From Pedobacter panaciterrae (GTDB lineage Bacteria; Bacteroidota; Bacteroidia; Sphingobacteriales; Sphingobacteriaceae): a stretch of DNA of 64,000 nt. The notes under the pieces were generated by a model, which was given only the letters and a program-made list of their open reading frames with translations, was not told where the DNA came from and did no database searches. This document shows, piece by piece, positions 1 through 64,000 of the stretch (positions within the stretch are counted from its first letter, which is position 1; each line of letters starts with the position of its first letter). The stretch lies in assembly GCF_013204795.1 (NCBI RefSeq), contig NZ_JABMKW010000020.1:1674001-1738000 (forward strand), written 5' to 3'. Made by a program: the position numbers and the translations under genes.

Positions 1-2736
1 GATATAAAAACGTCGAAAGTGATCAGACATTATCGTGCCGGACAAGCCCCAAATGAATTGAAAAGCAATTTTATTGAAAGTCTGCTTAAAACCCGGTCGG
101 GCGAAATTCTGGTGGGTACATCATTTGGCTTGTACCGCTACAATAGAGCGGGCAACGACTTCACCTTGCTAAACGAAGTGCCCGGGAACCTGCATTATTC
201 AAATCTGATTGAAGATAGCCATGGTACTATTTGGGCAAGTTCTTTACGAGATGGACTTTATTTTTATAATCCGACCAATAGAACATCCGGCTATTACAAA
301 TACGAAGAAAATAATAGAAAAAGTTTAAGTTCCAATGCCATAAACAGCACATTTGAAGATGCAAACGGAGGTTTGTGGGTGGCCACAGAAAATGGTTTAA
401 ATCAGTTTAATGAGAAGGAACGAAACTTTAGGAGGTATAACAGCAAAAGCGGCTTTCTGAGTAACGTATTCTATAAAATTCTCGAAGACAGGAATGGTAA
501 TCTATGGATAAGTACCTCGAGAGGCCTGGTATGCTTTAACCCTGCTACCAATCGAATTAAATCATACACTAAGGCGAATGGGCTTCTTAGTGATCAATTC
601 AATTATAGCTCCGCATTTAAAGATGCTAATGGAAGGATGTATTTTGGCAGCGTAAAAGGGTTGATTAGTTACTTTCCCGATCAGTTCAGACAGAATAAAT
701 TTGTCTCACCGGTTTACATCACCGGTTTTCAGGTTTATAATAAAGAGATAGAAATTAATAAGAAGAATTCTCCTTTAAGCCGCTCCATTAACTTTACAGA
801 CGAGATTGAGCTGGCCCATGACCAATCGACTTTTAGTATAGACTTTGCCGCTTTGGGGTATACAGCGCCGGAAATGACTGAATATACCTTTAAAATGGAA
901 GGATTGGATAAAAGTTGGACTTATTTAAAAACCAACAGGAAGGTATATTTTACAAACTTATTTCCTGGCACATACGTATTCAAGTTAAAGGCAGCAAACA
1001 GCAGTGGTATGTGGAGCAACAAAATCACTGAGCTAAAGATCATTATAAAGCCACCGATATGGGCCAGTCCGCTTGCCTTTTTATTTTATGCCTTAGTAAT
1101 TGCAGTGGCTATATACTATGCTATCCGTTATTATCATCAACGCATCAGCAACAAAAATAAGCGCAAAATTGAATTGTGGGAATCGAAAAAAGAGAAAGAA
1201 CTGTATCATGCTAAGATTGAGTTTTTCACTTATGTTACCCATGAGATTCGTACTCCGCTAACTTTAATTAAAGGACCACTAGAGGAGGTAATGAAAAAGA
1301 CCGAAGAGATACCTGCTATTACGGATAACCTGGTGATCATGAAGAAGAATACCAATCGGTTAATTGAGTTAACAGATCAGTTGCTGGACTTTAGAAAAAC
1401 TGAAATTAAAGGGTTTAACCTCAACTTTGTAAACATTAACGTGAGCAAGTTACTGGAAGAAAATTGCTTAAGGTATAAATCAGCGATGGAACAAAAGGAG
1501 CTTAGGTTAACTGTTAATTCACCAGAGAAACCACTTTATGCATACGCAGACCCCGAAGCTTTAAATAAGATACTAAGTAATTTGATTGACAATGCGGTTA
1601 AATATGCCTCTGAACAGATTGCTATTACTTTAAATTCAGATCCGAATAATTTTGATATCGAAGTAAAAAGCGATGGGGATCTTATTCCGTTTAACATGCA
1701 TAAAAAAATCTTTGAGCCATTTTATAGAATGGAAAGCAATAAAAATCAAAGAGGTACAGGAATAGGTTTACCCTTAGCCCGTTCATTGGCAGAACTACAT
1801 GAGGGAACATTGCAACTTAGGACTAATGATGGCATTTGGAATGTATTCTCTCTTGTTTTACCTAAGCATCATGAAAGAGAATTTAAAATAAATGACGACC
1901 TGCCAGATGAATTACCAGTAGTTAGGGAGGTTACACAAGAAAATAAAAACATAGAATCTCCTGTTATTTTACTGGTTGAAGACAACATTGAGATCAGGGA
2001 ATTTATAACAGATAAATTGATTAAAGATTTTCAGGTAATCCAGACCGGTAACGGAGAGGAAGCTTTGGATGTTTTAAAACAAAAAAGTATTCATTTAATT
2101 ATCAGCGACATTATGATGCCTGTAATGGATGGTTATGAATTGTGTAAGGCCGTTAAAGACAATCTGGAATACACGCATATTCCGATTATCCTGTTAACAG
2201 CAAAAAACACGTTGCAGTCTAAAATTGAAGGTCTGGAAGTTGGTGCTGATGCTTACCTGGAAAAACCATTTTCTCCGGATCATTTGCTTACCCAGATTTC
2301 AAATCTGCTTGCCAGTCGTGATAAGATTAAGAATTACTTTGCCAGCTCTCCTTTGGTGCACATTAAAAGCATGGCATACAATAAAGCCGATGAAGCATTT
2401 CTTGAAAAGCTAAATGAAATTATAAATAAAAACATTGATAATAAATCACTAGATGTAGATCTGCTGGCAGATGCAATGAACATGAGCAGACCAACATTAT
2501 ACAGAAAGATAAAGGCGATCTCTAATCTTTCGCCACATGAACTGATTAATATAACAAGGCTTAAAAAAGCAGCAGAATTGTTAGTTGAAGGAAACTACAA
2601 AATATTAAAAATTGCTTCTATGACGGGGTTTAGCTCGCAAGCGCAATTTGGAAGATGTTTTGTTAAACAGTTTGGAATGACCCCGTCTGAATATGCAGGA
2701 TCAAAACATTTAGTTATTACTGAGGGTGTATCATAA
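1..2736 (+). CDS. Hybrid two-component system sensor/regulator (HTCS), 5'-truncated by window edge
   Basis: The reading frame is open from base 1, so the gene starts upstream; GTG at 19 is not the true start. What remains (about 911 aa) shows the end of a periplasmic ligand-binding propeller (repeats such as GNLWISTSRGL), a Y_Y_Y domain at about residues 266-340 (counted from the GTG), one membrane segment at about 345-370, a histidine kinase with the H-box histidine at 408 (THEIRTPL) and a GTGIGLPL ATP-lid motif, a receiver with phospho-acceptor Asp697 (SDIMMPVMDGYE), and a C-terminal AraC-type helix-turn-helix (about 800-895). This is the usual HTCS order; family members are about 1,300-1,400 aa, so roughly a third is missing. 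These proteins sense oligosaccharides in the periplasm and switch on polysaccharide utilisation loci. The target is probably to the left of the window; the operon to its right is convergent. Confidence 0.95.
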   Translation, partial: DIKTSKVIRHYRAGQAPNELKSNFIESLLKTRSGEILVGTSFGLYRYNRAGNDFTLLNEVPGNLHYSNLIEDSHGTIWASSLRDGLYFYNPTNRTSGYYKYEENNRKSLSSNAINSTFEDANGGLWVATENGLNQFNEKERNFRRYNSKSGFLSNVFYKILEDRNGNLWISTSRGLVCFNPATNRIKSYTKANGLLSDQFNYSSAFKDANGRMYFGSVKGLISYFPDQFRQNKFVSPVYITGFQVYNKEIEINKKNSPLSRSINFTDEIELAHDQSTFSIDFAALGYTAPEMTEYTFKMEGLDKSWTYLKTNRKVYFTNLFPGTYVFKLKAANSSGMWSNKITELKIIIKPPIWASPLAFLFYALVIAVAIYYAIRYYHQRISNKNKRKIELWESKKEKELYHAKIEFFTYVTHEIRTPLTLIKGPLEEVMKKTEEIPAITDNLVIMKKNTNRLIELTDQLLDFRKTEIKGFNLNFVNINVSKLLEENCLRYKSAMEQKELRLTVNSPEKPLYAYADPEALNKILSNLIDNAVKYASEQIAITLNSDPNNFDIEVKSDGDLIPFNMHKKIFEPFYRMESNKNQRGTGIGLPLARSLAELHEGTLQLRTNDGIWNVFSLVLPKHHEREFKINDDLPDELPVVREVTQENKNIESPVILLVEDNIEIREFITDKLIKDFQVIQTGNGEEALDVLKQKSIHLIISDIMMPVMDGYELCKAVKDNLEYTHIPIILLTAKNTLQSKIEGLEVGADAYLEKPFSPDHLLTQISNLLASRDKIKNYFASSPLVHIKSMAYNKADEAFLEKLNEIINKNIDNKSLDVDLLADAMNMSRPTLYRKIKAISNLSPHELINITRLKKAAELLVEGNYKILKIASMTGFSSQAQFGRCFVKQFGMTPSEYAGSKHLVITEGVS

Positions 2737-2756
2737 AATTATGATGCACCCTCAGT
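2719..2756 (+). terminator. Hairpin terminator of the HTCS gene
   Basis: A 16-bp stem (2719-2734 with 2741-2756, one G-T wobble) with a 6-nt loop overlaps the stop codon of the sensor gene. The sequence ATCTTTTTCT follows on the plus strand. It separates the sensor from the convergent yeiH-like gene. Confidence 0.7.
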
Positions 2757-2772
2757 ACAATATCTTTTTCTA

Positions 2773-4029
2773 CTACCTAAAAAGTATAAATGCTATGATT
2801 AAAGTGATGATAATATTGAAGCCTTGTGCAATTAAAAAGGCATAGAAAGGTTTCTTACTGTTCTTACCAAACAGGTCCGCAAAATTGGTTTCTAATCCGA
2901 TACTGGTAAAGGCAAGTACAAACCAAAGTCCCTGTAAGTTCTTTAAGCTACCTTTAACTTCGGCATTTACTTCTGGAGTAATGAAGAAAGAAAATAATAA
3001 TGAGGCCGCAATAAAGCCGATTACAAATTTAGGGAAACGCTCCCAAATCACTTTAAGCGTTGGTTTACTTTCTTTATCTTTTCCGGCAGGATGTTGTGTG
3101 TATGTCCAGTATACTGAAATCGCAAATGCTGCAATACCTAACAATACATTTTGAGAAAATTTAACAATGGTACTGATTTTTAACGCTTCCTCTCCTACCA
3201 AAGAACCTGACGCGACTACTGCCCCAGTTGTATCTATACTACCGCCTAACCATGCGCCTGTAACTGCTTGCGGAAAATGAAAGTAGGCCGCAATATAAGG
3301 CATAAAGATCATCATAGGTATTGCCGTAATAAGTACCATGGATATCACATAGGATAGTTTTTTTGAATCGCCTTTAATGGCCCCTGATGTAGCTATTGCT
3401 GCTGATACACCACAAATAGAAACTGCACTGGAAATCATCATGGTTAACTCATCATCTATCTTCATTTTTTTACACAGCCAAAATGCAAAGTACCATACAG
3501 AAAGCACTACAACCAAGGCTTGGATTAGGCCCAGAGAGCCCGCCTTTAATACATCAGAAAAGATTACACTTGTACCTAACAACACCAACCCTATTTTAAC
3601 AAACAGCTCGGTAGATAAAGCTGATTTAAACCATTCTGGTAACTTAAAAAAGTTACTGATTGCCAAACCAATAGCCAGACTAAAAATTACTGCTTCCAAA
3701 TTCAATGCTTTAACCTGGCTATTGCCTGCAAGCACAAGCGCTATCATGGTTAAAACGTAAACAGATGGAAAGGTTAGCACTGCGCTTTTAACAGATTTCC
3801 CTGTTAAAAAAGAACCCAATGCAGCTATGATGATTACCAGTATAAATTGCAATCCAATATACCCAAGGTTGGATGCTGTAAGTACTGATGAGGTGAGATC
3901 AGCTATGCTGGACCAGTTAAATACTGGAACGGGCAATAGCAGTCCTGAAAGCGTTAAAATGATTGTTAATGCTCCAAGGATAACTACTACCCAATCTTCA
4001 TGAATGTTTAGTTTTTTAGTTTCTGACAT
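2773..4029 (-). CDS. YeiH/UPF0324-family putative sulfate exporter
   Basis: A 418-aa very hydrophobic protein with about ten membrane helices and a short cytosolic N-terminus. It matches the YeiH (PSE, putative sulfate exporter) family in length and in motifs such as AIGLAISNFF, SVSICGVSAAIA and a GSIDTTGAVVASG loop. Family members are thought to move sulfite/sulfate or similar anions across the inner membrane, notably in organisms that release sulfite from organosulfonates; the substrate here is an inference. It is the last gene of the seven-gene SusCD operon, 39 nt after the oxidoreductase. With the Cys-rich leader peptide at the front of that operon, it points to a sulfur-related role for the whole unit. 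Confidence 0.85.
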   Translation of the reverse strand: MSETKKLNIHEDWVVVILGALTIILTLSGLLLPVPVFNWSSIADLTSSVLTASNLGYIGLQFILVIIIAALGSFLTGKSVKSAVLTFPSVYVLTMIALVLAGNSQVKALNLEAVIFSLAIGLAISNFFKLPEWFKSALSTELFVKIGLVLLGTSVIFSDVLKAGSLGLIQALVVVLSVWYFAFWLCKKMKIDDELTMMISSAVSICGVSAAIATSGAIKGDSKKLSYVISMVLITAIPMMIFMPYIAAYFHFPQAVTGAWLGGSIDTTGAVVASGSLVGEEALKISTIVKFSQNVLLGIAAFAISVYWTYTQHPAGKDKESKPTLKVIWERFPKFVIGFIAASLLFSFFITPEVNAEVKGSLKNLQGLWFVLAFTSIGLETNFADLFGKNSKKPFYAFLIAQGFNIIITLIIAFILFR

Positions 4030-4068
4030 TTGAATTTAGTTTGATTTGTGTATTGTGTTTGTTTTGTT

Positions 4069-5502
4069 TTAAATTGTGATAGAGAAAACGTCTTTTAAGG
4101 CGCGTTTTGCGGCGTGATAACCACACATTCCATGTACTCCCCCTCCCGGAGGAGTTGATGAGGAACACAGATATAGACCCTTTGCAGAAGTTCGATAAGG
4201 TGAACTGCGTAAAGCTGGTCTTGTAAAAATCTGTCCAAGGTCAATTACACCACCGTTAATATCTCCTCCTATATAATTTGGATTGTAAGCCTCCACCTGT
4301 GCGGTATTCATGGTGTGCTTTGCCAATATCCTATCTCTGAAACCGGGAGCAAAGCGCTCTATTTGTTTTTCAATAGTTTCAGTCATATCTGTTACCGATC
4401 CATTTGGCACATGACAATAAGCCCATGCCGTATGCTTTCCTTCCGGAGCCCTCGATGTATCATATAAACTTTGCTGTGCAAGTAATACAAAAGGTTTGTC
4501 GGCATGTTTACCCTGCCAGCTAAGCTTTTCAGATAAGGTAATTTCTTCCAGCGTATTGCCAATATGTACCGTTCCAGCGCGACGTGCTTCTTTTGCAGTA
4601 AAGGGAATGGCTTCATCCAATGCCCAATCAACTTTAAAAACGCCCATTCCGTAGCGATATCTTTCCAATTGCCATTTATAAATGGAAGAAAACTTATGAC
4701 CAGCTATTTGCAACAATTGCTTTGGTGTTACATCAAATAATACCGTTCGGGAAGAAGGCAATTCATCTAAAGATTTTATATAACGTCCCGTTTCAATTTT
4801 ACCTCCTAACGCAATAAAATAAGATGACAATGCATTTGCAATTTCTTTTGATCCACCCACGGGAATAGGCCATCCTTTTAGATGTGCTGCAGCCATTAAT
4901 ACTAACCCTATTGCCGATGTTGTTAAGTTAGACAGCGGTTGAATAGAGTGTGCTGCCATTCCGGCCCATAATCCTCTTGCGGCTTTAGTTTTAAATCTTT
5001 TAGCTAAGAAAGTTGCCGATGTAAGTGCATTTAATCCAAATTTAGCCATAGCAATGGGGTGTTTAGGAAAATGCAAAGGACCAAGAACATCGACTGCTAT
5101 ATCTGGCCAGTCTTTAACAAGCGGCTTTAATAATTTAAGATAGGCTTGTTCATCGTCGCCAAGCAATCTTGCAGTTTCTTCTATAGAACTTCCCAGGACA
5201 GCCGCCGTACCGTCATCAAATGGATGAGCAGCAGCAAGATCTGGAAATGTATAAAACAATCCATAATCCTGAAGCGGAAGTGTATTAAAAAATGGCGAGC
5301 CAATTGCAAGCGGATGAATAGCAGAACAAACATCATGCACAAAGCCAGGTAAGGTAAATTCGGCAGACCTTAATCCGCCACCAATCTCATTCTTTCCCTC
5401 AATAATCAGTACCGACAGGCCTTCCTGTTGTAATGCTATGGCAGCTGCTAAACCGTTTGGCCCTGAACCCACCACTACTGCATCAAAATCTGGTTTTCCC
5501 AC
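4069..5502 (-). CDS. FAD-dependent oxidoreductase, phytoene desaturase-like (CrtI/PYROXD2 type)
   Basis: A 477-aa flavoprotein with an N-terminal FAD-binding Rossmann motif (VVGSGPNGLAAAIAL, residues about 10-24) followed by the acidic residue that binds the ribose (IIEGKNEIGGG). A C-terminal motif (SSSTPPGGGVHGMCG) is typical of phytoene-desaturase-like amine-oxidase superfamily proteins. No signal peptide or membrane helix is seen, so it is probably cytosolic or membrane-peripheral. No other carotenoid genes are nearby, so carotenoid synthesis is unlikely; the closer relatives are the uncharacterised PYROXD2-like group. It starts 6 nt after the TIGR01777 epimerase and sits in the SusCD operon. 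The substrate is unknown. Confidence 0.85.
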   Translation of the reverse strand: MGKPDFDAVVVGSGPNGLAAAIALQQEGLSVLIIEGKNEIGGGLRSAEFTLPGFVHDVCSAIHPLAIGSPFFNTLPLQDYGLFYTFPDLAAAHPFDDGTAAVLGSSIEETARLLGDDEQAYLKLLKPLVKDWPDIAVDVLGPLHFPKHPIAMAKFGLNALTSATFLAKRFKTKAARGLWAGMAAHSIQPLSNLTTSAIGLVLMAAAHLKGWPIPVGGSKEIANALSSYFIALGGKIETGRYIKSLDELPSSRTVLFDVTPKQLLQIAGHKFSSIYKWQLERYRYGMGVFKVDWALDEAIPFTAKEARRAGTVHIGNTLEEITLSEKLSWQGKHADKPFVLLAQQSLYDTSRAPEGKHTAWAYCHVPNGSVTDMTETIEKQIERFAPGFRDRILAKHTMNTAQVEAYNPNYIGGDINGGVIDLGQIFTRPALRSSPYRTSAKGLYLCSSSTPPGGGVHGMCGYHAAKRALKDVFSITI

Positions 5503-5508
5503 TATAAT

Positions 5509-6441
5509 CTATTTCTTACTTAATGATAATTTATTTTCGTTTAACAACCTTGTTACTGCATCGTGAAGGTAGGGATATTTGAATTTAAATCCATTCTTTT
5601 CCAAAACTGACGATACCACTCTTCTTCCTGAAAGGACAAGTTCTGCCTCTGTACCAATAAAAACAGCACCTATTTTAATAAATATAGCAGGGTTTGGTAA
5701 CCCAAAGGGAATGTTAACAGACTGTCTGATCGTTTTCATAAATTCTTTATTAGTTACCGGAAAAGGGCTGGCTGCATGAACAATTCCTTTAAAATCAGCA
5801 TCTAAGATCGTATATCTAATCAGATCCGTAAAATCCTGCTCATGTATCCAGGTCATGTATTGGTTACCTGTGCCTATTTTGCCGCCTAGTCCAAACTTAG
5901 CCATATTCAGGAATGGTTTTAAAATGCCACCATTTTGTTGCAAAACCATTCCTATTCTTAAAAACACTTTTCGCGTTTTCGGAGTATCATATCTATCGAA
6001 AGCTTTCTCCCAGGCCTTACAAACTTCCGGAGAAAAACCACTTCCTGTAGGTGAATCTTCAACTTTCACTTCATCACCAGAATTCCCAAAAATAGCTGCA
6101 GATCCCGCATTAACCCATACTTCAGGCGGTTTGTTCAATTCTCCTATTGCCTTTCCAATAATTAGTGTTGCATCCACTCTCGAGTCAATGATTTCCTGTT
6201 TATTAGCATCTGTGTAACGGCAGTTTACAGATCTCCCTACCAGATTAATTATAGCCTTGCTGCCTTCCAGTTCCTTAGTCCAATTGCCTATGTTTTTGGC
6301 ATCCCAAAGTATATATCTGATATTCTGTTCATTCTTCCTTATCGTTCTGGTCAGCAACACAATTTCATAATCAGGAAAAGCTTTTATTATTGCAGATCCT
6401 AAAAAACCCGTTCCTCCGGCTATAACTATTTTATTACTCAT
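5509..6441 (-). CDS. TIGR01777-family NAD(P)-binding epimerase-like protein
   Basis: A 310-aa extended SDR-type protein. The N-terminal motif IAGGTGFLGSAI binds the dinucleotide, and NLVGRSVNCRYTDANK plus the C-terminal GAVFIGTEAELVLSGRRV segment (DUF1731) identify the TIGR01777/YfcH family. The family reaction is not known; related SDRs are nucleotide-sugar epimerases or reductases. It lies 12 nt after the second DoxX-like gene and 6 nt before the FAD oxidoreductase, so it is almost certainly translated from the same operon mRNA. Its role in the putative sulfur-linked pathway is unknown. Confidence 0.88.
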   Translation of the reverse strand: MSNKIVIAGGTGFLGSAIIKAFPDYEIVLLTRTIRKNEQNIRYILWDAKNIGNWTKELEGSKAIINLVGRSVNCRYTDANKQEIIDSRVDATLIIGKAIGELNKPPEVWVNAGSAAIFGNSGDEVKVEDSPTGSGFSPEVCKAWEKAFDRYDTPKTRKVFLRIGMVLQQNGGILKPFLNMAKFGLGGKIGTGNQYMTWIHEQDFTDLIRYTILDADFKGIVHAASPFPVTNKEFMKTIRQSVNIPFGLPNPAIFIKIGAVFIGTEAELVLSGRRVVSSVLEKNGFKFKYPYLHDAVTRLLNENKLSLSKK

Positions 6442-6453
6442 TGAATTTAAGGT

Positions 6454-7974
6454 TTAATATTCCTTTACTGAACTATATCGGCCTTCAACCAAAGGATACT
6501 TTTTATCAGATCTGTCTAAGACTACATAAATAGAATCTCTAAATTCATTAATTCCGTTAAGAATAATTCTATTTGCCGTGGGCCTGCTGTAGTGCAACAC
6601 TTGCGTTTCTTCTTTGTGATTCTTGTTTTTGTTCTGCAAATAAAGGATATGGTTTACTGTATCTGCTTTATAGAAAAAGTACCTGCGTTCACCGGCCATA
6701 CCACCAACCTCCCATCTGGTTACCCCCAGGTCACGGTTTTTCTTTAGCTTGTCTAACTGATCAGAATCTTGAGTATTTACCTGATTAAGTCTATTATTCT
6801 TTTTATCATTCTTTACACGGAGCGGAGAATAACCAATCATGCGGTCGGCAATGGCCCCACGATTGGTTTTATAGCTTAATGACGACCAACCTTCAAATGT
6901 TGCATCTTGCCAGCGTATGGAGTCTTGAGGGGTATAAGGAACTACCTTGTTATTTAACCTGTATTCTGTTACGTTATAATAGCCTTTTGCTCCCGCTAAT
7001 CCGGGAGTACTCGGGATGTTATAATTGTTTCCGTTAAAAAAACCATATGCCCACAAACCAGCCGCAACCGGAACAAACAAGAAATTAAAAGTCCATTTTA
7101 CACCTGCGGCGAGATTGCGCTGCCATTTTTCGGAGATAACCGGCTGATAACGGTAAGGTAAGATGTCTTTTTCATTTACCAGCAGATTCCAGATTTTAGG
7201 TAAATCGTACCACACTATAAATATACCAATAATGGCAAAATAAGCCGCAGGAACTGCTACACCAGCATCATAAGCATGGTTGGCAATACAGATGTTAAAT
7301 GTTACCACAGCCGCTAGTGCCGCTCCCAAAGGAGAAGTTTTTCTATTTAACAACAACAGTCCGGGAAGGATTTCGGCGAATCCAAGAAATACAGTATACC
7401 AGAAAGAAACACCAACATGCGACCAGTATAACTTCTTCTCCGCCATATCGATAAATGGCGTATTTAGCATCCCAACTGTAGGAAAAACCATTTGCATCGG
7501 AAAAGCTTTCTTTAATCCCCATCCAATCATCCCATATGCCAGGCGATAACGAGCAAGTACCCTGATCCAATAATAAAGCTTACTATATTCTGTGGATTTC
7601 TTATCAAAAGCTGTCCAGATCAATCCTCCAACAATAGATCCTGCAAATAGCAGAATCAAATTAATATAATTTAATAACCCAAACACCCCTTCTTCTGATT
7701 CTATGGTTACAATCTGTGGGGGCCAGAACGCTACTATGGCTTGAAAATCATGATAAGTGATCTCCGAAAACTTTAAAGCGAAAAGCTCTTCATAAAACTT
7801 TGGATAAGTGGGAATACACAAAAAAAGCATATACAAAAAGCCTATCCGAAATGCTATTTTCTGATAGTTCTTCCATTTGCCGGTTTTAGGCGATTCTTTA
7901 ACTACTTCCTGCTCTTGTTTGTCTGCTGCTGCTGCTTCTGCAGGAGCATCCAGGTTTATCTCTAATGTGGACAT
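6454..7974 (-). CDS. DoxX-like membrane protein with C-terminal soluble domain (paralogue 2)
   Basis: A 506-aa protein homologous along its length to its upstream neighbour at 7997. After a hydrophilic N-terminus there are about six to seven hydrophobic segments (residues about 45-320) with a DoxX-like core (YRLAYGMIGWGLKKAFPMQM, then FLGFAEILPGLLLLNRKT). The roughly 180-residue C-terminal domain has motifs shared with the neighbour: GYYNVTEY, RWQDATFEGWSSL, YKADTVNHILYLQNKNKNH and INEFRDSIYVVLDR. DoxX proteins are quinone-linked subunits in thiosulfate oxidation and in other redox complexes; that link is only by family. It has a longer insert (about 385-420) than the neighbour. Spacing of 22 nt upstream and 12 nt downstream places it in the SusCD operon. 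Confidence 0.75.
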   Translation of the reverse strand: MSTLEINLDAPAEAAAADKQEQEVVKESPKTGKWKNYQKIAFRIGFLYMLFLCIPTYPKFYEELFALKFSEITYHDFQAIVAFWPPQIVTIESEEGVFGLLNYINLILLFAGSIVGGLIWTAFDKKSTEYSKLYYWIRVLARYRLAYGMIGWGLKKAFPMQMVFPTVGMLNTPFIDMAEKKLYWSHVGVSFWYTVFLGFAEILPGLLLLNRKTSPLGAALAAVVTFNICIANHAYDAGVAVPAAYFAIIGIFIVWYDLPKIWNLLVNEKDILPYRYQPVISEKWQRNLAAGVKWTFNFLFVPVAAGLWAYGFFNGNNYNIPSTPGLAGAKGYYNVTEYRLNNKVVPYTPQDSIRWQDATFEGWSSLSYKTNRGAIADRMIGYSPLRVKNDKKNNRLNQVNTQDSDQLDKLKKNRDLGVTRWEVGGMAGERRYFFYKADTVNHILYLQNKNKNHKEETQVLHYSRPTANRIILNGINEFRDSIYVVLDRSDKKYPLVEGRYSSVKEY

Positions 7975-7996
7975 TTTAATTTCTTTTAAGTGACAA

Positions 7997-9358
7997 CTAG
8001 ATTTTTACAGGTTTACGGCGACCCTCGAACATCATATACTTCTTATTTATTTTGGCAAGAACCACATGTATCGAATCTCTGTTTTCGTTAATACCCGACA
8101 GTACTATTGTGGAATCATTTGGCCGCTCATACTTGAGCTGAAGCTTTTCATTCCGTTGATTTTTGTTCTTATTCTGTAATGAAAGCGTATGGTTTACAGT
8201 ATCGGCATCATAGTAGAAATAGTGGCGACCGGCATATCCTGCCAGTTCATAGTTTCTATCAATATCTTTTTCATGAACTTCTTCGCCGCTCGACAAGTCT
8301 ATTTTAACGGGGCGATTCACTTTAATCGTTAGTGTCGACCATTTTTCGAAAACCACATCCTGCCATCTGTTCGGATCAGTTTTGGAGTATGGTATAGTAT
8401 CTTTATTTAATACAAACTCCTTTACATTATAATACCCAAATGCTTTACTTAAACCTGGTGTATGAGGTATTTTATAAGGATCATTTGTGTAATTATCATA
8501 AGCCTTATATGCAAAGAGTACAACAAAGGCCAGAAATGCTATTTTTAATCCTTTCCGCGCATTTCTTAAACGACTATCCGTAAATTTTGGAATAAATTTA
8601 TTGGCATAAGCCGGTGTTTCTTTAATGAGCAGATCATATAATCTGGGGATATCGTATACAAATAAGAAAGTTGCTAAGAGCACAATAAAAGTACTTAGCG
8701 CCTGCTCACCTATATCATAAAATCCATTTGCTACCGCTACATTCCCTAAAAAACCGAATATTAGTCCTACACCAAACGTGACTGTCTTCCTGTTAAAAAG
8801 CAAGAAGGCAGCAAGTATTTCAACAAAACCTAAAAAAGATTCGTACTTAGGTGCTATGCCTACCGTTTGGAAATATATTTTCCAGGCAAAATAATCTCCA
8901 TAATTAGTCAGCAGATTACTTAACGAAGGATATGGCATCTGCAACGGAAAAAATTTAATAAAGCCATAAGTAACCAGTACAAACGCAAGGCGATATCTCA
9001 CCAATACCCTTAACCAGTAATATAACTTGGTATATTCCTTTCTTTGGGCATCTGCTTTACCCCAAATGACAGCACCTACGGCTGCAATAACGATAAATAC
9101 TACCCAGTTTGCAAAACCTCCAATACCCCATTCAGCAATTTGATTGTCAGAAAAAAACTGAGGTTGGTACTTAGTTAACTTAAACAGATCGTGAAAATGG
9201 AGGTGAAGCCAATTGATAGAGAATAGCTCTTTGTAGAACTTCCAGTCTATAGGAATAATCTGTATCACGAGAAAGATAAAGAAGAACCGGAACAAATTCT
9301 TTTCCCAGGGTTTCCACTCCCGTGATTCATTGTTTGTGTTGGTTGTTATTTTGCTCAT
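7997..9358 (-). CDS. DoxX-like membrane protein with C-terminal soluble domain (paralogue 1)
   Basis: A 453-aa paralogue of the next gene in the operon. Hydrophobic segments cover about residues 20-300, including the DoxX-like stretch YRLAFVLVTYGFIKFFPLQM and FLGFVEILAAFLLFNRKT. The C-terminal domain repeats the motifs of its partner: YYNVKEFVLN, RWQDVVFEKWSTL, YDADTVNHTLSLQNKNKNQ and INENRDSIHVVLAK. Two adjacent paralogues suggest a heterodimer. It starts 29 nt after susD. No metal- or haem-binding Cys/His motif stands out. The function is unknown; membrane redox activity is inferred from the DoxX resemblance. Confidence 0.75.
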   Translation of the reverse strand: MSKITTNTNNESREWKPWEKNLFRFFFIFLVIQIIPIDWKFYKELFSINWLHLHFHDLFKLTKYQPQFFSDNQIAEWGIGGFANWVVFIVIAAVGAVIWGKADAQRKEYTKLYYWLRVLVRYRLAFVLVTYGFIKFFPLQMPYPSLSNLLTNYGDYFAWKIYFQTVGIAPKYESFLGFVEILAAFLLFNRKTVTFGVGLIFGFLGNVAVANGFYDIGEQALSTFIVLLATFLFVYDIPRLYDLLIKETPAYANKFIPKFTDSRLRNARKGLKIAFLAFVVLFAYKAYDNYTNDPYKIPHTPGLSKAFGYYNVKEFVLNKDTIPYSKTDPNRWQDVVFEKWSTLTIKVNRPVKIDLSSGEEVHEKDIDRNYELAGYAGRHYFYYDADTVNHTLSLQNKNKNQRNEKLQLKYERPNDSTIVLSGINENRDSIHVVLAKINKKYMMFEGRRKPVKI

Positions 9359-9387
9359 AACAAATATATTTTAATGATGTTAAAACT

Positions 9388-10713
9388 TTAATTTCTGCCG
9401 TAACCCGGGTTCTGAACAAGTGATGGATCGGCAATGATCTCTCCTGCCGGTATTGGAAAAATGTATTTATTAGGATCGTTCAGGTTCAGGACTGCAGGGG
9501 CTCTACCTGTTCTGACCAAATCAAACCACCTGAAAGGTTCCAGGGCAAACTCTACACGCCTCTCATTTTCTATAGCTAACAATACTTCATCCTTATTCAG
9601 ACTTGCGCTTATTTCAGGCACGCTCGACCTAACCCTTACCGCATTTATATCTGCAATTGCACCGCTTAAATCAGGTACTGTTTTAAGTACACGTGCTTCG
9701 GCCCTGTTAAGAAATAATTCTGCCGTTCTGATAATGTATCCAGCAGAAGTGTTAGTGGGATAAATACCACCAATAAATTGTCCTGCAGCATTTTTCACAG
9801 AAAGGATTTTACGATCACCACCAACAGCAGGATCATTCAAAAGATTGTGAATTACTGCTTTTGGTTCAAGTGCCCTGTTACTGGTATTCCATTGAGCGTA
9901 ACCCGCATTAACATCATTTACACTGTAAGAAAGTTCTAATACAGACTCTGATGTTCCCGCAGCAAGATTAAAAGGTTTAATCAATTTATACCCGGGATTT
10001 GCCAAAACAGTATTGATATCGGCTTCGGCCTCAGTATATTTTTTCTGATATAGATAAAGTCTGGCTCTCAATGCAACTGCTGTAGACCTGGTTATCCTGT
10101 TCCTCACAATAGTAGTAGGCAGCAAGGGTTCTGCCTTGTTTAAATCTTCGAGTACCTGAGCAAACACTTCCGCCTGTGTACTTTGCTTAACGCCTAGTTT
10201 ATCAGCCACCACATTAGTTGGTGTTAAAAATATCTGCACATTGCCAAACACCCGGGCAAGATCAAAATAAGATAAGGCCCTAATGGCATAAGCCTCACCT
10301 AACAGCTGATTTTTAAGATCATTACCAAGCTTATTATCTGTTACCAGGGGCACCTTTTCAATAATATGATTGGTGCGGTTAATGGTGTTGTAGAAGTTCC
10401 CCCAATAGGTAGATAAGAATGCAATATCTGACCGCAGATCATAATTGATTACATTCAAATCCGTTTGGGCATTGTTTAGTGATTTAATGTCTCCACCCGA
10501 TTGAAGTATTGTATTCTGGAAAGCGCTTCCATAATTAAGACTTGCCAATCCGCGGTAAGCGCCTCTTACTGCAGCTTCTGCTGATGATCTATCGTAGATC
10601 GTAGTTTCATCGGGTATGGTATCGTATGGTGAAACTTCTAAATATTTTTTGCAGGAGAACAGTGATGAACTGATCAGCAATAAAAATAGGAGTGTTTTAT
10701 TTTTAGTATTCAT
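9388..10713 (-). CDS. SusD/RagB-family nutrient-binding outer-membrane lipoprotein
   Basis: A 441-aa protein. I chose ATG at 10713 because it gives a lipoprotein signal (LLLISSSLFSCKKYLEVSP, lipid-attached Cys at about 22); the longer frame back to 10875 lies inside susC. SusD hallmarks are the N-terminal YLEVSPYDTIPDE segment, TPR-like helices and the C-terminal block ERRVEFALEPFRWFDLVRTG. SusD is the lid of the SusC transporter and captures substrate at the cell surface. The gene begins 10 nt after the susC stop. The substrate is often a glycan, but no glycosidase is in this operon and the co-transcribed genes point elsewhere. Confidence 0.95.
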   Translation of the reverse strand: MNTKNKTLLFLLLISSSLFSCKKYLEVSPYDTIPDETTIYDRSSAEAAVRGAYRGLASLNYGSAFQNTILQSGGDIKSLNNAQTDLNVINYDLRSDIAFLSTYWGNFYNTINRTNHIIEKVPLVTDNKLGNDLKNQLLGEAYAIRALSYFDLARVFGNVQIFLTPTNVVADKLGVKQSTQAEVFAQVLEDLNKAEPLLPTTIVRNRITRSTAVALRARLYLYQKKYTEAEADINTVLANPGYKLIKPFNLAAGTSESVLELSYSVNDVNAGYAQWNTSNRALEPKAVIHNLLNDPAVGGDRKILSVKNAAGQFIGGIYPTNTSAGYIIRTAELFLNRAEARVLKTVPDLSGAIADINAVRVRSSVPEISASLNKDEVLLAIENERRVEFALEPFRWFDLVRTGRAPAVLNLNDPNKYIFPIPAGEIIADPSLVQNPGYGRN

Positions 10714-10723
10714 GATTCTAGTA

Positions 10724-13700
10724 TTAAAATGAAATGTTGGCTCCAAACTGAATTCCTCTTGGTTGTGGTGGTGTGGCTGTATCCAAACCGTCGAGATTCT
10801 GGCCTGCACTACCCGAACTTTCCGGATCAGCACCTGAATATTTTGTTTTAAGCCAAAGGTTAGTTCCCAAAACATACAGCCTTACTTTGCCCAACCTTAC
10901 TTTAGAAGTTACTGATGCAGGCAAAGTATAACCTAAAGAGGCCGCTTTAAGTCTGATAAAAGATCCATCCTCCAGATATCTGCTGTTCTGTTCGATGTTG
11001 TAATTATTACCCACACTGGTAACTCGAGGAGTATTGGTTATATCTCCTTCTTTTTGCCACCTGTTCAGTTGGCTCTTTAAAATCGATCTGGAGGCATCTC
11101 TTGTGCCCCCACCTTCCAAAATGTATTTGTTAAAATTGAATACTTTATTGCCATATTGGTAAGTAAACAATACGTTAAAATCAAATCCTTTATAGCTGAT
11201 ATTATTAGAAAAACCTCCAAAGAAATCAGGAATGAGATTACCCATCAGCTGACGATCTGCCGTGGTCACAGTAGTTCCTGTGGTTCCATCGGCATGCTGA
11301 AATATAGCATCTCCGGTTGTAGGGTCAACATATAGCTGTTTGTATAACCAGAAACTTCCCAGTGCAGCCCCTTCCTGTGTTCTTCTATACTCTCTGGCTT
11401 CAAAGGTGATGGGGCTAACCAGTTTCTCCGCGCGGTTTACATTTCTTGAAATGTTAAAATTTGCTGACCATTCAAAGTCCTTAGATTTAATAATTGTTCC
11501 GGTTATTGCCAGCTCAATTCCCTTATTACTTACTTCACCGGCATTAGCTAATGTGCTTGAATACCCTGTTGACTGTGGCACAGGCAAATAAAGCAAAGCA
11601 TCTGTGGTGTATTTGTAGTAAGCATCAAAATTCAGAAACAACCTATCCTTAAATAAACCCAAATCAATTCCTGCGTTGTAGGTAGTGGTTTTTTCCCATT
11701 TCAAGTCAGGATTTTTTAATTGAGCAGGTGCTACGCCAGGTTTAGGTCCGCTTGTCAGGTTATCAGGATACGCCGCCGAGCCAGACCATAAACCCAATGC
11801 GGCATAGTCATTAATACCATTTTGATTCCCGGCAGAACCGGCACTTAGCCTAAGCTTGAATTCAGATATGGTTTCTGAATTTTGTAGAAAGGCTTCCTGT
11901 TTGATCCTCCATGAAGCGCCTATACCTGGAAAGAATCCCCAGCGATTATTGGCACCAAATTTAGATGAACCATCAGCTCTGATTACGCCTTCAAGAAAAT
12001 ATTTGTTATCGAGACTGTAGTTCAGCCTACCAAAAAATGAAGCAAGTGTAGACTTCGATCTTCTCTGATCTGCTGTTCTTACAGAAGCAGCAGAGATTTG
12101 CTGAAAGAAATTATTTGGGAAACCCTGCCCTACTTCCTGAGCTACCTTAACATCGGTACTCTGAATACTATTTCCAATTAAAACAGTAATATTTTGTCTC
12201 GAATTAAGTGCCTTTACATAGGATAATGTTTGTTCATTCTGAATAATTGTGCTGGTAGTAAACACCTCTTTTCTATAACCCAATGGATTGGGGCTGCCAC
12301 CAATAATTGTTTGATCGTTAAAGAACTCACGTTCATTATAGTTATCGTAATCTAAACCAATTGAAGATTTAAACTTAAGACCGGGTAAAATATTAACTTC
12401 TATAAACTGATTACCTATATACCGAATGCTTGTGGTTGAGATATTGGTAATATCAGTATTTACAAGATTATCAATATTTTCATAAATAGAACCTCTGGCT
12501 GGCGTTCCATCTGCGTTGTATAAAGGTAAATAAGTCGGGTGATGCAATGCGGCAAGTAAATGTCCGGCCTGCTGACCGGCGCCACCTCTAACTTGCTGTC
12601 TGAATGTTCTGTAAACACCATTACTTGAACTAAGGGTAACTTTATCATTCAGCTTGCTATCAAGATTTAGCTTAAAACTTCCACGCTGAAAATCAGCTGG
12701 CTTTAATATCCCTTCCTGATCGGTATAACCGGCACCTATATTATAACGGATCTTCTCACTTCCACCTTGAATACTGAGGTCATAATTCTTAACCTGCGCA
12801 GTCCTGAAAACCCTGCTTAATCGATCATAAGTTTGCTGATCTTCTGGGTTACCTCTTCCTGGAACACCATTAATAACATCTGTTACTGGTCTGAATGGAC
12901 GATTCTCGTAGGTTTGATTTAGGCTAGGCTTGTCTTTACCTGAATTTACCCACTGTTCATTAACCAACATGGCGTGCTCCGGACCGGTAGTGAGTTCCCA
13001 TAATCGATCAGGATCTGCCTTTTGCCAGCCATGTGATATCTCTAAATTATATTTTGTTTTACCTAAAAGGTACTCTCCTCTTTTAGTGGTTACTAAAATA
13101 ACTCCATTGGCTCCACGAGAACCATAAATTGCAATAGCACTTGCATCTTTCAGTACTTCAATGCTTTCAATATCCGCGGGATTGATATCCGCCAGGGGCG
13201 ATGTTTTTTTCCCACCCAAATCAAGAGTCGACAAAGAGTTGTTATTCACAAATACACCATCAATAACATATAATGGCTCGTTACTCGCGTTAATAGAAGC
13301 GGTACCTCGCACCTGTACTTTTACACCTTCTCCCGGAGAACCTGAGTAAGTTCCCACCTGGACACCTGCCGCCCTACCTTGTAACTGGGCATCAAAACTG
13401 GCTACAGGAATCTGCTTCGTTTCGGCAGCATTTACCTTAACAATAGCGCCTACAACACTTTTACGCGTTTGGGCACCATACCCAACAACTACAACGTCAT
13501 TTAGCTGACTTGCACTCTCTTTTAATTCTACCAGGATTGGGCTTCCATTGGCCACAACCTGTTTTTTTTCGTAGCCTACATAAGTAATTTCTAAAGTATA
13601 AGGGAATTTCTGACCGGTAACAAAATCGAACTTTCCATTTTTGTCTGTCTGGACAACATGTGTAGTACCGGTAATGTGGATACTTACCCCAGGGATTCCA

Positions 13701-13879
13701 AGCTTTGTTACAGCGTCAATAATTTGACCTTTAAGAGTAGAATTAATAAGAGGTTGAGTTTGGGAGAAGGAAATGAGCGGTAAAAAGATCATTACCACGA
13801 TACTGCTCTTCAATAGCAGTGTCTTTTTTAACAAGGAATAAGCACTATATAAATGCTTACCCTTTTTAAAATTTTGCAT
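10724..13879 (-). CDS. SusC/RagA-family TonB-dependent outer-membrane transporter
   Basis: A 1,051-aa transporter, usual length for SusC. It has a signal peptide ending near FLPLISFSQ, a carboxypeptidase-regulatory-like domain (KGQIIDAVTKLGIPGVSIHI through YVGYEKKQVV, about residues 50-115), the SusC-specific VVVVGYGAQTRKSVVGA motif, a plug domain (GRAAGVQV, PLYVIDGVF, DIESIEVLKDASAIAIYGSRGANGVILVTTK) and a 22-strand barrel ending in a terminal Phe. With SusD it imports oligomeric substrates using TonB energy. First structural gene of the operon, preceded by a leader of about 260 nt with a Cys-rich leader peptide and hairpins. The start codon lies between 9-bp inverted repeats (13862-13870 and 13883-13891). 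Confidence 0.97.
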   Translation of the reverse strand: MQNFKKGKHLYSAYSLLKKTLLLKSSIVVMIFLPLISFSQTQPLINSTLKGQIIDAVTKLGIPGVSIHITGTTHVVQTDKNGKFDFVTGQKFPYTLEITYVGYEKKQVVANGSPILVELKESASQLNDVVVVGYGAQTRKSVVGAIVKVNAAETKQIPVASFDAQLQGRAAGVQVGTYSGSPGEGVKVQVRGTASINASNEPLYVIDGVFVNNNSLSTLDLGGKKTSPLADINPADIESIEVLKDASAIAIYGSRGANGVILVTTKRGEYLLGKTKYNLEISHGWQKADPDRLWELTTGPEHAMLVNEQWVNSGKDKPSLNQTYENRPFRPVTDVINGVPGRGNPEDQQTYDRLSRVFRTAQVKNYDLSIQGGSEKIRYNIGAGYTDQEGILKPADFQRGSFKLNLDSKLNDKVTLSSSNGVYRTFRQQVRGGAGQQAGHLLAALHHPTYLPLYNADGTPARGSIYENIDNLVNTDITNISTTSIRYIGNQFIEVNILPGLKFKSSIGLDYDNYNEREFFNDQTIIGGSPNPLGYRKEVFTTSTIIQNEQTLSYVKALNSRQNITVLIGNSIQSTDVKVAQEVGQGFPNNFFQQISAASVRTADQRRSKSTLASFFGRLNYSLDNKYFLEGVIRADGSSKFGANNRWGFFPGIGASWRIKQEAFLQNSETISEFKLRLSAGSAGNQNGINDYAALGLWSGSAAYPDNLTSGPKPGVAPAQLKNPDLKWEKTTTYNAGIDLGLFKDRLFLNFDAYYKYTTDALLYLPVPQSTGYSSTLANAGEVSNKGIELAITGTIIKSKDFEWSANFNISRNVNRAEKLVSPITFEAREYRRTQEGAALGSFWLYKQLYVDPTTGDAIFQHADGTTGTTVTTADRQLMGNLIPDFFGGFSNNISYKGFDFNVLFTYQYGNKVFNFNKYILEGGGTRDASRSILKSQLNRWQKEGDITNTPRVTSVGNNYNIEQNSRYLEDGSFIRLKAASLGYTLPASVTSKVRLGKVRLYVLGTNLWLKTKYSGADPESSGSAGQNLDGLDTATPPQPRGIQFGANISF

Positions 13880-13928
13880 AACTTTAAAAAGTTTTAATTA
13901 ATTAAATTCTATTGGTTGAAACGAGTTG

Positions 13929-14022
13929 GCATTTCAGTAAGTGATTGGCGTTGCGTACTGAATGCTTTGATAAAGGCAGGATTCTAATCCTGTCTTTATT
14001 ATTTCTTTATAGCTTGAAATGC
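13929..14022 (-). promoter_or_regulatory. Putative attenuator: hairpins and alternative pairing between leader ORF and susC
   Basis: On the minus-strand transcript, after the leader ORF stop, I can fold three elements. H1: 13999-13987 pairs with 13982-13970 (12 of 13 bp, one A-C mismatch, 4-nt loop TAGA). H2: GCATTCAGTA (13965-13956) pairs with TACTGAAATGC (13939-13929) with one bulge. Alternative H3: GCATTTCA (14022-14015), immediately at the leader stop codon, is perfectly complementary to TGAAATGC (13936-13929), the 3' arm of H2. H2 and H3 cannot coexist. A ribosome stalled on the Cys codons would cover the H3 5' arm. No classical U-run follows either hairpin, so whether the control is on transcription or translation is open. 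Confidence 0.6.
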
Positions 14023-14117
14023 TATTGCATGGAACAGCAACAACAGTGAGAAGAAAATCTCAATCGATTTAGACTGCAGAGCGCAATTTCTTTTTTTAAG
14101 TGTAAAATTCTTTTCAT
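14022..14117 (-). CDS. Cys-rich leader peptide (31 aa, four consecutive Cys codons)
   Basis: ATG at 14117, TAG at 14022. The peptide is basic at the N-terminus (MKRILHLKKEI) and ends SSHCCCCSMQ; five of 31 residues are Cys, four in a row (codons TGT TGT TGC TGT at 14045-14034). It starts about 25 nt after the predicted transcription start of the susC operon and ends 142 nt before susC. Runs of one amino acid's codons in a short 5' ORF are the hallmark of ribosome-mediated attenuation, and Cys-containing leader peptides are known upstream of sulfur-assimilation genes in actinobacteria. I infer a cysteine-sensing leader. It has no detectable transmembrane or secreted-protein character. Confidence 0.75.
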   Translation of the reverse strand: MKRILHLKKEIALCSLNRLRFSSHCCCCSMQ

Positions 14118-14147
14118 TGTTTGGTTTTGTTTCTTATCAATTCAACG

Positions 14148-14178
14148 CAAATGTAATTGCATTTTTGTTAAAAACAAA
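14148..14178 (-). promoter_or_regulatory. Bacteroidota-type promoter of the susC operon
   Basis: On the minus strand, TTTG (14178-14175), a 19-nt spacer and TACATTTG (14155-14148) match the Bacteroidota -33/-7 consensus (TTTG, TAnnTTTG). The expected start of transcription is near 14140, giving a leader of about 260 nt with the Cys-rich ORF inside. The rest of the 402-nt gap between susC and the GH43 gene is AT-rich; I see no clear consensus promoter for the plus-strand gene in it. Confidence 0.75.
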
Positions 14179-14281
14179 TAAAATCTATGGATTTAATAGA
14201 GTATTAGTGAAAAAAGATATAAAACAATACCTTAGGCTTTAATTAAGTTTAAACACATTATACGATCCAAACACATTAAAA

Positions 14282-15259
14282 ATGAAGAAGTATCAACTTT
14301 TGCTCTGCCTTTCGTTCATAGCACTTTCCCTATCCGCACAAAAAAAATCAAAAGAGACTTCTGGAAATCCAATATTTCCAGGTTGGTATGCCGATCCTGA
14401 GGGAGCTATATTCGGCAAAGAATATTGGGTTTACCCAACCTTTTCTGCCAAATATGAAGAACAGACATTTATGGACGCCTATAGTTCCAAAGATCTTGTT
14501 ACCTGGAAAAAACATCCGCACATTCTTGATACAAGCAATGTTAAATGGGCTAAAAAAGCTGTATGGGCACCGTCAATTACTAAAAAAGGAAATAAATATT
14601 ATCTCTTTTTTGGTGCTAATGACATTCAAAATGATAATGAAATTGGTGGTATAGGTGTTGCCGTTTCAGATAAACCGAACGGCCCATTTAAAGATCTTAT
14701 AGGAAAACCACTGATCGATAAATTTCATAATGGTGCACAACCAATTGATCAATATGTTTTTAAAGATAAAGACGGACAATACTATCTATTTTATGGTGGC
14801 TGGTCTCATTGCAACGTTGTAAAATTAAGTGATGATTTTAAAAGCATTGTGCCGTTCCCTGATGGAACAACTTATAAAGAGGTAACGCCTAAGGGATATG
14901 TTGAGGGAGCTTTTATGTTTATCAAAGATGGAAAGTATTATTTCATGTGGTCTGAAGGTGGATGGACCGGTCCGGATTATTCAGTAGCTTACGCCATATC
15001 AGATTCACCTTTGGGTCCATTTAAACGTATAGATAAGATCTTAAAGCAAGATCCATCTATCGCTACCGGCGCAGGTCATCATTCTGTAATCAAGAATCCA
15101 AAAACTGGTGATTATTACATTATATACCACCGTCGTCCATTAGGAGAAACCAATGGTAATCATAGGGTTACCTGCATAGATAAAATGGAATTCGATGAAA
15201 ACGGACTGATCAAACCTATCAAAATCACTTTCGAAGGTGTAAGTTCTAATCCCCTGTAG
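14282..15259 (+). CDS. Secreted glycoside hydrolase family 43 protein
   Basis: A 325-aa protein with a signal peptide (LLLCLSFIALSLSAQ) and a five-bladed propeller catalytic domain. The family's three acidic residues are visible: general base Asp38 in GWYADPEG, pKa-modulating Asp156 in GAQPIDQYVF and general acid Glu208 in YVEGAFMF. GH43 enzymes remove arabinofuranosyl or xylosyl residues or cut arabinan; the exact specificity cannot be read here. It stands alone, diverging from the susC operon, and its last 14 bases overlap the convergent hxlR-type gene. It is probably periplasmic or secreted. Confidence 0.9.
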   Translation: MKKYQLLLCLSFIALSLSAQKKSKETSGNPIFPGWYADPEGAIFGKEYWVYPTFSAKYEEQTFMDAYSSKDLVTWKKHPHILDTSNVKWAKKAVWAPSITKKGNKYYLFFGANDIQNDNEIGGIGVAVSDKPNGPFKDLIGKPLIDKFHNGAQPIDQYVFKDKDGQYYLFYGGWSHCNVVKLSDDFKSIVPFPDGTTYKEVTPKGYVEGAFMFIKDGKYYFMWSEGGWTGPDYSVAYAISDSPLGPFKRIDKILKQDPSIATGAGHHSVIKNPKTGDYYIIYHRRPLGETNGNHRVTCIDKMEFDENGLIKPIKITFEGVSSNPL

Positions 15260-15602
15260 GGCGGTTAGCATCCCCCCAGTCGGACAATAACCGGAGAACC
15301 GGCTCAAGCCGCAATCCTAACTCTGTAAGCTTATATTCTACCCTGGGCGGAACCTCAGGGAAGATCATTCTACTTACCAAACCATCATTTTCCAGTTCTC
15401 TAAGCTGTAAAATCAATATCCTCTCGGAAATATTAGGCATTGATTTACGAAGTTTACTATACCTTAAACTTCCACAATTTAACAGACGCCACAATATAGT
15501 GGGCTTCCAACGACCGCCAATTAAGTCTAAAGTATAGGCCATACCACAACTAGCATTTATCTGCACCTCGTTTTCAAGGTTTGTAGAGCTCTCTTTTCTC
15601 AT
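15246..15602 (-). CDS. HxlR-family winged-helix transcriptional regulator
   Basis: A 118-aa regulator with the HxlR core: DLIGGRWKPTILWRLLNCGSLRYSKLRKSMPNISERILILQLRELENDGLVSR, then the wing and a C-terminal dimerisation helix. A Cys at residue 19, just before helix 1 (NASCGMAYTL), is at the place used for redox or electrophile sensing in HypR/QorR-type relatives. It diverges from an SDR gene with 111 nt between them that hold two inverted repeats, the usual arrangement where HxlR represses the adjacent oxidoreductase and itself. Its 3' end overlaps the GH43 gene by 14 nt. Confidence 0.9.
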   Translation of the reverse strand: MRKESSTNLENEVQINASCGMAYTLDLIGGRWKPTILWRLLNCGSLRYSKLRKSMPNISERILILQLRELENDGLVSRMIFPEVPPRVEYKLTELGLRLEPVLRLLSDWGDANRPTGD

Positions 15603-15619
15603 TACTTACATTTATGTTA

Positions 15620-15673
15620 GTACTATACAATTTTATCAGTACATACAATTGTAAAAGTACAAATATACCTTTG
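15620..15673 (+). promoter_or_regulatory. Probable HxlR operator and SDR promoter
   Basis: Two related inverted repeats: GTACT(15620-15624)/AGTAC(15638-15642) around ATACAATTTTATC, and the 10-bp palindrome TACAATTGTA (15644-15653) set within GTAC..GTAC (15639-15660). A TAnnTTTG -7 element (TACCTTTG, 15666-15673) for the plus-strand SDR gene follows directly; no -33 TTTG is seen, consistent with a regulator-controlled promoter. Confidence 0.55.
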
Positions 15674-15713
15674 CAATAAGTATTTAAACTAATATTTATT
15701 ACAGAAAACAGAT

Positions 15714-16454
15714 ATGGAACATTTGAAAAACAAAGTAGCAGTAGTAACAGGTGGAAGTCGTGGTATAGGAGCTGCAATTGTAAAAAGACTTGCAAAAGAA
15801 GGTACAACTGTCGCTTTCACATATGTAAATGGGAAAGAAAAAGCAGACGCATTAGTTAATGAGCTAACAGAAATAGGTTCAAAAGTTTTGGCAGTTAAAG
15901 CAGATAACGCTATTGAAGGAGAAATAACAGCCGCAATACAAGAGGCAATTACAACTTTTGGGAAATTAGATATTTTAGTTAACAGCGCAGGTGTTTACAT
16001 TGGGAAACCATTTGAAGAACATACCCTCGCTGATTATGACATCACTATGGCAGTAAACGTAAAAGCTGTAGTGGAGGCCTGTCTAATTGCTGCGAAAAAG
16101 ATGGAAAACTCGGGTAGGATCATAACCATAGGAAGTAATATGGCTGATAAAGTACCTGCTGCCCAGGGCACATTATATGCAATGAGCAAATCTGCCCTAA
16201 GTGGACTTACAAAAGGCCTGTCGCGTGATTTGGGCCCGAGAGAAATTACTGTTAATCTGATACAACCGGGTCCTATAAATACAGATATGAACCCTGAGAC
16301 CTCAGAACATGCAGACTTTCAGCGAAGCTTAATGGCAATAAAAAAATATGGCAAACCAGAGCATATAGCAGATGTGGTAGCTTATTTAGCAAACCCCGAC
16401 AGTGGCTACACCACAGGCTCAATAATTACAATTGATGCTGGAACTACCAGCTAA
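15714..16454 (+). CDS. SDR-family oxidoreductase (3-oxoacyl-ACP reductase-like)
   Basis: A 246-aa classical short-chain dehydrogenase: cofactor motif VTGGSRGIGAAI (11-22), structural NSAG (90-93), and catalytic Ser141, Tyr155 and Lys159 (YAMSK). It would reduce a carbonyl or oxidise an alcohol with NAD(P)(H) in the cytosol. It is monocistronic, diverges from the HxlR gene and is probably its target; SDRs next to HxlR are often induced by reactive electrophiles or quinones. The substrate is unknown. The gene is followed by an 11-bp hairpin. Confidence 0.9.
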   Translation: MEHLKNKVAVVTGGSRGIGAAIVKRLAKEGTTVAFTYVNGKEKADALVNELTEIGSKVLAVKADNAIEGEITAAIQEAITTFGKLDILVNSAGVYIGKPFEEHTLADYDITMAVNVKAVVEACLIAAKKMENSGRIITIGSNMADKVPAAQGTLYAMSKSALSGLTKGLSRDLGPREITVNLIQPGPINTDMNPETSEHADFQRSLMAIKKYGKPEHIADVVAYLANPDSGYTTGSIITIDAGTTS

Positions 16455-16462
16455 TGGCTAAC

Positions 16463-16494
16463 ATACAGCGCAACCATTTTAGTTTGCGCTGTAT
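16463..16494. terminator. Bidirectional terminator between SDR and map
   Basis: Perfect 11-bp stem (ATACAGCGCAA, 16463-16473; TTGCGCTGTAT, 16484-16494) with a 10-nt loop between two convergent genes. A weak T-rich stretch (CCTTGTTATT) follows on the plus strand. Confidence 0.7.
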
Positions 16495-16499
16495 CCTTG

Positions 16500-17264
16500 T
16501 TATTCCCAAATATTATTTACGGCAGTAAGGATAACCGGCTTACCATCTGTAACCATTATAGTATGTTCATGTTGCGCGACATAGCCACCTTTATTACCAA
16601 CCAATGTCCATCCATCCTTTTCCTGGTCAGCATAAGTTGAAGCGGTGGCAATAAATGTTTCAATAGCTACAATAGAATTCTTTCTGAAGCGTGTAGTATT
16701 AAATCTATCATAACAGTTCAAGATCTCATGCGGTTCTTCGTGTAAACTTCTACCTACTCCATGTCCGGCAAGGTTTTTTATCACCTTATATCCAGATTTA
16801 CGGGCCTCTGTTTCAATCAATCTACCGATATCTGCAATCTTTACTCCTCCTTTTATCTGATCTATGGCTTTACGCAATATTTGTTTTGATGCATCTACAA
16901 GCGGCTGAAGCTCATTTATATCTTCCCCTAAAATAAAAGAACCACCATTGTCAGCCCAAAAGCCATTTAACTCGGCAGATACATCAATATTAATGATATC
17001 GCCTTCTTTAAAAACTTTATTTTCTGTAGGAATACCATGAGCAATCTCATTATTCACGCTTATGCACGTCCATCCAGGGAAGTCATAAGTCAGCTTAGGT
17101 GCCGATTTTGCGCCTAAGGCGCTTAAAATTGCTCCTCCAAAATCATCCAATTCTTTAGCTGTCATACCTGGAGCAGCATGTTCCCTCATTTGTTTAAGGG
17201 TTTCTGCTACCGCATTACTGATCTGTTGCATTCCTGAAAGTTCTTCGTCTGATGTAATTGACAT
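16500..17264 (-). CDS. map: Type I methionine aminopeptidase
   Basis: A 254-aa cytosolic enzyme that removes N-terminal Met from new proteins. The five metal ligands are in place: Asp94 (INIDVSA), Asp105 (ADNGGSF), His168 (AGHGVG), Glu202 and Glu233 (QHEHT); substrate-contact His76 (EIAHGIP) is also present. The length and the absence of a zinc-finger N-terminus are as in bacterial type I enzymes. The ADNGGSF motif replaces the more usual DTA(A/V)T-type motif, so this is a divergent subgroup and the organism may carry another copy by the ribosomal genes. A -7-like TATCTTTG lies at 17286-17279, close to the start codon. Confidence 0.92.
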   Translation of the reverse strand: MSITSDEELSGMQQISNAVAETLKQMREHAAPGMTAKELDDFGGAILSALGAKSAPKLTYDFPGWTCISVNNEIAHGIPTENKVFKEGDIINIDVSAELNGFWADNGGSFILGEDINELQPLVDASKQILRKAIDQIKGGVKIADIGRLIETEARKSGYKVIKNLAGHGVGRSLHEEPHEILNCYDRFNTTRFRKNSIVAIETFIATASTYADQEKDGWTLVGNKGGYVAQHEHTIMVTDGKPVILTAVNNIWE

Positions 17265-17453
17265 GGTCTTTTTTTATACAAAGATAGAAATATTCAACAA
17301 TCTGTAGAGGAACTCCACAGCTTTCCGAAACCGCCAATAAAATAAACCACTGAAAATCAGACTGGTGCCAAAAAACATATACTTAGGCACTATTATGTAG
17401 CATAGTCTAAACATAATTAACAAGAATATTAATTGAAATTTAAAATAAGTATT

Positions 17454-17765
17454 ATGAAAAAGATCATTTTATCAGCAGCATTTTTAGCAGTAGCAGGATT
17501 AACAACAGTAAAAGCAAGCGACATTAAAAACTCAGTAGAAGTTGCTGTAAGACAAGATAGTACTACAAAAACTCCAGTTGAATTAAAAGACCTACCTGAG
17601 CCGGTTCAAAAAACTTTACAAGCTGAACCAGCAAAAGAATGGACTCCAACTGCAGCATTCCTTGTTGTTAACGCAGACAAATCGGAGTATTACTTGATCA
17701 ATGTTAAAAAAGGAGAAGAAACAGGATCTCTTAAGATCGACAAAGACGGTAAAGTGGTTCAATAA
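17454..17765 (+). CDS. Small secreted protein, PepSY-like
   Basis: A 103-aa protein; ATG at 17454 is chosen because it begins a clean signal peptide (MKKIILSAAFLAVAGLTTVKASD), whereas the in-frame ATG at 17433 adds seven residues with no benefit. The mature part is short and Lys/Glu-rich, with ELKDLPEPVQKTL..EWTPTAAFLVV..YYLINVKKGEETGSLKIDKDGKVVQ, which resembles the PepSY-like repeat of Bacteroidota secreted proteins (compare the gene at 58389). It is probably periplasmic; the function is unknown. It is monocistronic and ends at a strong terminator. Confidence 0.75.
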   Translation: MKKIILSAAFLAVAGLTTVKASDIKNSVEVAVRQDSTTKTPVELKDLPEPVQKTLQAEPAKEWTPTAAFLVVNADKSEYYLINVKKGEETGSLKIDKDGKVVQ

Positions 17766-17791
17766 ATCACGATACATATATAGCTAATACA

Positions 17792-17830
17792 CACAAAAGC
17801 CGGAGGATTCCGGCTTTTGTGCTTTTTATT
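17792..17830 (+). terminator. Strong intrinsic terminator
   Basis: Perfect 13-bp stem (17792-17804 with 17809-17821), 4-nt loop GGAT, then CTTTTTATT. It ends the small secreted protein gene. Confidence 0.9.
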
Positions 17831-17878
17831 AAACCGATATTTAGAATAAATCATCATATTTAATCGTTGTATATAAAT

Positions 17879-18589
17879 ATGAGAATAGGACTAATTACGC
17901 TTTTATTATTTTGCGGCTATGCTACTACGTATGCTCAATCTTTCAAGTATCCGGTGCTTAACCCTCAAGGAAAAACCATAAAATCACTTATACCAGCTCA
18001 ATGGAAGGTTATAGATTCTGTGTACGGAGATTTGAATAATGATAAAGTTGAAGATCTGGCCTTGATTTATGAGTTTTACGCTGCTGTTAAAGAAAACAGG
18101 GCGTATGGAGATAATACAACAGAACTTATCACCGAAATCCAAAGACCCAGGATGCTGGCAGTCTATTTTAAATCGGGCAGAAATTACAAATTAGTTACCC
18201 AAAACAACAATTTTATTTTAAGATCAGAAGAAGGTGGCTCAATGGGTGATCCCCTCCGTCCTTTGGTTATCGCAGATAATGTACTCAACCTCGCTTTTGA
18301 AGGAGGCGCAAATTGGAGATGGAAACTTAATTACAGCTTTAAATATCAGGATAAAGATTGGCAGCTTACCAAGGCAAGCAATTACTCTTATCATAGCGGA
18401 TCTGGTGATATGAATAGTAAAAAGTATGATTTTGTAAACAAGAAACGCATTATTACTATTGGTAAAATCAATAATAAGGATTCAGGAAACGAGATTATTG
18501 AACAGAATTTAACATTTAAAACGCTGCGTAATTTTTCGAGCTTTAAAAAACCCTGGACCTGGGAATTGGGCCCAGATGAGTTTCTATAA
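17879..18589 (+). CDS. Secreted hypothetical protein
   Basis: A 236-aa protein from the ATG at 17879 (an in-frame ATG four codons earlier is possible). It has a signal peptide (MRIGLITLLLFCGYATTYAQS). A segment DSVYGDLNNDKVEDLALIYEF looks like an FG-GAP/VCBS-type calcium-binding loop (DxNxDxxxD), found in secreted proteins that report a numeric property of the cell surface. The rest has no motif I recognise. It sits between two terminators, so it is monocistronic. The function is unknown. Confidence 0.75.
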   Translation: MRIGLITLLLFCGYATTYAQSFKYPVLNPQGKTIKSLIPAQWKVIDSVYGDLNNDKVEDLALIYEFYAAVKENRAYGDNTTELITEIQRPRMLAVYFKSGRNYKLVTQNNNFILRSEEGGSMGDPLRPLVIADNVLNLAFEGGANWRWKLNYSFKYQDKDWQLTKASNYSYHSGSGDMNSKKYDFVNKKRIITIGKINNKDSGNEIIEQNLTFKTLRNFSSFKKPWTWELGPDEFL

Positions 18590-18645
18590 CTCCTACCACA
18601 TATCATACTCAACTTAGACTCTGGTAAAGTAGTCTGTTTTAACGC

Positions 18646-18685
18646 AAAAAAGGGCCTGAATCATCACTGATTCAGGCCCTTTTTT
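18646..18685. terminator. Bidirectional terminator before guaB
   Basis: Perfect 18-bp stem (18646-18663 with 18668-18685), 4-nt loop TCAC, with A6 and T6 flanks inside the stem so that it works on both strands. It serves the secreted protein gene and the convergent guaB. Confidence 0.92.
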
Positions 18686-18705
18686 GAATTATTTAATCCA
18701 AATTA

Positions 18706-20265
<1,560 letters not shown>

Positions 20266-20348
20266 CTAAAAGTTTACAATTAAATTAAATAGCGCCAGAA
20301 AATAATATTGAGCAAATTGTTTTATACTTTTGCGTAAAAATTAACGAC

Positions 20349-21161
20349 ATGAAGAAAACGCTCTTTTCAATTGCGCTTGCAATTGCTACAACGGCATGCT
20401 ATGCCCAAACGCCAAAAGTTAAAACTGACACAGTTATAACTGATCTATCTTACACAACTGTTGATAAAACTACCCAATCTCTAAAGCCAACTACAGGTGC
20501 AATAGTTACAGAACTTAATTTCAATCCCTTTAAAGGAAACTTAAGCTTAAACAACTCTCTTAATCAGATTAAGGTAAGATATTTTATTAGCCCCGACATT
20601 GCTTTAAGACTAGGTTTTCACGCAAGTCAAAAGGATTCAACCGCAAACGTAAATAATCCCTACGGGCCACAGGGTATTTTTGTTAAAAATGAAAGAAAAA
20701 GCACTTTAATTGGACTTAATTTCGGTGTTGAAAAACATTTCAAAGGCACCAGGCGCTTATCCCCCTACATCGCTGCAGATATTTCGGTAAGCAGTAAATC
20801 TGCAAATCAGGAAATTAAGGACAATGGCGTTTCTACATCCATTAAAAATGGCTGGCTCGAGACAATCTATTTACCAAACAATCAGAGCTATTACACTCAA
20901 CTTCAAGAAAATGCATACACTCGATATGGCATCAATCTAATTACAGGCTTTGATTTTTATATTGCCAAAGATTTCTTTTTTGGTTATGAGTTCAATTTTA
21001 ACTTATCAAAAACTGAATATAAAAATATTCGAACCACAGTTACGGGACAAAATACTGGCACAGGGCAACCGACTACCAACTTCAACGATACAGGAAAGAA
21101 ATCTGCATCAACATTTGGCCCTACACTAATAAATGGCGTCCGTATTGGCTATTCATTTTAA
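20349..21161 (+). CDS. Outer-membrane beta-barrel protein
   Basis: A 270-aa protein with a signal peptide (FSIALAIATTACYAQ) and alternating amphipathic strands ending in RIGYSF with a terminal Phe, as in outer-membrane barrels. Repeated strands such as DIALRLGFHAS, IGLNFGVEKHF, PYIAADISVS and FFFGYEFNFNLS fit an eight-strand OmpA/OmpW-like barrel. A -7-like TACTTTTG lies about 15 nt before the start. The IPT/TIG lipoprotein follows after 13 nt, so the two are probably co-transcribed. The function is unknown. Confidence 0.85.
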   Translation: MKKTLFSIALAIATTACYAQTPKVKTDTVITDLSYTTVDKTTQSLKPTTGAIVTELNFNPFKGNLSLNNSLNQIKVRYFISPDIALRLGFHASQKDSTANVNNPYGPQGIFVKNERKSTLIGLNFGVEKHFKGTRRLSPYIAADISVSSKSANQEIKDNGVSTSIKNGWLETIYLPNNQSYYTQLQENAYTRYGINLITGFDFYIAKDFFFGYEFNFNLSKTEYKNIRTTVTGQNTGTGQPTTNFNDTGKKSASTFGPTLINGVRIGYSF

Positions 21162-21174
21162 TACGGAACTCGAT

Positions 21175-22845
21175 ATGAAAAAGAATATATTACTAATAGC
21201 GATTACTTTAATTTCTTTACTTCAGTTTCAAAGCTGCAAAAAAGACAATCTTACCGGTCCGGAAATTCAAACGTTATCAGCGACTGCACTGGCGCCAAAC
21301 GCTGCAACCTTTATTGGCAACATTGTTAGTAAAGGTAATTTTAATCCTTCTGACTACGGTTTTATATACAGTACAACATCAGATGTTAGTGATGTAAAAG
21401 GAACAAAAGTTTCTTTAGGTAAAGATGTACCTCAAGGAGAATTTACAAAGGAAGTCCGTAACCTTAGCCTAAATAGTCCATATTATCAATCAACCCTTTT
21501 TGTCAGGGCTTATATAACAGATGAAAAAGGAACTGCATTAGGGAAAACTATACAAATAAACCTACCTACTCAACAGGCTGGGAATGTTAGTCCAAATTCC
21601 GGAAAAGTGGGAGATCAGGTTAAGATTACCGGAAAATTCTATATAGAATCCGATAGCGCAATTGAAGTTACCTTTAATAACATAAAGGCCAAAGTACTAT
21701 CTACTTCCGATACAGAAATTGTAGCTGAGATACCTCAAGGGATTCAAGCAAGACATGGTAATCAGCTTAGTATAGAAGTAAGCATTAGCGGACAGAAGGT
21801 TTCAGTTTCAAATGGTTTTACTATATACGCCAATGTTAAAGATTTTTCTCCAAAATCAGGACCAATAGGTACACTGGTTACTTTTACGGGTGACAATCTT
21901 CCTGACTACTATAATTACCCAAGTACTTTTAGTATATTTTTTGGAAACATACAGGTAAATACCTTATATGGAAGCATCCCTCAAATATCCGTGCCTTCTA
22001 CTGTTGAGGTGAAATCAGAAGTTTCAGTAAGATTAGCCGATAAAAAATTTGTTTTACCAGGCGAGTTTACAGTTACTCCTCCAGTAATAACTGGCCTGAA
22101 TCCAGCGGTCACTTTACCCGGAACTTCAGTTGCAATTTCCGGTAATAATTTCCCAGGCAATTTCGAACATAATCAAGGGATGCCTACTGCTACTATTGGA
22201 AGCACGGATGCGCAAGTTTTTCCTGATTATCAAGGTGGTTTTACTATGATCGTTCCTGAAAGCTTGTCAGCAGGTGATTATACAATTACCTTTAAATCAG
22301 GTCCAAATACGGTAACCGCACCTAAGAAGCTTAAAGTCCTTTCTTATGCATTTACTAATTTTTCGCCTGCATCAGGTGCTCCTGGTATGGAAATAGATAT
22401 TACAGGAAATTTTATTAAAGATCAGAGTTATTATGTTTACTTTGGAACTATACCTTCTTCTGGCGCCGCTACTTCCGCAACAAATTTAAAAATAGCCGTT
22501 CCAGGAGGAATTAATGCGGGGAATGTAAAACTTTATCTGGAATTTGCCGGAAAAAAATATACAATAGCTAAAGAATTTAAAATGCTTGGACCCGCTATTA
22601 CTTCTTTTACACCAACATCTGCCGTTGCTGGATCCATTGTAACGATTAAAGGTGAGGGCTTTGCGCAGAATTATTATAGCACTGTTGTTAAATTCGGCAC
22701 TATTGAAGCACCGATTACAAGCATCACCGAAAACACAATCACTGTAGCCGTACCTTCCAATTTAAATCCTGGCACAATGAAAATAACTGTGATTTCGAAT
22801 GGACAAACGGTGATAAGTTCTACTAATTTTACCGCTACAAACTAA
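21175..22845 (+). CDS. IPT/TIG-repeat surface lipoprotein
   Basis: A 556-aa lipoprotein; ATG at 21175 gives a lipoprotein signal (LISLLQFQSCKKDN). After an N-terminal fibronectin-like region (ATALAPNAATFIGNIVSKGNFNPSDYGFIYS, about 38-140) come five immunoglobulin-like IPT/TIG repeats with the signature N/SPxSGxxGxxVxIxG..F (starting near VSPNSGKVGDQVKITG, FSPKSGPIGTLVTFTG, LNPAVTLPGTSVAISG, FSPASGAPGMEIDITG and FTPTSAVAGSIVTIKG). Such proteins are anchored to the outer membrane and usually bind glycan or act as spacers. It follows a barrel gene by 13 nt and ends at a strong terminator. Confidence 0.9.
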   Translation: MKKNILLIAITLISLLQFQSCKKDNLTGPEIQTLSATALAPNAATFIGNIVSKGNFNPSDYGFIYSTTSDVSDVKGTKVSLGKDVPQGEFTKEVRNLSLNSPYYQSTLFVRAYITDEKGTALGKTIQINLPTQQAGNVSPNSGKVGDQVKITGKFYIESDSAIEVTFNNIKAKVLSTSDTEIVAEIPQGIQARHGNQLSIEVSISGQKVSVSNGFTIYANVKDFSPKSGPIGTLVTFTGDNLPDYYNYPSTFSIFFGNIQVNTLYGSIPQISVPSTVEVKSEVSVRLADKKFVLPGEFTVTPPVITGLNPAVTLPGTSVAISGNNFPGNFEHNQGMPTATIGSTDAQVFPDYQGGFTMIVPESLSAGDYTITFKSGPNTVTAPKKLKVLSYAFTNFSPASGAPGMEIDITGNFIKDQSYYVYFGTIPSSGAATSATNLKIAVPGGINAGNVKLYLEFAGKKYTIAKEFKMLGPAITSFTPTSAVAGSIVTIKGEGFAQNYYSTVVKFGTIEAPITSITENTITVAVPSNLNPGTMKITVISNGQTVISSTNFTATN

Positions 22846-22865
22846 AGTGATAAACACATTATATT

Positions 22866-22912
22866 AAACTAAAAGAGCTTATCTAATAAATTGAGATAAG
22901 CTCTTTTAGTTT
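22866..22912. terminator. Bidirectional terminator, 19-bp stem
   Basis: Perfect 19-bp stem (22866-22884 with 22894-22912) with a 9-nt loop between the convergent IPT lipoprotein and GH20 genes; the T-rich 3' arm (CTCTTTTAGTTT) serves the plus strand and the A-rich 5' arm serves the minus strand. Confidence 0.9.
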
Positions 22913-22924
22913 AGAAGCAAACCT

Positions 22925-24541
22925 TTACAATCCAGTATCAAAACGCTTAACCCCTGTCCCTATTCTAACAGGTTCAGGATTCTTTGCAGGATTAAATGGA
23001 TCATAATAATAAATTGATGCTTGCTGAAACAGCGGCATATGCTTTTTTAAACGCTGCATAAATGCTTGGAAATCCTTTGCGTTTTTACTCCATGCGGCTT
23101 CTGCAAGTGCAGTTATTCGCGGAAACAACAGGTAATCTAATCGTTGATCGCTTTGAATCGTCTCTGTCCATAGATCAGCTTGTATGCCCAAGATCTGTTT
23201 TTTACTTACTGAACCATCTAAGTAATTATCCTGAGAAAAAGAATAAACGCTTTCTAATGCATTGTATAATTTATTGCTCCATTTGCGGCCGTAATTATGG
23301 GTGCTATCCTGAACAAAATCAAAATAAAATGGCAATCTCGGACACAACACGGTTTCATAACCCTTTTTAAGAGATAGATTTAGCATATCAGGTTTATCAT
23401 GTCTCCACCAGAAGATAATTGTCTTGTCTTTAGGGAGATCAACTTCCGCCATCTCATCCCACACAAGTAATTTCGCATTCATACTGTATACCGAATCTGC
23501 CATACGTTTCATGAAGTATTTTTCTACTTCTTTAACATTTGCCAGTCCTTTACTTTGCATTAGCGTTTTAATATCCGCATTTGTAGACCATTGCTGATTG
23601 CCATAGCTTACCTCATCGCCCCCAAGGTGAATCATTCCTGAAGGAAATAATGCATTGGTTTCGCGCAGGATATTTGAAAGATATTGATAAGTACCTTCTT
23701 TACCAGGGTTGAATGTGAATTCAGGATGTCCTTCAGACCCACCTCCACTAAATTCTGGATATGCGCGGTTCGCTGCAGAAGCATGTCCCGGCATATCTAT
23801 CTCTGGAATAACAGTAATAAATCTCTGGGCTGCATAAGCGACTACTTCCTTCACCTGTTCTTGCGTATAATACTGTGAGGGTAAAGTTCCATTCAAAAAA
23901 TCACCAATGCCACCAATTAGAGCCAGCCCCGGATATTTTTTAATTTCAATACGCCATGCAGGCTCATCGGTAAGGTGCCAGTGGAAACGATTCAATTTAT
24001 AGAAAGCCATCCAATCCAGAATAGATTTAACTTTTGCTACACCAAAGAAATGTCTTGATTCATCAAGCATCAAACCTCGCCATTTGTATAAAGGACTATC
24101 CTGTATCTTCCATCCTTCTAACGAAAGTGAACCTTTTAAATTTTTCGACTGTCTGGCAATCTGCAGCAACGACACAACCCCATAGAAAGCCCCTTCAGCA
24201 TCACTAGCTGTTATTGCAACTCCTTTTGAATTGATTTCCAAAGTGTATATGTCTGAGCTCTTTTTTGATGTAAGTACTAATTTTACCCCAGGTTCTTTTG
24301 ATGTATTGGCAACACTTAAGGGTAGACCCTGCTCTTTCAGTAATTCTTGTTGAAGATAATGAGCCACCGATTTTAAAAGTTCAGATTCTGCAAGTATAGG
24401 AGTATGCCCAGTGAGCACAAAAGAGCCATCGGTTTTAGCAAACTTTACTGGCTGAGGGATAATCGGACATACTTCCTGAGCATTTGTGATTTGATAACCA
24501 ATCAGCAAACTACAAACCAGTATTAATCTTTTTAAATTCAT
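22925..24541 (-). CDS. Beta-N-acetylhexosaminidase, GH20
   Basis: A 538-aa exo-enzyme removing terminal beta-linked GlcNAc or GalNAc. It has a signal peptide (LILVCSLLIGYQITNAQE), an N-terminal GH20b-type domain (to about 140), then the TIM barrel beginning YKWRGLMLDESRHFFG. The catalytic pair Asp309-Glu310 is in HLGGDE, with the conserved EIDMPGH motif upstream and the substrate-contact Trp in WWRHDKP. It is the last gene of the LacI-GH88-KduI-DUF4861-KduD operon, 21 nt after kduD. A hexosaminidase with an unsaturated-uronyl hydrolase suggests substrates alternating uronate and hexosamine. Confidence 0.95.
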   Translation of the reverse strand: MNLKRLILVCSLLIGYQITNAQEVCPIIPQPVKFAKTDGSFVLTGHTPILAESELLKSVAHYLQQELLKEQGLPLSVANTSKEPGVKLVLTSKKSSDIYTLEINSKGVAITASDAEGAFYGVVSLLQIARQSKNLKGSLSLEGWKIQDSPLYKWRGLMLDESRHFFGVAKVKSILDWMAFYKLNRFHWHLTDEPAWRIEIKKYPGLALIGGIGDFLNGTLPSQYYTQEQVKEVVAYAAQRFITVIPEIDMPGHASAANRAYPEFSGGGSEGHPEFTFNPGKEGTYQYLSNILRETNALFPSGMIHLGGDEVSYGNQQWSTNADIKTLMQSKGLANVKEVEKYFMKRMADSVYSMNAKLLVWDEMAEVDLPKDKTIIFWWRHDKPDMLNLSLKKGYETVLCPRLPFYFDFVQDSTHNYGRKWSNKLYNALESVYSFSQDNYLDGSVSKKQILGIQADLWTETIQSDQRLDYLLFPRITALAEAAWSKNAKDFQAFMQRLKKHMPLFQQASIYYYDPFNPAKNPEPVRIGTGVKRFDTGL

Positions 24542-24562
24542 TTACTCAATTATTTTATACCA

Positions 24563-25333
24563 TTATCTGCCCATCCATCCCCCATCTACTGTCATCACGG
24601 TGCCGTGCATATAAGATGAGGCCTCTGTAGCCAGAAAAACTATTGGACCTTTAAAATCTTCTGGTTCACCCCATCGCCCTGCAGGAATACGCTCCATAAT
24701 AGAGCGACTACGGTTCTCATCAGCTCTCAGTGCAGTTGTATTATCGGTTGAAATATATCCGGGTGCTATTGCATTTACATTTACCCCTTTAGCTGCCCAT
24801 TCATTAGCAAAAGCTTTTGTTAACTGGCCAATTGCCCCTTTACTGGCTGCATAACCAGGCACGGTAATGCCACCTTGAAACGTTAGCAGAGAAGCTGTAA
24901 AAATTACCTTTCCTTGTCCACGCAAAACCATTTCTTTTCCAATTTCCCTGGTAAGGATAAAAGGAGCTGATTGATTTACGGCGACCACTTCATCCCAATA
25001 CTCATCAGGATGTTCGGATATAGGTTTTCTTAAAATTGTTCCTGCATTATTTACAAGAATATCTATTATCGGGTGATCTCTTTTTACCTGATCAATAAAT
25101 AGTTTAAGTGAATTGCGATTGCTAAAATCGCATTGATATGCGTAGAATTTCCTGCCAAGCGAGGTTATAGATTTTTCTACATCACTTCCTGATAGCTCTA
25201 AATTGGCGGATACGCCAATAATGTCGGCTCCTGCCTCTGCAAGGGCCTCTGCCATAGCCTTACCTATACCTCTTTTGCACCCTGTAACTAAAGCCGTTTT
25301 TCCTTTTAAATTAAATAAATCAAGTATCGCCAT
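24563..25333 (-). CDS. kduD: 2-dehydro-3-deoxy-D-gluconate 5-dehydrogenase (KduD-type SDR)
   Basis: A 256-aa SDR; ATG at 25333 gives the family N-terminus MAILDLFNLKGKTALVTG. Cofactor motif TGCKRGIG (17-24), NNAG (95-98), and catalytic Ser148, Tyr161 and Lys165 are present; the C-terminal TVDGGWMGR is typical of KduD. It reduces 2,5-diketo-3-deoxygluconate to KDG with NADH, following KduI. The pairing with kduI three genes upstream supports the specific call over a generic SDR. A 79-nt gap with a palindrome separates it from the DUF4861 gene. Confidence 0.92.
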   Translation of the reverse strand: MAILDLFNLKGKTALVTGCKRGIGKAMAEALAEAGADIIGVSANLELSGSDVEKSITSLGRKFYAYQCDFSNRNSLKLFIDQVKRDHPIIDILVNNAGTILRKPISEHPDEYWDEVVAVNQSAPFILTREIGKEMVLRGQGKVIFTASLLTFQGGITVPGYAASKGAIGQLTKAFANEWAAKGVNVNAIAPGYISTDNTTALRADENRSRSIMERIPAGRWGEPEDFKGPIVFLATEASSYMHGTVMTVDGGWMGR

Positions 25334-25357
25334 TTTTTCTTTGTTAAGAGAGTACCT

Positions 25358-25385
25358 CGTCATCTCGGCGCCAGGAGAGATGACG
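25358..25385. repeat. Intercistronic palindrome (REP-like)
   Basis: 9-bp perfect arms CGTCATCTC (25358-25366) and GAGATGACG (25377-25385) around a loop with GGCGCC, in the only wide gap of the operon (DUF4861 to kduD). It is G+C-rich against its surroundings. There is no U-run on the minus strand, so it is not an ordinary terminator of the operon. It resembles dispersed intergenic palindromes of related genomes, which I could not verify. Confidence 0.5.
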
Positions 25386-25412
25386 ATTAGTGCTTTTTTA
25401 AAACATCATTTA

Positions 25413-26552
25413 TTATTGAACATTAACCTTCAACGGTTGATTTAATTTCTGATTAAAAGTGTCCAGATGTTTAAACCATTCATTTGCAGTAGTAATTTCA
25501 TTTCCCTTGCTCCATGCAGAGCCATTATAGTAAACAACCGGCTCTTTGCCTTTAACCAAAGTATGGGTTAGCAAATGAACCTTATCGGTATTCATTTTTA
25601 CCTTTCCACCTGGAATAATCGTTGCTACCCCGGTAATTCCATCTGCACCATGCTCTGGCTCCCAGTAACCCATTATGCCTTGTTTTTCATCCATTAGGAT
25701 AACCCCTGGCTCAGCTCTTTTAACTATCCCTATTACCGCAGGAAGATCCGCTCCGTCTGAATAAGTGTAATCAGCTTGTATACGGTTAAAGTGAGAGCCT
25801 GCATCCAGAGATATTGTTTTTACTACTTTTACCAGTTTACCTGCCACATTCCACTCATCATAACCTAACTGAAATGAGGTACGCAAAGGCCCATTATCCA
25901 ATACCTTCCAGTTATGATAATTTTTAGAATAGTAAACTGAATCATTAACATAAGGAGCAATATCACCTGCCCCTAAAGTTAATCCTACACTATAATAATC
26001 CATTCCATCACCATGATCTGTATGGTAATCACCAGTTTTGTACCAATCATTAATTACCAGCTTACTTGATCTTTTAACCCAAATGTCTATTCCAAAGGCA
26101 TTGTCCTTTCTAGTTTCTAATGCTTTACCGTACATGCGGTTAGCAACTTTATCGTTCTCCCACGCAAAGTCATCATAGCGTTCAGGGACATAGCGACCAT
26201 ATGTCTTTTTAGTTATAGCAGCAGGTTTGCCTGCAACTATTAGGAGTTTAGCAGTCCCTTTTGCTTTAACGTTAATTTGTACCAGTAAATTCTGTATAGC
26301 TACTTCTCCTTTGTGTTCCAACTGAAAAGGAATTTCTTTTTTGGTAGCTGCATCTAATACTTTGAAATTCGCAGTATCAATACCGGGATATTTTGTGATA
26401 ATGGTAGCCCAGTTAATAGACAATACCTCACCTACCCGCGCTATATCAGATGAATTACTCACTATAATGGTTGTTTTCACCACATTGGTTTGTGCCTGTA
26501 CAAAGAATGATGCTCCGGGCAGTAACAATAATAAAGCAAATACTTTTCTCAT
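25413..26552 (-). CDS. DUF4861-family secreted protein
   Basis: A 379-aa protein; ATG at 26552 gives a signal peptide (MRKVFALLLLLPGASFFVQAQ) and lies 10 nt after the kduI stop, whereas the open frame further upstream overlaps kduI. Recognisable DUF4861 blocks are RYVPERYDDFAWENDKVANRMYGKAL, WVKRSSKLVINDWY, YHTDHGDGMDYYSVGLTLG and SLDAGSHFNRIQADYTY. His/Asp-rich YHTDHGDGMDYY could be catalytic or metal-binding. The family occurs in uronic-acid polysaccharide loci. I recall a dehydratase acting on uronyl oligosaccharides that may belong to this family, but cannot confirm it. Between kduI and kduD it is likely to prepare substrate for the GH88 enzyme. Confidence 0.8.
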   Translation of the reverse strand: MRKVFALLLLLPGASFFVQAQTNVVKTTIIVSNSSDIARVGEVLSINWATIITKYPGIDTANFKVLDAATKKEIPFQLEHKGEVAIQNLLVQINVKAKGTAKLLIVAGKPAAITKKTYGRYVPERYDDFAWENDKVANRMYGKALETRKDNAFGIDIWVKRSSKLVINDWYKTGDYHTDHGDGMDYYSVGLTLGAGDIAPYVNDSVYYSKNYHNWKVLDNGPLRTSFQLGYDEWNVAGKLVKVVKTISLDAGSHFNRIQADYTYSDGADLPAVIGIVKRAEPGVILMDEKQGIMGYWEPEHGADGITGVATIIPGGKVKMNTDKVHLLTHTLVKGKEPVVYYNGSAWSKGNEITTANEWFKHLDTFNQKLNQPLKVNVQ

Positions 26553-26562
26553 AATCTCTTTA

Positions 26563-27405
26563 TTATTTAAGCTCATTAATTGCACAATGATCCATATCTC
26601 CATAGTCAAGATTTTCACCTGCCATACCCCAGATAAACGTATAATTACTTGTACCCGCTCCTGAGTGTATAGACCAGTTAGGCGAAATCACGGCCTGCTC
26701 ATTTTGCATCCAGATGTGTCTGGTTTCCTGTGGTTCGCCCATAAAATGGCAAACACTTTGTCCTTGCGGTACTTCAAAGTAAAAATAAACCTCCATCCTA
26801 CGGTCATGAGTATGTGCAGGCATAGTGTTCCAAACGCTTCCACTCTTTAACTCAGTCATACCCATTTGTAATTGACAAGTAGGCAAAACACTATTCACCA
26901 ATAGTTTATTTATAACGCGGTGATTTGCTGTTTCAGGACTTCCGAGCTCAACAATTTCTGCCTCAGCTTTTGAAACCTTTTTACTTGGATATTTATGATG
27001 GGCCGGTGCAGAATTAATATAAAATTTTGCAGGCTTCTTTTTATCGGCAGATGCAAATGTTACATTTCTAGTCTCCTTACCAATATAAAGCGCTTCTTTA
27101 AAATCCAGATCATAATTAACTCCGTCGGCCACAACAGTACCTTTACCACCTACGTTAATAATCCCTAGCTCTCTTCTTTCTAAAAAGTATTCAGCTTTTA
27201 AACTATCAGGATTTGAAAGTTGTATAGTTTCATTTACGGGCATTATTCCTCCGGCTATATAGCGATCGTAATGAGACAAAGTAAAATGTATATGGTCGGC
27301 CTCGAATATCTCGGGGATTAAAAAATTTTTACGCAGATCCGCGGTGACCATTTGCTTTGTTTCATTTGGACTAAGAGCGTATCGGCTTTCAAAATGTGTT
27401 TGCAT
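26563..27405 (-). CDS. kduI: 5-dehydro-4-deoxy-D-glucuronate isomerase
   Basis: A 280-aa cupin enzyme that isomerises 5-keto-4-deoxyuronate (from unsaturated uronic acids) to 2,5-diketo-3-deoxygluconate. The zinc site is intact: His198 and His200 (MPAHTHDRR), Glu205 and His247 (NWSIHSGAG). The length and N-terminus (MQTHFESRYALSPNETKQM) match the family. No signal peptide, so it is cytosolic. Spacing is 24 nt from GH88 and 10 nt to the DUF4861 gene, in one operon. Confidence 0.97.
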   Translation of the reverse strand: MQTHFESRYALSPNETKQMVTADLRKNFLIPEIFEADHIHFTLSHYDRYIAGGIMPVNETIQLSNPDSLKAEYFLERRELGIINVGGKGTVVADGVNYDLDFKEALYIGKETRNVTFASADKKKPAKFYINSAPAHHKYPSKKVSKAEAEIVELGSPETANHRVINKLLVNSVLPTCQLQMGMTELKSGSVWNTMPAHTHDRRMEVYFYFEVPQGQSVCHFMGEPQETRHIWMQNEQAVISPNWSIHSGAGTSNYTFIWGMAGENLDYGDMDHCAINELK

Positions 27406-27429
27406 GTTTTATCTTTTTTATTAATATTT

Positions 27430-28626
27430 TTATAAATACCAGTTTTTATAGCGATGTAATGCCTCTAAGAAATAGTAATCTGCATAGGTCAACGGAACAT
27501 CAACTTCGGATTTATGCGGTATTGAACCTACGCTATGTTTTAACAGAAATCCCCCATTCTCACCCAATTTTGCACGATAAGCATCAGAGGCTAACGTTTT
27601 TAATGCTGTTTCAGCGGCGCTCACATATTGTTTACCTTCCTTTTTATCTGAATACTGAGCGAGCTCCAATAATGCCGAAGCCATAACCGCACCCGCAGAG
27701 GCATCACGAAGCGCATTTGGTATTCCCGGAGCATCATAATCCCAGTAAGGAATCATGTCTGCAGGCATATTGCGATCATTTAACATAAATTTGGCAATAT
27801 TTTTTGCCTGATTTAAATATTGTTTGTTTTTAGTAAAACGATACATCATGGTGTAACCATATAAGCCCCAAGCCTGTCCCCTGCTCCATGCAGATGAATC
27901 TGCAGCTCCCTGCGCGGTTATTTTTTGTAAAATTTTACCTGTTTTCATGTCATAATCAATAACATGATAGGAACTAAAATCTGGTCTGAAATGATTTTTA
28001 ATGGTGGAATTTGCATGTCTAACTGCAATCTCTTTGTACTTTTTATCACCTCCATGGTCACTTACCCAGCTTAACAACTCAAGGTTCATCATGTTATCTA
28101 TAATAACAGGACCAGCCATTTTTTTGCTGGAATTCCAGGATTGGATCACACCGGCCTCGGGATGGAAGCGTGTTGACAAAGATTCTGCGGCTGTATCTAT
28201 TGTCTTTTTATACGAAGGATCTTTCAGGATTCGGTAAGCATTACCAAAACTGCAATACATCATAAAACCCAGATCGTGATTACCTGTATAATGCTTTTCC
28301 TTTTCTAAAATAGAAAGACGTCCTTTAGCCTCCTTCAGAATGTCAGCATCTTTTGTATACTCATAGATATAAAGCAGCGTACCAGGAAAAAAACCACTAC
28401 ACCACCATTTGGTATCACTTGTTTCTACTTTACCTGTGTTTTCGTAATAGGTTTTAGGCATTACATCTGCAGGTACATTTTTGGCAAGCACCTTGTATTG
28501 TTGATCAGCAAATTTAAATTGCTCGTCAATCAATTGGCTCATTTTTCCGTCCTTACTTTGGGCGCTTAGCATGCCATTATTTATCAGTAAAAAACAGATT
28601 ACAACAAATAGTTTTCTCATCATCAA
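27430..28626 (-). CDS. Unsaturated glucuronyl hydrolase, GH88
   Basis: A 398-aa protein with a signal peptide (VICFLLINNGMLSAQ) and an (alpha/alpha)6 barrel. It hydrates and releases the 4,5-unsaturated uronyl residue left by polysaccharide lyases. The two catalytic Asp are visible: Asp118 (GNHDLGFMMY) and Asp177 (VIIDNMMNLELL). Motifs WWCSGFFPG and AWSRGQAWGLYGYTMMYR are typical of GH88; the second is part of the active site. Any of three consecutive Met codons could start the protein. First enzyme after lacI (20 nt). GH88 acts on glycosaminoglycan, xanthan or ulvan-type fragments; GH20 in the operon favours hexosamine-containing chains. Confidence 0.93.
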   Translation of the reverse strand: MMMRKLFVVICFLLINNGMLSAQSKDGKMSQLIDEQFKFADQQYKVLAKNVPADVMPKTYYENTGKVETSDTKWWCSGFFPGTLLYIYEYTKDADILKEAKGRLSILEKEKHYTGNHDLGFMMYCSFGNAYRILKDPSYKKTIDTAAESLSTRFHPEAGVIQSWNSSKKMAGPVIIDNMMNLELLSWVSDHGGDKKYKEIAVRHANSTIKNHFRPDFSSYHVIDYDMKTGKILQKITAQGAADSSAWSRGQAWGLYGYTMMYRFTKNKQYLNQAKNIAKFMLNDRNMPADMIPYWDYDAPGIPNALRDASAGAVMASALLELAQYSDKKEGKQYVSAAETALKTLASDAYRAKLGENGGFLLKHSVGSIPHKSEVDVPLTYADYYFLEALHRYKNWYL

Positions 28627-28646
28627 TGTTATTTAATATTTAGTTT

Positions 28647-29681
28647 TTAGGTTGTCATTCTTCTAATTAACTGAACAGGTATCGTTATTGGTACTGTTCT
28701 TTCATCAGTTATATTGGTATTATTCTTCAAAGAATTTATTAAGGCTTCAACTATCTTTTTACCCACCTCGTCAGGAAACTGCTCTACTGTAGTTATCGCA
28801 GGAGTAATTATTGATGTTCTGGGGTCATTTGAGTAACCTATAATTTTTAATTCGCCAGGCACATCAATTCCCTTTTCTCTCGCAAATTCAAGAGCTGCTA
28901 TTGCACTTGTATCATTGTCGGTAAATAAACCGTTAGGCACAACATCCCCTTCAAACATTTTTCGCATCGCTTCTCTCGCATTGGCATGTGTCAATTCCTG
29001 ATGAAACACCCAGTTTTCATTTACAGAAAGCTTATGTTGTTCCATCGCTTTTACAAACCCCGCCGATCGGTCCTGATATAAATTTGAAGTTAAAGGCCCC
29101 GAAATATGAGCAATCTTTTTACAGCCAGTTTCAATGAGGTGTGAAGTTGCGATGTATCCTCCTCTAAAATCATCACCTTTTATTATGGTTGCTTTTTGTT
29201 CATTTAAAGGTACGCGATCGTAAAAAACTACTGGTGTACCATTTTGCAAAAACTTATCGAAATGGCTAAAATCTGTGGTACCCAACGTACATGCTGCAAT
29301 TAAACCATCAACTCTTGAGGACAAAAGTATCTCTGTTAGTTCCTTTTCCATATCTAATGAGTCATTAGACTGGCATATGATCAGATTATATCCATACTTC
29401 TGTAAACCATTCTGAATAGTGGTAATAACCTCTGCGTGAAAAAACATTGAAATCCTCGGCACAATAAGTCCAATGGTATGTGTTTTATTGCTGCGTAAGC
29501 CTGAAGCCATATTATTGCGCCTATAACCCAGCTGAGCAGCCATTTTTAGTACATCATTTTTTGTTTTTTCCTTTACATGGGGATGATCATTAAGCGCACG
29601 TGAAATTGTTGCAGGCGAAAGCTTCAACGCTTCCGCAATATCCAGAATTGTATTTTGCTGTACCTTTTTTTGGTTGGCCAT
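28647..29681 (-). CDS. LacI-family transcriptional regulator of the uronate operon
   Basis: A 344-aa regulator with a LacI HTH (TILDIAEALKLSPATISRALNDHPHVKEKT, about 12-42), hinge (LGYRRNNMASGLRSNKTHTIGLIVP) and a periplasmic-binding-protein-like effector domain (DGLIAACT, VVFYDRVP, CKKIAHISGP, DNDTSAIAAL, TTVEQF). First gene of the operon that includes GH88-kduI-DUF4861-kduD-GH20. A perfect 18-bp palindrome 66 bp upstream is its probable operator, and matching sites lie before lut and uxuA. The effector is probably a uronate intermediate such as KDG (inference). Confidence 0.93.
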   Translation of the reverse strand: MANQKKVQQNTILDIAEALKLSPATISRALNDHPHVKEKTKNDVLKMAAQLGYRRNNMASGLRSNKTHTIGLIVPRISMFFHAEVITTIQNGLQKYGYNLIICQSNDSLDMEKELTEILLSSRVDGLIAACTLGTTDFSHFDKFLQNGTPVVFYDRVPLNEQKATIIKGDDFRGGYIATSHLIETGCKKIAHISGPLTSNLYQDRSAGFVKAMEQHKLSVNENWVFHQELTHANAREAMRKMFEGDVVPNGLFTDNDTSAIAALEFAREKGIDVPGELKIIGYSNDPRTSIITPAITTVEQFPDEVGKKIVEALINSLKNNTNITDERTVPITIPVQLIRRMTT

Positions 29682-29747
29682 TTTAATATTATATGAGGCT
29701 ATTGATTTAAGCTAATCCATATACCAAGCTAATCAATATTACAATTA

Positions 29748-29765
29748 TATGAAAACGTTTTCATA
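29748..29765. promoter_or_regulatory. LacI-type operator (perfect palindrome)
   Basis: TATGAAAACGTTTTCATA is an 18-bp perfect palindrome with the central CG typical of LacI/GalR operators, in the 342-nt divergent gap between lacI and lutA. It is suited to autoregulation of the lacI-kdu operon. Confidence 0.8.
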
Positions 29766-29891
29766 AATTCCAACAAATTAATTCGGCAAGGTTTAAACAT
29801 TATAAAAACACATAAGTAGTTCATGTAATTTAGGTTAAACTAAGACTTACCAACTTTTTTGTTACAAAAAAATGTCGAATGAATATCATTA

Positions 29892-29909
29892 TATGAAATC
29901 GTTTCCGTT
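29892..29909. promoter_or_regulatory. Second, imperfect LacI-type operator
   Basis: TATGAAATCGTTTCCGTT: its core GAAATCGTTTCC differs from the first operator's GAAAACGTTTTC at two of 12 positions. It is 144 bp from the first site and on the lut side of the gap, so looping or control of lut is possible. Confidence 0.55.
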
Positions 29910-29970
29910 CTAAATAGCAAACTAATCTGCATAATATTCTTAATAACATTATATTTACCGCTGAGCACTG

Positions 29971-29978
29971 TATATTTG
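29971..29978 (+). promoter_or_regulatory. Putative -7 element of the lut operon
   Basis: TATATTTG matches the TAnnTTTG consensus 45 nt before the lutA start. No TTTG is found at the expected -33 position, so the promoter may need an activator or be weak. Confidence 0.4.
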
Positions 29979-30023
29979 CTTGAACGCACAACCTAAACCA
30001 AATAAGATCAGATACTTTTAGCC

Positions 30024-30764
30024 ATGACTGTTGGACTTTTTATTCCGTGTTATATTGACCAGTTCTACCCAAACGCCGCTATTGCAACCTTAACTTTATT
30101 GAAGAAACTAGGAGTCGACGTGGTTTATCCCACAAAGCAAACCTGTTGTGGTCAGCCTATGGCCAATTCGGGCTTTGAACATCTCACACAAGGATGCAAT
30201 GATTTATTTATAGAAAACTTTTCTGAATTTGATTACGTGGTATCCCCTTCCGGGAGCTGTGTACTTCATATTAAGGATCATCTTCATGCCGATAAAGCCG
30301 AAGACAAGGCCCTTGGAATCAGAAAAAAGATCTATGAGTTAACTGAGTTCCTTACTGATGTACTTAAAGTGGAGAAATTAACTGCAAGCTTCCCTCATAA
30401 AGTCGGTGTACACCAAAGTTGCCATGGGCAGCGTGGATTAATGCTTGCGCAAATGAGTGAGCTCGTTGAGGCTCCTTTCTCTAAACCACTGCACCTGCTA
30501 AATATGGTTGAAGGTCTGGAACTGATTAATCTCAAGCGTCCTGATGAGTGCTGTGGTTTTGGTGGTACTTTTTGTGTTGCTGAAGAAGCCGTATCTGTAA
30601 AAATGGGTAAAGACAGGGTTGCAGATCATCTTAACGGTGGTGCCGAATATATTACTGCAGCAGACATGTCTTGCCTGATGCATATGGAAGGTATTTTACG
30701 CAGACAAAACAGCAATGTGAAAGTAATACACATTGCCGAGATATTAAACGCACAGGAATTTTAA
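30024..30764 (+). CDS. lutA: Lactate utilisation protein A, (Fe-S)-binding
   Basis: A 246-aa cytosolic protein with two cysteine-rich CCG domains (QTCCGQPMANSG near residue 38 and DECCGFGGTFCV near 178), the pattern of LutA/YkgE. With LutB and LutC it forms an L-lactate oxidation complex feeding electrons to the respiratory chain. The start MTVGLFIPCYID is the family N-terminus. First gene of lutABC, diverging from the uronate operon. Lactate may come from deoxysugar catabolism; this link to the neighbouring genes is an inference. Confidence 0.94.
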   Translation: MTVGLFIPCYIDQFYPNAAIATLTLLKKLGVDVVYPTKQTCCGQPMANSGFEHLTQGCNDLFIENFSEFDYVVSPSGSCVLHIKDHLHADKAEDKALGIRKKIYELTEFLTDVLKVEKLTASFPHKVGVHQSCHGQRGLMLAQMSELVEAPFSKPLHLLNMVEGLELINLKRPDECCGFGGTFCVAEEAVSVKMGKDRVADHLNGGAEYITAADMSCLMHMEGILRRQNSNVKVIHIAEILNAQEF

Positions 30765-30786
30765 ACCTACAACCAGCAATAATAAG

Positions 30787-32166
30787 ATGAGTACAGGAGC
30801 AAAAGATCACGCTCAATTATCAGATATCTTTAATAAAGATGAAGCGCGTGTAGACTGGCATGATGAAACGCTTTGGTTTGTGAGGGCCAAGCGGGATAAG
30901 GCTGCGAACAGTCTACCCGAATGGGAAGCCTTGCGTGAAACCGCATCACAAATAAAAGACAATGTTCTATCAAACTTGCATGATTACCTTTTGCAGTTTG
31001 AGGCCAATGCCGAAAAGAACGGCATAAAAGTTCATTGGGCAGCCAATGGTGAAGAACACAATAAAATAGTTCATTCCATTTTAAAGGAAAGCGGCGTAAA
31101 CCGCATTGTTAAAAGCAAATCAATGCTTACCGAGGAATGCCATCTAAATGATTATCTCCATAAAAACGACATAGAGGTTATAGATACTGACTTAGGGGAA
31201 CGTATTGTGCAACTGGCTGAAGAACCACCCAGCCACATCGTACTTCCTTGTATTCATAAGAAAAAGGAAGAGATAGGAGATTTGTTCCACAAGCATCTTG
31301 GCACACCCGAAGGTGCCTCTGATCCGGTATTTTTGACTGCCGCAGCAAGGGATCATTTACGTGAAAAGTTTATTACCAGAAAGGCTGCCATCACCGGAGT
31401 AAATTTTGCAATAGCTGAAACGGGCGAGTTTGTTGTATGTACAAATGAGGGAAATGCCGATATGGGTGCACATCTTGCCGATGTACATATTGCTTGTATG
31501 GGAATTGAGAAAATCGTACCCTTACGTAAGCATCTTTCTGTATTTCTAAGGATACTTACCAGAAGTGCGACCGGACAACCCATTACCACCTACTCCAGTC
31601 ATTTTAAAAAGCCAAGGCCAGGGCAGACCATGCACATCGTTTTGGTAGACAATGGCAGGACTACACAACTTGGCAGAGAAGATTTCCGCAACTCACTTAA
31701 GTGTATCCGCTGTGCGGCATGTATGAACACCTGTCCGGTTTATCGCAGAAGTGGCGGACACAGTTATCACACTGCAATCGCAGGGCCTATTGGTTCCATA
31801 TTGGCTCCAAACCTGGACATGAAAAACTATGCAGATCTTCCATTCGCTTCCACTCTTTGTGGGTCGTGCAGCAATGTGTGTCCGGTAAAAATAAACATTC
31901 ATGAACAGCTTTATAAATGGCGTCAGGTAATTGTTAAAGAAGGTTATGCAGATCCAAAAAAGGCAATGGCCATGAAAGCAATGGATTTTACATTATCAAA
32001 TCCATCAATATATAAAATCGCTGGAAAAGCAGGTCGCTGGGTTTTAAAACATGCCCCCTTCACCGTAAACAACAAACTTAATCTTTGGTATAAACACAGA
32101 GAAATGCCTGAGTCTCCAAAACAATCATTTGGAGAATGGTATAAACAAAATAATAAAAATGACTAG
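30787..32166 (+). CDS. lutB: Lactate utilisation protein B, iron-sulfur protein
   Basis: A 459-aa protein with an N-terminal LUD domain (about 60-290) and two 4Fe-4S motifs near residues 302-315 and 356-365 (CIRCAACMNTCPVYR and CGSCSNVCPV), as in LutB/YkgF. It carries electrons within the LutABC lactate oxidase. The gene starts 22 nt after lutA, and its last bases overlap the lutC start by 8 nt, so translation is coupled. Confidence 0.95.
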   Translation: MSTGAKDHAQLSDIFNKDEARVDWHDETLWFVRAKRDKAANSLPEWEALRETASQIKDNVLSNLHDYLLQFEANAEKNGIKVHWAANGEEHNKIVHSILKESGVNRIVKSKSMLTEECHLNDYLHKNDIEVIDTDLGERIVQLAEEPPSHIVLPCIHKKKEEIGDLFHKHLGTPEGASDPVFLTAAARDHLREKFITRKAAITGVNFAIAETGEFVVCTNEGNADMGAHLADVHIACMGIEKIVPLRKHLSVFLRILTRSATGQPITTYSSHFKKPRPGQTMHIVLVDNGRTTQLGREDFRNSLKCIRCAACMNTCPVYRRSGGHSYHTAIAGPIGSILAPNLDMKNYADLPFASTLCGSCSNVCPVKINIHEQLYKWRQVIVKEGYADPKKAMAMKAMDFTLSNPSIYKIAGKAGRWVLKHAPFTVNNKLNLWYKHREMPESPKQSFGEWYKQNNKND

Positions 32167-32743
32167 CAGAGAAGAAATACTGGCTAAAATAAAAATCAAT
32201 CAGCCAGGCACCAGGCCGTTACCGGCAGACCTTACTACTGTACCAGGTGGAATGGAAAGCATAACACAATTTAAAACGGTACTATCTGCCATAGGTGGAG
32301 CAATAGTTGAAGTTTCAAATTTTGAAGAAATCGCGCAATACATTCAACAGGAATTTAAAGCTAAAAAAAGACTCATATCTACTCTACCTGAACTTGCTTC
32401 AGTAACCGAATCGGGATGGGAGAATAAAGATCCGCATAGCTATGAAGATGTTGATCTTGCTATAATTAAAGCCCATTTTGGTGTTGCCGAAAACGCAGCG
32501 CTATGGGTTACCGAAGATCTGATGCAACAAAGGGTTGTCCCCTTTATTTGTCAGCAATTAGCTGTTGTGGTAAACAAAGCCGACATTGTTGCTACCATGC
32601 ACGACGCCTATAGTAAAATAGGTGACGCCGAATATGGATTCGGATCCTTTATTGCAGGGCCATCAAAAACTGCAGATATTGAACAATCTTTAGTACTTGG
32701 AGCCCACGGGCCAAAAAGTATGACCGTATTTTTATTAGGCTAG
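32159..32743 (+). CDS. lutC: Lactate utilisation protein C, LUD domain
   Basis: A 194-aa LUD-domain protein. I chose ATG at 32159 (MTSREEILAKIKINQPG), which overlaps the lutB stop by 8 nt; the frame upstream adds only ten residues inside lutB. The C-terminal SFIAGPSKTADIEQSLVLGAHGPKSM is the family signature. Third subunit of the lactate oxidation complex. Its stop lies within a palindrome shared with the convergent uxaC. Confidence 0.93.
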   Translation: MTSREEILAKIKINQPGTRPLPADLTTVPGGMESITQFKTVLSAIGGAIVEVSNFEEIAQYIQQEFKAKKRLISTLPELASVTESGWENKDPHSYEDVDLAIIKAHFGVAENAALWVTEDLMQQRVVPFICQQLAVVVNKADIVATMHDAYSKIGDAEYGFGSFIAGPSKTADIEQSLVLGAHGPKSMTVFLLG

Positions 32744-32761
32744 GGATAACCCTAGCCTAAT
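32734..32761. terminator. Shared hairpin over the lutC and uxaC stop codons
   Basis: Perfect 12-bp stem (ATTAGGCTAGGG, 32734-32745; CCCTAGCCTAAT, 32750-32761) with a 4-nt loop. By symmetry it supplies the TAG stop of both convergent genes (32741-32743 plus, 32754-32752 minus). T-rich flanks are on both sides. Confidence 0.75.
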
Positions 32762-34161
32762 TTAAAATATTCTTTAGCGTTGTAATAACAGATATCGCTG
32801 ATAATCTGCCCAATCCATTTCTCGTCATTAGGTAATATTCCATTCTCCATTTCTGCTCCAAACAGGTTACATAGTATTCTTCTGAAGTATTCATGTCGTG
32901 AATAAGAAAGGAAGCTACGTGAGTCAGTAAGCATACCTACAAAATTGCTCACCATCCCCATATTAGACAATGCGTTCAATTGCTTTTCCATGCCATCTTT
33001 TTGATCCAGAAACCACCAGCCAGAACCGAATTGCATTTTACCTTTCATCCTTCCATCGGCAAAATTACCAGTCATAGCTGCAAAAACCTCATTATCTGCA
33101 GGATTAAGATTATAAATAATGGTTTTAGTAAGCTGATCAGTTACACTCAGATTGCCTAAAAATCCTGACAATCTTTCAGCATGTCTAAAGTCTCCTATAG
33201 AGTCATACCCCGTATCAGCACCTAATTTATTGAACATTCCAAGGTTGTTATTTCTAATTGCGCCCAAGTGAAACTGTTGTACCCAATCCTTTTCATGATA
33301 TAATTTGCTCAATTCCGTTAAAACATAACCGGCAAAAGCGTCCGGATTAGAAAACACAGCACCATCGGTTTTTAAGAAACTGATAAATTCCTTTCTCTCC
33401 CCGTCAGTTAAGTTATATGTCGCAGGCAAAGTAGCTAATCCATGGTCAGAAACACTGCAATTATGCGCAGCGAAATAATCAACACGCTGTCTTAAAGCCG
33501 CGATTAACCCATCAACATCTGTTATAGCAATTCCTGAAACAGCAGAAAGCTGTTTTACATAATCCTTAAATTGAACTGCCTTATCAATCAATAAAGCTTT
33601 ATCTGGTCTGAACGAAGGTTTTACTTTTACTGAAAAATCACTCTCACCTAACTGTTTATGATATCTAAGATCATCGCAAGGATCATCTGTTGTACCAACC
33701 ATTTCAACTTTAAAATGGTTTAACAATCCTTGTGTAGAAAACTCATCTTTTGTAAGCAACGCATTACAGTCTTCATAAATTCTTTTACCGGAATCAGCAT
33801 GTAGAAAAGAATTGATACCAAAAGGATTTTTAAGTTCCATATGCGTCCAATGAAATAAGGGGTTTCTAACTGTTGCAGGCACCACCCTTGCCCAGGCCAT
33901 AAATTTATCCTGATCTGCAGCACTTCCTGTAATCAGCTCTTCGCTAACACCCAATGCACGCATGCCTCTCCATTTATAGTGATCACCTTTCAGCCAGATC
34001 TCAGTCAGATTAGCAAACTTCTTATTTTCTGCTATTTCTTGTGGTGGCAGGTGATTATGATAATCAATTATAGGTAGGTTTTTTGCATAATCATTAAAAA
34101 GTATTTTCGCTTTTTTGCTGCTCAACAAAAAATCTTCAGGTATTACTGCTCCTTCTATCAT
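32752..34161 (-). CDS. uxaC: Glucuronate (uronate) isomerase
   Basis: A 469-aa amidohydrolase-fold enzyme converting D-glucuronate to fructuronate and D-galacturonate to tagaturonate. The N-terminal metal motif IIDYHNHLPPQEIA, TEIWLKGDHYKWRGMRALGV, and TDDPCDDL are hallmarks; the length is that of the family. It starts one base after the uxuA stop, so the two are co-translated. Cytosolic. Confidence 0.97.
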   Translation of the reverse strand: MIEGAVIPEDFLLSSKKAKILFNDYAKNLPIIDYHNHLPPQEIAENKKFANLTEIWLKGDHYKWRGMRALGVSEELITGSAADQDKFMAWARVVPATVRNPLFHWTHMELKNPFGINSFLHADSGKRIYEDCNALLTKDEFSTQGLLNHFKVEMVGTTDDPCDDLRYHKQLGESDFSVKVKPSFRPDKALLIDKAVQFKDYVKQLSAVSGIAITDVDGLIAALRQRVDYFAAHNCSVSDHGLATLPATYNLTDGERKEFISFLKTDGAVFSNPDAFAGYVLTELSKLYHEKDWVQQFHLGAIRNNNLGMFNKLGADTGYDSIGDFRHAERLSGFLGNLSVTDQLTKTIIYNLNPADNEVFAAMTGNFADGRMKGKMQFGSGWWFLDQKDGMEKQLNALSNMGMVSNFVGMLTDSRSFLSYSRHEYFRRILCNLFGAEMENGILPNDEKWIGQIISDICYYNAKEYFKLG

Positions 34162-34162
34162 G

Positions 34163-35356
34163 TTATTTATCTAAAAACTGGTTTATTATTCCGAACTCTA
34201 ATCCTCTCAACTCAGCGAGGCCTTTTAATCTGCCGATGGCTGAATAACCTGGGTTAGTTTTTTTCTTGAGGTCATCAAGCATCTGGTGACCATGATCAGG
34301 TCGCATTGGAATGCTAATCTGTCTTTTCTGTTGTATCAAAATGATTTGTTTTACAACATTATACATATCTACATCACCTTCTAAATGGTTGTCCTCATAA
34401 AAATCACCCGCTTCATTTCTTTTTGTACTCCTTAAATGAATAAAATGAATTCTTTCTCGAAATACATCTACCATTTCAGGCAGGTTATTATCCGCTCTTA
34501 CACCAAAAGAACCTGTACAGAAGCAAAGTCCGTTATTTAATGAAGGAACAGCAGTAAATAATTTCTGAACCTGCCCGGCTGTACTAACAACTCTTGGTAA
34601 ACCAAAAATAGGATAAGGTGGATCATCAGGATGAATAGCCAGTTTTATTCCTGCAGCATCGGCAACCGGAACAATTTCTGAAAGAAAATGAATAAGGTTT
34701 TGAGAAAGTCCGTCTTCATCGATTCCTTTATACTTATCTAATGCGTCCTGAAACTGTTTTAAGGTGAAACTCTCTTCACTTCCAGGCAAGCCTGCAATAA
34801 TATTTCTTTGCAACACTAACCGTTCCTCGGAAGTCATTTGCTCGAAACGCAATCTACCCTTTTCAAGTTCCTGATAGGTGTAATCATTAACTGCATCTGG
34901 CCTGTTCAGCATATATACATCAAATGCCACAAGTGCTGCTTTTTCGAACTTTAAAGCTTTAGCGCCATTTTCAAGTTCAAAGGCAAGGTTGGTTCTTGTC
35001 CAATCCAGCACAGGCATAAAATTGTAGGTAACAACCGATACACCACAAGAAGCCAGATTCTTTAAGGAAGTCTTATAATTGGATATATAATTTTCAAAGC
35101 CTTTATCCTGAGTTTTTATAGATTCATGAACGGGTACACTTTCTACAACATTCCACTCAAGACCAGCTGTTTCAATTAGATTTTTATGTTTTAAGATCTC
35201 TTCAACCGTCCAAATTTCTCCATTTGGAATATGATGAAGTGCACTAACAACTCCTGTGCAGCCAGCTTGTTTGATGTCTGATAAGCTTACCGGATCTTTA
35301 GGACCAAACCACCTCATGGTTTGTGTCATTCTGTGTATTTTACTGCCTTGGCTCAT
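34163..35356 (-). CDS. uxuA: Mannonate dehydratase
   Basis: A 397-aa TIM-barrel enzyme that dehydrates D-mannonate to KDG. Family motifs are [71 protein letters not shown] and [10 protein letters not shown]. No reductase (uxuB) lies in the window between uxaC and uxuA, so that step is elsewhere. First gene of uxuA-uxaC, with a LacI-type operator about 110 bp upstream. Confidence 0.97.
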
Positions 35357-35469
35357 ATTATATTTAGTTTCCTTATACCGTAATTTACTTTTGTAGTAAT
35401 AGATGGTATAAAAACTAAATATATATGTTGTTTACAAGATTAAATGCATACTAAACCGCATTTATTATC

Positions 35470-35481
35470 GAAAACGTTTGC
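35470..35481. promoter_or_regulatory. LacI-type operator upstream of uxuA
   Basis: GAAAACGTTTGC differs from the core of the palindrome near lacI (GAAAACGTTTTC) at one of 12 positions. It lies between the HAD gene and uxuA, the position for control of uxuA-uxaC by the same regulator. Confidence 0.6.
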
Positions 35482-35490
35482 GTCCGGTTA

Positions 35491-36030
35491 TTATGCAGGT
35501 ACTTCTTCTTTCTCGAACAAGTCCATTACATCATTCCAGTTATCAACTCTTTGATGATGTGTTTTGTAAACATTATGTGCAGCAGTAAACATAATCGTTT
35601 TGCCCTTAAAATAATCAAGATTTTTGCAATGGTCATCTATCATGTAATCTGTATTAATAATACTTTTATCGCCACAAAAAACTATGTTTTTCCAACTAAT
35701 GAATGGAAAATATTCTTGCAACCATTCTTGCTTTTCAGATAAACATTGAGGAAATTCCATTGCCGCTGAAACAACGTATACATCGTAAGTTTCCATGAGT
35801 TCTTTTACCGCCTCAATTGCTCCTGGCATTACAGGTATTGTCCTGAAAAATCCAGGCGTATAAACAAATCTTTTTACCGCTGTCTTATCAGGAAACCCTT
35901 CCGATTCAAGTACTCCCAACATGTCTTTACGATTTACTTTAACACCATAGTCTCTCTCATACCAGTTTATGAAATGGGTCTCTGTATCGGCGAGCACACC
36001 ATCCATATCAATAGCTATTGTTTTTTTCAT
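35491..36030 (-). CDS. 5'(3')-deoxyribonucleotidase-like HAD phosphatase
   Basis: A 179-aa HAD-superfamily protein: nucleophile motif IDMDGVLADTE (Asp8 and Asp10), motif II in VVSAAMEFP, and a late acidic motif (YMIDDHCKNL). The length and the FPDKTAVKRFVYTPGFFRTIPVMPGAIEAV cap region match the NT5C/yorS-like deoxyribonucleotidase family. It hydrolyses nucleotide monophosphates or a sugar phosphate. It diverges from the DeoR gene, with an array of TTGCA repeats between them, so it is a likely target of that regulator. Confidence 0.85.
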   Translation of the reverse strand: MKKTIAIDMDGVLADTETHFINWYERDYGVKVNRKDMLGVLESEGFPDKTAVKRFVYTPGFFRTIPVMPGAIEAVKELMETYDVYVVSAAMEFPQCLSEKQEWLQEYFPFISWKNIVFCGDKSIINTDYMIDDHCKNLDYFKGKTIMFTAAHNVYKTHHQRVDNWNDVMDLFEKEEVPA

Positions 36031-36058
36031 ATTTTATTTATTTATATCTTGTAAGAAG

Positions 36059-36126
36059 TTGCAACAAAAATACAATGTTTTGCAACATATTGCAATTTAA
36101 TTTTCTTAATATTGCATAATATTGCA
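36059..36126. promoter_or_regulatory. Helically phased TTGCA repeat array, probable DeoR operator
   Basis: TTGCA occurs five times in 68 bp at 36059, 36080, 36090, 36112 and 36122, that is, at spacings of 21, 10, 22 and 10 bp, all near whole helical turns. Four form two pairs 32 bp apart. The array sits between the divergent HAD and DeoR genes and reaches to within 8 bp of the DeoR start, as expected for an autoregulated DeoR-family repressor, whose operators are commonly direct repeats. Confidence 0.65.
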
Positions 36127-36134
36127 AACAAATT

Positions 36135-36884
36135 ATGATAAAGGCAGAAAGACTACAGCAGATAATAGATCACATCACTAAAGAAGGCAAAGTTCTTTTA
36201 GGAGATTTAAGTAAACTATTAAATGTTTCTGAAGACACGGTAAGAAGAGATATTAAGGAATTATCAGATGAAGGTTTGCTTAAAGCAGTTCGCGGAGGAG
36301 CAGTCTTGCACTCTCCTATTCCAAGACATTATAGAGAAAGAGAAAATTACGACGTTGGCCATAAAGAGATAATTGCGGCCAAAGCCCTAAAATTCATTAA
36401 GGATGGCCAGGTAATCATATTCGATGCCGGAACATCAGCTTTAGCTGTTGCAACCGGCTTACCTAAGGAAATTAACATAACCGTAGTAACCAATAATTTC
36501 CCTGTAGCCAATATCTTGGAAGACCACCCAAATGCAGAGGTGATTTTTGTAGGCGGACGATTAAATAAATCCTCCTTCTCTACAATGGGGCATGATGCCA
36601 TACAAGCCATTAAAAATGTTCGTGCCGATATTTGCTTTCTGGGTATCTGCAGCATCGACCTAAACATTGGGGTTACAGGCTTAAATTATGAAGATAGTCA
36701 GATGAAGAAAGCGATGGTTGAAACATCTAAACATATTATTGCACTTTCAACATTTGAGAAATTGGATACAGCTGAAAATTACTACATCTGTGCAACAAAT
36801 GAGTTAGATACCATCATCACAGATATAGATCCAAAGGAAGGCAAGCTACAACGATATAAGGATGCTGGTATTGAAATTATTTAA
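36135..36884 (+). CDS. DeoR/GlpR-family transcriptional regulator
   Basis: A 249-aa repressor with the N-terminal DeoR helix-turn-helix (AERLQQIIDHITKEGKVLLGDLSKLLNVSEDTVRRDIKELSDEGLLKAVRGGA) and the C-terminal DeoRC sugar-phosphate-binding domain (VIIFDAGTSALAVATGL, VVTNNFPVANIL, FVGGRLNKSSF). It probably responds to a sugar phosphate and controls the divergent phosphatase gene and perhaps uxuA-uxaC. Its last 8 bases overlap the end of the convergent MG2-like gene. Confidence 0.93.
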   Translation: MIKAERLQQIIDHITKEGKVLLGDLSKLLNVSEDTVRRDIKELSDEGLLKAVRGGAVLHSPIPRHYRERENYDVGHKEIIAAKALKFIKDGQVIIFDAGTSALAVATGLPKEINITVVTNNFPVANILEDHPNAEVIFVGGRLNKSSFSTMGHDAIQAIKNVRADICFLGICSIDLNIGVTGLNYEDSQMKKAMVETSKHIIALSTFEKLDTAENYYICATNELDTIITDIDPKEGKLQRYKDAGIEII

Positions 36885-39606
36885 CCTGATAACGATAAAC
36901 CTGTCTTCCAAGTAAACCATCTGCGTTGATCCCTTCTACAGTTACGCGGTAAGTTCCTTTGTTATCTGAATTGAAATAACTGAGCCTGGCTTTACCTTCC
37001 TTATCAGTAACCGTTGCAGGGTTCCAATAGATAGTGCTTCTTAAATCTGCAAGGGAGTTGTTAACTTCGTTATTACCATATTTAGGTACATAGAACTCCT
37101 TTACCGAAGCAAACCCTTTTGGAGCATAATAAACTACCGATGGATCATATTTTTGACGAAAATTACCACTTTTAGTATAAATTGCCATAACAGAAGGAAG
37201 CTTTTCAGGAGGAAATCTGGCAATATAACCAGACAATAATCTTGCGGTTATAACCTTACTGTTATAGGAGAAATAGATCTTTTTTATATCAGAAACATCA
37301 GATAATAAAAGGCTCTGATAATCTTCAGGTTCAATCAAGACATCGTCTATTAATGTAACATAATATCCATTTAATAGCCAATTACCATCTTTAAAGACAA
37401 ACGAAATCCTGGTTTTATCCATTTCTTCTAAACACTCTTTAAGTGTTGCACATGGTCGCCGACTATCTGGTCGATACACTTCATCGGCCTGGCTTTCATT
37501 GATATGATTTCCAAACTCCCATCTTTTGCTCGCACTTATTTGAACTTCTCTTAGTTGCTGCAATCGGCTAGCTTTTCCATGTTTCCGCAAATCCAGATCC
37601 TGTTCAATATTATTTTCTATTGAGGCTTTAAGTACTGAAGGAATATTTGTATTGATGTCACCTATATTAGCATTGGGGGTTGCCTCGTGCTCCTTTACTT
37701 TATCGAGCTGAAGCTCTAATCTTTTTCCATTTTTCAAAGTCCTACCCTGAATGGTAAAATCAATTCCTTCGGTAATGAGCAGATTGCTGAATTTAAATAA
37801 TCCGTTCTTATCTGAGACGGTATCTAAAATCAAACCTAATTTGTTATTTACTAAAGTAACCTTACCCCCTATTACAGGCTTATTGCCTAATGTAACTAAC
37901 TTACCTGTAATGTCTGTGACTAACTTTTCGGCTTTAAATATTGGGGGTACTTGCTTGCCCAATATCAGATTCTTCCAAACAAACCGTCTATATCCTTGGG
38001 TAAGCATTAAAATATCAAGATTTGCTTTGGTTTCAACTGTGGGCTTATAGAAATAATAATTAGGCTTTTCTATATAACCTTTGATATCTGAACTTAGCAG
38101 CAACTGAGAGATTATCGAATTTTCGCGAGTTTCATCAGATGGAACTACGGCTTCATTGATTACTGAAACTGAAAAGTTTCCTACAAGGGGTTTGCCCAAA
38201 GCGTCTTTAGCATCCAGATCCAGTTCTACTTTTTCCCGCACATCATATTCCTTTTTTGAGCTATTAATTTTTAAATCCATCAAATCATTTCTCTGTAAAA
38301 AGACAATTCTTTCATTTAATGGATTACCCTCTTTGGAGAATAAACTGATCTGCAAAATCCCCGTTGGAAAATCTTTGGCAGGAATGGGAATAGATGTTGT
38401 AGATTTATTAATAGCGATACTAGCCGCGTATTGAACATCCCCCCCACATTGGACTACTAAACTAACAATCTGACCTTCCTTTTTCAAGGCAGGGCCTCCA
38501 GCATTTACCCTTACTAATATGATGTCTGTCTCTAAGTTATTATACACCGAAAGCACATAGCCATCGTCAAGCGCATCTGGCAACTTCAAGGTATTTACTG
38601 ATCCATCAGGATAGGTTATTTTCGCCTGATAGCTCTTTCCTTTCTCTGGTATCAGTTGAAAATATCCCATCCCAAGATGTTTACTTTCAAGCTCTACCAC
38701 CTCATTGTTTTCATTATCCATAATTACTCCCTTTATGGGAACGCCCAATCCATTGGCACCTGTAGCCTTAAATCCTATTCTGGACTTTACTCCATTAACC
38801 AAACCACCGCCTTCAGGAAAAAACTGAACATCTGTTTTTAATGAAGCTGTTCTTATTGGAAATGATTTAAAAATATTTGCATCCTTGGCAATTGCAATCT
38901 TTGTTAATAAGTATGAATTCAAAACTTCGCCGGGTTTTGAGCCGGGAATGTTCACAGAGATTTCACCAAGTTCATTGGTGTTACCACCCCCGGTTGCAAG
39001 TATCTGAAAGCTTTTTCTTAGTTCATACCTGATAGGTTTACCTACATAAGACTCACCTTTCTGATTGGTGTATCTTAATAAGGCACTTACTTTGGCATTT
39101 GCCTCGTCTTGTGTGTAGATGTAATCTATTTTTGCAAAAACAGTATTTGCTGCAGAGTTACCCACACTAAAGGTTCTGTCATAAAAATATTCCGGTCCGG
39201 CATTACGCATCCATTGGGTATACGCTCTTAAGCGATAATTCCCTTCTCGAATAGCGGTATCCGAAAGCACGATACTACCTTTAGCCATCCCCGCCATAAG
39301 CGGCAATTTAAGCGACTGAGCAATAGAATCACCTTCATTAATCAGCTCTACATAAACAGCGCCACTAAGTGCTGATAACTGGTGTTTGCTACCAATAGTC
39401 ACATACGTTTTAAACCATATCGTATCTCCAACAATATAATAAGGCTTATCAGTATGCAGGTAAGCCTTTTCCTGAGGATTATTCTCTGCCCAACTTTGGA
39501 GAGAAGCTAAAAGTTTCTCAATGGGTTCCTCTTCTCGGCCTGTAAAAGCCACCATGCCAATAAATGCTATTGAACAAAATAGGAAAATGGAGCGTTTCAA
39601 TTTCAT
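36877..39606 (-). CDS. Large secreted MG2/plug-like protein (909 aa, unit 4)
   Basis: A 909-aa exported protein (N-terminal hydrophobic FLFCSIAFIGMVAFTG). Domains I can see: an MG2-like macroglobulin domain (AYLHTDKPYYIVGDTIWFKTYVT, about 48-150), a second beta-sandwich (DVQFFPEGGGLVNG, about 265-345), a segment with LMLTQGYRRFVWKN (about 535), a carboxypeptidase-regulatory-like fold (ITGKLVTLGNKPVIGGKVTLVNNK, about 570-630), a TonB-plug-like stretch with VLIEPEDYQ (about 765) and a terminal motif GLLGRQVYRYQVK. Function is unknown; similar Bacteroidota proteins are annotated as TonB-receptor plug or MG2 proteins. It is the third and last of three tandem paralogues. A hairpin covers its start codon. 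Confidence 0.8.
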   Translation of the reverse strand: MKLKRSIFLFCSIAFIGMVAFTGREEEPIEKLLASLQSWAENNPQEKAYLHTDKPYYIVGDTIWFKTYVTIGSKHQLSALSGAVYVELINEGDSIAQSLKLPLMAGMAKGSIVLSDTAIREGNYRLRAYTQWMRNAGPEYFYDRTFSVGNSAANTVFAKIDYIYTQDEANAKVSALLRYTNQKGESYVGKPIRYELRKSFQILATGGGNTNELGEISVNIPGSKPGEVLNSYLLTKIAIAKDANIFKSFPIRTASLKTDVQFFPEGGGLVNGVKSRIGFKATGANGLGVPIKGVIMDNENNEVVELESKHLGMGYFQLIPEKGKSYQAKITYPDGSVNTLKLPDALDDGYVLSVYNNLETDIILVRVNAGGPALKKEGQIVSLVVQCGGDVQYAASIAINKSTTSIPIPAKDFPTGILQISLFSKEGNPLNERIVFLQRNDLMDLKINSSKKEYDVREKVELDLDAKDALGKPLVGNFSVSVINEAVVPSDETRENSIISQLLLSSDIKGYIEKPNYYFYKPTVETKANLDILMLTQGYRRFVWKNLILGKQVPPIFKAEKLVTDITGKLVTLGNKPVIGGKVTLVNNKLGLILDTVSDKNGLFKFSNLLITEGIDFTIQGRTLKNGKRLELQLDKVKEHEATPNANIGDINTNIPSVLKASIENNIEQDLDLRKHGKASRLQQLREVQISASKRWEFGNHINESQADEVYRPDSRRPCATLKECLEEMDKTRISFVFKDGNWLLNGYYVTLIDDVLIEPEDYQSLLLSDVSDIKKIYFSYNSKVITARLLSGYIARFPPEKLPSVMAIYTKSGNFRQKYDPSVVYYAPKGFASVKEFYVPKYGNNEVNNSLADLRSTIYWNPATVTDKEGKARLSYFNSDNKGTYRVTVEGINADGLLGRQVYRYQVK

Positions 39607-39659
39607 AGTTGTCTTAGTAAATGATTAAATACCTGCAATCAAATACAAAGACAACTATG
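39604..39659 (-). promoter_or_regulatory. Inverted repeat that pairs with the start codon of the 909-aa gene
   Basis: On the minus-strand RNA, CATAGTTGTCTT (39659-39648) is perfectly complementary to AAGACAACTATG (39615-39604), whose last three bases are the start codon of the gene at 36877-39606. The loop is 32 nt and holds a smaller 5-bp hairpin. Read-through RNA from the upstream paralogue would bury the start codon; an RNA starting inside the loop would leave it free. No such repeat is seen before the other two paralogues. Confidence 0.55.
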
Positions 39660-39701
39660 AAGTCTCCATTGAGGACACCCATTCAAGAAAAATAACACTT
39701 A

Positions 39702-42431
39702 TTATTTAACTTCGTATTTATAAACCTGTCTTCCTAGTAATCCATCTCCATTAATACCTTCAATAACTACACGGTAAACACCTTTTGTATCTGCATTAAA
39801 AAAGCTAATCTTTCCTTTACCATTTGATCCGACTAAGACACCAGGATTCCAATACACCGTACTTCTTAGATCTGTTATACGACTGTTACTATCATAAACC
39901 GGAGCGTAAAATTCCTTTACAGGGTTAAAACCTCTTGGCGCATAACTTACTACTTCAGGAGTATATCCCGAACGCAATACTCCAATCCCTCTTTTCGTTG
40001 CTAAAAATAAGCTAGGTCCTCCGGTCATACTCATTATGGCAGCATTGGTACGAGCAACATCAACCCTATCAATATCTAATGGATCCAAATAAAACAGATC
40101 CTGAACCTCGCAATCATTAATTTCTCTACCATCAAGAAATACTTTCATCCTTTCATTTCTTGAAAACGGCATGGTAACTGGTCCGCAATCAGCTTCGGCC
40201 GATCTGAATTCAACATTGGTGACCGTAGCTCTTAACCACTCCAAAAGTGTCCCAAATGCCTGCACATTACTCGGCCTGTAAGTAAAATCTGCGTGTCCAT
40301 CTAATACAAGATCATAGCCAAATAGCCTTTTACGCTTTTTTGCACTAATTATAACCTCATTAAGTTGTTGAGCCCGACCCATTTGTCCATTCCTCACCAT
40401 TTCCGCATCTTGTTTTTTACTATTCTCAAGAGAAGCCATCAATGACTTACCCAGATCAGTATCCAGATCGCCAACATTCATATTTGGTGTTCTGTCCTGA
40501 TCACGAATTTTATCAACCTTTATTTCTACGTTTTTGCCACCTTTTGCATTTCTGCCTTGCAAGGTGAAACTGATTTCATTAGTAATTAACAGATCACTAA
40601 ATTTATAATACCCTTCTGCGTTGGTCACTGTATCAATTACCACCCCTAATTTATTATTTATCAATGTTATCTTTCCTCCGGCAATGGGTTTCTCTCCCAA
40701 ACTCAATAACCTTCCTGTAACATTAGTGGTTAATTTCTCTGCTTTAAAAGCAGGCTGAAATGGCTTACCCGCGGTTATATCTTTCCATACAAACCTTCTG
40801 TAACCCTGTGTAAGCATTAATAGGTCAAGATTTGATTTGGTTTCTTCAGTAGGGTTATTAAAATAATAGCTTGGTTTCTCTATGTAGCCCTTAATATCAG
40901 AGCTCAACAATATTTGAGAAAATATAGTATTTTCTTTAGCCTCATCAACTGGAACAGCCTCTTCACTAACTACAGATACCGAAAAATTGCCCGAAATTGG
41001 AGCTCCATTTGCACTGGCGGCACTTACGTCTATTTCAACCTTTTCCTTTGCTGCATAAACTTTTTTAGCTGTCGATAATTTAACATCCATCTGATCATTG
41101 TTCTGGATAAAAATAATCCTCTCATTCATTGGATCTCCGGTCGAAGAAAACAACGTAAACTGGGTAATTCCAGATGGTAAATCTTTTGCCGGTATAGATA
41201 AAGATGTTTGTGCCTTACCTATCGGCATACTGCTTGCATAACTTACACTACCGCCCGATTGAGCAATCAAACTAACAGTTTGGCTGCCCTTTTCAAGTAC
41301 AGAAGGATTTGCTATAATACGCACAAGAACAGTATCTGTTTCAGTATTATTATAAACAGAAAGAACATATCCACTTTCCAGAACAGGAGGCAACTTAACA
41401 GACTTTTCTGATCCATCAGGATAAGTCACTTTTGCCTGATAAAGTTTACCCTTTTCAGGCATTAATCTAAACTGTCCCATTCCAAGATGTGTTGCTTCAA
41501 ATGTTTCTACTTCTTTGCCGTCATTATCAATTATAACTCCTTTAACCGGAACACCTAATCCATCAGTTCCCGTTGCCTTAAATGCAACCCTTGTACGAAC
41601 ACCACTTACTAAAGGACCACTTTCCGGAAAAAACTGAACATCAGTTTGTGTCGATATGCTTTTGATTGCAAACTCTTTTATCACAATTTCTTTCTCCCTG
41701 GTCTGAAGCTTGGCTGTTAGGTGCTTATCTTGTAATTTACCAGATTTACCACCTTGTAATTTTATTTTTAGCTGCCCATAATTATCGGTTTCTTTATTGC
41801 CGCTAAACACCTTTTCATAGCCATTTTCTAAAAGTGCATAATCAACCTTCCTGTTACTTAAGGCTTCCCCTTTATCATTTGAATAGGTTAACACAGCAGT
41901 TACAACATCTTTCGAGCCATCTTTGCTATATTCATAATTGATTTTACAGAAAACAGTATTTGCAACCGAATTACCAACTCTGAGTATCTTATCATAAAAA
42001 AACGCGGGATCCGAATTACGCATCCATTGTGTATAGGCTCTTATCCGATAATTGCCGTCACGTGAGCTGCTGTCAGGCAATACAAAACTCCCTTTGGTCA
42101 TTCCGGCAATAAGTGGTAGCTTTAATGATTTTGCAAGTGAATCTGCCTCGTTATAAAGATCAACATATACCGCACCACTAAGTGCCGAAAGCTGATGTTT
42201 GCTGCCAATGGTTACATAGGCTTTAAACCAAATGGTATCACCTACCATGTAATAAGGTTTATCGGTATGAAGGTATACCTTTTCTTGTGGCTGAGTTTCT
42301 GTCCATTTTTGCAGTGAGGCAACTAGTTTTTCTACAGGATCGTTGTCCTTTTGCGTAAAAGAAAAAGCAGCTGCAACTAGCAGCACTGAAAAAACAGGAA
42401 TAGCAATTTTAAGAGCGTTTTTAAATTTCAT
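39702..42431 (-). CDS. Large secreted MG2/plug-like protein (909 aa, unit 3)
   Basis: A 909-aa paralogue of the gene at 36877, same length and order: signal (IAIPVFSVLLVAAAFSFTQ), MG2-like domain with AYVTIGSKHQLSALSGAVYVDL, DVQFFPESGPLVSGVRTRVAFKATG, LMLTQGYRRFVWKDI, ITLINNKLGVVIDTVTNAEGYYKFSDL and C-terminal GLLGRQVYKYEVK. The plug-like region differs: FLDGREINDCEVQDLFYLDPLDIDRVDVAR..GGPSLFLATKRG is nearer the TonB-receptor plug pattern than in unit 4. It is probably anchored at the periplasmic or surface side. No active site is recognised. 95 nt from its downstream paralogue and 91 nt from the upstream one. Confidence 0.8.
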   Translation of the reverse strand: MKFKNALKIAIPVFSVLLVAAAFSFTQKDNDPVEKLVASLQKWTETQPQEKVYLHTDKPYYMVGDTIWFKAYVTIGSKHQLSALSGAVYVDLYNEADSLAKSLKLPLIAGMTKGSFVLPDSSSRDGNYRIRAYTQWMRNSDPAFFYDKILRVGNSVANTVFCKINYEYSKDGSKDVVTAVLTYSNDKGEALSNRKVDYALLENGYEKVFSGNKETDNYGQLKIKLQGGKSGKLQDKHLTAKLQTREKEIVIKEFAIKSISTQTDVQFFPESGPLVSGVRTRVAFKATGTDGLGVPVKGVIIDNDGKEVETFEATHLGMGQFRLMPEKGKLYQAKVTYPDGSEKSVKLPPVLESGYVLSVYNNTETDTVLVRIIANPSVLEKGSQTVSLIAQSGGSVSYASSMPIGKAQTSLSIPAKDLPSGITQFTLFSSTGDPMNERIIFIQNNDQMDVKLSTAKKVYAAKEKVEIDVSAASANGAPISGNFSVSVVSEEAVPVDEAKENTIFSQILLSSDIKGYIEKPSYYFNNPTEETKSNLDLLMLTQGYRRFVWKDITAGKPFQPAFKAEKLTTNVTGRLLSLGEKPIAGGKITLINNKLGVVIDTVTNAEGYYKFSDLLITNEISFTLQGRNAKGGKNVEIKVDKIRDQDRTPNMNVGDLDTDLGKSLMASLENSKKQDAEMVRNGQMGRAQQLNEVIISAKKRKRLFGYDLVLDGHADFTYRPSNVQAFGTLLEWLRATVTNVEFRSAEADCGPVTMPFSRNERMKVFLDGREINDCEVQDLFYLDPLDIDRVDVARTNAAIMSMTGGPSLFLATKRGIGVLRSGYTPEVVSYAPRGFNPVKEFYAPVYDSNSRITDLRSTVYWNPGVLVGSNGKGKISFFNADTKGVYRVVIEGINGDGLLGRQVYKYEVK

Positions 42432-42522
42432 ACGGTTTAATTTGTTTGGTTGGTTGGAATTTCATAAATATAAAAAAATATCGTGAAGAGAATATTTATT
42501 AGGTGTAAAAATTAAGAGATAA

Positions 42523-45500
42523 TCATTTGCTAACTGGTTTGGGTAATAATAGTTTATATCGTCTGCTTCCAATAACTCCGTTCATATTACTCCCTTCAAT
42601 GGTAATTGTATAAGATCCAGGAATATCGGCGGTGTAAAAAGAGACATTTGCTTTTCCCTGGGCATCGGTGGTAACGTTTGGTTCCCAATGTATGGTAGCT
42701 CGAAGATCAGGATTCATCTCTGATACATTAGCGGCAATATACTTTGGTCTGTAAAATTCCTGAGGATACATAATTGGCAGAGGTCGGTAGTAACCAACAT
42801 CAGGTTTGTTAATTCTATGCCAGCCAACTCCACTGTAGGTGGTCAATTCTATAAAGGCAACATCAATATCTCTTCTCGAGGTATTAGGCATCACCCCTCC
42901 ATTAGCACCAAAATTACTTGCAAAAGCAGCCATATCAGCCTTTCCGACACCAGAAATCCTTCTTTCGTCAGAAAAACCTCCTCTACTATAAGAAGCGGTA
43001 TATTTCCTGCTATACATTACTTCCAGACCACGAAAAGTTGCTATTTTAAGATCCTCCAAATCCTGTTTAATGTCATCCACTCTTGGATCAGGAATGTCGC
43101 TATAAAATAATGGTATACCTCTTCCATCCACGGTAATAGTTACATCATAATGATTCATCTTAATCTTTGCAAAACCATCCTCGTTGATTACCCGAAATCC
43201 GGGAACCTTTTGCTTGAGCAATTGATACAAACTCATAACACCAGATTCTTTGATATCCTTTTCATCAAAAATCAAATCAGCTTTACCAGGCCCATTCTGA
43301 TTAAAAGAGCCCTTGATTAACTTTTTATCTATAATTTTCACTTCTTTTAATGCAATACCACTTGCACCAAGCCTTTCCTCTTTTAATAGAATAGCTTTAT
43401 TTTTGACGTAATTCAATTGGGTAGTGTCAGTATTTACATACCAAGGCATCATCTTATTTCGAAACATTTCGCGGGCCGGAGGAAACTTTTGACGATCCAC
43501 TTCCACTTCGCCAAAATTCATAGTTCTACCCTTTGGGGTTCTCGCCTGAATAAAAAATGATCCGGAATCTATTTGGGGCAAAGCGGTGAATATAAATCCT
43601 CCTTGTTGATCAGTTATTGCTGTAGTAATAAAAAATGGCTTTTGTGAAGAGATTAGCATTTGAGCTCCAGACACCGGTTTTTTCAAAATATTGGTAACTC
43701 TACCTGTCACCCTAAAATCCTTCTCAGCAGCAAATTTAGGCGATACGGATTCATTAAATACATCGTCCCACTTATACCCTGTCCATCCCTGGGTAAGCAT
43801 AAGATTATCAAGTGCTGTCCAGGCTTGCTTATCCCTTTTATTGAAATAATACCCGGGGGTTTCTACAGTGCCTTTTAACCCTGCATTTAACAACAGGCTG
43901 ACTTCAATATCATGATTACCTAAACTATCTGCTCTAACCTGCGAATCATCGGTTACTGATAAAGAAAAACTTCCCACTACAGGATTGCCATTTACATCTT
44001 TCACCTCTATAGATAATCCAACACTATCTCTTTGTAAGAAGGACATTTTATTAGGCAATACATTAATCTTAGCCTGATCCTGATGATCAATAAATGCCAC
44101 ACGTTCATTCAAAGGCTGCTTTTCTTTTAACAATGTAAACCGTGCAATGCCTGTAGCAAATTTACTTTTATCTACAATCAGCTTTGGTTTCTTAAAATCT
44201 ACCTGTTCCGCGTAACAAACTATTCCTCTGGAAGTCCCTACTAAATAATAAATACTGTCAGGATTAATGGCACCCGGAGTAGCCATTACATTGACTACAA
44301 GAGAATCACTTTGCTTATCATTAATCACATGCAAACTAGTTCCTGCAGGTTTTACCAAAGGTAACGGATAGCTTTTATCCATTTCCATTGGTCTATTTAA
44401 TCTCGCTGAATATATTTCGCCCTCCTTAGGTACAAATTCAAATGACCCCATTCCATTAACCAAACTCGCAATTGAGGCAATGGTATTCCCTTTGCTATCA
44501 TACACATCACCTTCAAATCTCACTCCTTTCCCATCTTCGGCAAGTGCTTTAAACCCAACAACTGATTTTAGTCCCGCTACAAGCGCTCCACCCTCTGGTA
44601 GAAATTGCAGATCAATATTTTGCTCTCGATTAATATTCAAGGGGACAATTAGAATCTGATTTCCGTCATTTTTAGTCAGGCTATTAATCTCTATTCTTAT
44701 ATTTTTGCCATCTGCCTTTTCCTTCAGGTTGAACATCAAAGCCAGATCACCTTCATTAGTAGTTCTTAATTGATCCTTAAAGAGCAGCTTATCCGCCTCC
44801 ATCACTCTAATCCCTACATCACGCAATCCAACAGCAACTTTATCTGTACGCATCAGGTTAATATTTACTTTAACCTGATCCTTATCTGCAACTTTATTAA
44901 CGGCTGCCTGCGATTTCACCAGCCATGTATTCTGACTAGGCTTACCCAAATAGAAGCGTTTGTTGAACAAATATTCATCTCCAAAGTTCTGCATCCAATT
45001 GGTATAAGCCCGTAAAGTATATCCCCCTTCATGAAAAATCTTTGCAGGTAGCGGAATCTGTCCCCAGCCCAAACCTTCCTTCATAGGGATACTTATTCTT
45101 CTAACTACCTCAGCACTATCATCATTAAGCTCAACATATAATATCCCACTTTTTTGTGAAGCCGACAAATAGGAAGGATCAAACAAATAAGCCTTAAACC
45201 AAATCGTGTCACCAAGATTATAATAAGGCTTATCTGTGTGCAGGTAAGCCTTTTCTTCTGGCAGTTTATGATGAAAATTCTGCAATGCAGAAACTATATC
45301 TTTTGCGCTATGCGATGGTGGTTGCTGAGCCTGAAATTCATCACCCTCAACCTTATACCTGTAAACTTGTCTGCCCAACTCCCCGGCAGCATTAATCCCC
45401 TCAATAATCACTTTATAATTCCCTGGTCCATCTGCATTAAAAAAGTCGAAAGTGGTTTTTCCTGCATCAAAAGTTCTTACATTAGGATTCCAATATATAG

Positions 45501-48102
45501 TTGAACGAAAATCAGGAACCTGATTATTCAAACCCGGGCGATCATACCTTGGCGAATAAAATTCGCGTGCTTTATTAAAACCCCTTGGTAAAAAATTGAC
45601 CATGCTTGGATCGTATTTTGTTTTCATGGATTTATAGGTGGTAATTAGCAAGGATGCTCCATTCAGGTATGATTTTAAAGCAGCATTCTGCCTAACAACC
45701 TCAATTTTAGCAACATCTTTAGCGTCTAGGGAGTTCCCCTCAAATATATCCGCTGCTTCACTAAAACTAAGTTTTCGACCATTTAAAATAACCTGCATAG
45801 GCATCCAAACTGGAGGGATCAAATCTGTATTTAGAAAATGAGGATAAAAAATATTCCGTTCGTATTCTGTTTTATACTCTCTAAATTGAATCCCGTTTAG
45901 TCTTCCTTCAATACAGTCCCTAAAACTTGCACATATTTGGGGGTTTTCGATGATATAGGTTTGATCTGCATGCCCTTCAGGAATTACCAGCGCACCTTGG
46001 GGCGAATAACTTTCAACTCTATTTTTTCTTGCATTGATTTTTACCTCCCGTAATCTCTGCACCCTATCCAGCTTACCCATTTTAACCAATACCTCTTCCT
46101 GCTTTCTTCCATTTTCCAAATAGGCTTTAGTGGTACCCGTAATGTCTGTATTTACATCCGGCAGGTTTTTGTTTTTACTTAATTTTTGCACAGGAATGCT
46201 GTCAAGAATAACTTCTACTTTATTTTTGTTCTTTGCGGTTCGTCCCTGTATATTAAATTTCACACTATCAGTTAACACTACCTGATCAAATTTGAACCTT
46301 CCGGCCGTATCAGTCGTTGTGCCTTCCAATATGCCAGCCCTCATAGACATTAAGGTTACTTTCCCTTTACTTACAGGTTTATTAGCAAGGGATACTACCT
46401 TTCCGGAGATCACAGTTCCTAATTTTTCTGCAATAAACTTCGGTTTAACCGACAAGCCACTTGAAACTTCTTTCCAGGTAAACCGTCTGTAGCCTTGCGT
46501 CAACATTAAGTTATCTAGTGCCTTATTAACGGACTCATTTTCAGCAGTAAAATAGTAATTGGGTTGCTCTATGTATCCTTTAATATCTGAAGTAAGCAAT
46601 GTTGAAGATAGTATTGTATGTTCATTACTTTCGTCCAGAGGCACTTTATCTTCGTTGACCACTGTAACCGAGAAACTTCCTGCCACCGGCTTACCCTTTG
46701 AATTAAAAGATTGTAGCCCAACACTCACATTTTCTCTCGATTTGTAGCTCTGCTTTGCCGTGCTTATTTCCAGCTTCATCTGGTCCTTGTTCTTTATAAA
46801 GGCAACTCTCTCGTTTAGCGGCTCTCCACTTTCATTAAATAAAGTGAACTGAGCTATTCCTGTCGGAAAATCTTTCTTCAATAACCAAATAGAGGTCATG
46901 GATTTGGTAATATTAAGGGGTGTAGCATAAATTGTCTCTCCACCCGTCTGCGCAATAAGGCTAACATTTACTGGTGTAACCGCTACCGGCGACAAATTAA
47001 CTCTCACCAATATGCTATCCTTACTTGGTTGATAAACTGCAAGTACAAAACCTGTATTTTCTGCTTTAGGTAAAGCAATAGTGCTTTCAGAACCATCAGG
47101 ATACTTTACTTTTGCAGTATAGGTTTTTCCCTCTTGGGGTTTTAATTTGAACGTTCCCATCCCGGCATGTTCACTTTCAAAATCAGCAACACTGTTACCT
47201 TGCTCATCTATTATGCTCCCCTTAATAAGAATACCCTTTCCATCCATCCCCAAGGCTTTAAAACCTATTCTGGAAGCAACTCCGTTTATCAGTATCCCTC
47301 CTTCTGGAAAAAACTGAACATCACTTTGTAAAAAGCCGGCCTTTATTGCAAAGTTTTTAGTAATCTTTAATTTACTATCCGCCTCTATAGTAGTCTGTAT
47401 ATAAGCTCCTCGTAAGTTCTCAGGCTTATCATTCTTGATATCTATATAAATATTCCCATTAGCATCAGTCTTTACAGTTTTTGCGATTACAGCTTCACCA
47501 TTTGATACAACCCTATAGCTAACCACTCTCCCCGAAATCGCTTTCCCATCATCATCACTATAATTCAACTGAGCAGTTATTGCTGGTTTGCTATCAATAA
47601 CTTTATACTTATAATCTATTTTAGAAGTAATTTCATTGCTATACGGACTGCCCACCATAAAAGTGCGGTCATAGAAATAATCTTCGCCGGCATTTCGCAT
47701 CCATTGTGTATAAGCCCTTATCCGATAATTCCCTTCTTTAAGTTCTTCACTTAAATCAAAATTGCCCATTGCCATGCCCGCTGTAAGAGGTAGCTTTAAA
47801 GATTTTTCAATTGAATCTCTTTCATTTATCAGCTCCACATATACTGCTCCGCTTAAAGCGGATAGCTGGTGCCTGCTGCCCACTGTTACATAGGCTTTAA
47901 ACCAAATGGTATCGCCTAATGCATAATACGGCTTATCGGTATGTAAATACACTTTTTCCTGTGGATTAGTTTCTACCCATTTTTCTAATGTGCCTACTAA
48001 TCTCTCAATAGGATCCTGCCCTTTTGGTACAAAAGCCAGGAAAGTTAGAACTGATAACAAAAGTGCAATTCTAAGGGGTCTGGTGGATTTTTGATTTTCC
48101 AT
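42523..48102 (-). CDS. Giant secreted MG2/plug-like protein, two-unit fusion (1859 aa)
   Basis: Two complete copies of the 909-aa architecture in one frame. Copy 1 (about residues 1-915) has the signal (IALLLSVLTFLAFVPKGQ), VYLHTDKPYYALGDTIWFKAYV, the second sandwich, LMLTQGYRRFTWKEV, a plug-like segment (VILNGRKLSF) and the end motif ELGRQVYRYKVEG that closes the single-unit proteins. A linker (DEFQAQQPPSHSAKD, near 45320) leads into copy 2 with AYLHTDKPYYNLGDTIWFKAYL, LMLTQGWTGYKWDDV, a plug-like MNHYDVTITVDGRGIPLFYSDI and a longer tail ending IGSRRYKLLLPKPVSK. Copy 2 has no signal of its own. First gene of the three-gene array. The role is unknown; a protease-inhibitor or surface-export function is only conceivable. 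Confidence 0.8.
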   Translation of the reverse strand: MENQKSTRPLRIALLLSVLTFLAFVPKGQDPIERLVGTLEKWVETNPQEKVYLHTDKPYYALGDTIWFKAYVTVGSRHQLSALSGAVYVELINERDSIEKSLKLPLTAGMAMGNFDLSEELKEGNYRIRAYTQWMRNAGEDYFYDRTFMVGSPYSNEITSKIDYKYKVIDSKPAITAQLNYSDDDGKAISGRVVSYRVVSNGEAVIAKTVKTDANGNIYIDIKNDKPENLRGAYIQTTIEADSKLKITKNFAIKAGFLQSDVQFFPEGGILINGVASRIGFKALGMDGKGILIKGSIIDEQGNSVADFESEHAGMGTFKLKPQEGKTYTAKVKYPDGSESTIALPKAENTGFVLAVYQPSKDSILVRVNLSPVAVTPVNVSLIAQTGGETIYATPLNITKSMTSIWLLKKDFPTGIAQFTLFNESGEPLNERVAFIKNKDQMKLEISTAKQSYKSRENVSVGLQSFNSKGKPVAGSFSVTVVNEDKVPLDESNEHTILSSTLLTSDIKGYIEQPNYYFTAENESVNKALDNLMLTQGYRRFTWKEVSSGLSVKPKFIAEKLGTVISGKVVSLANKPVSKGKVTLMSMRAGILEGTTTDTAGRFKFDQVVLTDSVKFNIQGRTAKNKNKVEVILDSIPVQKLSKNKNLPDVNTDITGTTKAYLENGRKQEEVLVKMGKLDRVQRLREVKINARKNRVESYSPQGALVIPEGHADQTYIIENPQICASFRDCIEGRLNGIQFREYKTEYERNIFYPHFLNTDLIPPVWMPMQVILNGRKLSFSEAADIFEGNSLDAKDVAKIEVVRQNAALKSYLNGASLLITTYKSMKTKYDPSMVNFLPRGFNKAREFYSPRYDRPGLNNQVPDFRSTIYWNPNVRTFDAGKTTFDFFNADGPGNYKVIIEGINAAGELGRQVYRYKVEGDEFQAQQPPSHSAKDIVSALQNFHHKLPEEKAYLHTDKPYYNLGDTIWFKAYLFDPSYLSASQKSGILYVELNDDSAEVVRRISIPMKEGLGWGQIPLPAKIFHEGGYTLRAYTNWMQNFGDEYLFNKRFYLGKPSQNTWLVKSQAAVNKVADKDQVKVNINLMRTDKVAVGLRDVGIRVMEADKLLFKDQLRTTNEGDLALMFNLKEKADGKNIRIEINSLTKNDGNQILIVPLNINREQNIDLQFLPEGGALVAGLKSVVGFKALAEDGKGVRFEGDVYDSKGNTIASIASLVNGMGSFEFVPKEGEIYSARLNRPMEMDKSYPLPLVKPAGTSLHVINDKQSDSLVVNVMATPGAINPDSIYYLVGTSRGIVCYAEQVDFKKPKLIVDKSKFATGIARFTLLKEKQPLNERVAFIDHQDQAKINVLPNKMSFLQRDSVGLSIEVKDVNGNPVVGSFSLSVTDDSQVRADSLGNHDIEVSLLLNAGLKGTVETPGYYFNKRDKQAWTALDNLMLTQGWTGYKWDDVFNESVSPKFAAEKDFRVTGRVTNILKKPVSGAQMLISSQKPFFITTAITDQQGGFIFTALPQIDSGSFFIQARTPKGRTMNFGEVEVDRQKFPPAREMFRNKMMPWYVNTDTTQLNYVKNKAILLKEERLGASGIALKEVKIIDKKLIKGSFNQNGPGKADLIFDEKDIKESGVMSLYQLLKQKVPGFRVINEDGFAKIKMNHYDVTITVDGRGIPLFYSDIPDPRVDDIKQDLEDLKIATFRGLEVMYSRKYTASYSRGGFSDERRISGVGKADMAAFASNFGANGGVMPNTSRRDIDVAFIELTTYSGVGWHRINKPDVGYYRPLPIMYPQEFYRPKYIAANVSEMNPDLRATIHWEPNVTTDAQGKANVSFYTADIPGSYTITIEGSNMNGVIGSRRYKLLLPKPVSK

Positions 48103-48254
48103 TGTTTAAATGTGATTGCGTAATTAAAAACAAAGACATTTCAGAACAACCAAATAGGGACAACATCTAAAATTATTTTAACAATAACATAATCTTATAC
48201 TTAGACAATAGTAATCTTCTACCAATACATTCGCTGCTTAAACATATACGATAC

Positions 48255-49784
48255 ATGAAAAGAATGCTACTATTTAGTTTCCTTGTAATTGGTTTACTCA
48301 GCTGTAAAAAAGAGAAGCCATCAACAGACCAGGAGGTTGTTTTAAATGAAGATCCGGCCACTTATGCTGAGATTGGATCTCTTGATATCGGAGAACTTGG
48401 CGCAGCTGAAATCTCTGCATTTGACCCTGCAACAAACAAACTCTTTGTTGTAAAAAATGAAAATGAAGGCGAGCCAAATCAGGTTAATAGAATTGAGGTT
48501 GTTGATTTTGCAAATCCATCAAATATGAAAGCCACTGGTTTTATAAGTGTTACTCCATATGGAGGTGCTGTTAACAGTGTTGCAGTGCATGATGGCAAAC
48601 TAGCTGCAGCTATCCAGGCTAACAACAAACAAGCAAACGGTAAGGTTATCGTATTTAAAACCACCGACCACAGTAAAATCAGTGAAATTAATGTAGGTGC
48701 GTTGCCAGATATGGTTACCTTTTCTCCTGATGGAAAATACATTTTAACCGCAAATGAAGGAGAACCTGATACCGATTATACAAGTGATCCGGCTGGTACA
48801 ATCTCAATAATATCTGTTAATGACAATTACGCGGTAACAACCATCGACTTCTCGTCTATGATAGGTCAACAAGCTGCATTAACAACCAAAGGGTTCAGAA
48901 TCTTTGGCATGGGCAAAAGCTTTGTAAATGATATAGAGCCCGAATACATTACAGTTTCTGACGATTCAAAAACTGCATGGGTTACTTTACAAGAGAACAA
49001 TGCAATAGCTAAAATCGATATCGCTTCTAAAACCATCACTAATATATTCCCGCTTGGTTTTAAAGATTACAATACTGACGGTAACGAAATAGATCCGAGC
49101 GATAAAGACAGTGGCTTTGCTCCCGCAAAATGGCCTGTAAAGGGCATTTATATGCCAGATGCTATTGCCGTACTTGAGCAAAACGGAACTCCATACTTAT
49201 TTACTGCCAACGAAGGTGATGCAAGAGAATATGATGCCTTCTCAGAAATAAAAAGAGTAAAGGATATTGTGCTTGATCCTACAGCTTTCCCAAATGCTGC
49301 CGAATTAAGAAAAGATGGTAAACTTGGTCGTTTAAACATTACAACAACCCTGGGAGATGCTAATGGTGATGGAGTTTTCGATGCATTATATTCATTAGGA
49401 TCCCGTTCGTTTAGTGTTTGGAATGGTAATAATGGAAGTCAGATTTTCGACAGCAAAAATGAGTTGGATGCTAAATGCGCCACTAACAACACATATGATG
49501 ATGGCAGAAGCGACGACAAAAGTGTTGAGCCCGAAGGAATAACAATTGGAACCGTTGGAACCAAAAAAGTTGCCTTTGTAGGTATGGAAAGAGCCGATGC
49601 AGTAGCAGTATATGATGTAACTAATCCGGTTAAACCAGTTTTCTTACAGCTTTTAAAATGTGGTGATGCACCTGAAGGAGTACTATTTATTTCTGCAAAA
49701 AATAGTCCTACCAAAAAAAGCTTATTGGTAGTAAGCAGTGAAAACGATGGTGTAATCAAAGTATATACACCAAAAACGATATAA
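48255..49784 (+). CDS. Choice-of-anchor I lipoprotein (beta-propeller)
   Basis: A 509-aa lipoprotein (FLVIGLLSCKKEK; lipobox Cys at about 17). It matches the choice-of-anchor I family: GELGAAEISAFDPATNKLFVVKNE, GYIL..EGEPDTDYTSDPAGTISII, VTLQENNAIAKIDI, YLFTANEGDAREYD and GPDGVFDALYSLGSRSFSVWN-like blocks, repeated as propeller blades; the DANGDGVFD motif binds calcium. Relatives are surface or secreted proteins, sometimes with an alkaline phosphatase-like neighbour; the function is unknown. It diverges from the MG2-like array with 152 nt between them. Confidence 0.88.
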   Translation: MKRMLLFSFLVIGLLSCKKEKPSTDQEVVLNEDPATYAEIGSLDIGELGAAEISAFDPATNKLFVVKNENEGEPNQVNRIEVVDFANPSNMKATGFISVTPYGGAVNSVAVHDGKLAAAIQANNKQANGKVIVFKTTDHSKISEINVGALPDMVTFSPDGKYILTANEGEPDTDYTSDPAGTISIISVNDNYAVTTIDFSSMIGQQAALTTKGFRIFGMGKSFVNDIEPEYITVSDDSKTAWVTLQENNAIAKIDIASKTITNIFPLGFKDYNTDGNEIDPSDKDSGFAPAKWPVKGIYMPDAIAVLEQNGTPYLFTANEGDAREYDAFSEIKRVKDIVLDPTAFPNAAELRKDGKLGRLNITTTLGDANGDGVFDALYSLGSRSFSVWNGNNGSQIFDSKNELDAKCATNNTYDDGRSDDKSVEPEGITIGTVGTKKVAFVGMERADAVAVYDVTNPVKPVFLQLLKCGDAPEGVLFISAKNSPTKKSLLVVSSENDGVIKVYTPKTI

Positions 49785-49796
49785 CAACTCTCATTA

Positions 49797-50327
49797 TTAG
49801 TTGCTTGTTTGCGCCCCGTGGGGGTACAAACAAGCAATTATTACCAACACAATGGCCATAGTAGCGGCAACGGCCCTGATGGTATTTAAATAGTTCCATG
49901 TGTTCTCGAAGCCACTCCTTTGCAACCTCATGGCTTCCGCAGTTGCAGATTTCAGGTCGAAAGTATCCAATGCATTATTAAGTGGTACATTACCAAAAAT
50001 AGTAACGCCAAAAGTGCCTATAATGTAACACAAAGCCGCAGCAACCAATAACCAGAACTTAAGCTGAACAGGTTGACCATAATGCAGGTATGCGCTTAAT
50101 GGCAATAGCACCAATGCTCCAAAAAATCCGGCAAAGAATACCGGATTTAATATCGCTCTGTTAATTTCTTGCATTGCAGTTAAATACCCTTCATCCGACA
50201 GCTTTGCCAAACCCAGATTCACTGAACAAGACCAGGCATAAAACAATCCGGCCATCAGCGCAGTTGTGGTGCCCGCAAGCACCAATACTATATTTGTTAA
50301 CGAGATCATACGATTTAACTTTTCCAT
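49797..50327 (-). CDS. DUF1772 (anthrone-oxygenase-like) membrane protein
   Basis: A 176-aa protein with four predicted membrane helices (about 8-28, 55-80, 85-110, 145-170). AGLFYAWSCSVNLGLAKLSDEGYLTAMQEINRAILNPVFF is the DUF1772 signature. Members include anthrone oxygenases, but most bacterial ones are uncharacterised. It lies 6 nt after the NmrA-like gene. Its last codons form the 5' side of a hairpin (49801-49837). Confidence 0.85.
   Translation of the reverse strand: MEKLNRMISLTNIVLVLAGTTTALMAGLFYAWSCSVNLGLAKLSDEGYLTAMQEINRAILNPVFFAGFFGALVLLPLSAYLHYGQPVQLKFWLLVAAALCYIIGTFGVTIFGNVPLNNALDTFDLKSATAEAMRLQRSGFENTWNYLNTIRAVAATMAIVLVIIACLYPHGAQTSN
49801..49837. terminator. Hairpin between choice-of-anchor I gene and DUF1772 gene
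   Basis: TTGCTTGTTTG (49801-49811) pairs with CAAACAAGCAA (49827-49837), with an inner GCCCC/GGGGT stem. It lies inside the 3' end of the convergent DUF1772 gene and ends transcription of the plus-strand lipoprotein. Confidence 0.7.
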
Positions 50328-50333
50328 AAATTA

Positions 50334-51185
50334 CTAAAGATTTCTTAGATATTCCTTAAGCTCAAATGGTTTGCGCTTCAATAATTCCTCTAGTGTATCA
50401 TCTACATAAGAAAACTCATCAGCTTTAATGCTATCCGCCAAACTCAACTGCCAGACTATCTGCTCATCCGGCATTTGAAACTTATCCAGCTCTTCAGCTA
50501 AAACAACATTAGGGATATTCACATAAGAAACCTCTATCCCCCTTTCCGCTGTTAAAATTGCAGCTACATCTTTAAAAGTATAAGCCTTTGAACCCGTTAT
50601 TTCGTACCGCCTATTTTCATGGCCATTACCTGCAAGTACGTTACTTAGCGCCTCAGCAATATCCACACGCGACACAAAACTTACGGCTCCATTACCTGCC
50701 GGATAGTAAATATTGCCATGCTCCAATGCCTCGCCAATAAATATTGGAATAGTTTCCATATACAAACTATTGCCAAAAAAGGTATGCGGTATTCCTGAAT
50801 CCAAAATAGCCTTTTCTGTTGCCAAACATTGTTGCGTTGCCATAAAGTACGCATCCAATTTTGGCTTTACAGCACCAGTATAAACAATATGCTGCACGCC
50901 CTGCTGTTTTGCGGCCGTAACCACATTAGCTTCCTCTTTAACACCCTGATCGCCTATACTTATTGCAGATATTTGCAATAGCTTATCAACTCCCTTCAAT
51001 GCTTCATTTAACGATTCAAGATCATCATAATCGGCAATGCGAATTTGAATACCTGAATTTTTTAGATCCTCCATTTTCTTTGGATCTCTTACTATCGCCA
51101 CAATTTGCTCTGGCTTAATCTTTTTCAATAGAAAACCTATAGTTGCTTTACCAAGGTTTCCGTTTGCTCCTGTTATTGCTATCAT
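50334..51185 (-). CDS. NmrA-like NAD(P)H-binding oxidoreductase (QOR2 type)
   Basis: A 283-aa atypical SDR starting at ATG 51185 (MIAITGANGNLGKATIG); an in-frame ATG at 51203 adds six residues. The motif TGANGNLGKATI binds NADPH, and VYTGAVKP and FGNSLYMETIP match NmrA/QOR2 quinone reductases or redox sensors. No catalytic Tyr-xxx-Lys is visible, as is normal for this subgroup. It is followed by DUF1772 after 6 nt and preceded by an AraC gene, probably its regulator. Confidence 0.88.
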   Translation of the reverse strand: MIAITGANGNLGKATIGFLLKKIKPEQIVAIVRDPKKMEDLKNSGIQIRIADYDDLESLNEALKGVDKLLQISAISIGDQGVKEEANVVTAAKQQGVQHIVYTGAVKPKLDAYFMATQQCLATEKAILDSGIPHTFFGNSLYMETIPIFIGEALEHGNIYYPAGNGAVSFVSRVDIAEALSNVLAGNGHENRRYEITGSKAYTFKDVAAILTAERGIEVSYVNIPNVVLAEELDKFQMPDEQIVWQLSLADSIKADEFSYVDDTLEELLKRKPFELKEYLRNL

Positions 51186-51272
51186 AATTTCTTTTTTTAC
51201 CAAAATTATGAGCTATACAAAACCATGAATAGAACAAAACCGACACTAAATATTATTTAAATAAAAAATGGG

Positions 51273-52091
51273 CTATTTAATGAGCTCAGGAAAATTCTCA
51301 ACCAGCTCGTTTGATTGTTTTTGATATTGCTCAGGACTGAATCCTGTAAATTCTTTAAAAGAACGGATAAAATGAGATTGATCGGCGTAGCCATTTTCAA
51401 AAGCTACATCTGTAAGGATATTATATTTATTATTTCTCAGCTGACTTAAAGATGCCTGAAAACGACATACTCTGGAAAACAATTTCGGACTGACACCAAT
51501 ATGCTGGTTAAACCTCCGCTCAAAACTTCTTTCAGATAATCTTAAATCCTGTTGCAACTCTTTTAAGGTAATATTACCATTTGAACTGATCATTTTAGAT
51601 ACGGCATGCTGTGTTAAATCATCAGGAACATTCCTGTTTTTAGCAATCAAATTAATCAGGTAGCCTGAGATAAGTTCTATTTGATGAGCCTGAGATGAGG
51701 CATTCAAAAGTCTTTCTGATAAGTTGTAATCCGTCTTTTTTGATGTCAGATCTACATCTAAACAAGTATTTGTAATTTCAACAGCACTAAACCCAAATAT
51801 AGATTTTATTGCATCCGGATAAAAGTAGACCCCAATAGTATTGAATTTTCCTGCCGTACGGATTTCCGTGTGTTTAGTTGTTTGTCCGTATAAAAACACT
51901 TCCGGCAATTTGTAATCATGAGATTCCGAAAAGGTCCCCTCCTCTGCCTGTCCAAAAATCATTCCCGGACACCCATCTGGAAGTGCAACAAATGTTGTAG
52001 GTGCGCAACCATTATTTCCGCCCTCTAAAATCCAGAAGTAGCGAACATATCTTTTAAGATAATCAGGCGGCTGTACCAGTTTGCAATTCAT
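51273..52091 (-). CDS. AraC-family transcriptional regulator
   Basis: A 272-aa regulator with an N-terminal sensing domain of the DUF6597 type (LKRYVRYFWILEGG..PDGCPGMIFGQ) and a C-terminal double helix-turn-helix (NITLKELQQDLRLSERSFERRFNQHIGVSPKLFSRVCRFQ and ILTDVAFENGYADQSHFIRSFKEFTGFSPEQYQ). It precedes and probably controls the NmrA-like and DUF1772 genes on the same strand (87 nt gap). It diverges from sufB. Confidence 0.92.
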   Translation of the reverse strand: MNCKLVQPPDYLKRYVRYFWILEGGNNGCAPTTFVALPDGCPGMIFGQAEEGTFSESHDYKLPEVFLYGQTTKHTEIRTAGKFNTIGVYFYPDAIKSIFGFSAVEITNTCLDVDLTSKKTDYNLSERLLNASSQAHQIELISGYLINLIAKNRNVPDDLTQHAVSKMISSNGNITLKELQQDLRLSERSFERRFNQHIGVSPKLFSRVCRFQASLSQLRNNKYNILTDVAFENGYADQSHFIRSFKEFTGFSPEQYQKQSNELVENFPELIK

Positions 52092-52187
52092 TCTATTTGT
52101 TTGACTCAGCTGTTAGCATAAAATTACAAATAATTTGTAAAGTCATAATTCTTAATCTGTTTGTCAATTATTACATTACGCTGTTTA

Positions 52188-52208
52188 TACTATTTTGTAC
52201 AAATAGTA
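52188..52208. promoter_or_regulatory. Inverted repeat over the suf promoter, probable Rrf2 operator
   Basis: Perfect 8-bp arms TACTATTT (52188-52195) and AAATAGTA (52201-52208) separated by TGTAC, and covering the -33 TTTG of the sufB promoter. The position predicts repression. The suf operon ends with an Rrf2 regulator with three Cys, the natural candidate to bind here. Confidence 0.7.
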
Positions 52209-52225
52209 AATACCCCGTATCTTTG
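52194..52225 (+). promoter_or_regulatory. Consensus promoter of the suf operon
   Basis: TTTG (52194-52197), 20-nt spacer, TATCTTTG (52218-52225), a full Bacteroidota match. Transcription should begin near 52232, about 31 nt before sufB. Confidence 0.85.
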
Positions 52226-52262
52226 ATATATATTAATATTTCAACAATTAATATAGGCTATC

Positions 52263-53708
52263 ATGAAAGAAAAACCAGATACTCTGGAACAGGCCGTATT
52301 AACCGAATACAAATACGGATTTGTAACAGACATAGATACAGACGTAATTGCCAAGGGCCTTAGCGAAAACACCATCCGACTTATCTCGAATAAGAAGAAC
52401 GAACCGGAATGGATGCTGGATTGGCGACTTAAAGCTTATAACCACTGGTTAAAGCTAGAGGAACCAAAATGGTCAAATGTTAAGTACCCTATAATCAATT
52501 ATCAGGATATAATATATTATGCGGCTCCTAAGCCTAAAAAGCAGCTGAACAGCCTTGATGAGGCCGATCCGGAGTTGCTGGCTACATTTGAGAAGCTTGG
52601 GATTTCTCTGAACGAACAAAAACGACTTACAGGAGTAGCTGTAGATGTGGTAATGGATAGCGTTTCTATTGCTACCTCATTTAAAGAACAACTTTCGGAA
52701 ATCGGGGTTATCTTTTGCTCAATCAGCGAAGCTATACAGCTACATCCCGAATTGGTAAAAAAATACCTTGGATCGGTAGTACCTATGACGGATAACTATT
52801 TCGCAGCGTTAAATTCTGCGGTATTTACCGATGGCTCGTTCTGCTATATCCCTAAAGGAGTCCGTTGCCCAATGGAACTTTCAACCTATTTCCGCATCAA
52901 TACAGAAAATGCGGGTCAGTTTGAACGTACCTTAATTATCGCCGAAGATGAAAGCTACGTAAGCTATCTGGAAGGTTGTACCGCCCCGATGCGTGATGAA
53001 AATCAGTTGCACGCAGCTGTGGTAGAACTTGTTGCCCATACAAAGGCAGAAATCAAATACTCAACTGTACAAAATTGGTATCCTGGCGACAAAAATGGCT
53101 TGGGCGGTATATACAACTTCGTAACTAAACGTGGCATGTGTAAGGGCGATCATTCTAAAATCTCCTGGACACAGGTCGAAACAGGCTCAGCAATTACCTG
53201 GAAATATCCTAGTGTAATCCTAAAAGGAGATCACTCTATAGGTGAGTTTTATTCGGTGGCGTTTACAAACAACCATCAACAGGCCGACACAGGTACAAAA
53301 ATGATTCACCTTGGTAAAAATACAAGGAGCAGAATAGTGTCTAAAGGAATCTCTGCCGGACATAGTCAAAACAGTTACAGAGGATTGGTTAGAGCCAGCA
53401 AACAAGCCACTAATGCACGTAATTATTCGCAGTGCGACTCTTTACTGCTAGGCGATAAATGCGGGGCACATACCTTCCCTTACATAGAAGTTAAAAATAA
53501 AACCGCAATTGTAGAGCATGAAGCAACTACTTCAAAAATTGGAGAAGATCAGCTCTTTTATTGCAAACAAAGAGGCATTGATGCAGAAACCGCAGTGGCT
53601 CTTATTGTAAACGGCTTTGCCAAAGAAGTAATGAATCAGCTGCCAATGGAATTTGCCGTTGAAGCACAGAAACTACTAGCCATCAGCATGGAAGGCAGTG
53701 TAGGTTAA
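52263..53708 (+). CDS. sufB: Fe-S cluster assembly scaffold SufB
   Basis: A 481-aa SufB. The motifs [78 protein letters not shown] and the C-terminal [23 protein letters not shown] are all present. It forms the SufBC2D complex on which Fe-S clusters are built from sulfur delivered by SufSE. First gene of the operon, 16 nt before sufC. Cytosolic. Confidence 0.98.
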
Positions 53709-53724
53709 AAAAATTATAAGAATT

Positions 53725-54489
53725 ATGCTATCAGTAAAGAATATACACGCAAACATCGACGGAAGAGAAATTTTAAAAGGAATTAACCTCGATATTAAAC
53801 CAGGGGAAGTACATGCTATTATGGGCCCAAATGGTTCCGGAAAAAGTACGCTTGCCTCTGTACTTGCCGGCAGAGAAGAATATGAAGTTACAGAAGGAGC
53901 CGTTTCTTTCTTAGGCAAAGACTTGTTGGAACTATCAACCGAGGACAGGGCTCGCGAAGGTCTGTTCCTTGCCTTTCAATATCCGGTAGAAATACCAGGT
54001 GTAAGTACCACCAACTTTATAAAAGCTGCTGTAAATGAAAAGCGCAAATACCTTGGTCAGGAACCTCTTGATGCCGTTGCTTTTTTAAAGATGATGAAAG
54101 AAAAGATGGCTTTGGTCGAAATAGATCAGCGTTTATTGAGCCGTTCCATCAACGAAGGTTTTTCTGGTGGAGAGAAAAAACGTAACGAGGTTTTCCAAAT
54201 GGCTATGCTTGAACCCAAACTCGCAATCATGGACGAGACTGATTCAGGCCTGGACATTGATGCACTTCGCATAGTTGCAAATGGCATCAACAAGCTCAGA
54301 AGCCCCGATCGCGCAATATTGCTGATCACCCACTATCAACGTTTGCTTGATTATATCCAGCCAGATTATGTACATGTACTTTACAATGGCCGCATTGTTA
54401 AATCGGGCACTAAAGAACTGGCGCTTGAACTGGAAGAAAAAGGATACGACTTCATCACTGATGAGGTTGATTTAGCTGCCAATCAATAG
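53725..54489 (+). CDS. sufC: Fe-S cluster assembly ATPase SufC
   Basis: A 254-aa ABC ATPase: Walker A GPNGSGKST, signature FSGGEKKRNE, Walker B LAIMDETDSGLDID and switch His (LLITHYQRLLD). It drives conformational change in SufBCD. Located between sufB and sufD with short gaps, as in other suf operons. Confidence 0.98.
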   Translation: MLSVKNIHANIDGREILKGINLDIKPGEVHAIMGPNGSGKSTLASVLAGREEYEVTEGAVSFLGKDLLELSTEDRAREGLFLAFQYPVEIPGVSTTNFIKAAVNEKRKYLGQEPLDAVAFLKMMKEKMALVEIDQRLLSRSINEGFSGGEKKRNEVFQMAMLEPKLAIMDETDSGLDIDALRIVANGINKLRSPDRAILLITHYQRLLDYIQPDYVHVLYNGRIVKSGTKELALELEEKGYDFITDEVDLAANQ

Positions 54490-54512
54490 CAGTCAATTTA
54501 AAAGACTTTACA

Positions 54513-55814
54513 ATGAACAATATAACTTATTTTAAAGATCAGTTTGAACAGCTGCAGGAAGCAAATCCGAATGACACAATTGCCGATTTGAGGCAGAATG
54601 GATTTGATGCATTCACTAAAGATGGCGTTCCAACATATCGCGATGAAGACTGGAAATATACAAACGTAAGTAGCCTGTTCGACAAAGAATATCTAATAGC
54701 AGAAAACTCCACAATTACTTTGGCGGATGTGAACACTATCAGATTACCGGGCTACAAACAAGCAAATGAGCTAGTGTTTGTAAATGGACGCTTTATAGCT
54801 AACCTTTCTACCATCCGTTCCGGCACCACAGACCTTGTAGTATTGCCCCTTGAAGAAGCTGCTAAGGGAGAATATAAAGAAATAGTCGCTGCACACTTAA
54901 ACCAAAGCAGTAATTACTTAAACGATGGCATTCATGCCTTAAATACTTCTTTTATCAATGGTGGTGTTTTCGTTCATGTCTTAAAGGGCAAAGAACCAGA
55001 ACATCCTGTCTATTGCTATCATATTTTAGATGCGAGGCAAAATCCGGCCCTTGCGCAACCGAGGAGTCTGGTCTTGGCTGACGAAAATAGCAGACTACAA
55101 ATAACCGAAAGCTATACTACGCTTGGTGCGTCAGACAGTTTTAACAACCAGGTAATGGAAGTAGTGGTTAAAGAGAATGCATATGTAGAGTATTATAAGA
55201 TTCAAAATGATACCGCAAATGCCAGCCAGGTAAGCAGCACTCATATCAGACAAATTGGACGAAGCTATGTACACACGGTAACCATTACACTAAACGGAGG
55301 CATAGTACGTAACAATATGAATCTGGTGCTTGATGCCGCTGGTAATGAAACCCATCTTTATGGTTTGTACCTGTTAAAAGGTAAAAGCCATGCTGATAAC
55401 CATACACTGATAGACAATTTAAAACCAAATTGCTTTAGCAATCAATTATACAAAGGAATTGCTGACGATACCTCTACGGCCGTTTTTAATGGCCGCATTA
55501 TGGTTCAACCCGATGCACAAAAAACCAATGCTTACCAGAGCAACAAGAACATCCTGCTATCAGAGAATGCAACCATAAATACAAAACCGCAGCTAGAGAT
55601 TTTTGCAGATGACGTTAAATGCTCACATGGTTGCACCATAGGTCAGTTAGATGAAGAAGCAATGTTTTATCTGAGGGCAAGGGGCATTCCAAAAGAAAGC
55701 GCTGAAGTGCTTTTACTACAAGCTTTTGCTGCTGATATCGTTGACCAGATCAAGCCGGAACCTTTACGTTCTTACGTATCTAAACTTATCTATGAACATT
55801 TAGCAATTCAATAA
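54513..55814 (+). CDS. sufD: Fe-S cluster assembly protein SufD
   Basis: A 433-aa SufD: N-terminal helical region (PTYRDEDWKYTNVSSL), beta-helix core and C-terminal KTNAYQSNKNILLSENATINTKPQLEIFADDVKCSHGCTIGQLDEEAMFYLRARGI, the family signature. It is the partner of SufB in the scaffold. One nucleotide separates it from sufS. Confidence 0.98.
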   Translation: MNNITYFKDQFEQLQEANPNDTIADLRQNGFDAFTKDGVPTYRDEDWKYTNVSSLFDKEYLIAENSTITLADVNTIRLPGYKQANELVFVNGRFIANLSTIRSGTTDLVVLPLEEAAKGEYKEIVAAHLNQSSNYLNDGIHALNTSFINGGVFVHVLKGKEPEHPVYCYHILDARQNPALAQPRSLVLADENSRLQITESYTTLGASDSFNNQVMEVVVKENAYVEYYKIQNDTANASQVSSTHIRQIGRSYVHTVTITLNGGIVRNNMNLVLDAAGNETHLYGLYLLKGKSHADNHTLIDNLKPNCFSNQLYKGIADDTSTAVFNGRIMVQPDAQKTNAYQSNKNILLSENATINTKPQLEIFADDVKCSHGCTIGQLDEEAMFYLRARGIPKESAEVLLLQAFAADIVDQIKPEPLRSYVSKLIYEHLAIQ

Positions 55815-55815
55815 C

Positions 55816-57030
55816 ATGGCCATTTTAGATCTCAGACAGCAGTTCCCAATACTTAACCGCATGGTTAAGGGCAAACCTTTGGTGTATTTTGACAATGCTG
55901 CCACTTCTCAAAAACCGCAAGTGGTTATTGATGCGCTTACACATTATTACACGCATTACAATGCCAACATACACAGAGGTATCCATACCCTTGCAGAAGA
56001 AGCCACTATGGCTTATGAGGCTACCCGTCGTACTGCACAAGAGTTTATAGGTGCAGTATCTGAAGAAGAAATCATCTTTACAAGAGGCACTACAGAAGGG
56101 ATTAACCTGGTTGCATATACCTGGGGCCGGCAAAACATAGGAACGGGCGATGAGATTATTATTTCTGGCATGGAGCACCATTCTAACATCGTTCCATGGC
56201 AAATACTTTGCGAAGAAAAAGGTGCTGTTTTAAAAGTTATTCCTGTTAACGATAATGGCGAGCTTGAAATGGATACCTACAAAGCTTTGCTTAGCAGCAA
56301 AACCAAGTTGGTTTCTGTTGTTCATGTTTCAAACTCATTAGGTACAGTTAACCCGATTAAAGAGATCATTGAAGGAGCACATCAGGTTGGTGCTAAAGTA
56401 TTGATAGATGGTGCACAGTCAGCTGTACATCTTGATATCAATGTACATGAAATGGATTGCGATTTTTTCGCTTTCTCTGGTCATAAAGTATATGGGCCAA
56501 CAGGTGTTGGTGTGCTTTACGGTAAGAAAGAGTTGCTCGAAAGCATGCCTGTTTTTCAAGGTGGCGGCGAGATGATCAAGGAAGTTACCTTCGAAAAAAC
56601 TACCTATAATGATCTGCCTTATAAATATGAAGCAGGTACACCAAACATAGCCGATACCATTGCATTAAAAGCAGCACTAGATTTTATTAAAGAAACCGGA
56701 AAAGCTACTATAAGAGCCCATGAAGAAGAATTACTTGCTTATGCTACAGCTCAATTCCAAGCCATTCCGGGTCTTAAAATTATTGGCAATGCCAAAGAAA
56801 AGGTAAGCCTGATCTCTTTTATTATTAAAGGTGTACACCCTCAGGATGTTGGCGTTTTGCTGGACAATCAAGGAATTGCAGTTAGAACAGGACATCATTG
56901 CACACAGCCGTTAATGGCACGCTTTGGCATTCCGGGCACTATAAGAGCATCCTTTGCCCTTTACAACCAAAAAGAAGAAATAGATGCACTGATTACAGGT
57001 TTGCATAAAACCATAAAAATGCTTTCATAA
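55816..57030 (+). CDS. sufS: Cysteine desulfurase SufS
   Basis: A 404-aa PLP enzyme (group II desulfurase) taking sulfur from cysteine. PLP-binding Lys224 (SGHKVYGPTG) and catalytic Cys362 (VRTGHHCTQP) are in place, with ATSQKPQVVIDAL near the N-terminus. The sufE start codon overlaps the stop (TAATG), so the donor and acceptor are translated together. Confidence 0.98.
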   Translation: MAILDLRQQFPILNRMVKGKPLVYFDNAATSQKPQVVIDALTHYYTHYNANIHRGIHTLAEEATMAYEATRRTAQEFIGAVSEEEIIFTRGTTEGINLVAYTWGRQNIGTGDEIIISGMEHHSNIVPWQILCEEKGAVLKVIPVNDNGELEMDTYKALLSSKTKLVSVVHVSNSLGTVNPIKEIIEGAHQVGAKVLIDGAQSAVHLDINVHEMDCDFFAFSGHKVYGPTGVGVLYGKKELLESMPVFQGGGEMIKEVTFEKTTYNDLPYKYEAGTPNIADTIALKAALDFIKETGKATIRAHEEELLAYATAQFQAIPGLKIIGNAKEKVSLISFIIKGVHPQDVGVLLDNQGIAVRTGHHCTQPLMARFGIPGTIRASFALYNQKEEIDALITGLHKTIKMLS

Positions 57031-57479
57031 TGAATATTAAGCCGATACATGAAATAGAAAAAGAGATAATTGAGGACTTTGCATTGTTTGATTCATGGGA
57101 AGACAAGTACGAGTACATTATTGATATGGGCAAAAAGTTGCCTGTTCTGGAGGATGAGCATAAGCTTGATGAAAACAAAATAAAGGGATGCCAGAGTACC
57201 GTGTGGCTGGTGGCCTCCTATAATGATGGCCGTGTATTTTTTAAGGCCGATAGTGATGCAATAATTGTAAAAGGTTTGATCAGTATGCTTATAAATGTAC
57301 TATCTGGCCATACCCCTACTGAAATTATTGACGCCCGATTGGATTTTATAAGAGAGATCGGCATGATGACCCATTTGGCACAGACCCGTTCTAACGGTTT
57401 ACTGTCAATGATAAAACAAATGAAAAATTACGCTATCGCTTTTCAGGCGATTAACAGTCAAAAAACTGATCATAAATAA
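57030..57479 (+). CDS. sufE: Sulfur acceptor protein SufE
   Basis: A 149-aa SufE. The persulfide-accepting Cys54 is in IKGCQSTVWL. It carries sulfur from SufS to SufB. ATG overlaps the sufS stop by one base. Confidence 0.97.
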   Translation: MNIKPIHEIEKEIIEDFALFDSWEDKYEYIIDMGKKLPVLEDEHKLDENKIKGCQSTVWLVASYNDGRVFFKADSDAIIVKGLISMLINVLSGHTPTEIIDARLDFIREIGMMTHLAQTRSNGLLSMIKQMKNYAIAFQAINSQKTDHK

Positions 57480-57490
57480 ATTAAAAGGTC

Positions 57491-57805
57491 ATGGATAAAG
57501 AAGAATTAAAGCAGAAAGTGATCGATTGTTTACAAACCATTTACGATCCTGAAATTCCTGTAAGTATTTATGAACTGGGGCTTATCTATGAAACAGAGAT
57601 ATTGCCTCCGCTAAACAACGTGCAGATTGTGATGACGCTTACCGCTCCCGGATGCCCTGCTGCACAATCTATCCCTTTAGAAGTAGAGCAAAAGGTAAAA
57701 GAAATTGAAGGTGTAAATGAGGTTACTGTAATTGTAACCTGGGAACCTGCCTGGAACAGAGACATGATGTCGGAAACAGCACGGTTCGAATTAGGAATGA
57801 TGTAA
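57491..57805 (+). CDS. DUF59/MIP18-family SUF-associated protein
   Basis: A 104-aa small protein with the DUF59 fold (YDPEIPVSIYELGLIYE, TLTAPGCPAAQSIPLEVEQKV). The conserved Cys in TAPGCP is needed in the family for Fe-S maturation. Its genes accompany sufBCDSE; the likely role is transfer of clusters to apo-targets. 11 nt on each side. Confidence 0.93.
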   Translation: MDKEELKQKVIDCLQTIYDPEIPVSIYELGLIYETEILPPLNNVQIVMTLTAPGCPAAQSIPLEVEQKVKEIEGVNEVTVIVTWEPAWNRDMMSETARFELGMM

Positions 57806-57816
57806 TAATAAGAACA

Positions 57817-58290
57817 ATGAAAATTACTGCTCAGGAAGAATATGGCTTAAGGATACTACTCCACATAGCCCGACATGGTGATAAAGAAGGAGCAAGCATT
57901 CCTATGATTAGCGACGCAGAGGGACTTTCTGCTGCCTATGTGGCCAAGCTTACCCGTACGCTTCGTCTTGCGGGTTACATAAACAGTACACCAGGTAATA
58001 AGGGGGGCTATATTTTAGCTAAGCCTGCCGAAGACATAAACATTAATCAGGTGATGAAGGTGCTTGGCGGTTCTCTATACAGCAATAAGTTCTGTGAGGA
58101 CTACTCCGGATCATTAAAACTATGCACCAACTCTGTAGATTGTTCTGTGCGTTCTTTATGGCAAATGATCCAGTTATCTGTTGATCAGTTATTGGATCAT
58201 ATTTCACTTAAAGAATTGATTAGTACAGAGCAGGAATCTAACCTTCAGATCATCAACAAAATAAATGCCCTAAGAACGGCTAAACTATAA
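57817..58290 (+). CDS. Rrf2-family Fe-S-type regulator of the suf operon
   Basis: A 157-aa Rrf2 protein: winged helix (MKITAQEEYGLRILLHIA..LSAAYVAKLTRTLRLAGYINSTPGNKGGYILA) and a cluster-binding loop with Cys93, Cys103 and Cys109. The spacing C-x9-C-x5-C differs from that of IscR (C-x5-C-x5-C). It is the last gene of the suf operon, 11 nt after the DUF59 gene, and the palindrome over the suf promoter is its probable target, giving autoregulation by Fe-S status (inference). Confidence 0.9.
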   Translation: MKITAQEEYGLRILLHIARHGDKEGASIPMISDAEGLSAAYVAKLTRTLRLAGYINSTPGNKGGYILAKPAEDININQVMKVLGGSLYSNKFCEDYSGSLKLCTNSVDCSVRSLWQMIQLSVDQLLDHISLKELISTEQESNLQIINKINALRTAKL

Positions 58291-58388
58291 TTTAGCATCT
58301 TGCTATAGTATTTGAATAACTTTTTTTCATTTTCTCAGGAGATTTTCCCTTTTCCTTTGTTATAGTTAAAACACTAATTCAACTTATT

Positions 58389-58823
58389 ATGAAAAAGATA
58401 CTACTGTTTGCGGTTTGCCTGCTTATTTCTGGCTTATCCTACGCTCAGGATATAACCGTTAGTGAGGTTCCTCCTGCTGTATTAAACGCTTTTAACAAGT
58501 CGTTTCCAAAAGCTACAAGAGTAGAATGGGAAAGAAAAGGCGACTTATATAATGTCGAATTTGACATAGCCAGAAGAGATCATGAACTTTGGTTAACCAG
58601 TAAAGGAGGCATTGTTAAACATAAAAAAGAACTTCGTTCCTCAGAATTACCGGCAGCGGTGTTGAATACCCTTAAACAAAACTATAAAGGATTCAGAATT
58701 GATGATGTAGATCGTTATGAAGAGGGTAAAAAATTCTTTTATAAAATTGAATTGAAGAAATTACTCGAGGAACAAAAAGTTATTGTTGACCAGAATGGTA
58801 AAATATCAAACAAGATATATTAG
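58389..58823 (+). CDS. Secreted PepSY-like protein
   Basis: A 144-aa protein with a signal peptide (MKKILLFAVCLLISGLSYAQ) followed by two copies of the PepSY-like pattern (ITVSEVPPAVLNAFNKSFPKATRVEWER and LRSSELPAAVLNTLKQNYKGFRIDDVDRYEEG). Periplasmic; members are proposed to bind or inhibit peptides. It has its own 98-nt upstream gap, so it is not part of suf. A hairpin follows directly. Confidence 0.85.
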   Translation: MKKILLFAVCLLISGLSYAQDITVSEVPPAVLNAFNKSFPKATRVEWERKGDLYNVEFDIARRDHELWLTSKGGIVKHKKELRSSELPAAVLNTLKQNYKGFRIDDVDRYEEGKKFFYKIELKKLLEEQKVIVDQNGKISNKIY

Positions 58824-58854
58824 ATGACGGCAGCTTTAAAAGCATGCCGTCATC
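58823..58854. terminator. Hairpin after the PepSY-like gene
   Basis: GATGACGGCA (58823-58832) pairs with TGCCGTCATC (58845-58854), with a small inner stem GCTT/AAGC. It overlaps the stop codon by one base and separates the convergent dehydrogenase gene. No clear T-run. Confidence 0.55.
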
Positions 58855-58871
58855 GGTAATTTATTTAAGCC

Positions 58872-61559
58872 CTAAAGGTTCTTCATACTAATTGCCTTTA
58901 AGCGGGCAGAAGGCTCTGTAAATACAAAATAAACATTGTATTTACCTTTAAGCACCTCAATATCAGCAATGGTATTTAAACTGCCGTTTTCTTTCGAAGA
59001 TGATTGCCCGATAAGTTTTCCTTCCGGTGAATCGATGCGAATCTCAATTTTACCTGCCGACACATTGTCTGCACCAATAAATTCAATCTTCTTAATATCC
59101 GTTAAATCAACTTTATTTAGTTGCAGATAAGCACCTTTGCTCTTAGCCGTCGCAACAGACTTGTTGTCGTTAAAGCTAATCTCATTAGCGTTATCCGTAT
59201 TGTTAACAAGCACATAAGGATGGCGCAAAACAACTATATCTTCACCAAACTGCGCTGGCGCAAGTTTAGTTCCATGATCTTTATAGGCTGCTCTAAAAAT
59301 AAAGCTTCCTTTGTTAGGCTGATCTGGTTGAACATTTGTAGTGTATGATCCTGTTACCGGAAGTGATTTCTGCGTAGTTTTCTTTTCACTAAAGCTCAAT
59401 ACATATTTAATGATCGAGTTCACTTCATTAGTAGACATAGATGAGTGCGCTGGCATCATTGCATCACCCCATACACCCGAACCGCCGTCAATAACCTTTT
59501 TAGTAAGCTTTCCTTCTGCAGTTTTATCTCCTTTATACTTTAACGCCACTTCTGTAAATGATGGACCTAAAGATTTAGTATCCACAGCGTGACAAGCATT
59601 ACAATCACTTTTCTTGATTAAAGCCTTTGCTTTAGCATATTGTGCAGAAACATCGAATTGATTCTGATTTTGCGCTACAACAGTTAAGTCATATCCCTCA
59701 GACAAGTAATTGATGGCTACAGAAACCTGGGAAGCCGGTATTCTTTTATCAGCAAGGCTTCCATCCTCCTTATCTGTAACACTAACCGCATAATTGATTA
59801 TACTGGCAGGGAAATAGAAACTAGAGTTCCCTTTTGTAAAGTTAAACTTAACTACAGGGGTTGCATTTCCGGCTACCAATTCAACCGATTTACTATTTTT
59901 TGCACCATGCGGATCTGTAACAGTAAGTGTAGCTTTGTAAACACCAGCTGTTGCCAGTTGTACTTCAGGGTTAGCCGTTTTAAACGTTTGTTTTAACACT
60001 CCGCCTTTGGTAATTTTCCATTCGTACTTTAATACATCACCATCACTATCAGTTGTACCTGCCGAAGATAATTTTACTTTTAAAGGCAAAGCACCGGCAG
60101 TTTTATTTGCAGTTGCCTGTACCTGAGGTTTGCGGTTACCGCCATTAAACTCAATTTTGATTAACTCAGCTTCCGGATTATCTTTAAAGTATCCGTTTCC
60201 ATATTCAAGCACATATAAACTACCATCAGGGCCAAATTTCATATCAATCGGACCTCTTAAAGTAAGCTCAGGCAAGAAACGCTCCATAGATTTATACATG
60301 CCATTTTCATCAAAAGTTACCGCTAATATCCAGCCACGTACCCAGTCGGTAATTAACCATTTACCTTCATAATATGCAGGAAACAAATATTTAGCATTGG
60401 CAAAATCAGACTTGTGAAATACCGGACCACCAACTGCACTTCTGCCACCACTACCCATCACCGGAAACTCTTCACTGGCCGCATAAGGATACCAGATCAT
60501 GGCTGATACCGCAGGAGGTAATTCTTTTAATCCCGTATTATTTGGGGAATTATTTATTGGTTTTTGTACATCGTACAACTCTCCCGATTTCTTAGTCGCA
60601 AAATCATAATAACGATATGCCTGGTTATTCCCTATAAAATAAGGCCAGCCATAGTTACCCGACTTTTTAGCCACATTAAATTCATCATAGGATCTTGGAC
60701 CTCTAGATTCTGAAGAGTTTGAACCATCCGGACCAACTTCACCCCAGTATAACCAACCAGTATGACTATCTATAGTTAACCTCCAGGGGTTTCTATTACC
60801 CATGGTATAAATTTCAGGGCGGGTATTTGCTGTCCCCTTAGGAAACAGGTTGCCTTCTGGAATGGTATATGTACCATTTGGTTCAGGATGGATACGCAAA
60901 ATTTTACCTCTTAAATCGTTAGTATTACCAGACGATTTTTGAGCATCACGCGGAGCCTCTCCCGGACGTTCGTCGATAGGTGTAAAACCATCCGAAGATC
61001 TTGAAAAGGTATTATCACCAGTACTTAAGTACAAGTTTTTATCCTTATCGAATAACATACCGCCTCCTACGTGGCAGCATTCTTCACGTTGAACCACCAC
61101 GTCTAATACTTTCTTTTCAGTAGTCATGTTCAGTTTACCGCCAGCCCATGTAAATCTGGAAAGCCTGTTTACCGATACATCTTTTGGAGAATAGTAGATG
61201 TAAATCCATTTGTTTTTAGCATAATCAGGGTCAAGGATAACCCCCTGCAGCCCGTCTTCACCTTCGGAACGCTCACCTTTTTTGCTTACGTACTCCCTGC
61301 TAACAGCAAAATCTGCTATTACATCCATTTTATTAGTTGCAGGATCGTATATTTTTAATTTCCCTTTACGCTCTGCATACAAAACCTTTCCTCCATCCAG
61401 AATTTGGAATTGCATAGGTTCTTCTAATTTTTGTTGAAGCACAACTTTGGTAAACCTGTTATCGTCAGGTTTTTCCTGCGATTGCGCCTTTACTATATAT
61501 GAAGAAACCAATAACAGCGACAATGCTGTTATTGGTTTCAATAATGATAATTTTATCAT
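58872..61559 (-). CDS. PQQ-dependent dehydrogenase-like propeller with PKD and cytochrome c domains
   Basis: An 895-aa secreted multidomain protein: signal (ITALSLLLVSSYIVKAQ), sugar-dehydrogenase-like propeller (about 30-470; VVQREECCHVGGGMLFDKDKNLYLSTGDN, GNRNPWRLTID), a PKD domain (about 480-565), a c-type cytochrome with one CxxCH near residue 650 (SDCNACHAVDTKSLGPSF; probable axial Met in GDAMMPAHSSM), and a C-terminal beta-sandwich resembling CBM6. It would oxidise a sugar or alcohol in the periplasm and pass electrons to the respiratory chain. A TIM-barrel lipoprotein is 12 nt upstream of it, likely same operon. Substrate unknown. Confidence 0.9.
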   Translation of the reverse strand: MIKLSLLKPITALSLLLVSSYIVKAQSQEKPDDNRFTKVVLQQKLEEPMQFQILDGGKVLYAERKGKLKIYDPATNKMDVIADFAVSREYVSKKGERSEGEDGLQGVILDPDYAKNKWIYIYYSPKDVSVNRLSRFTWAGGKLNMTTEKKVLDVVVQREECCHVGGGMLFDKDKNLYLSTGDNTFSRSSDGFTPIDERPGEAPRDAQKSSGNTNDLRGKILRIHPEPNGTYTIPEGNLFPKGTANTRPEIYTMGNRNPWRLTIDSHTGWLYWGEVGPDGSNSSESRGPRSYDEFNVAKKSGNYGWPYFIGNNQAYRYYDFATKKSGELYDVQKPINNSPNNTGLKELPPAVSAMIWYPYAASEEFPVMGSGGRSAVGGPVFHKSDFANAKYLFPAYYEGKWLITDWVRGWILAVTFDENGMYKSMERFLPELTLRGPIDMKFGPDGSLYVLEYGNGYFKDNPEAELIKIEFNGGNRKPQVQATANKTAGALPLKVKLSSAGTTDSDGDVLKYEWKITKGGVLKQTFKTANPEVQLATAGVYKATLTVTDPHGAKNSKSVELVAGNATPVVKFNFTKGNSSFYFPASIINYAVSVTDKEDGSLADKRIPASQVSVAINYLSEGYDLTVVAQNQNQFDVSAQYAKAKALIKKSDCNACHAVDTKSLGPSFTEVALKYKGDKTAEGKLTKKVIDGGSGVWGDAMMPAHSSMSTNEVNSIIKYVLSFSEKKTTQKSLPVTGSYTTNVQPDQPNKGSFIFRAAYKDHGTKLAPAQFGEDIVVLRHPYVLVNNTDNANEISFNDNKSVATAKSKGAYLQLNKVDLTDIKKIEFIGADNVSAGKIEIRIDSPEGKLIGQSSSKENGSLNTIADIEVLKGKYNVYFVFTEPSARLKAISMKNL

Positions 61560-61571
61560 GTTTGGGGTTAA

Positions 61572-62453
61572 TTACAATTTAGATACAAGGTTACGGAAGT
61601 TAACTACACTAGCAGCTACATCAGCGCTGTTGCTTTCCCAGTTGTATTCATATTCAGCTGAGATGGCTCCTTTAAAGTTTTGTCTTTTTAACTCTGCGAT
61701 AACTGCAGGGATGTTAGAAACACCTTCTCCCCAATGCACGTCATGTCCGCCTTTACCTTTTTCATGAAGATCTTTCATGTGCGAGTGTAATACGTGTCCG
61801 TCAAGTTTTTTCAAGCACTCAACAGGATCTAATCCTGAACGTACCCAGTGGCCTATATCAGCGCAAGCGCCTAAGCGTTTGCTTTTCCCTTTAATCGCAT
61901 TTAACACGATATCAGGATTCCAATAATGAGATGGGTTTGGGTGATTGTGAATAGCAACATTGATCTGATATTTATCGCATAGATCAGATACCAACTGCAA
62001 ATCTTTCTCATTAGGTTCTGAAGTAATGGTATGAATGCCCATGGCTTTGCAGAATTCGAATAATTTAATCCATTCAGCTTCGCTGTTAGCGCCTGTTACA
62101 CCAAATGCTACAACTTTTACGTTGTTTTCTTTAAGCTTTGCTAAAACAGCTTGTCTTTTCGCGTCATCCATATCAGGTCCCATTGTTCCTTCTATACCGC
62201 CACCTATTTTCTGACCTGGGAAAGCCTCTACATATCTTAAGTTACAGCTGTCGATCTTTTTAATTGCCTCAGCAAATGTGAATAATCTGAAAGTATAAGC
62301 TTGAGAACCAAGTTCCCAGCCCAATTTTACTTCCGGATTTTTAGCAGAAGCATTAGATGCTCCTGTCTTTACACTTTTACAGGCAGCAAGACAAGCCAAT
62401 AAAACAACAGCAAATTGTAGTTTTAAAGCAAATCTATTTTTTAATAAATTCAT
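61572..62453 (-). CDS. Sugar phosphate isomerase/epimerase-like lipoprotein
   Basis: A 293-aa AP-endonuclease-2-type TIM barrel (xylose isomerase-like) with a lipoprotein signal (FAVVLLACLAACKSVKTG). Metal-site motifs: LRYVEAFPGQ, VAIHNHPNPSHYWNPD, GACADIGHWVRSGLDP and HSHMKD, then ISAEYEYNW. The usual relatives isomerise or epimerise keto-sugars; anchoring in the envelope and adjacency to the PQQ-type dehydrogenase suggest processing of 3-keto-sugars outside the cytosol (inference). First gene of the pair. Confidence 0.88.
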   Translation of the reverse strand: MNLLKNRFALKLQFAVVLLACLAACKSVKTGASNASAKNPEVKLGWELGSQAYTFRLFTFAEAIKKIDSCNLRYVEAFPGQKIGGGIEGTMGPDMDDAKRQAVLAKLKENNVKVVAFGVTGANSEAEWIKLFEFCKAMGIHTITSEPNEKDLQLVSDLCDKYQINVAIHNHPNPSHYWNPDIVLNAIKGKSKRLGACADIGHWVRSGLDPVECLKKLDGHVLHSHMKDLHEKGKGGHDVHWGEGVSNIPAVIAELKRQNFKGAISAEYEYNWESNSADVAASVVNFRNLVSKL

Positions 62454-62660
62454 GTTTGGTTAATTAAAGTTTGAAAATTATCTAGGTTACATTTGTTATT
62501 CTATCTCTCCAAAATCTTATTCTGTAAAAAGACGCCAACAATATAGTTATTCTTGAAGTTTTTCCTTTTACTAATGAATCGAAATATTTTGGTTACTAAA
62601 AATCGTCTTTTAAATAAGCCGTAAGAATGGACTTAATAAGTTAAATCATGGATAATATGA

Positions 62661-63128
62661 TCAGACAGTCTTACTCCTCTCTATTTCAAACTCGGTATCA
62701 ACACCCAAAGCACTTCTGTTTTTAGAGGCGGCAACAGCAAGTTCATCGCAGCGTTCATTTTCGGGATGGTTATTATGCCCCTTTATCCAAACGAATTTAA
62801 CATGGTGTAGCTTATAAACGTTAAGAAAACGCATCCAAAGGTCTTTATTCTTTTTGCCTTTAAATCCTGTTTTAACCCAACCAAATACCCACTTCTTTTC
62901 TACAGAATCAATCACGTATTTGGAATCTGAGAATATGGTAATTTCTTGTCCTGGATTTTTTAGTGCATTTAAGCCTACTATAACCGCCAGCAATTCCATT
63001 CTGTTGTTCGTAGTTAAACGGAATCCCGCACTCAGTTCCTTATAGTGAGACCCTGAGCGTAAAATCACTCCGTATCCACCTGGCCCTGGGTTGCCGCTAG
63101 CTGCTCCATCGGTATAAAGTTCAATCAT
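62661..63128 (-). CDS. rnhA: Ribonuclease HI
   Basis: A 155-aa enzyme cleaving RNA in RNA-DNA hybrids. The DEDD metal ligands are Asp7 (LYTDGAASGNPGPGGYG), Glu45 (NNRMELLAV), Asp68 (FSDSKYV) and Asp128 (ERCDELA), with His118 in KGHNNHPEN. Full length, no signal. The 207 nt between it and the upstream lipoprotein hold nothing I recognise. Confidence 0.97.
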   Translation of the reverse strand: MIELYTDGAASGNPGPGGYGVILRSGSHYKELSAGFRLTTNNRMELLAVIVGLNALKNPGQEITIFSDSKYVIDSVEKKWVFGWVKTGFKGKKNKDLWMRFLNVYKLHHVKFVWIKGHNNHPENERCDELAVAASKNRSALGVDTEFEIERSKTV

Positions 63129-63255
63129 ATGTTAGGCAAATCTAGCTTTTTAAGCCATAAAAGCAATTTTTAGGGTACTTTTTATATTTCCACCAGAATT
63201 TAATCCACTGAGATTTAATCGATTAAAAAAAAGATCTGATCTAACTGAAAAAAGA

Positions 63256-63286
63256 TTTGAATAAAATATTTTAAATCGTACTTTTG
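63256..63286 (+). promoter_or_regulatory. Promoter of tRNA-His
   Basis: TTTG (63256-63259), 19-nt spacer, TACTTTTG (63279-63286); start expected near 63293, about 12 nt before the tRNA. Confidence 0.85.
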
Positions 63287-63304
63287 TAGCGTTGAAAAAC
63301 ACAT

Positions 63305-63382
63305 GGTGGTTTTAGCTCAGTTGGTTAGAGCATCGGTTTGTGGTACCGAGGGTCGTGGGTTCGAGCCCCATATTCCACCCCA
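63305..63382 (+). tRNA. tRNA-His (anticodon GTG)
   Basis: Cloverleaf read by hand: acceptor GTGGTTT from 63306, D-arm (TAGCTCAGTTGGTTAGAGCA), anticodon stem TCGGT/ACCGA around loop TTGTGGT, T-arm GTGGG-TTCGAGC-CCCAT, encoded CCA at 63380-63382. A G at 63305 is the encoded G-1 required by HisRS. In this fold the acceptor stem has two adjacent U-U oppositions (5:68 and 6:67). The open frames over this gene are artefacts. Confidence 0.93.
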
Positions 63383-63390
63383 AGTTTTTG

Positions 63391-63419
63391 AAAAGCAGTC
63401 TGAAAAGACTGCTTTTTTT
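63391..63419 (+). terminator. Terminator of tRNA-His
   Basis: AAAAGCAGTC (63391-63400), loop TGAAAA, GACTGCTTTT (63407-63416) and further T residues. Confidence 0.88.
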
Positions 63420-63538
63420 GTATACAGGGTATTTTGGTATGTCAGAAAGGGACAGTTTAGGGATCAAGCGGAATTCTTGGGGGGGGAAGAAAATAATTTC
63501 TTTCTTTTGCGATTGTAAATCAAACGACAATTTTCATT

Positions 63539-63892
63539 TTGAGCGCAGCCGCAGAAACCCTTATCAGTTTATTATTACCAGAAGGCATTCTGGATTATTT
63601 TGAATTAACACAAGTAGAAAAAGAAGGTAAGATGTTGAATATCTACCTTGAAGAGAAAAATATAGGCCCTGATGGCTATACAAACAAAGACCTTGAGTCC
63701 AAAGGATTCTTTCCAGAGGTGAGTATCCAGGATTTTCCGATCCGCGGTCAAAAAGTCGCTTTATGCATTAAACGGCGTCGTTGGACAGTTAAGAAGACTG
63801 GAGAGATCATCAGCAGGGATTGGGATTTAGTAAGAAAAGGGGCACGAATGACGACGGAATTCGGCCTTTTTTTAAAAGGAATATTTGGATAA
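63539..63892 (+). CDS. ISAon1-family transposase, N-terminal region protein
   Basis: A 117-aa protein starting at TTG 63539 (SAAAETLISLLLPEGILDYFEL). Its later part (EVSIQDFPIRGQKVALCIKRRRWTVKKTGEIISRDWDLVRKGARMTTEFGLFLKGI) is the DNA-binding N-terminal piece of ISAon1-type transposases, which Bacteroidota elements encode separately from the catalytic part. The second frame overlaps its stop by 8 nt. TTG start and no clear ribosome site suggest low expression. Confidence 0.75.
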   Translation: MSAAAETLISLLLPEGILDYFELTQVEKEGKMLNIYLEEKNIGPDGYTNKDLESKGFFPEVSIQDFPIRGQKVALCIKRRRWTVKKTGEIISRDWDLVRKGARMTTEFGLFLKGIFG

Positions 63893-64000
63893 TCATCCTA
63901 TCAGCTGTTACCATTTAGGTCATTACTTTCAGGTAGAGGGCAAACAACTACAGGAACAATACAAAGCGCATATCAGTGATTACAATAGTTGGGAGCAAAA
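63885..64000 (+). CDS. ISAon1-family transposase catalytic ORF, 3'-truncated by window edge
   Basis: The +1 frame is open from 63876 to the window end; a possible TTG start is at 63885. It reads DNHPISCYHLGHYFQVEGKQ and continues, as in the second ORF of ISAon1-type elements. A slip at the T7 run (63867-63873) would meet TAA at 63873-63875, so reinitiation at the overlap is more likely than fusion there. Only about 38 residues are visible. Confidence 0.65.
   Translation, partial: MDNHPISCYHLGHYFQVEGKQLQEQYKAHISDYNSWEQ

Follow-up and report, generated by a model that had tools for sequence, protein, structure and literature searches.

A conserved cysteine-codon leader and a predicted antisense RNA preceding a SusCD operon of Pedobacter panaciterrae

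Bacteroidota take up nutrients mainly by way of SusCD operons, whose induction is commonly ascribed to the substrate of each operon acting via dedicated regulators. Leader peptides and antisense RNAs that resemble the elements considered here are described in several bacteria, in accounts that we give as far as the accessible portions of the sources go. In Actinobacteria, cys operons are preceded by Cys-run leaders without conserved terminators, for which an involvement of Rho was suggested (PMC1262725), and leaderless polycysteine sORFs of mycobacteria are cited as cysteine-responsive (Canestrari 2020, as cited in PMC13236596 and PMC9094748). The uORF motif uORFC-8-2 of Rhodobacterales cysS contains tandem Cys codons proposed to sense Cys-tRNA (PMC8632094), and in Flavobacterium psychrophilum leader-peptide attenuators were predicted for amino-acid operons (PMC9723704). 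The DonS family consists of cis-antisense RNAs of 78-128 nt of Bacteroides susC genes (PMC7366714, PMC11697453), whose mechanism is described as unknown (PMC11697453). Our search of the open-access literature, with subscription papers mostly outside its scope, turned up no Cys-run leader, either in Bacteroidota or ahead of a SusCD operon.

The leader, its promoter and the operon behind it

The window, that is, the whole stretch of 64,000 nucleotides analysed, spans positions 1674001-1738000 of contig 12 of a 6.2-Mb genome in 20 contigs. On its minus strand a promoter, a leader ORF (14117-14022) and the susC start at 13879 follow one another:

14148-14178, minus strand: sense promoter of the leader/susC transcript, with a -33 box TTTG (14178-14175), 19 nt and a -7 box TACATTTG (14155-14148)
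14022-14117, minus strand: leader ORF between promoter and susC, 31 codons, ATG start, TAG stop, MKRILHLKKEIALCSLNRLRFSSHCCCCSMQ, ending HCCCCSMQ
14034-14045, minus strand: four consecutive Cys codons, TGT TGT TGC TGT, as read from the sequence
10724-13879, minus strand: susC homologue (TIGR04056, 795 bits)
9388-10785, minus strand: susD homologue (PF07980, PF14322)
6454-9358, minus strand: two paralogous membrane proteins (7997-9358 and 6454-7974), 40% identical to each other
2773-6441, minus strand: rest of the probable operon, by profile matches a TIGR01777 oxidoreductase, an FAD oxidoreductase and a YeiH-type exporter
2773-4029, minus strand: YeiH-type putative sulfate exporter (PF03601, 168 bits; TIGR00698, 86 bits, below its cut-off)

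A preliminary description of this DNA had reported a 31-codon ORF with four Cys codons between a consensus promoter and susC, and we confirm this arrangement at 14117-14022 of the minus strand. The promoter consensus of Bacteroidota is TTTG / TAnnTTTG, and the promoter read from the window sequence matches it exactly; the sigma-70 promoter scan of the window does not cover this consensus. NCBIfam holds no model for the two leaders of this genome, the second of which is described below, and no Rfam family scored above threshold at the window locus. In Pedobacter sp. V48 (locus L173) the leader peptide is identical to that of the window.

The identity of the downstream gene as susC, likewise taken from that description, is borne out by the TIGR04056 match. 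Of the two neighbours that it had named, YeiH is supported by PF03601, whereas DoxX, its name for the two paralogous membrane proteins, finds no significant match in Pfam or NCBIfam, and the structure model of the so-called DoxX protein is poor (mean pLDDT 55) and was left unused.

Two further observations concern the surroundings. A gene resembling family-43 glycoside hydrolases (14282-15259) runs divergently from the leader promoter, with ~100 bp between the promoter and its start codon, and shared control of this gene and the leader promoter is possible. Elsewhere in the window, at 36877-48102, three large consecutive minus-strand ORFs (909, 909 and 1859 aa) have similar starts, and the 1859-aa member of this tandem family looks like a fusion of two.

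The same genome carries a second copy on contig 19 (L041:9727-17747; ~915727-923747), in which a leader with the peptide MEKQLLHKKEDATSIRLKLKFSAYCCCCFEQ and an antisense RNA of the kind described below lie ahead of another SusCD operon. This copy is adjoined by genes for a SoxC-type sulfite dehydrogenase (TIGR04555, 471.5 bits against a cut-off of 420) and a cytochrome c, and the region is possibly, judging from these matches, a locus of sulfite or organosulfur oxidation. The neighbours of L161 are similar in sequence to the SoxC and cytochrome c genes (a resemblance, without a profile scan), and, downstream of susCD, the loci of Flavitalea sp. BT771 (L172) and Niastella soli (L166) have a gene for a sulfatase (PF00884). 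In other Pedobacter operons an S51 peptidase gene comes after susD, in L149 by profile scan and in the others by resemblance. Links to sulfur thus recur, the YeiH-type exporter of the window among them, but they come from few neighbourhoods, the downstream genes being mainly SusCD, and do not assign a substrate to this pair. As a side observation, the susC homologue of Niastella soli is broken into two ORFs (524 and 535 aa) that overlap, owing to either a frameshift or a sequencing error.

Conservation and composition of the leader

When 145 genomes of the genus were searched at the DNA level, 23 gave matches, the stronger of which are true copies. From a model of the downstream region, a scan for the motif of hairpin P2 (see below) and earlier loci we pooled 42 distinct elements. 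The P2 scan of the genome collection yielded 28 stretches, from Pedobacter, Mucilaginibacter, Niastella, Flavitalea and Xanthocytophaga, from MAGs of their groups and from two oddly labelled MAG contigs. Removal of two chance matches, L071, which lies inside a coding region, and L169, on an Erythrobacteraceae MAG contig without susC, left 40 elements; those with masked bases (the second copy of V48 and L068/L159), at locus ends, without the loop pattern or at least 93% identical to a retained element are uncounted. A contig labelled Beijerinckiaceae (L165) has a leader and susC region like those of the Chitinophagaceae loci and, by this likeness, is probably mis-binned.

In 32 of the 40 distinct relatives, which belong to Pedobacter, Mucilaginibacter, Chitinophagaceae and other Bacteroidota, a short upstream ORF has three to six Cys codons in a row close to its stop; many of the elements are related, and the counts are not of independent events. 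As a run of at least three Cys codons arises in 0.55% of 2000 dinucleotide shuffles and in none of 30 further susC genes of the window's genome, it is not a product of chance. These 30 genes (from 56 matches) have a Cys pair in two cases, and their positions are approximate, the start codon being the first in-frame ATG. In the remaining elements the leader holds a pair only (4/40) or no run (4/40: L065, L162, L168 and L174). L057 was counted as a pair, its correctly placed ORF ending CRYC, and in L106 the run is present only in an ORF that starts from GTG. Runs of at least four Leu codons also occur in 14 of the 40 elements; because TGY repeats in another frame give TTG/CTG, we take them to be the same repeats, an assumption made for the set as a whole and not locus by locus.

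As to how the elements were found, 14 of the 40 come from the window's own genome or from queries that contained Cys codons, and among the 26 found without Cys codons in the query the run of at least three is present in 19. As an independent test, the antisense-RNA model R2, whose training rows reach into the leader in 3 of 40 cases and there no further than its last two codons, gave 12 further elements among the loci retrieved, and ten of these have the run, while the other two leaders end PCCR and CCASTCICC. This set was obtained from 11 by removing L213, in which the loop was mis-located and which is from the same genome as L109, and adding L230 and L237. A Cys-rich ORF at the same place in related genomes was the check that the preliminary description had named, and it is there in both sets. 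Within the genomes compared, conservation of an unannotated Cys-run leader before the SusCD operon holds.

Searches were also made with patterns of the Cys run. A pattern of four Cys, two arbitrary residues, Gln and a stop occurs at seven places in 6 of 61 family genomes, and only the two places in the window's own genome are leaders before susC, the others being rejected as such. A five-Cys pattern ending TRR, which also admits TGG, matches at least 157 of 295 genomes of the class; among the 29 readable matches listed none is convincingly a leader before a gene. Most five-Cys matches lie inside long ORFs of another frame or strand, two (L203 and L206) lie in no long ORF. The Cys-run pattern in the window's own genome gave 34 matches, and 30 loci were read on the plus strand only, the DNA and RNA models used thereafter having greater specificity.

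In length the leader is more constant than in sequence. Counted from the first in-frame ATG downstream of an exact promoter, it measures 27-36 codons in 22 of 23 loci, and 23 of 31 loci have a promoter with no mismatch before the leader (23 of 32 in a recount). There is little similarity between the peptides outside the Cys run, in which the codons are 91 TGT and 34 TGC. Both sulfur amino acids are abundant towards the end of the leader, since Met is enriched beside the Cys run: it makes up 35 of 265 non-Cys residues among the last 11 as compared to 16 of 756 earlier residues (Fisher p 6e-11, kinship among the leaders being ignored). This count includes 39 of 42 leaders with a run of at least three, L106, L113 and L230 being left out. 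In four of 31 loci (L149, L154, L164 and L117) the exact -7 box ends 8-9 nt ahead of the ATG, and as the distance is so short the leader mRNAs of these loci may be nearly leaderless.

The retention of a length of ~31 residues while the sequence diverges indicates that a property of the nascent chain could matter, as it would if the leader were an arrest peptide whose poly-Cys chain senses a metal, the redox state or sulfide instead of Cys-tRNA. The number of Cys residues varies from 3 to 6, however, that of the residues after the run varies from 0 to 9, and the enrichment of Met suits a response to sulfur amino acids. We therefore consider an arrest peptide unlikely.

Conserved hairpins and the predicted antisense RNA

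Between the leader and susC lie conserved hairpins which, by their strand preference, fit an RNA of the opposite strand and would belong mainly to it; this RNA was absent from the preliminary description. P1, P2 and their primed counterparts designate the hairpins in the sense and antisense strands, respectively:

13883-14009, plus strand: predicted cis-antisense RNA of ~125 nt overlapping the susC 5' UTR, from its fold and model R2, both ends being predicted
13891-13922, plus strand: antisense hairpin P3', a conserved structure
13928-13966, plus strand: antisense hairpin P2' with the loop UUGGCG at 13945-13950 and compensatory changes in its outer and inner stems
13968-14009, plus strand: terminator hairpin P1' (terminator scan, 15 pairs) and U-tract of the antisense RNA
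13869-13876, plus strand: weak candidate for the antisense -7 box, AAATTTTG, with one mismatch and no clear -33 box, proposed from position only

In the window, the antisense fold of 13884-14009 reaches -41.5 kcal/mol (z -7.4) and the sense fold -20.4 kcal/mol (z -3.35), so that the sense strand also folds better than nearly all of its shuffles. Among the 40 elements P2 is more stable as antisense in 39 and the opposite in one, and P1 in 32 and the opposite in six; this gain is partly due to the G- and U-rich strand, and the shuffle correction covers the window alone. Substitutions within the stems point the same way. P1 shows 45 sense A.C mismatches, equivalent to G.U pairs in the antisense strand, as compared to 10 sense G.U (in 42 elements, two of which were later dropped). 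In the inner stem of P2 only the free pairs count, because the search pattern fixed two of the four, and the free pair, which in the sense strand reads C-A in 12 elements, A-C in 2 and T-A in 26, pairs in all 40 antisense strands and in 26 of the 40 sense strands. The hexaloop UUGGCG is found in 38 of 40 elements, most of its letters being fixed by the search pattern. In L230 and L237 the antisense loop reads UUGCCG, and the sense complement is changed alongside.

The antisense structure is also conserved by covariation. In the alignment of the 40 antisense sequences 92.1% of cells are paired and 23 of 32 pairs have changed on both sides, a covariation that none of 500 shuffles reached and that structures slid along the alignment fell far below; it was counted on the same 40 sequences that trained R2 and yielded its structure. 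R2 matches the window at 13890-14014 with 101.7 bits, the window being one of its training sequences.

Terminators separate the two strands further. By criteria devised for this analysis, intrinsic terminators with a U-tract are found in the antisense strand of 29 of 40 loci and in the sense strand of two, and in the window the scan reports the P1 hairpin on the plus strand only. A conserved terminator of the sense RNA is absent, and the strand energies together with the terminator counts do not support P1 as a sense terminator.

These data bear on the possibility that P1 and P2 act within the sense mRNA, as a riboswitch or a protein site, with no antisense RNA. The z of -3.35 of the sense strand speaks for such hairpins; yet that of the antisense strand is -7.4, the free inner pair of P2 is lost in part of the sense strands and kept in all antisense strands, and the U-tract terminators are mostly antisense. 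A function of the hairpins confined to the sense mRNA is thus highly improbable.

The same counts weigh against a trp-type attenuator, in which stalling at the Cys codons would switch the sense RNA between an antiterminator and an intrinsic terminator. The Cys-run leader lies directly downstream of a promoter, a hairpin of the window 20-odd nt past the leader stop ends CCTTTAT, and RNAalifold, applied to the 16 sense sequences nearest the window, pairs the Cys codons with GCAATAGCA a short way downstream, all of which speaks for such an attenuator. As sense terminators are few and the Cys codons have no conserved partner further downstream (mean z -0.03, 31 loci), the model is nevertheless not supported, and its hairpin P1 often has A.C mismatches in the sense strand where the antisense strand has G.U pairs. 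Among leaders that have at least three Cys codons in a row, moreover, between 53 and 199 nt separate the stop from the P2 loop. The search for an antiterminator was computed for the Cys run against the downstream sequence and made by eye only for other pairings; pairing of the P2 loop with the Cys codons was not supported. We regard a trp-type attenuator as very unlikely. The preliminary description had called the Cys-codon run diagnostic of ribosome-mediated attenuation; here the run is strong evidence of a leader and not diagnostic of transcription attenuation. The proposal of that description that the leader senses tRNA-Cys by attenuation is kept as to the sensing, which is the natural reading, and not supported as to the classical attenuator, for want of sense terminators (2 of 40 loci) and of a conserved partner of the Cys codons downstream, and in view of the antisense hairpins.

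It could be argued instead that the TGY repeats have been retained in RNA or DNA for the sake of pairing or binding and that the ORF is incidental, since the order TGTTGTTGC hardly varies among the Pedobacter sequences nearest the window and RNAalifold pairs TGTTGTTGC with GCAATAGCA just downstream. Elsewhere the codon order varies, however, pairing from 10 nt past the stop onward is no better than that of shuffles (the mean z of -0.03 given above), and the run is in frame with an ATG 27-36 codons upstream (22 of the 23 exact-promoter loci) with a stop close behind. We hardly credit an incidental ORF.

The start of the antisense RNA in the window is uncertain, as the candidate -7 box has one mismatch and the -33 box is unclear. 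Exact antisense TAnnTTTG boxes occur in 10 of the 40 elements, and 10 of the 11 boxes sit 62-68 nt upstream of the loop. In Sphingobacteriaceae there is an overlap between the antisense box and the susC initiation region, and the box may owe its presence to another cause. In Chitinophagaceae the distance between box and loop is kept though the susC start codon is closer to the loop. The UUGG of the antisense loop fits the YUNR U-turn of antisense-RNA loops.

The antisense element is present without a Cys leader in L065 and L168, among others; the antisense RNA does not need the leader, and therefore the two are separable modules. In L168 (Mucilaginibacter corticis; element at ~4700, reversed strand) the antisense RNA is kept and the Cys leader is missing, the genes upstream resemble, by their sequence, those of a sigma factor and of the anti-sigma factor FecR, and SusC is of a different N-terminal type with an extra N-terminal region. 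From this arrangement it seems that the regulatory input was swapped and the antisense RNA retained.

At E values up to 1e-6, R2 matches 50 of 331 genomes of the family, in 4 of 25 genera, with strict filters that may lose weak copies. In a phylum-wide sample of 375 genomes it has two matches, in the genome of the window and in another member of its family; it was the pattern scan that supplied the copies of Chitinophagaceae and Xanthocytophaga. A model of the sense strand, R1, gathers places that resemble ordinary terminators at E values up to 0.01 (191 of 399 and 101 of 345 genomes), and its tallies were not used.

Proposed mechanism and comparison with known systems

Based on these data we propose, with a probability of roughly 60%, that the leader senses Cys-tRNA such that the operon would be derepressed when cysteine is short, and that in addition a DonS-like antisense RNA would repress susC. 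Sensing of Cys-tRNA is the natural reading of the Cys run, and it is strengthened by the enrichment of Met beside the run and by the sulfatase and SoxC neighbours in some loci. That the leader is translated, that it senses cysteine and the sign of its response we infer from its sequence and its conservation. The transcript of the operon would start at the promoter 14178-14148 and first encode the 31-codon leader, the job of which would be translation through the Cys (and nearby Met) codons just before the stop. With plentiful charged tRNA-Cys the ribosome would finish and leave and susCD expression would be low, whereas shortage of cysteine would lead to derepression.

From the opposite strand between the leader and susC a ~125-nt antisense RNA would be made, with a kissing-type UUGGCG loop and a terminator of its own, and it would probably act as a DonS-like repressor of susC. 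Its expression, its effect on susC and any coupling to the leader we infer from the conserved structure and from the position opposite the susC 5' end. Because the sense strand has almost no terminators, the leader would most probably act on susC by Rho-dependent attenuation, a mechanism proposed for the cys operons of mycobacteria, or by regulating the translation of susC in opposition to the antisense RNA. Spacers longer than 40 nt contain 322 C and 237 G, a modest excess that is weak as a Rho signal.

A further step would be to join the leader and the antisense RNA into one two-strand switch, in which the supply of sulfur amino acids gates the antisense repressor. A ribosome held at the Cys run could decide whether the nascent susC leader is captured by the UUGGCG hairpin or, alternatively, whether opposing polymerases collide. 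We raise this joint switch tentatively and consider it doubtful.

If the proposal of Cys-tRNA sensing with a separate antisense repressor is true, the Cys-run leader would tie one group of SusCD systems to the sulfur supply of the cell by translation, and it would point to organosulfur substrates for these transporters. It would also be a poly-Cys leader in a phylum for which the open-access literature searched yielded none. As a candidate susC antisense RNA, a class still poorly understood, the conserved antisense RNA with its defined loop can be tested directly.

Among the described systems, of which the following comparisons draw on the portions available, the actinobacterial cys leaders resemble the present one in that a short ORF lies upstream of the operon, the Cys run is near the stop and a conserved sense terminator hairpin is lacking. 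Here, by contrast, the phylum is another, the operon serves SusCD uptake instead of cysteine biosynthesis, the spacer holds a conserved antisense RNA and Met is enriched beside the run. The four leaders that are perhaps nearly leaderless (L149, L154, L164 and L117) recall the leaderless sORFs of mycobacteria. The window leader shares with uORFC-8-2 tandem Cys codons in a uORF and a proposed sensing of Cys-tRNA; in uORFC-8-2, by contrast, there is a U-run terminator stem, the Cys codons number two and the gene that follows is an alphaproteobacterial cysS. The leaders of Flavobacterium psychrophilum are of the same phylum and are likewise leader peptides in 5' regions; they belong to biosynthesis operons, and the portions of that source at hand name no Cys leader or SusC target.

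The antisense RNA is likened by description to DonS, as it would lie opposite the 5' end of a susC homologue, be structured and be of similar length (here predicted to be ~125 nt). It differs in being a predicted RNA, with three conserved hairpins and a UUGGCG loop, located downstream of a Cys leader.
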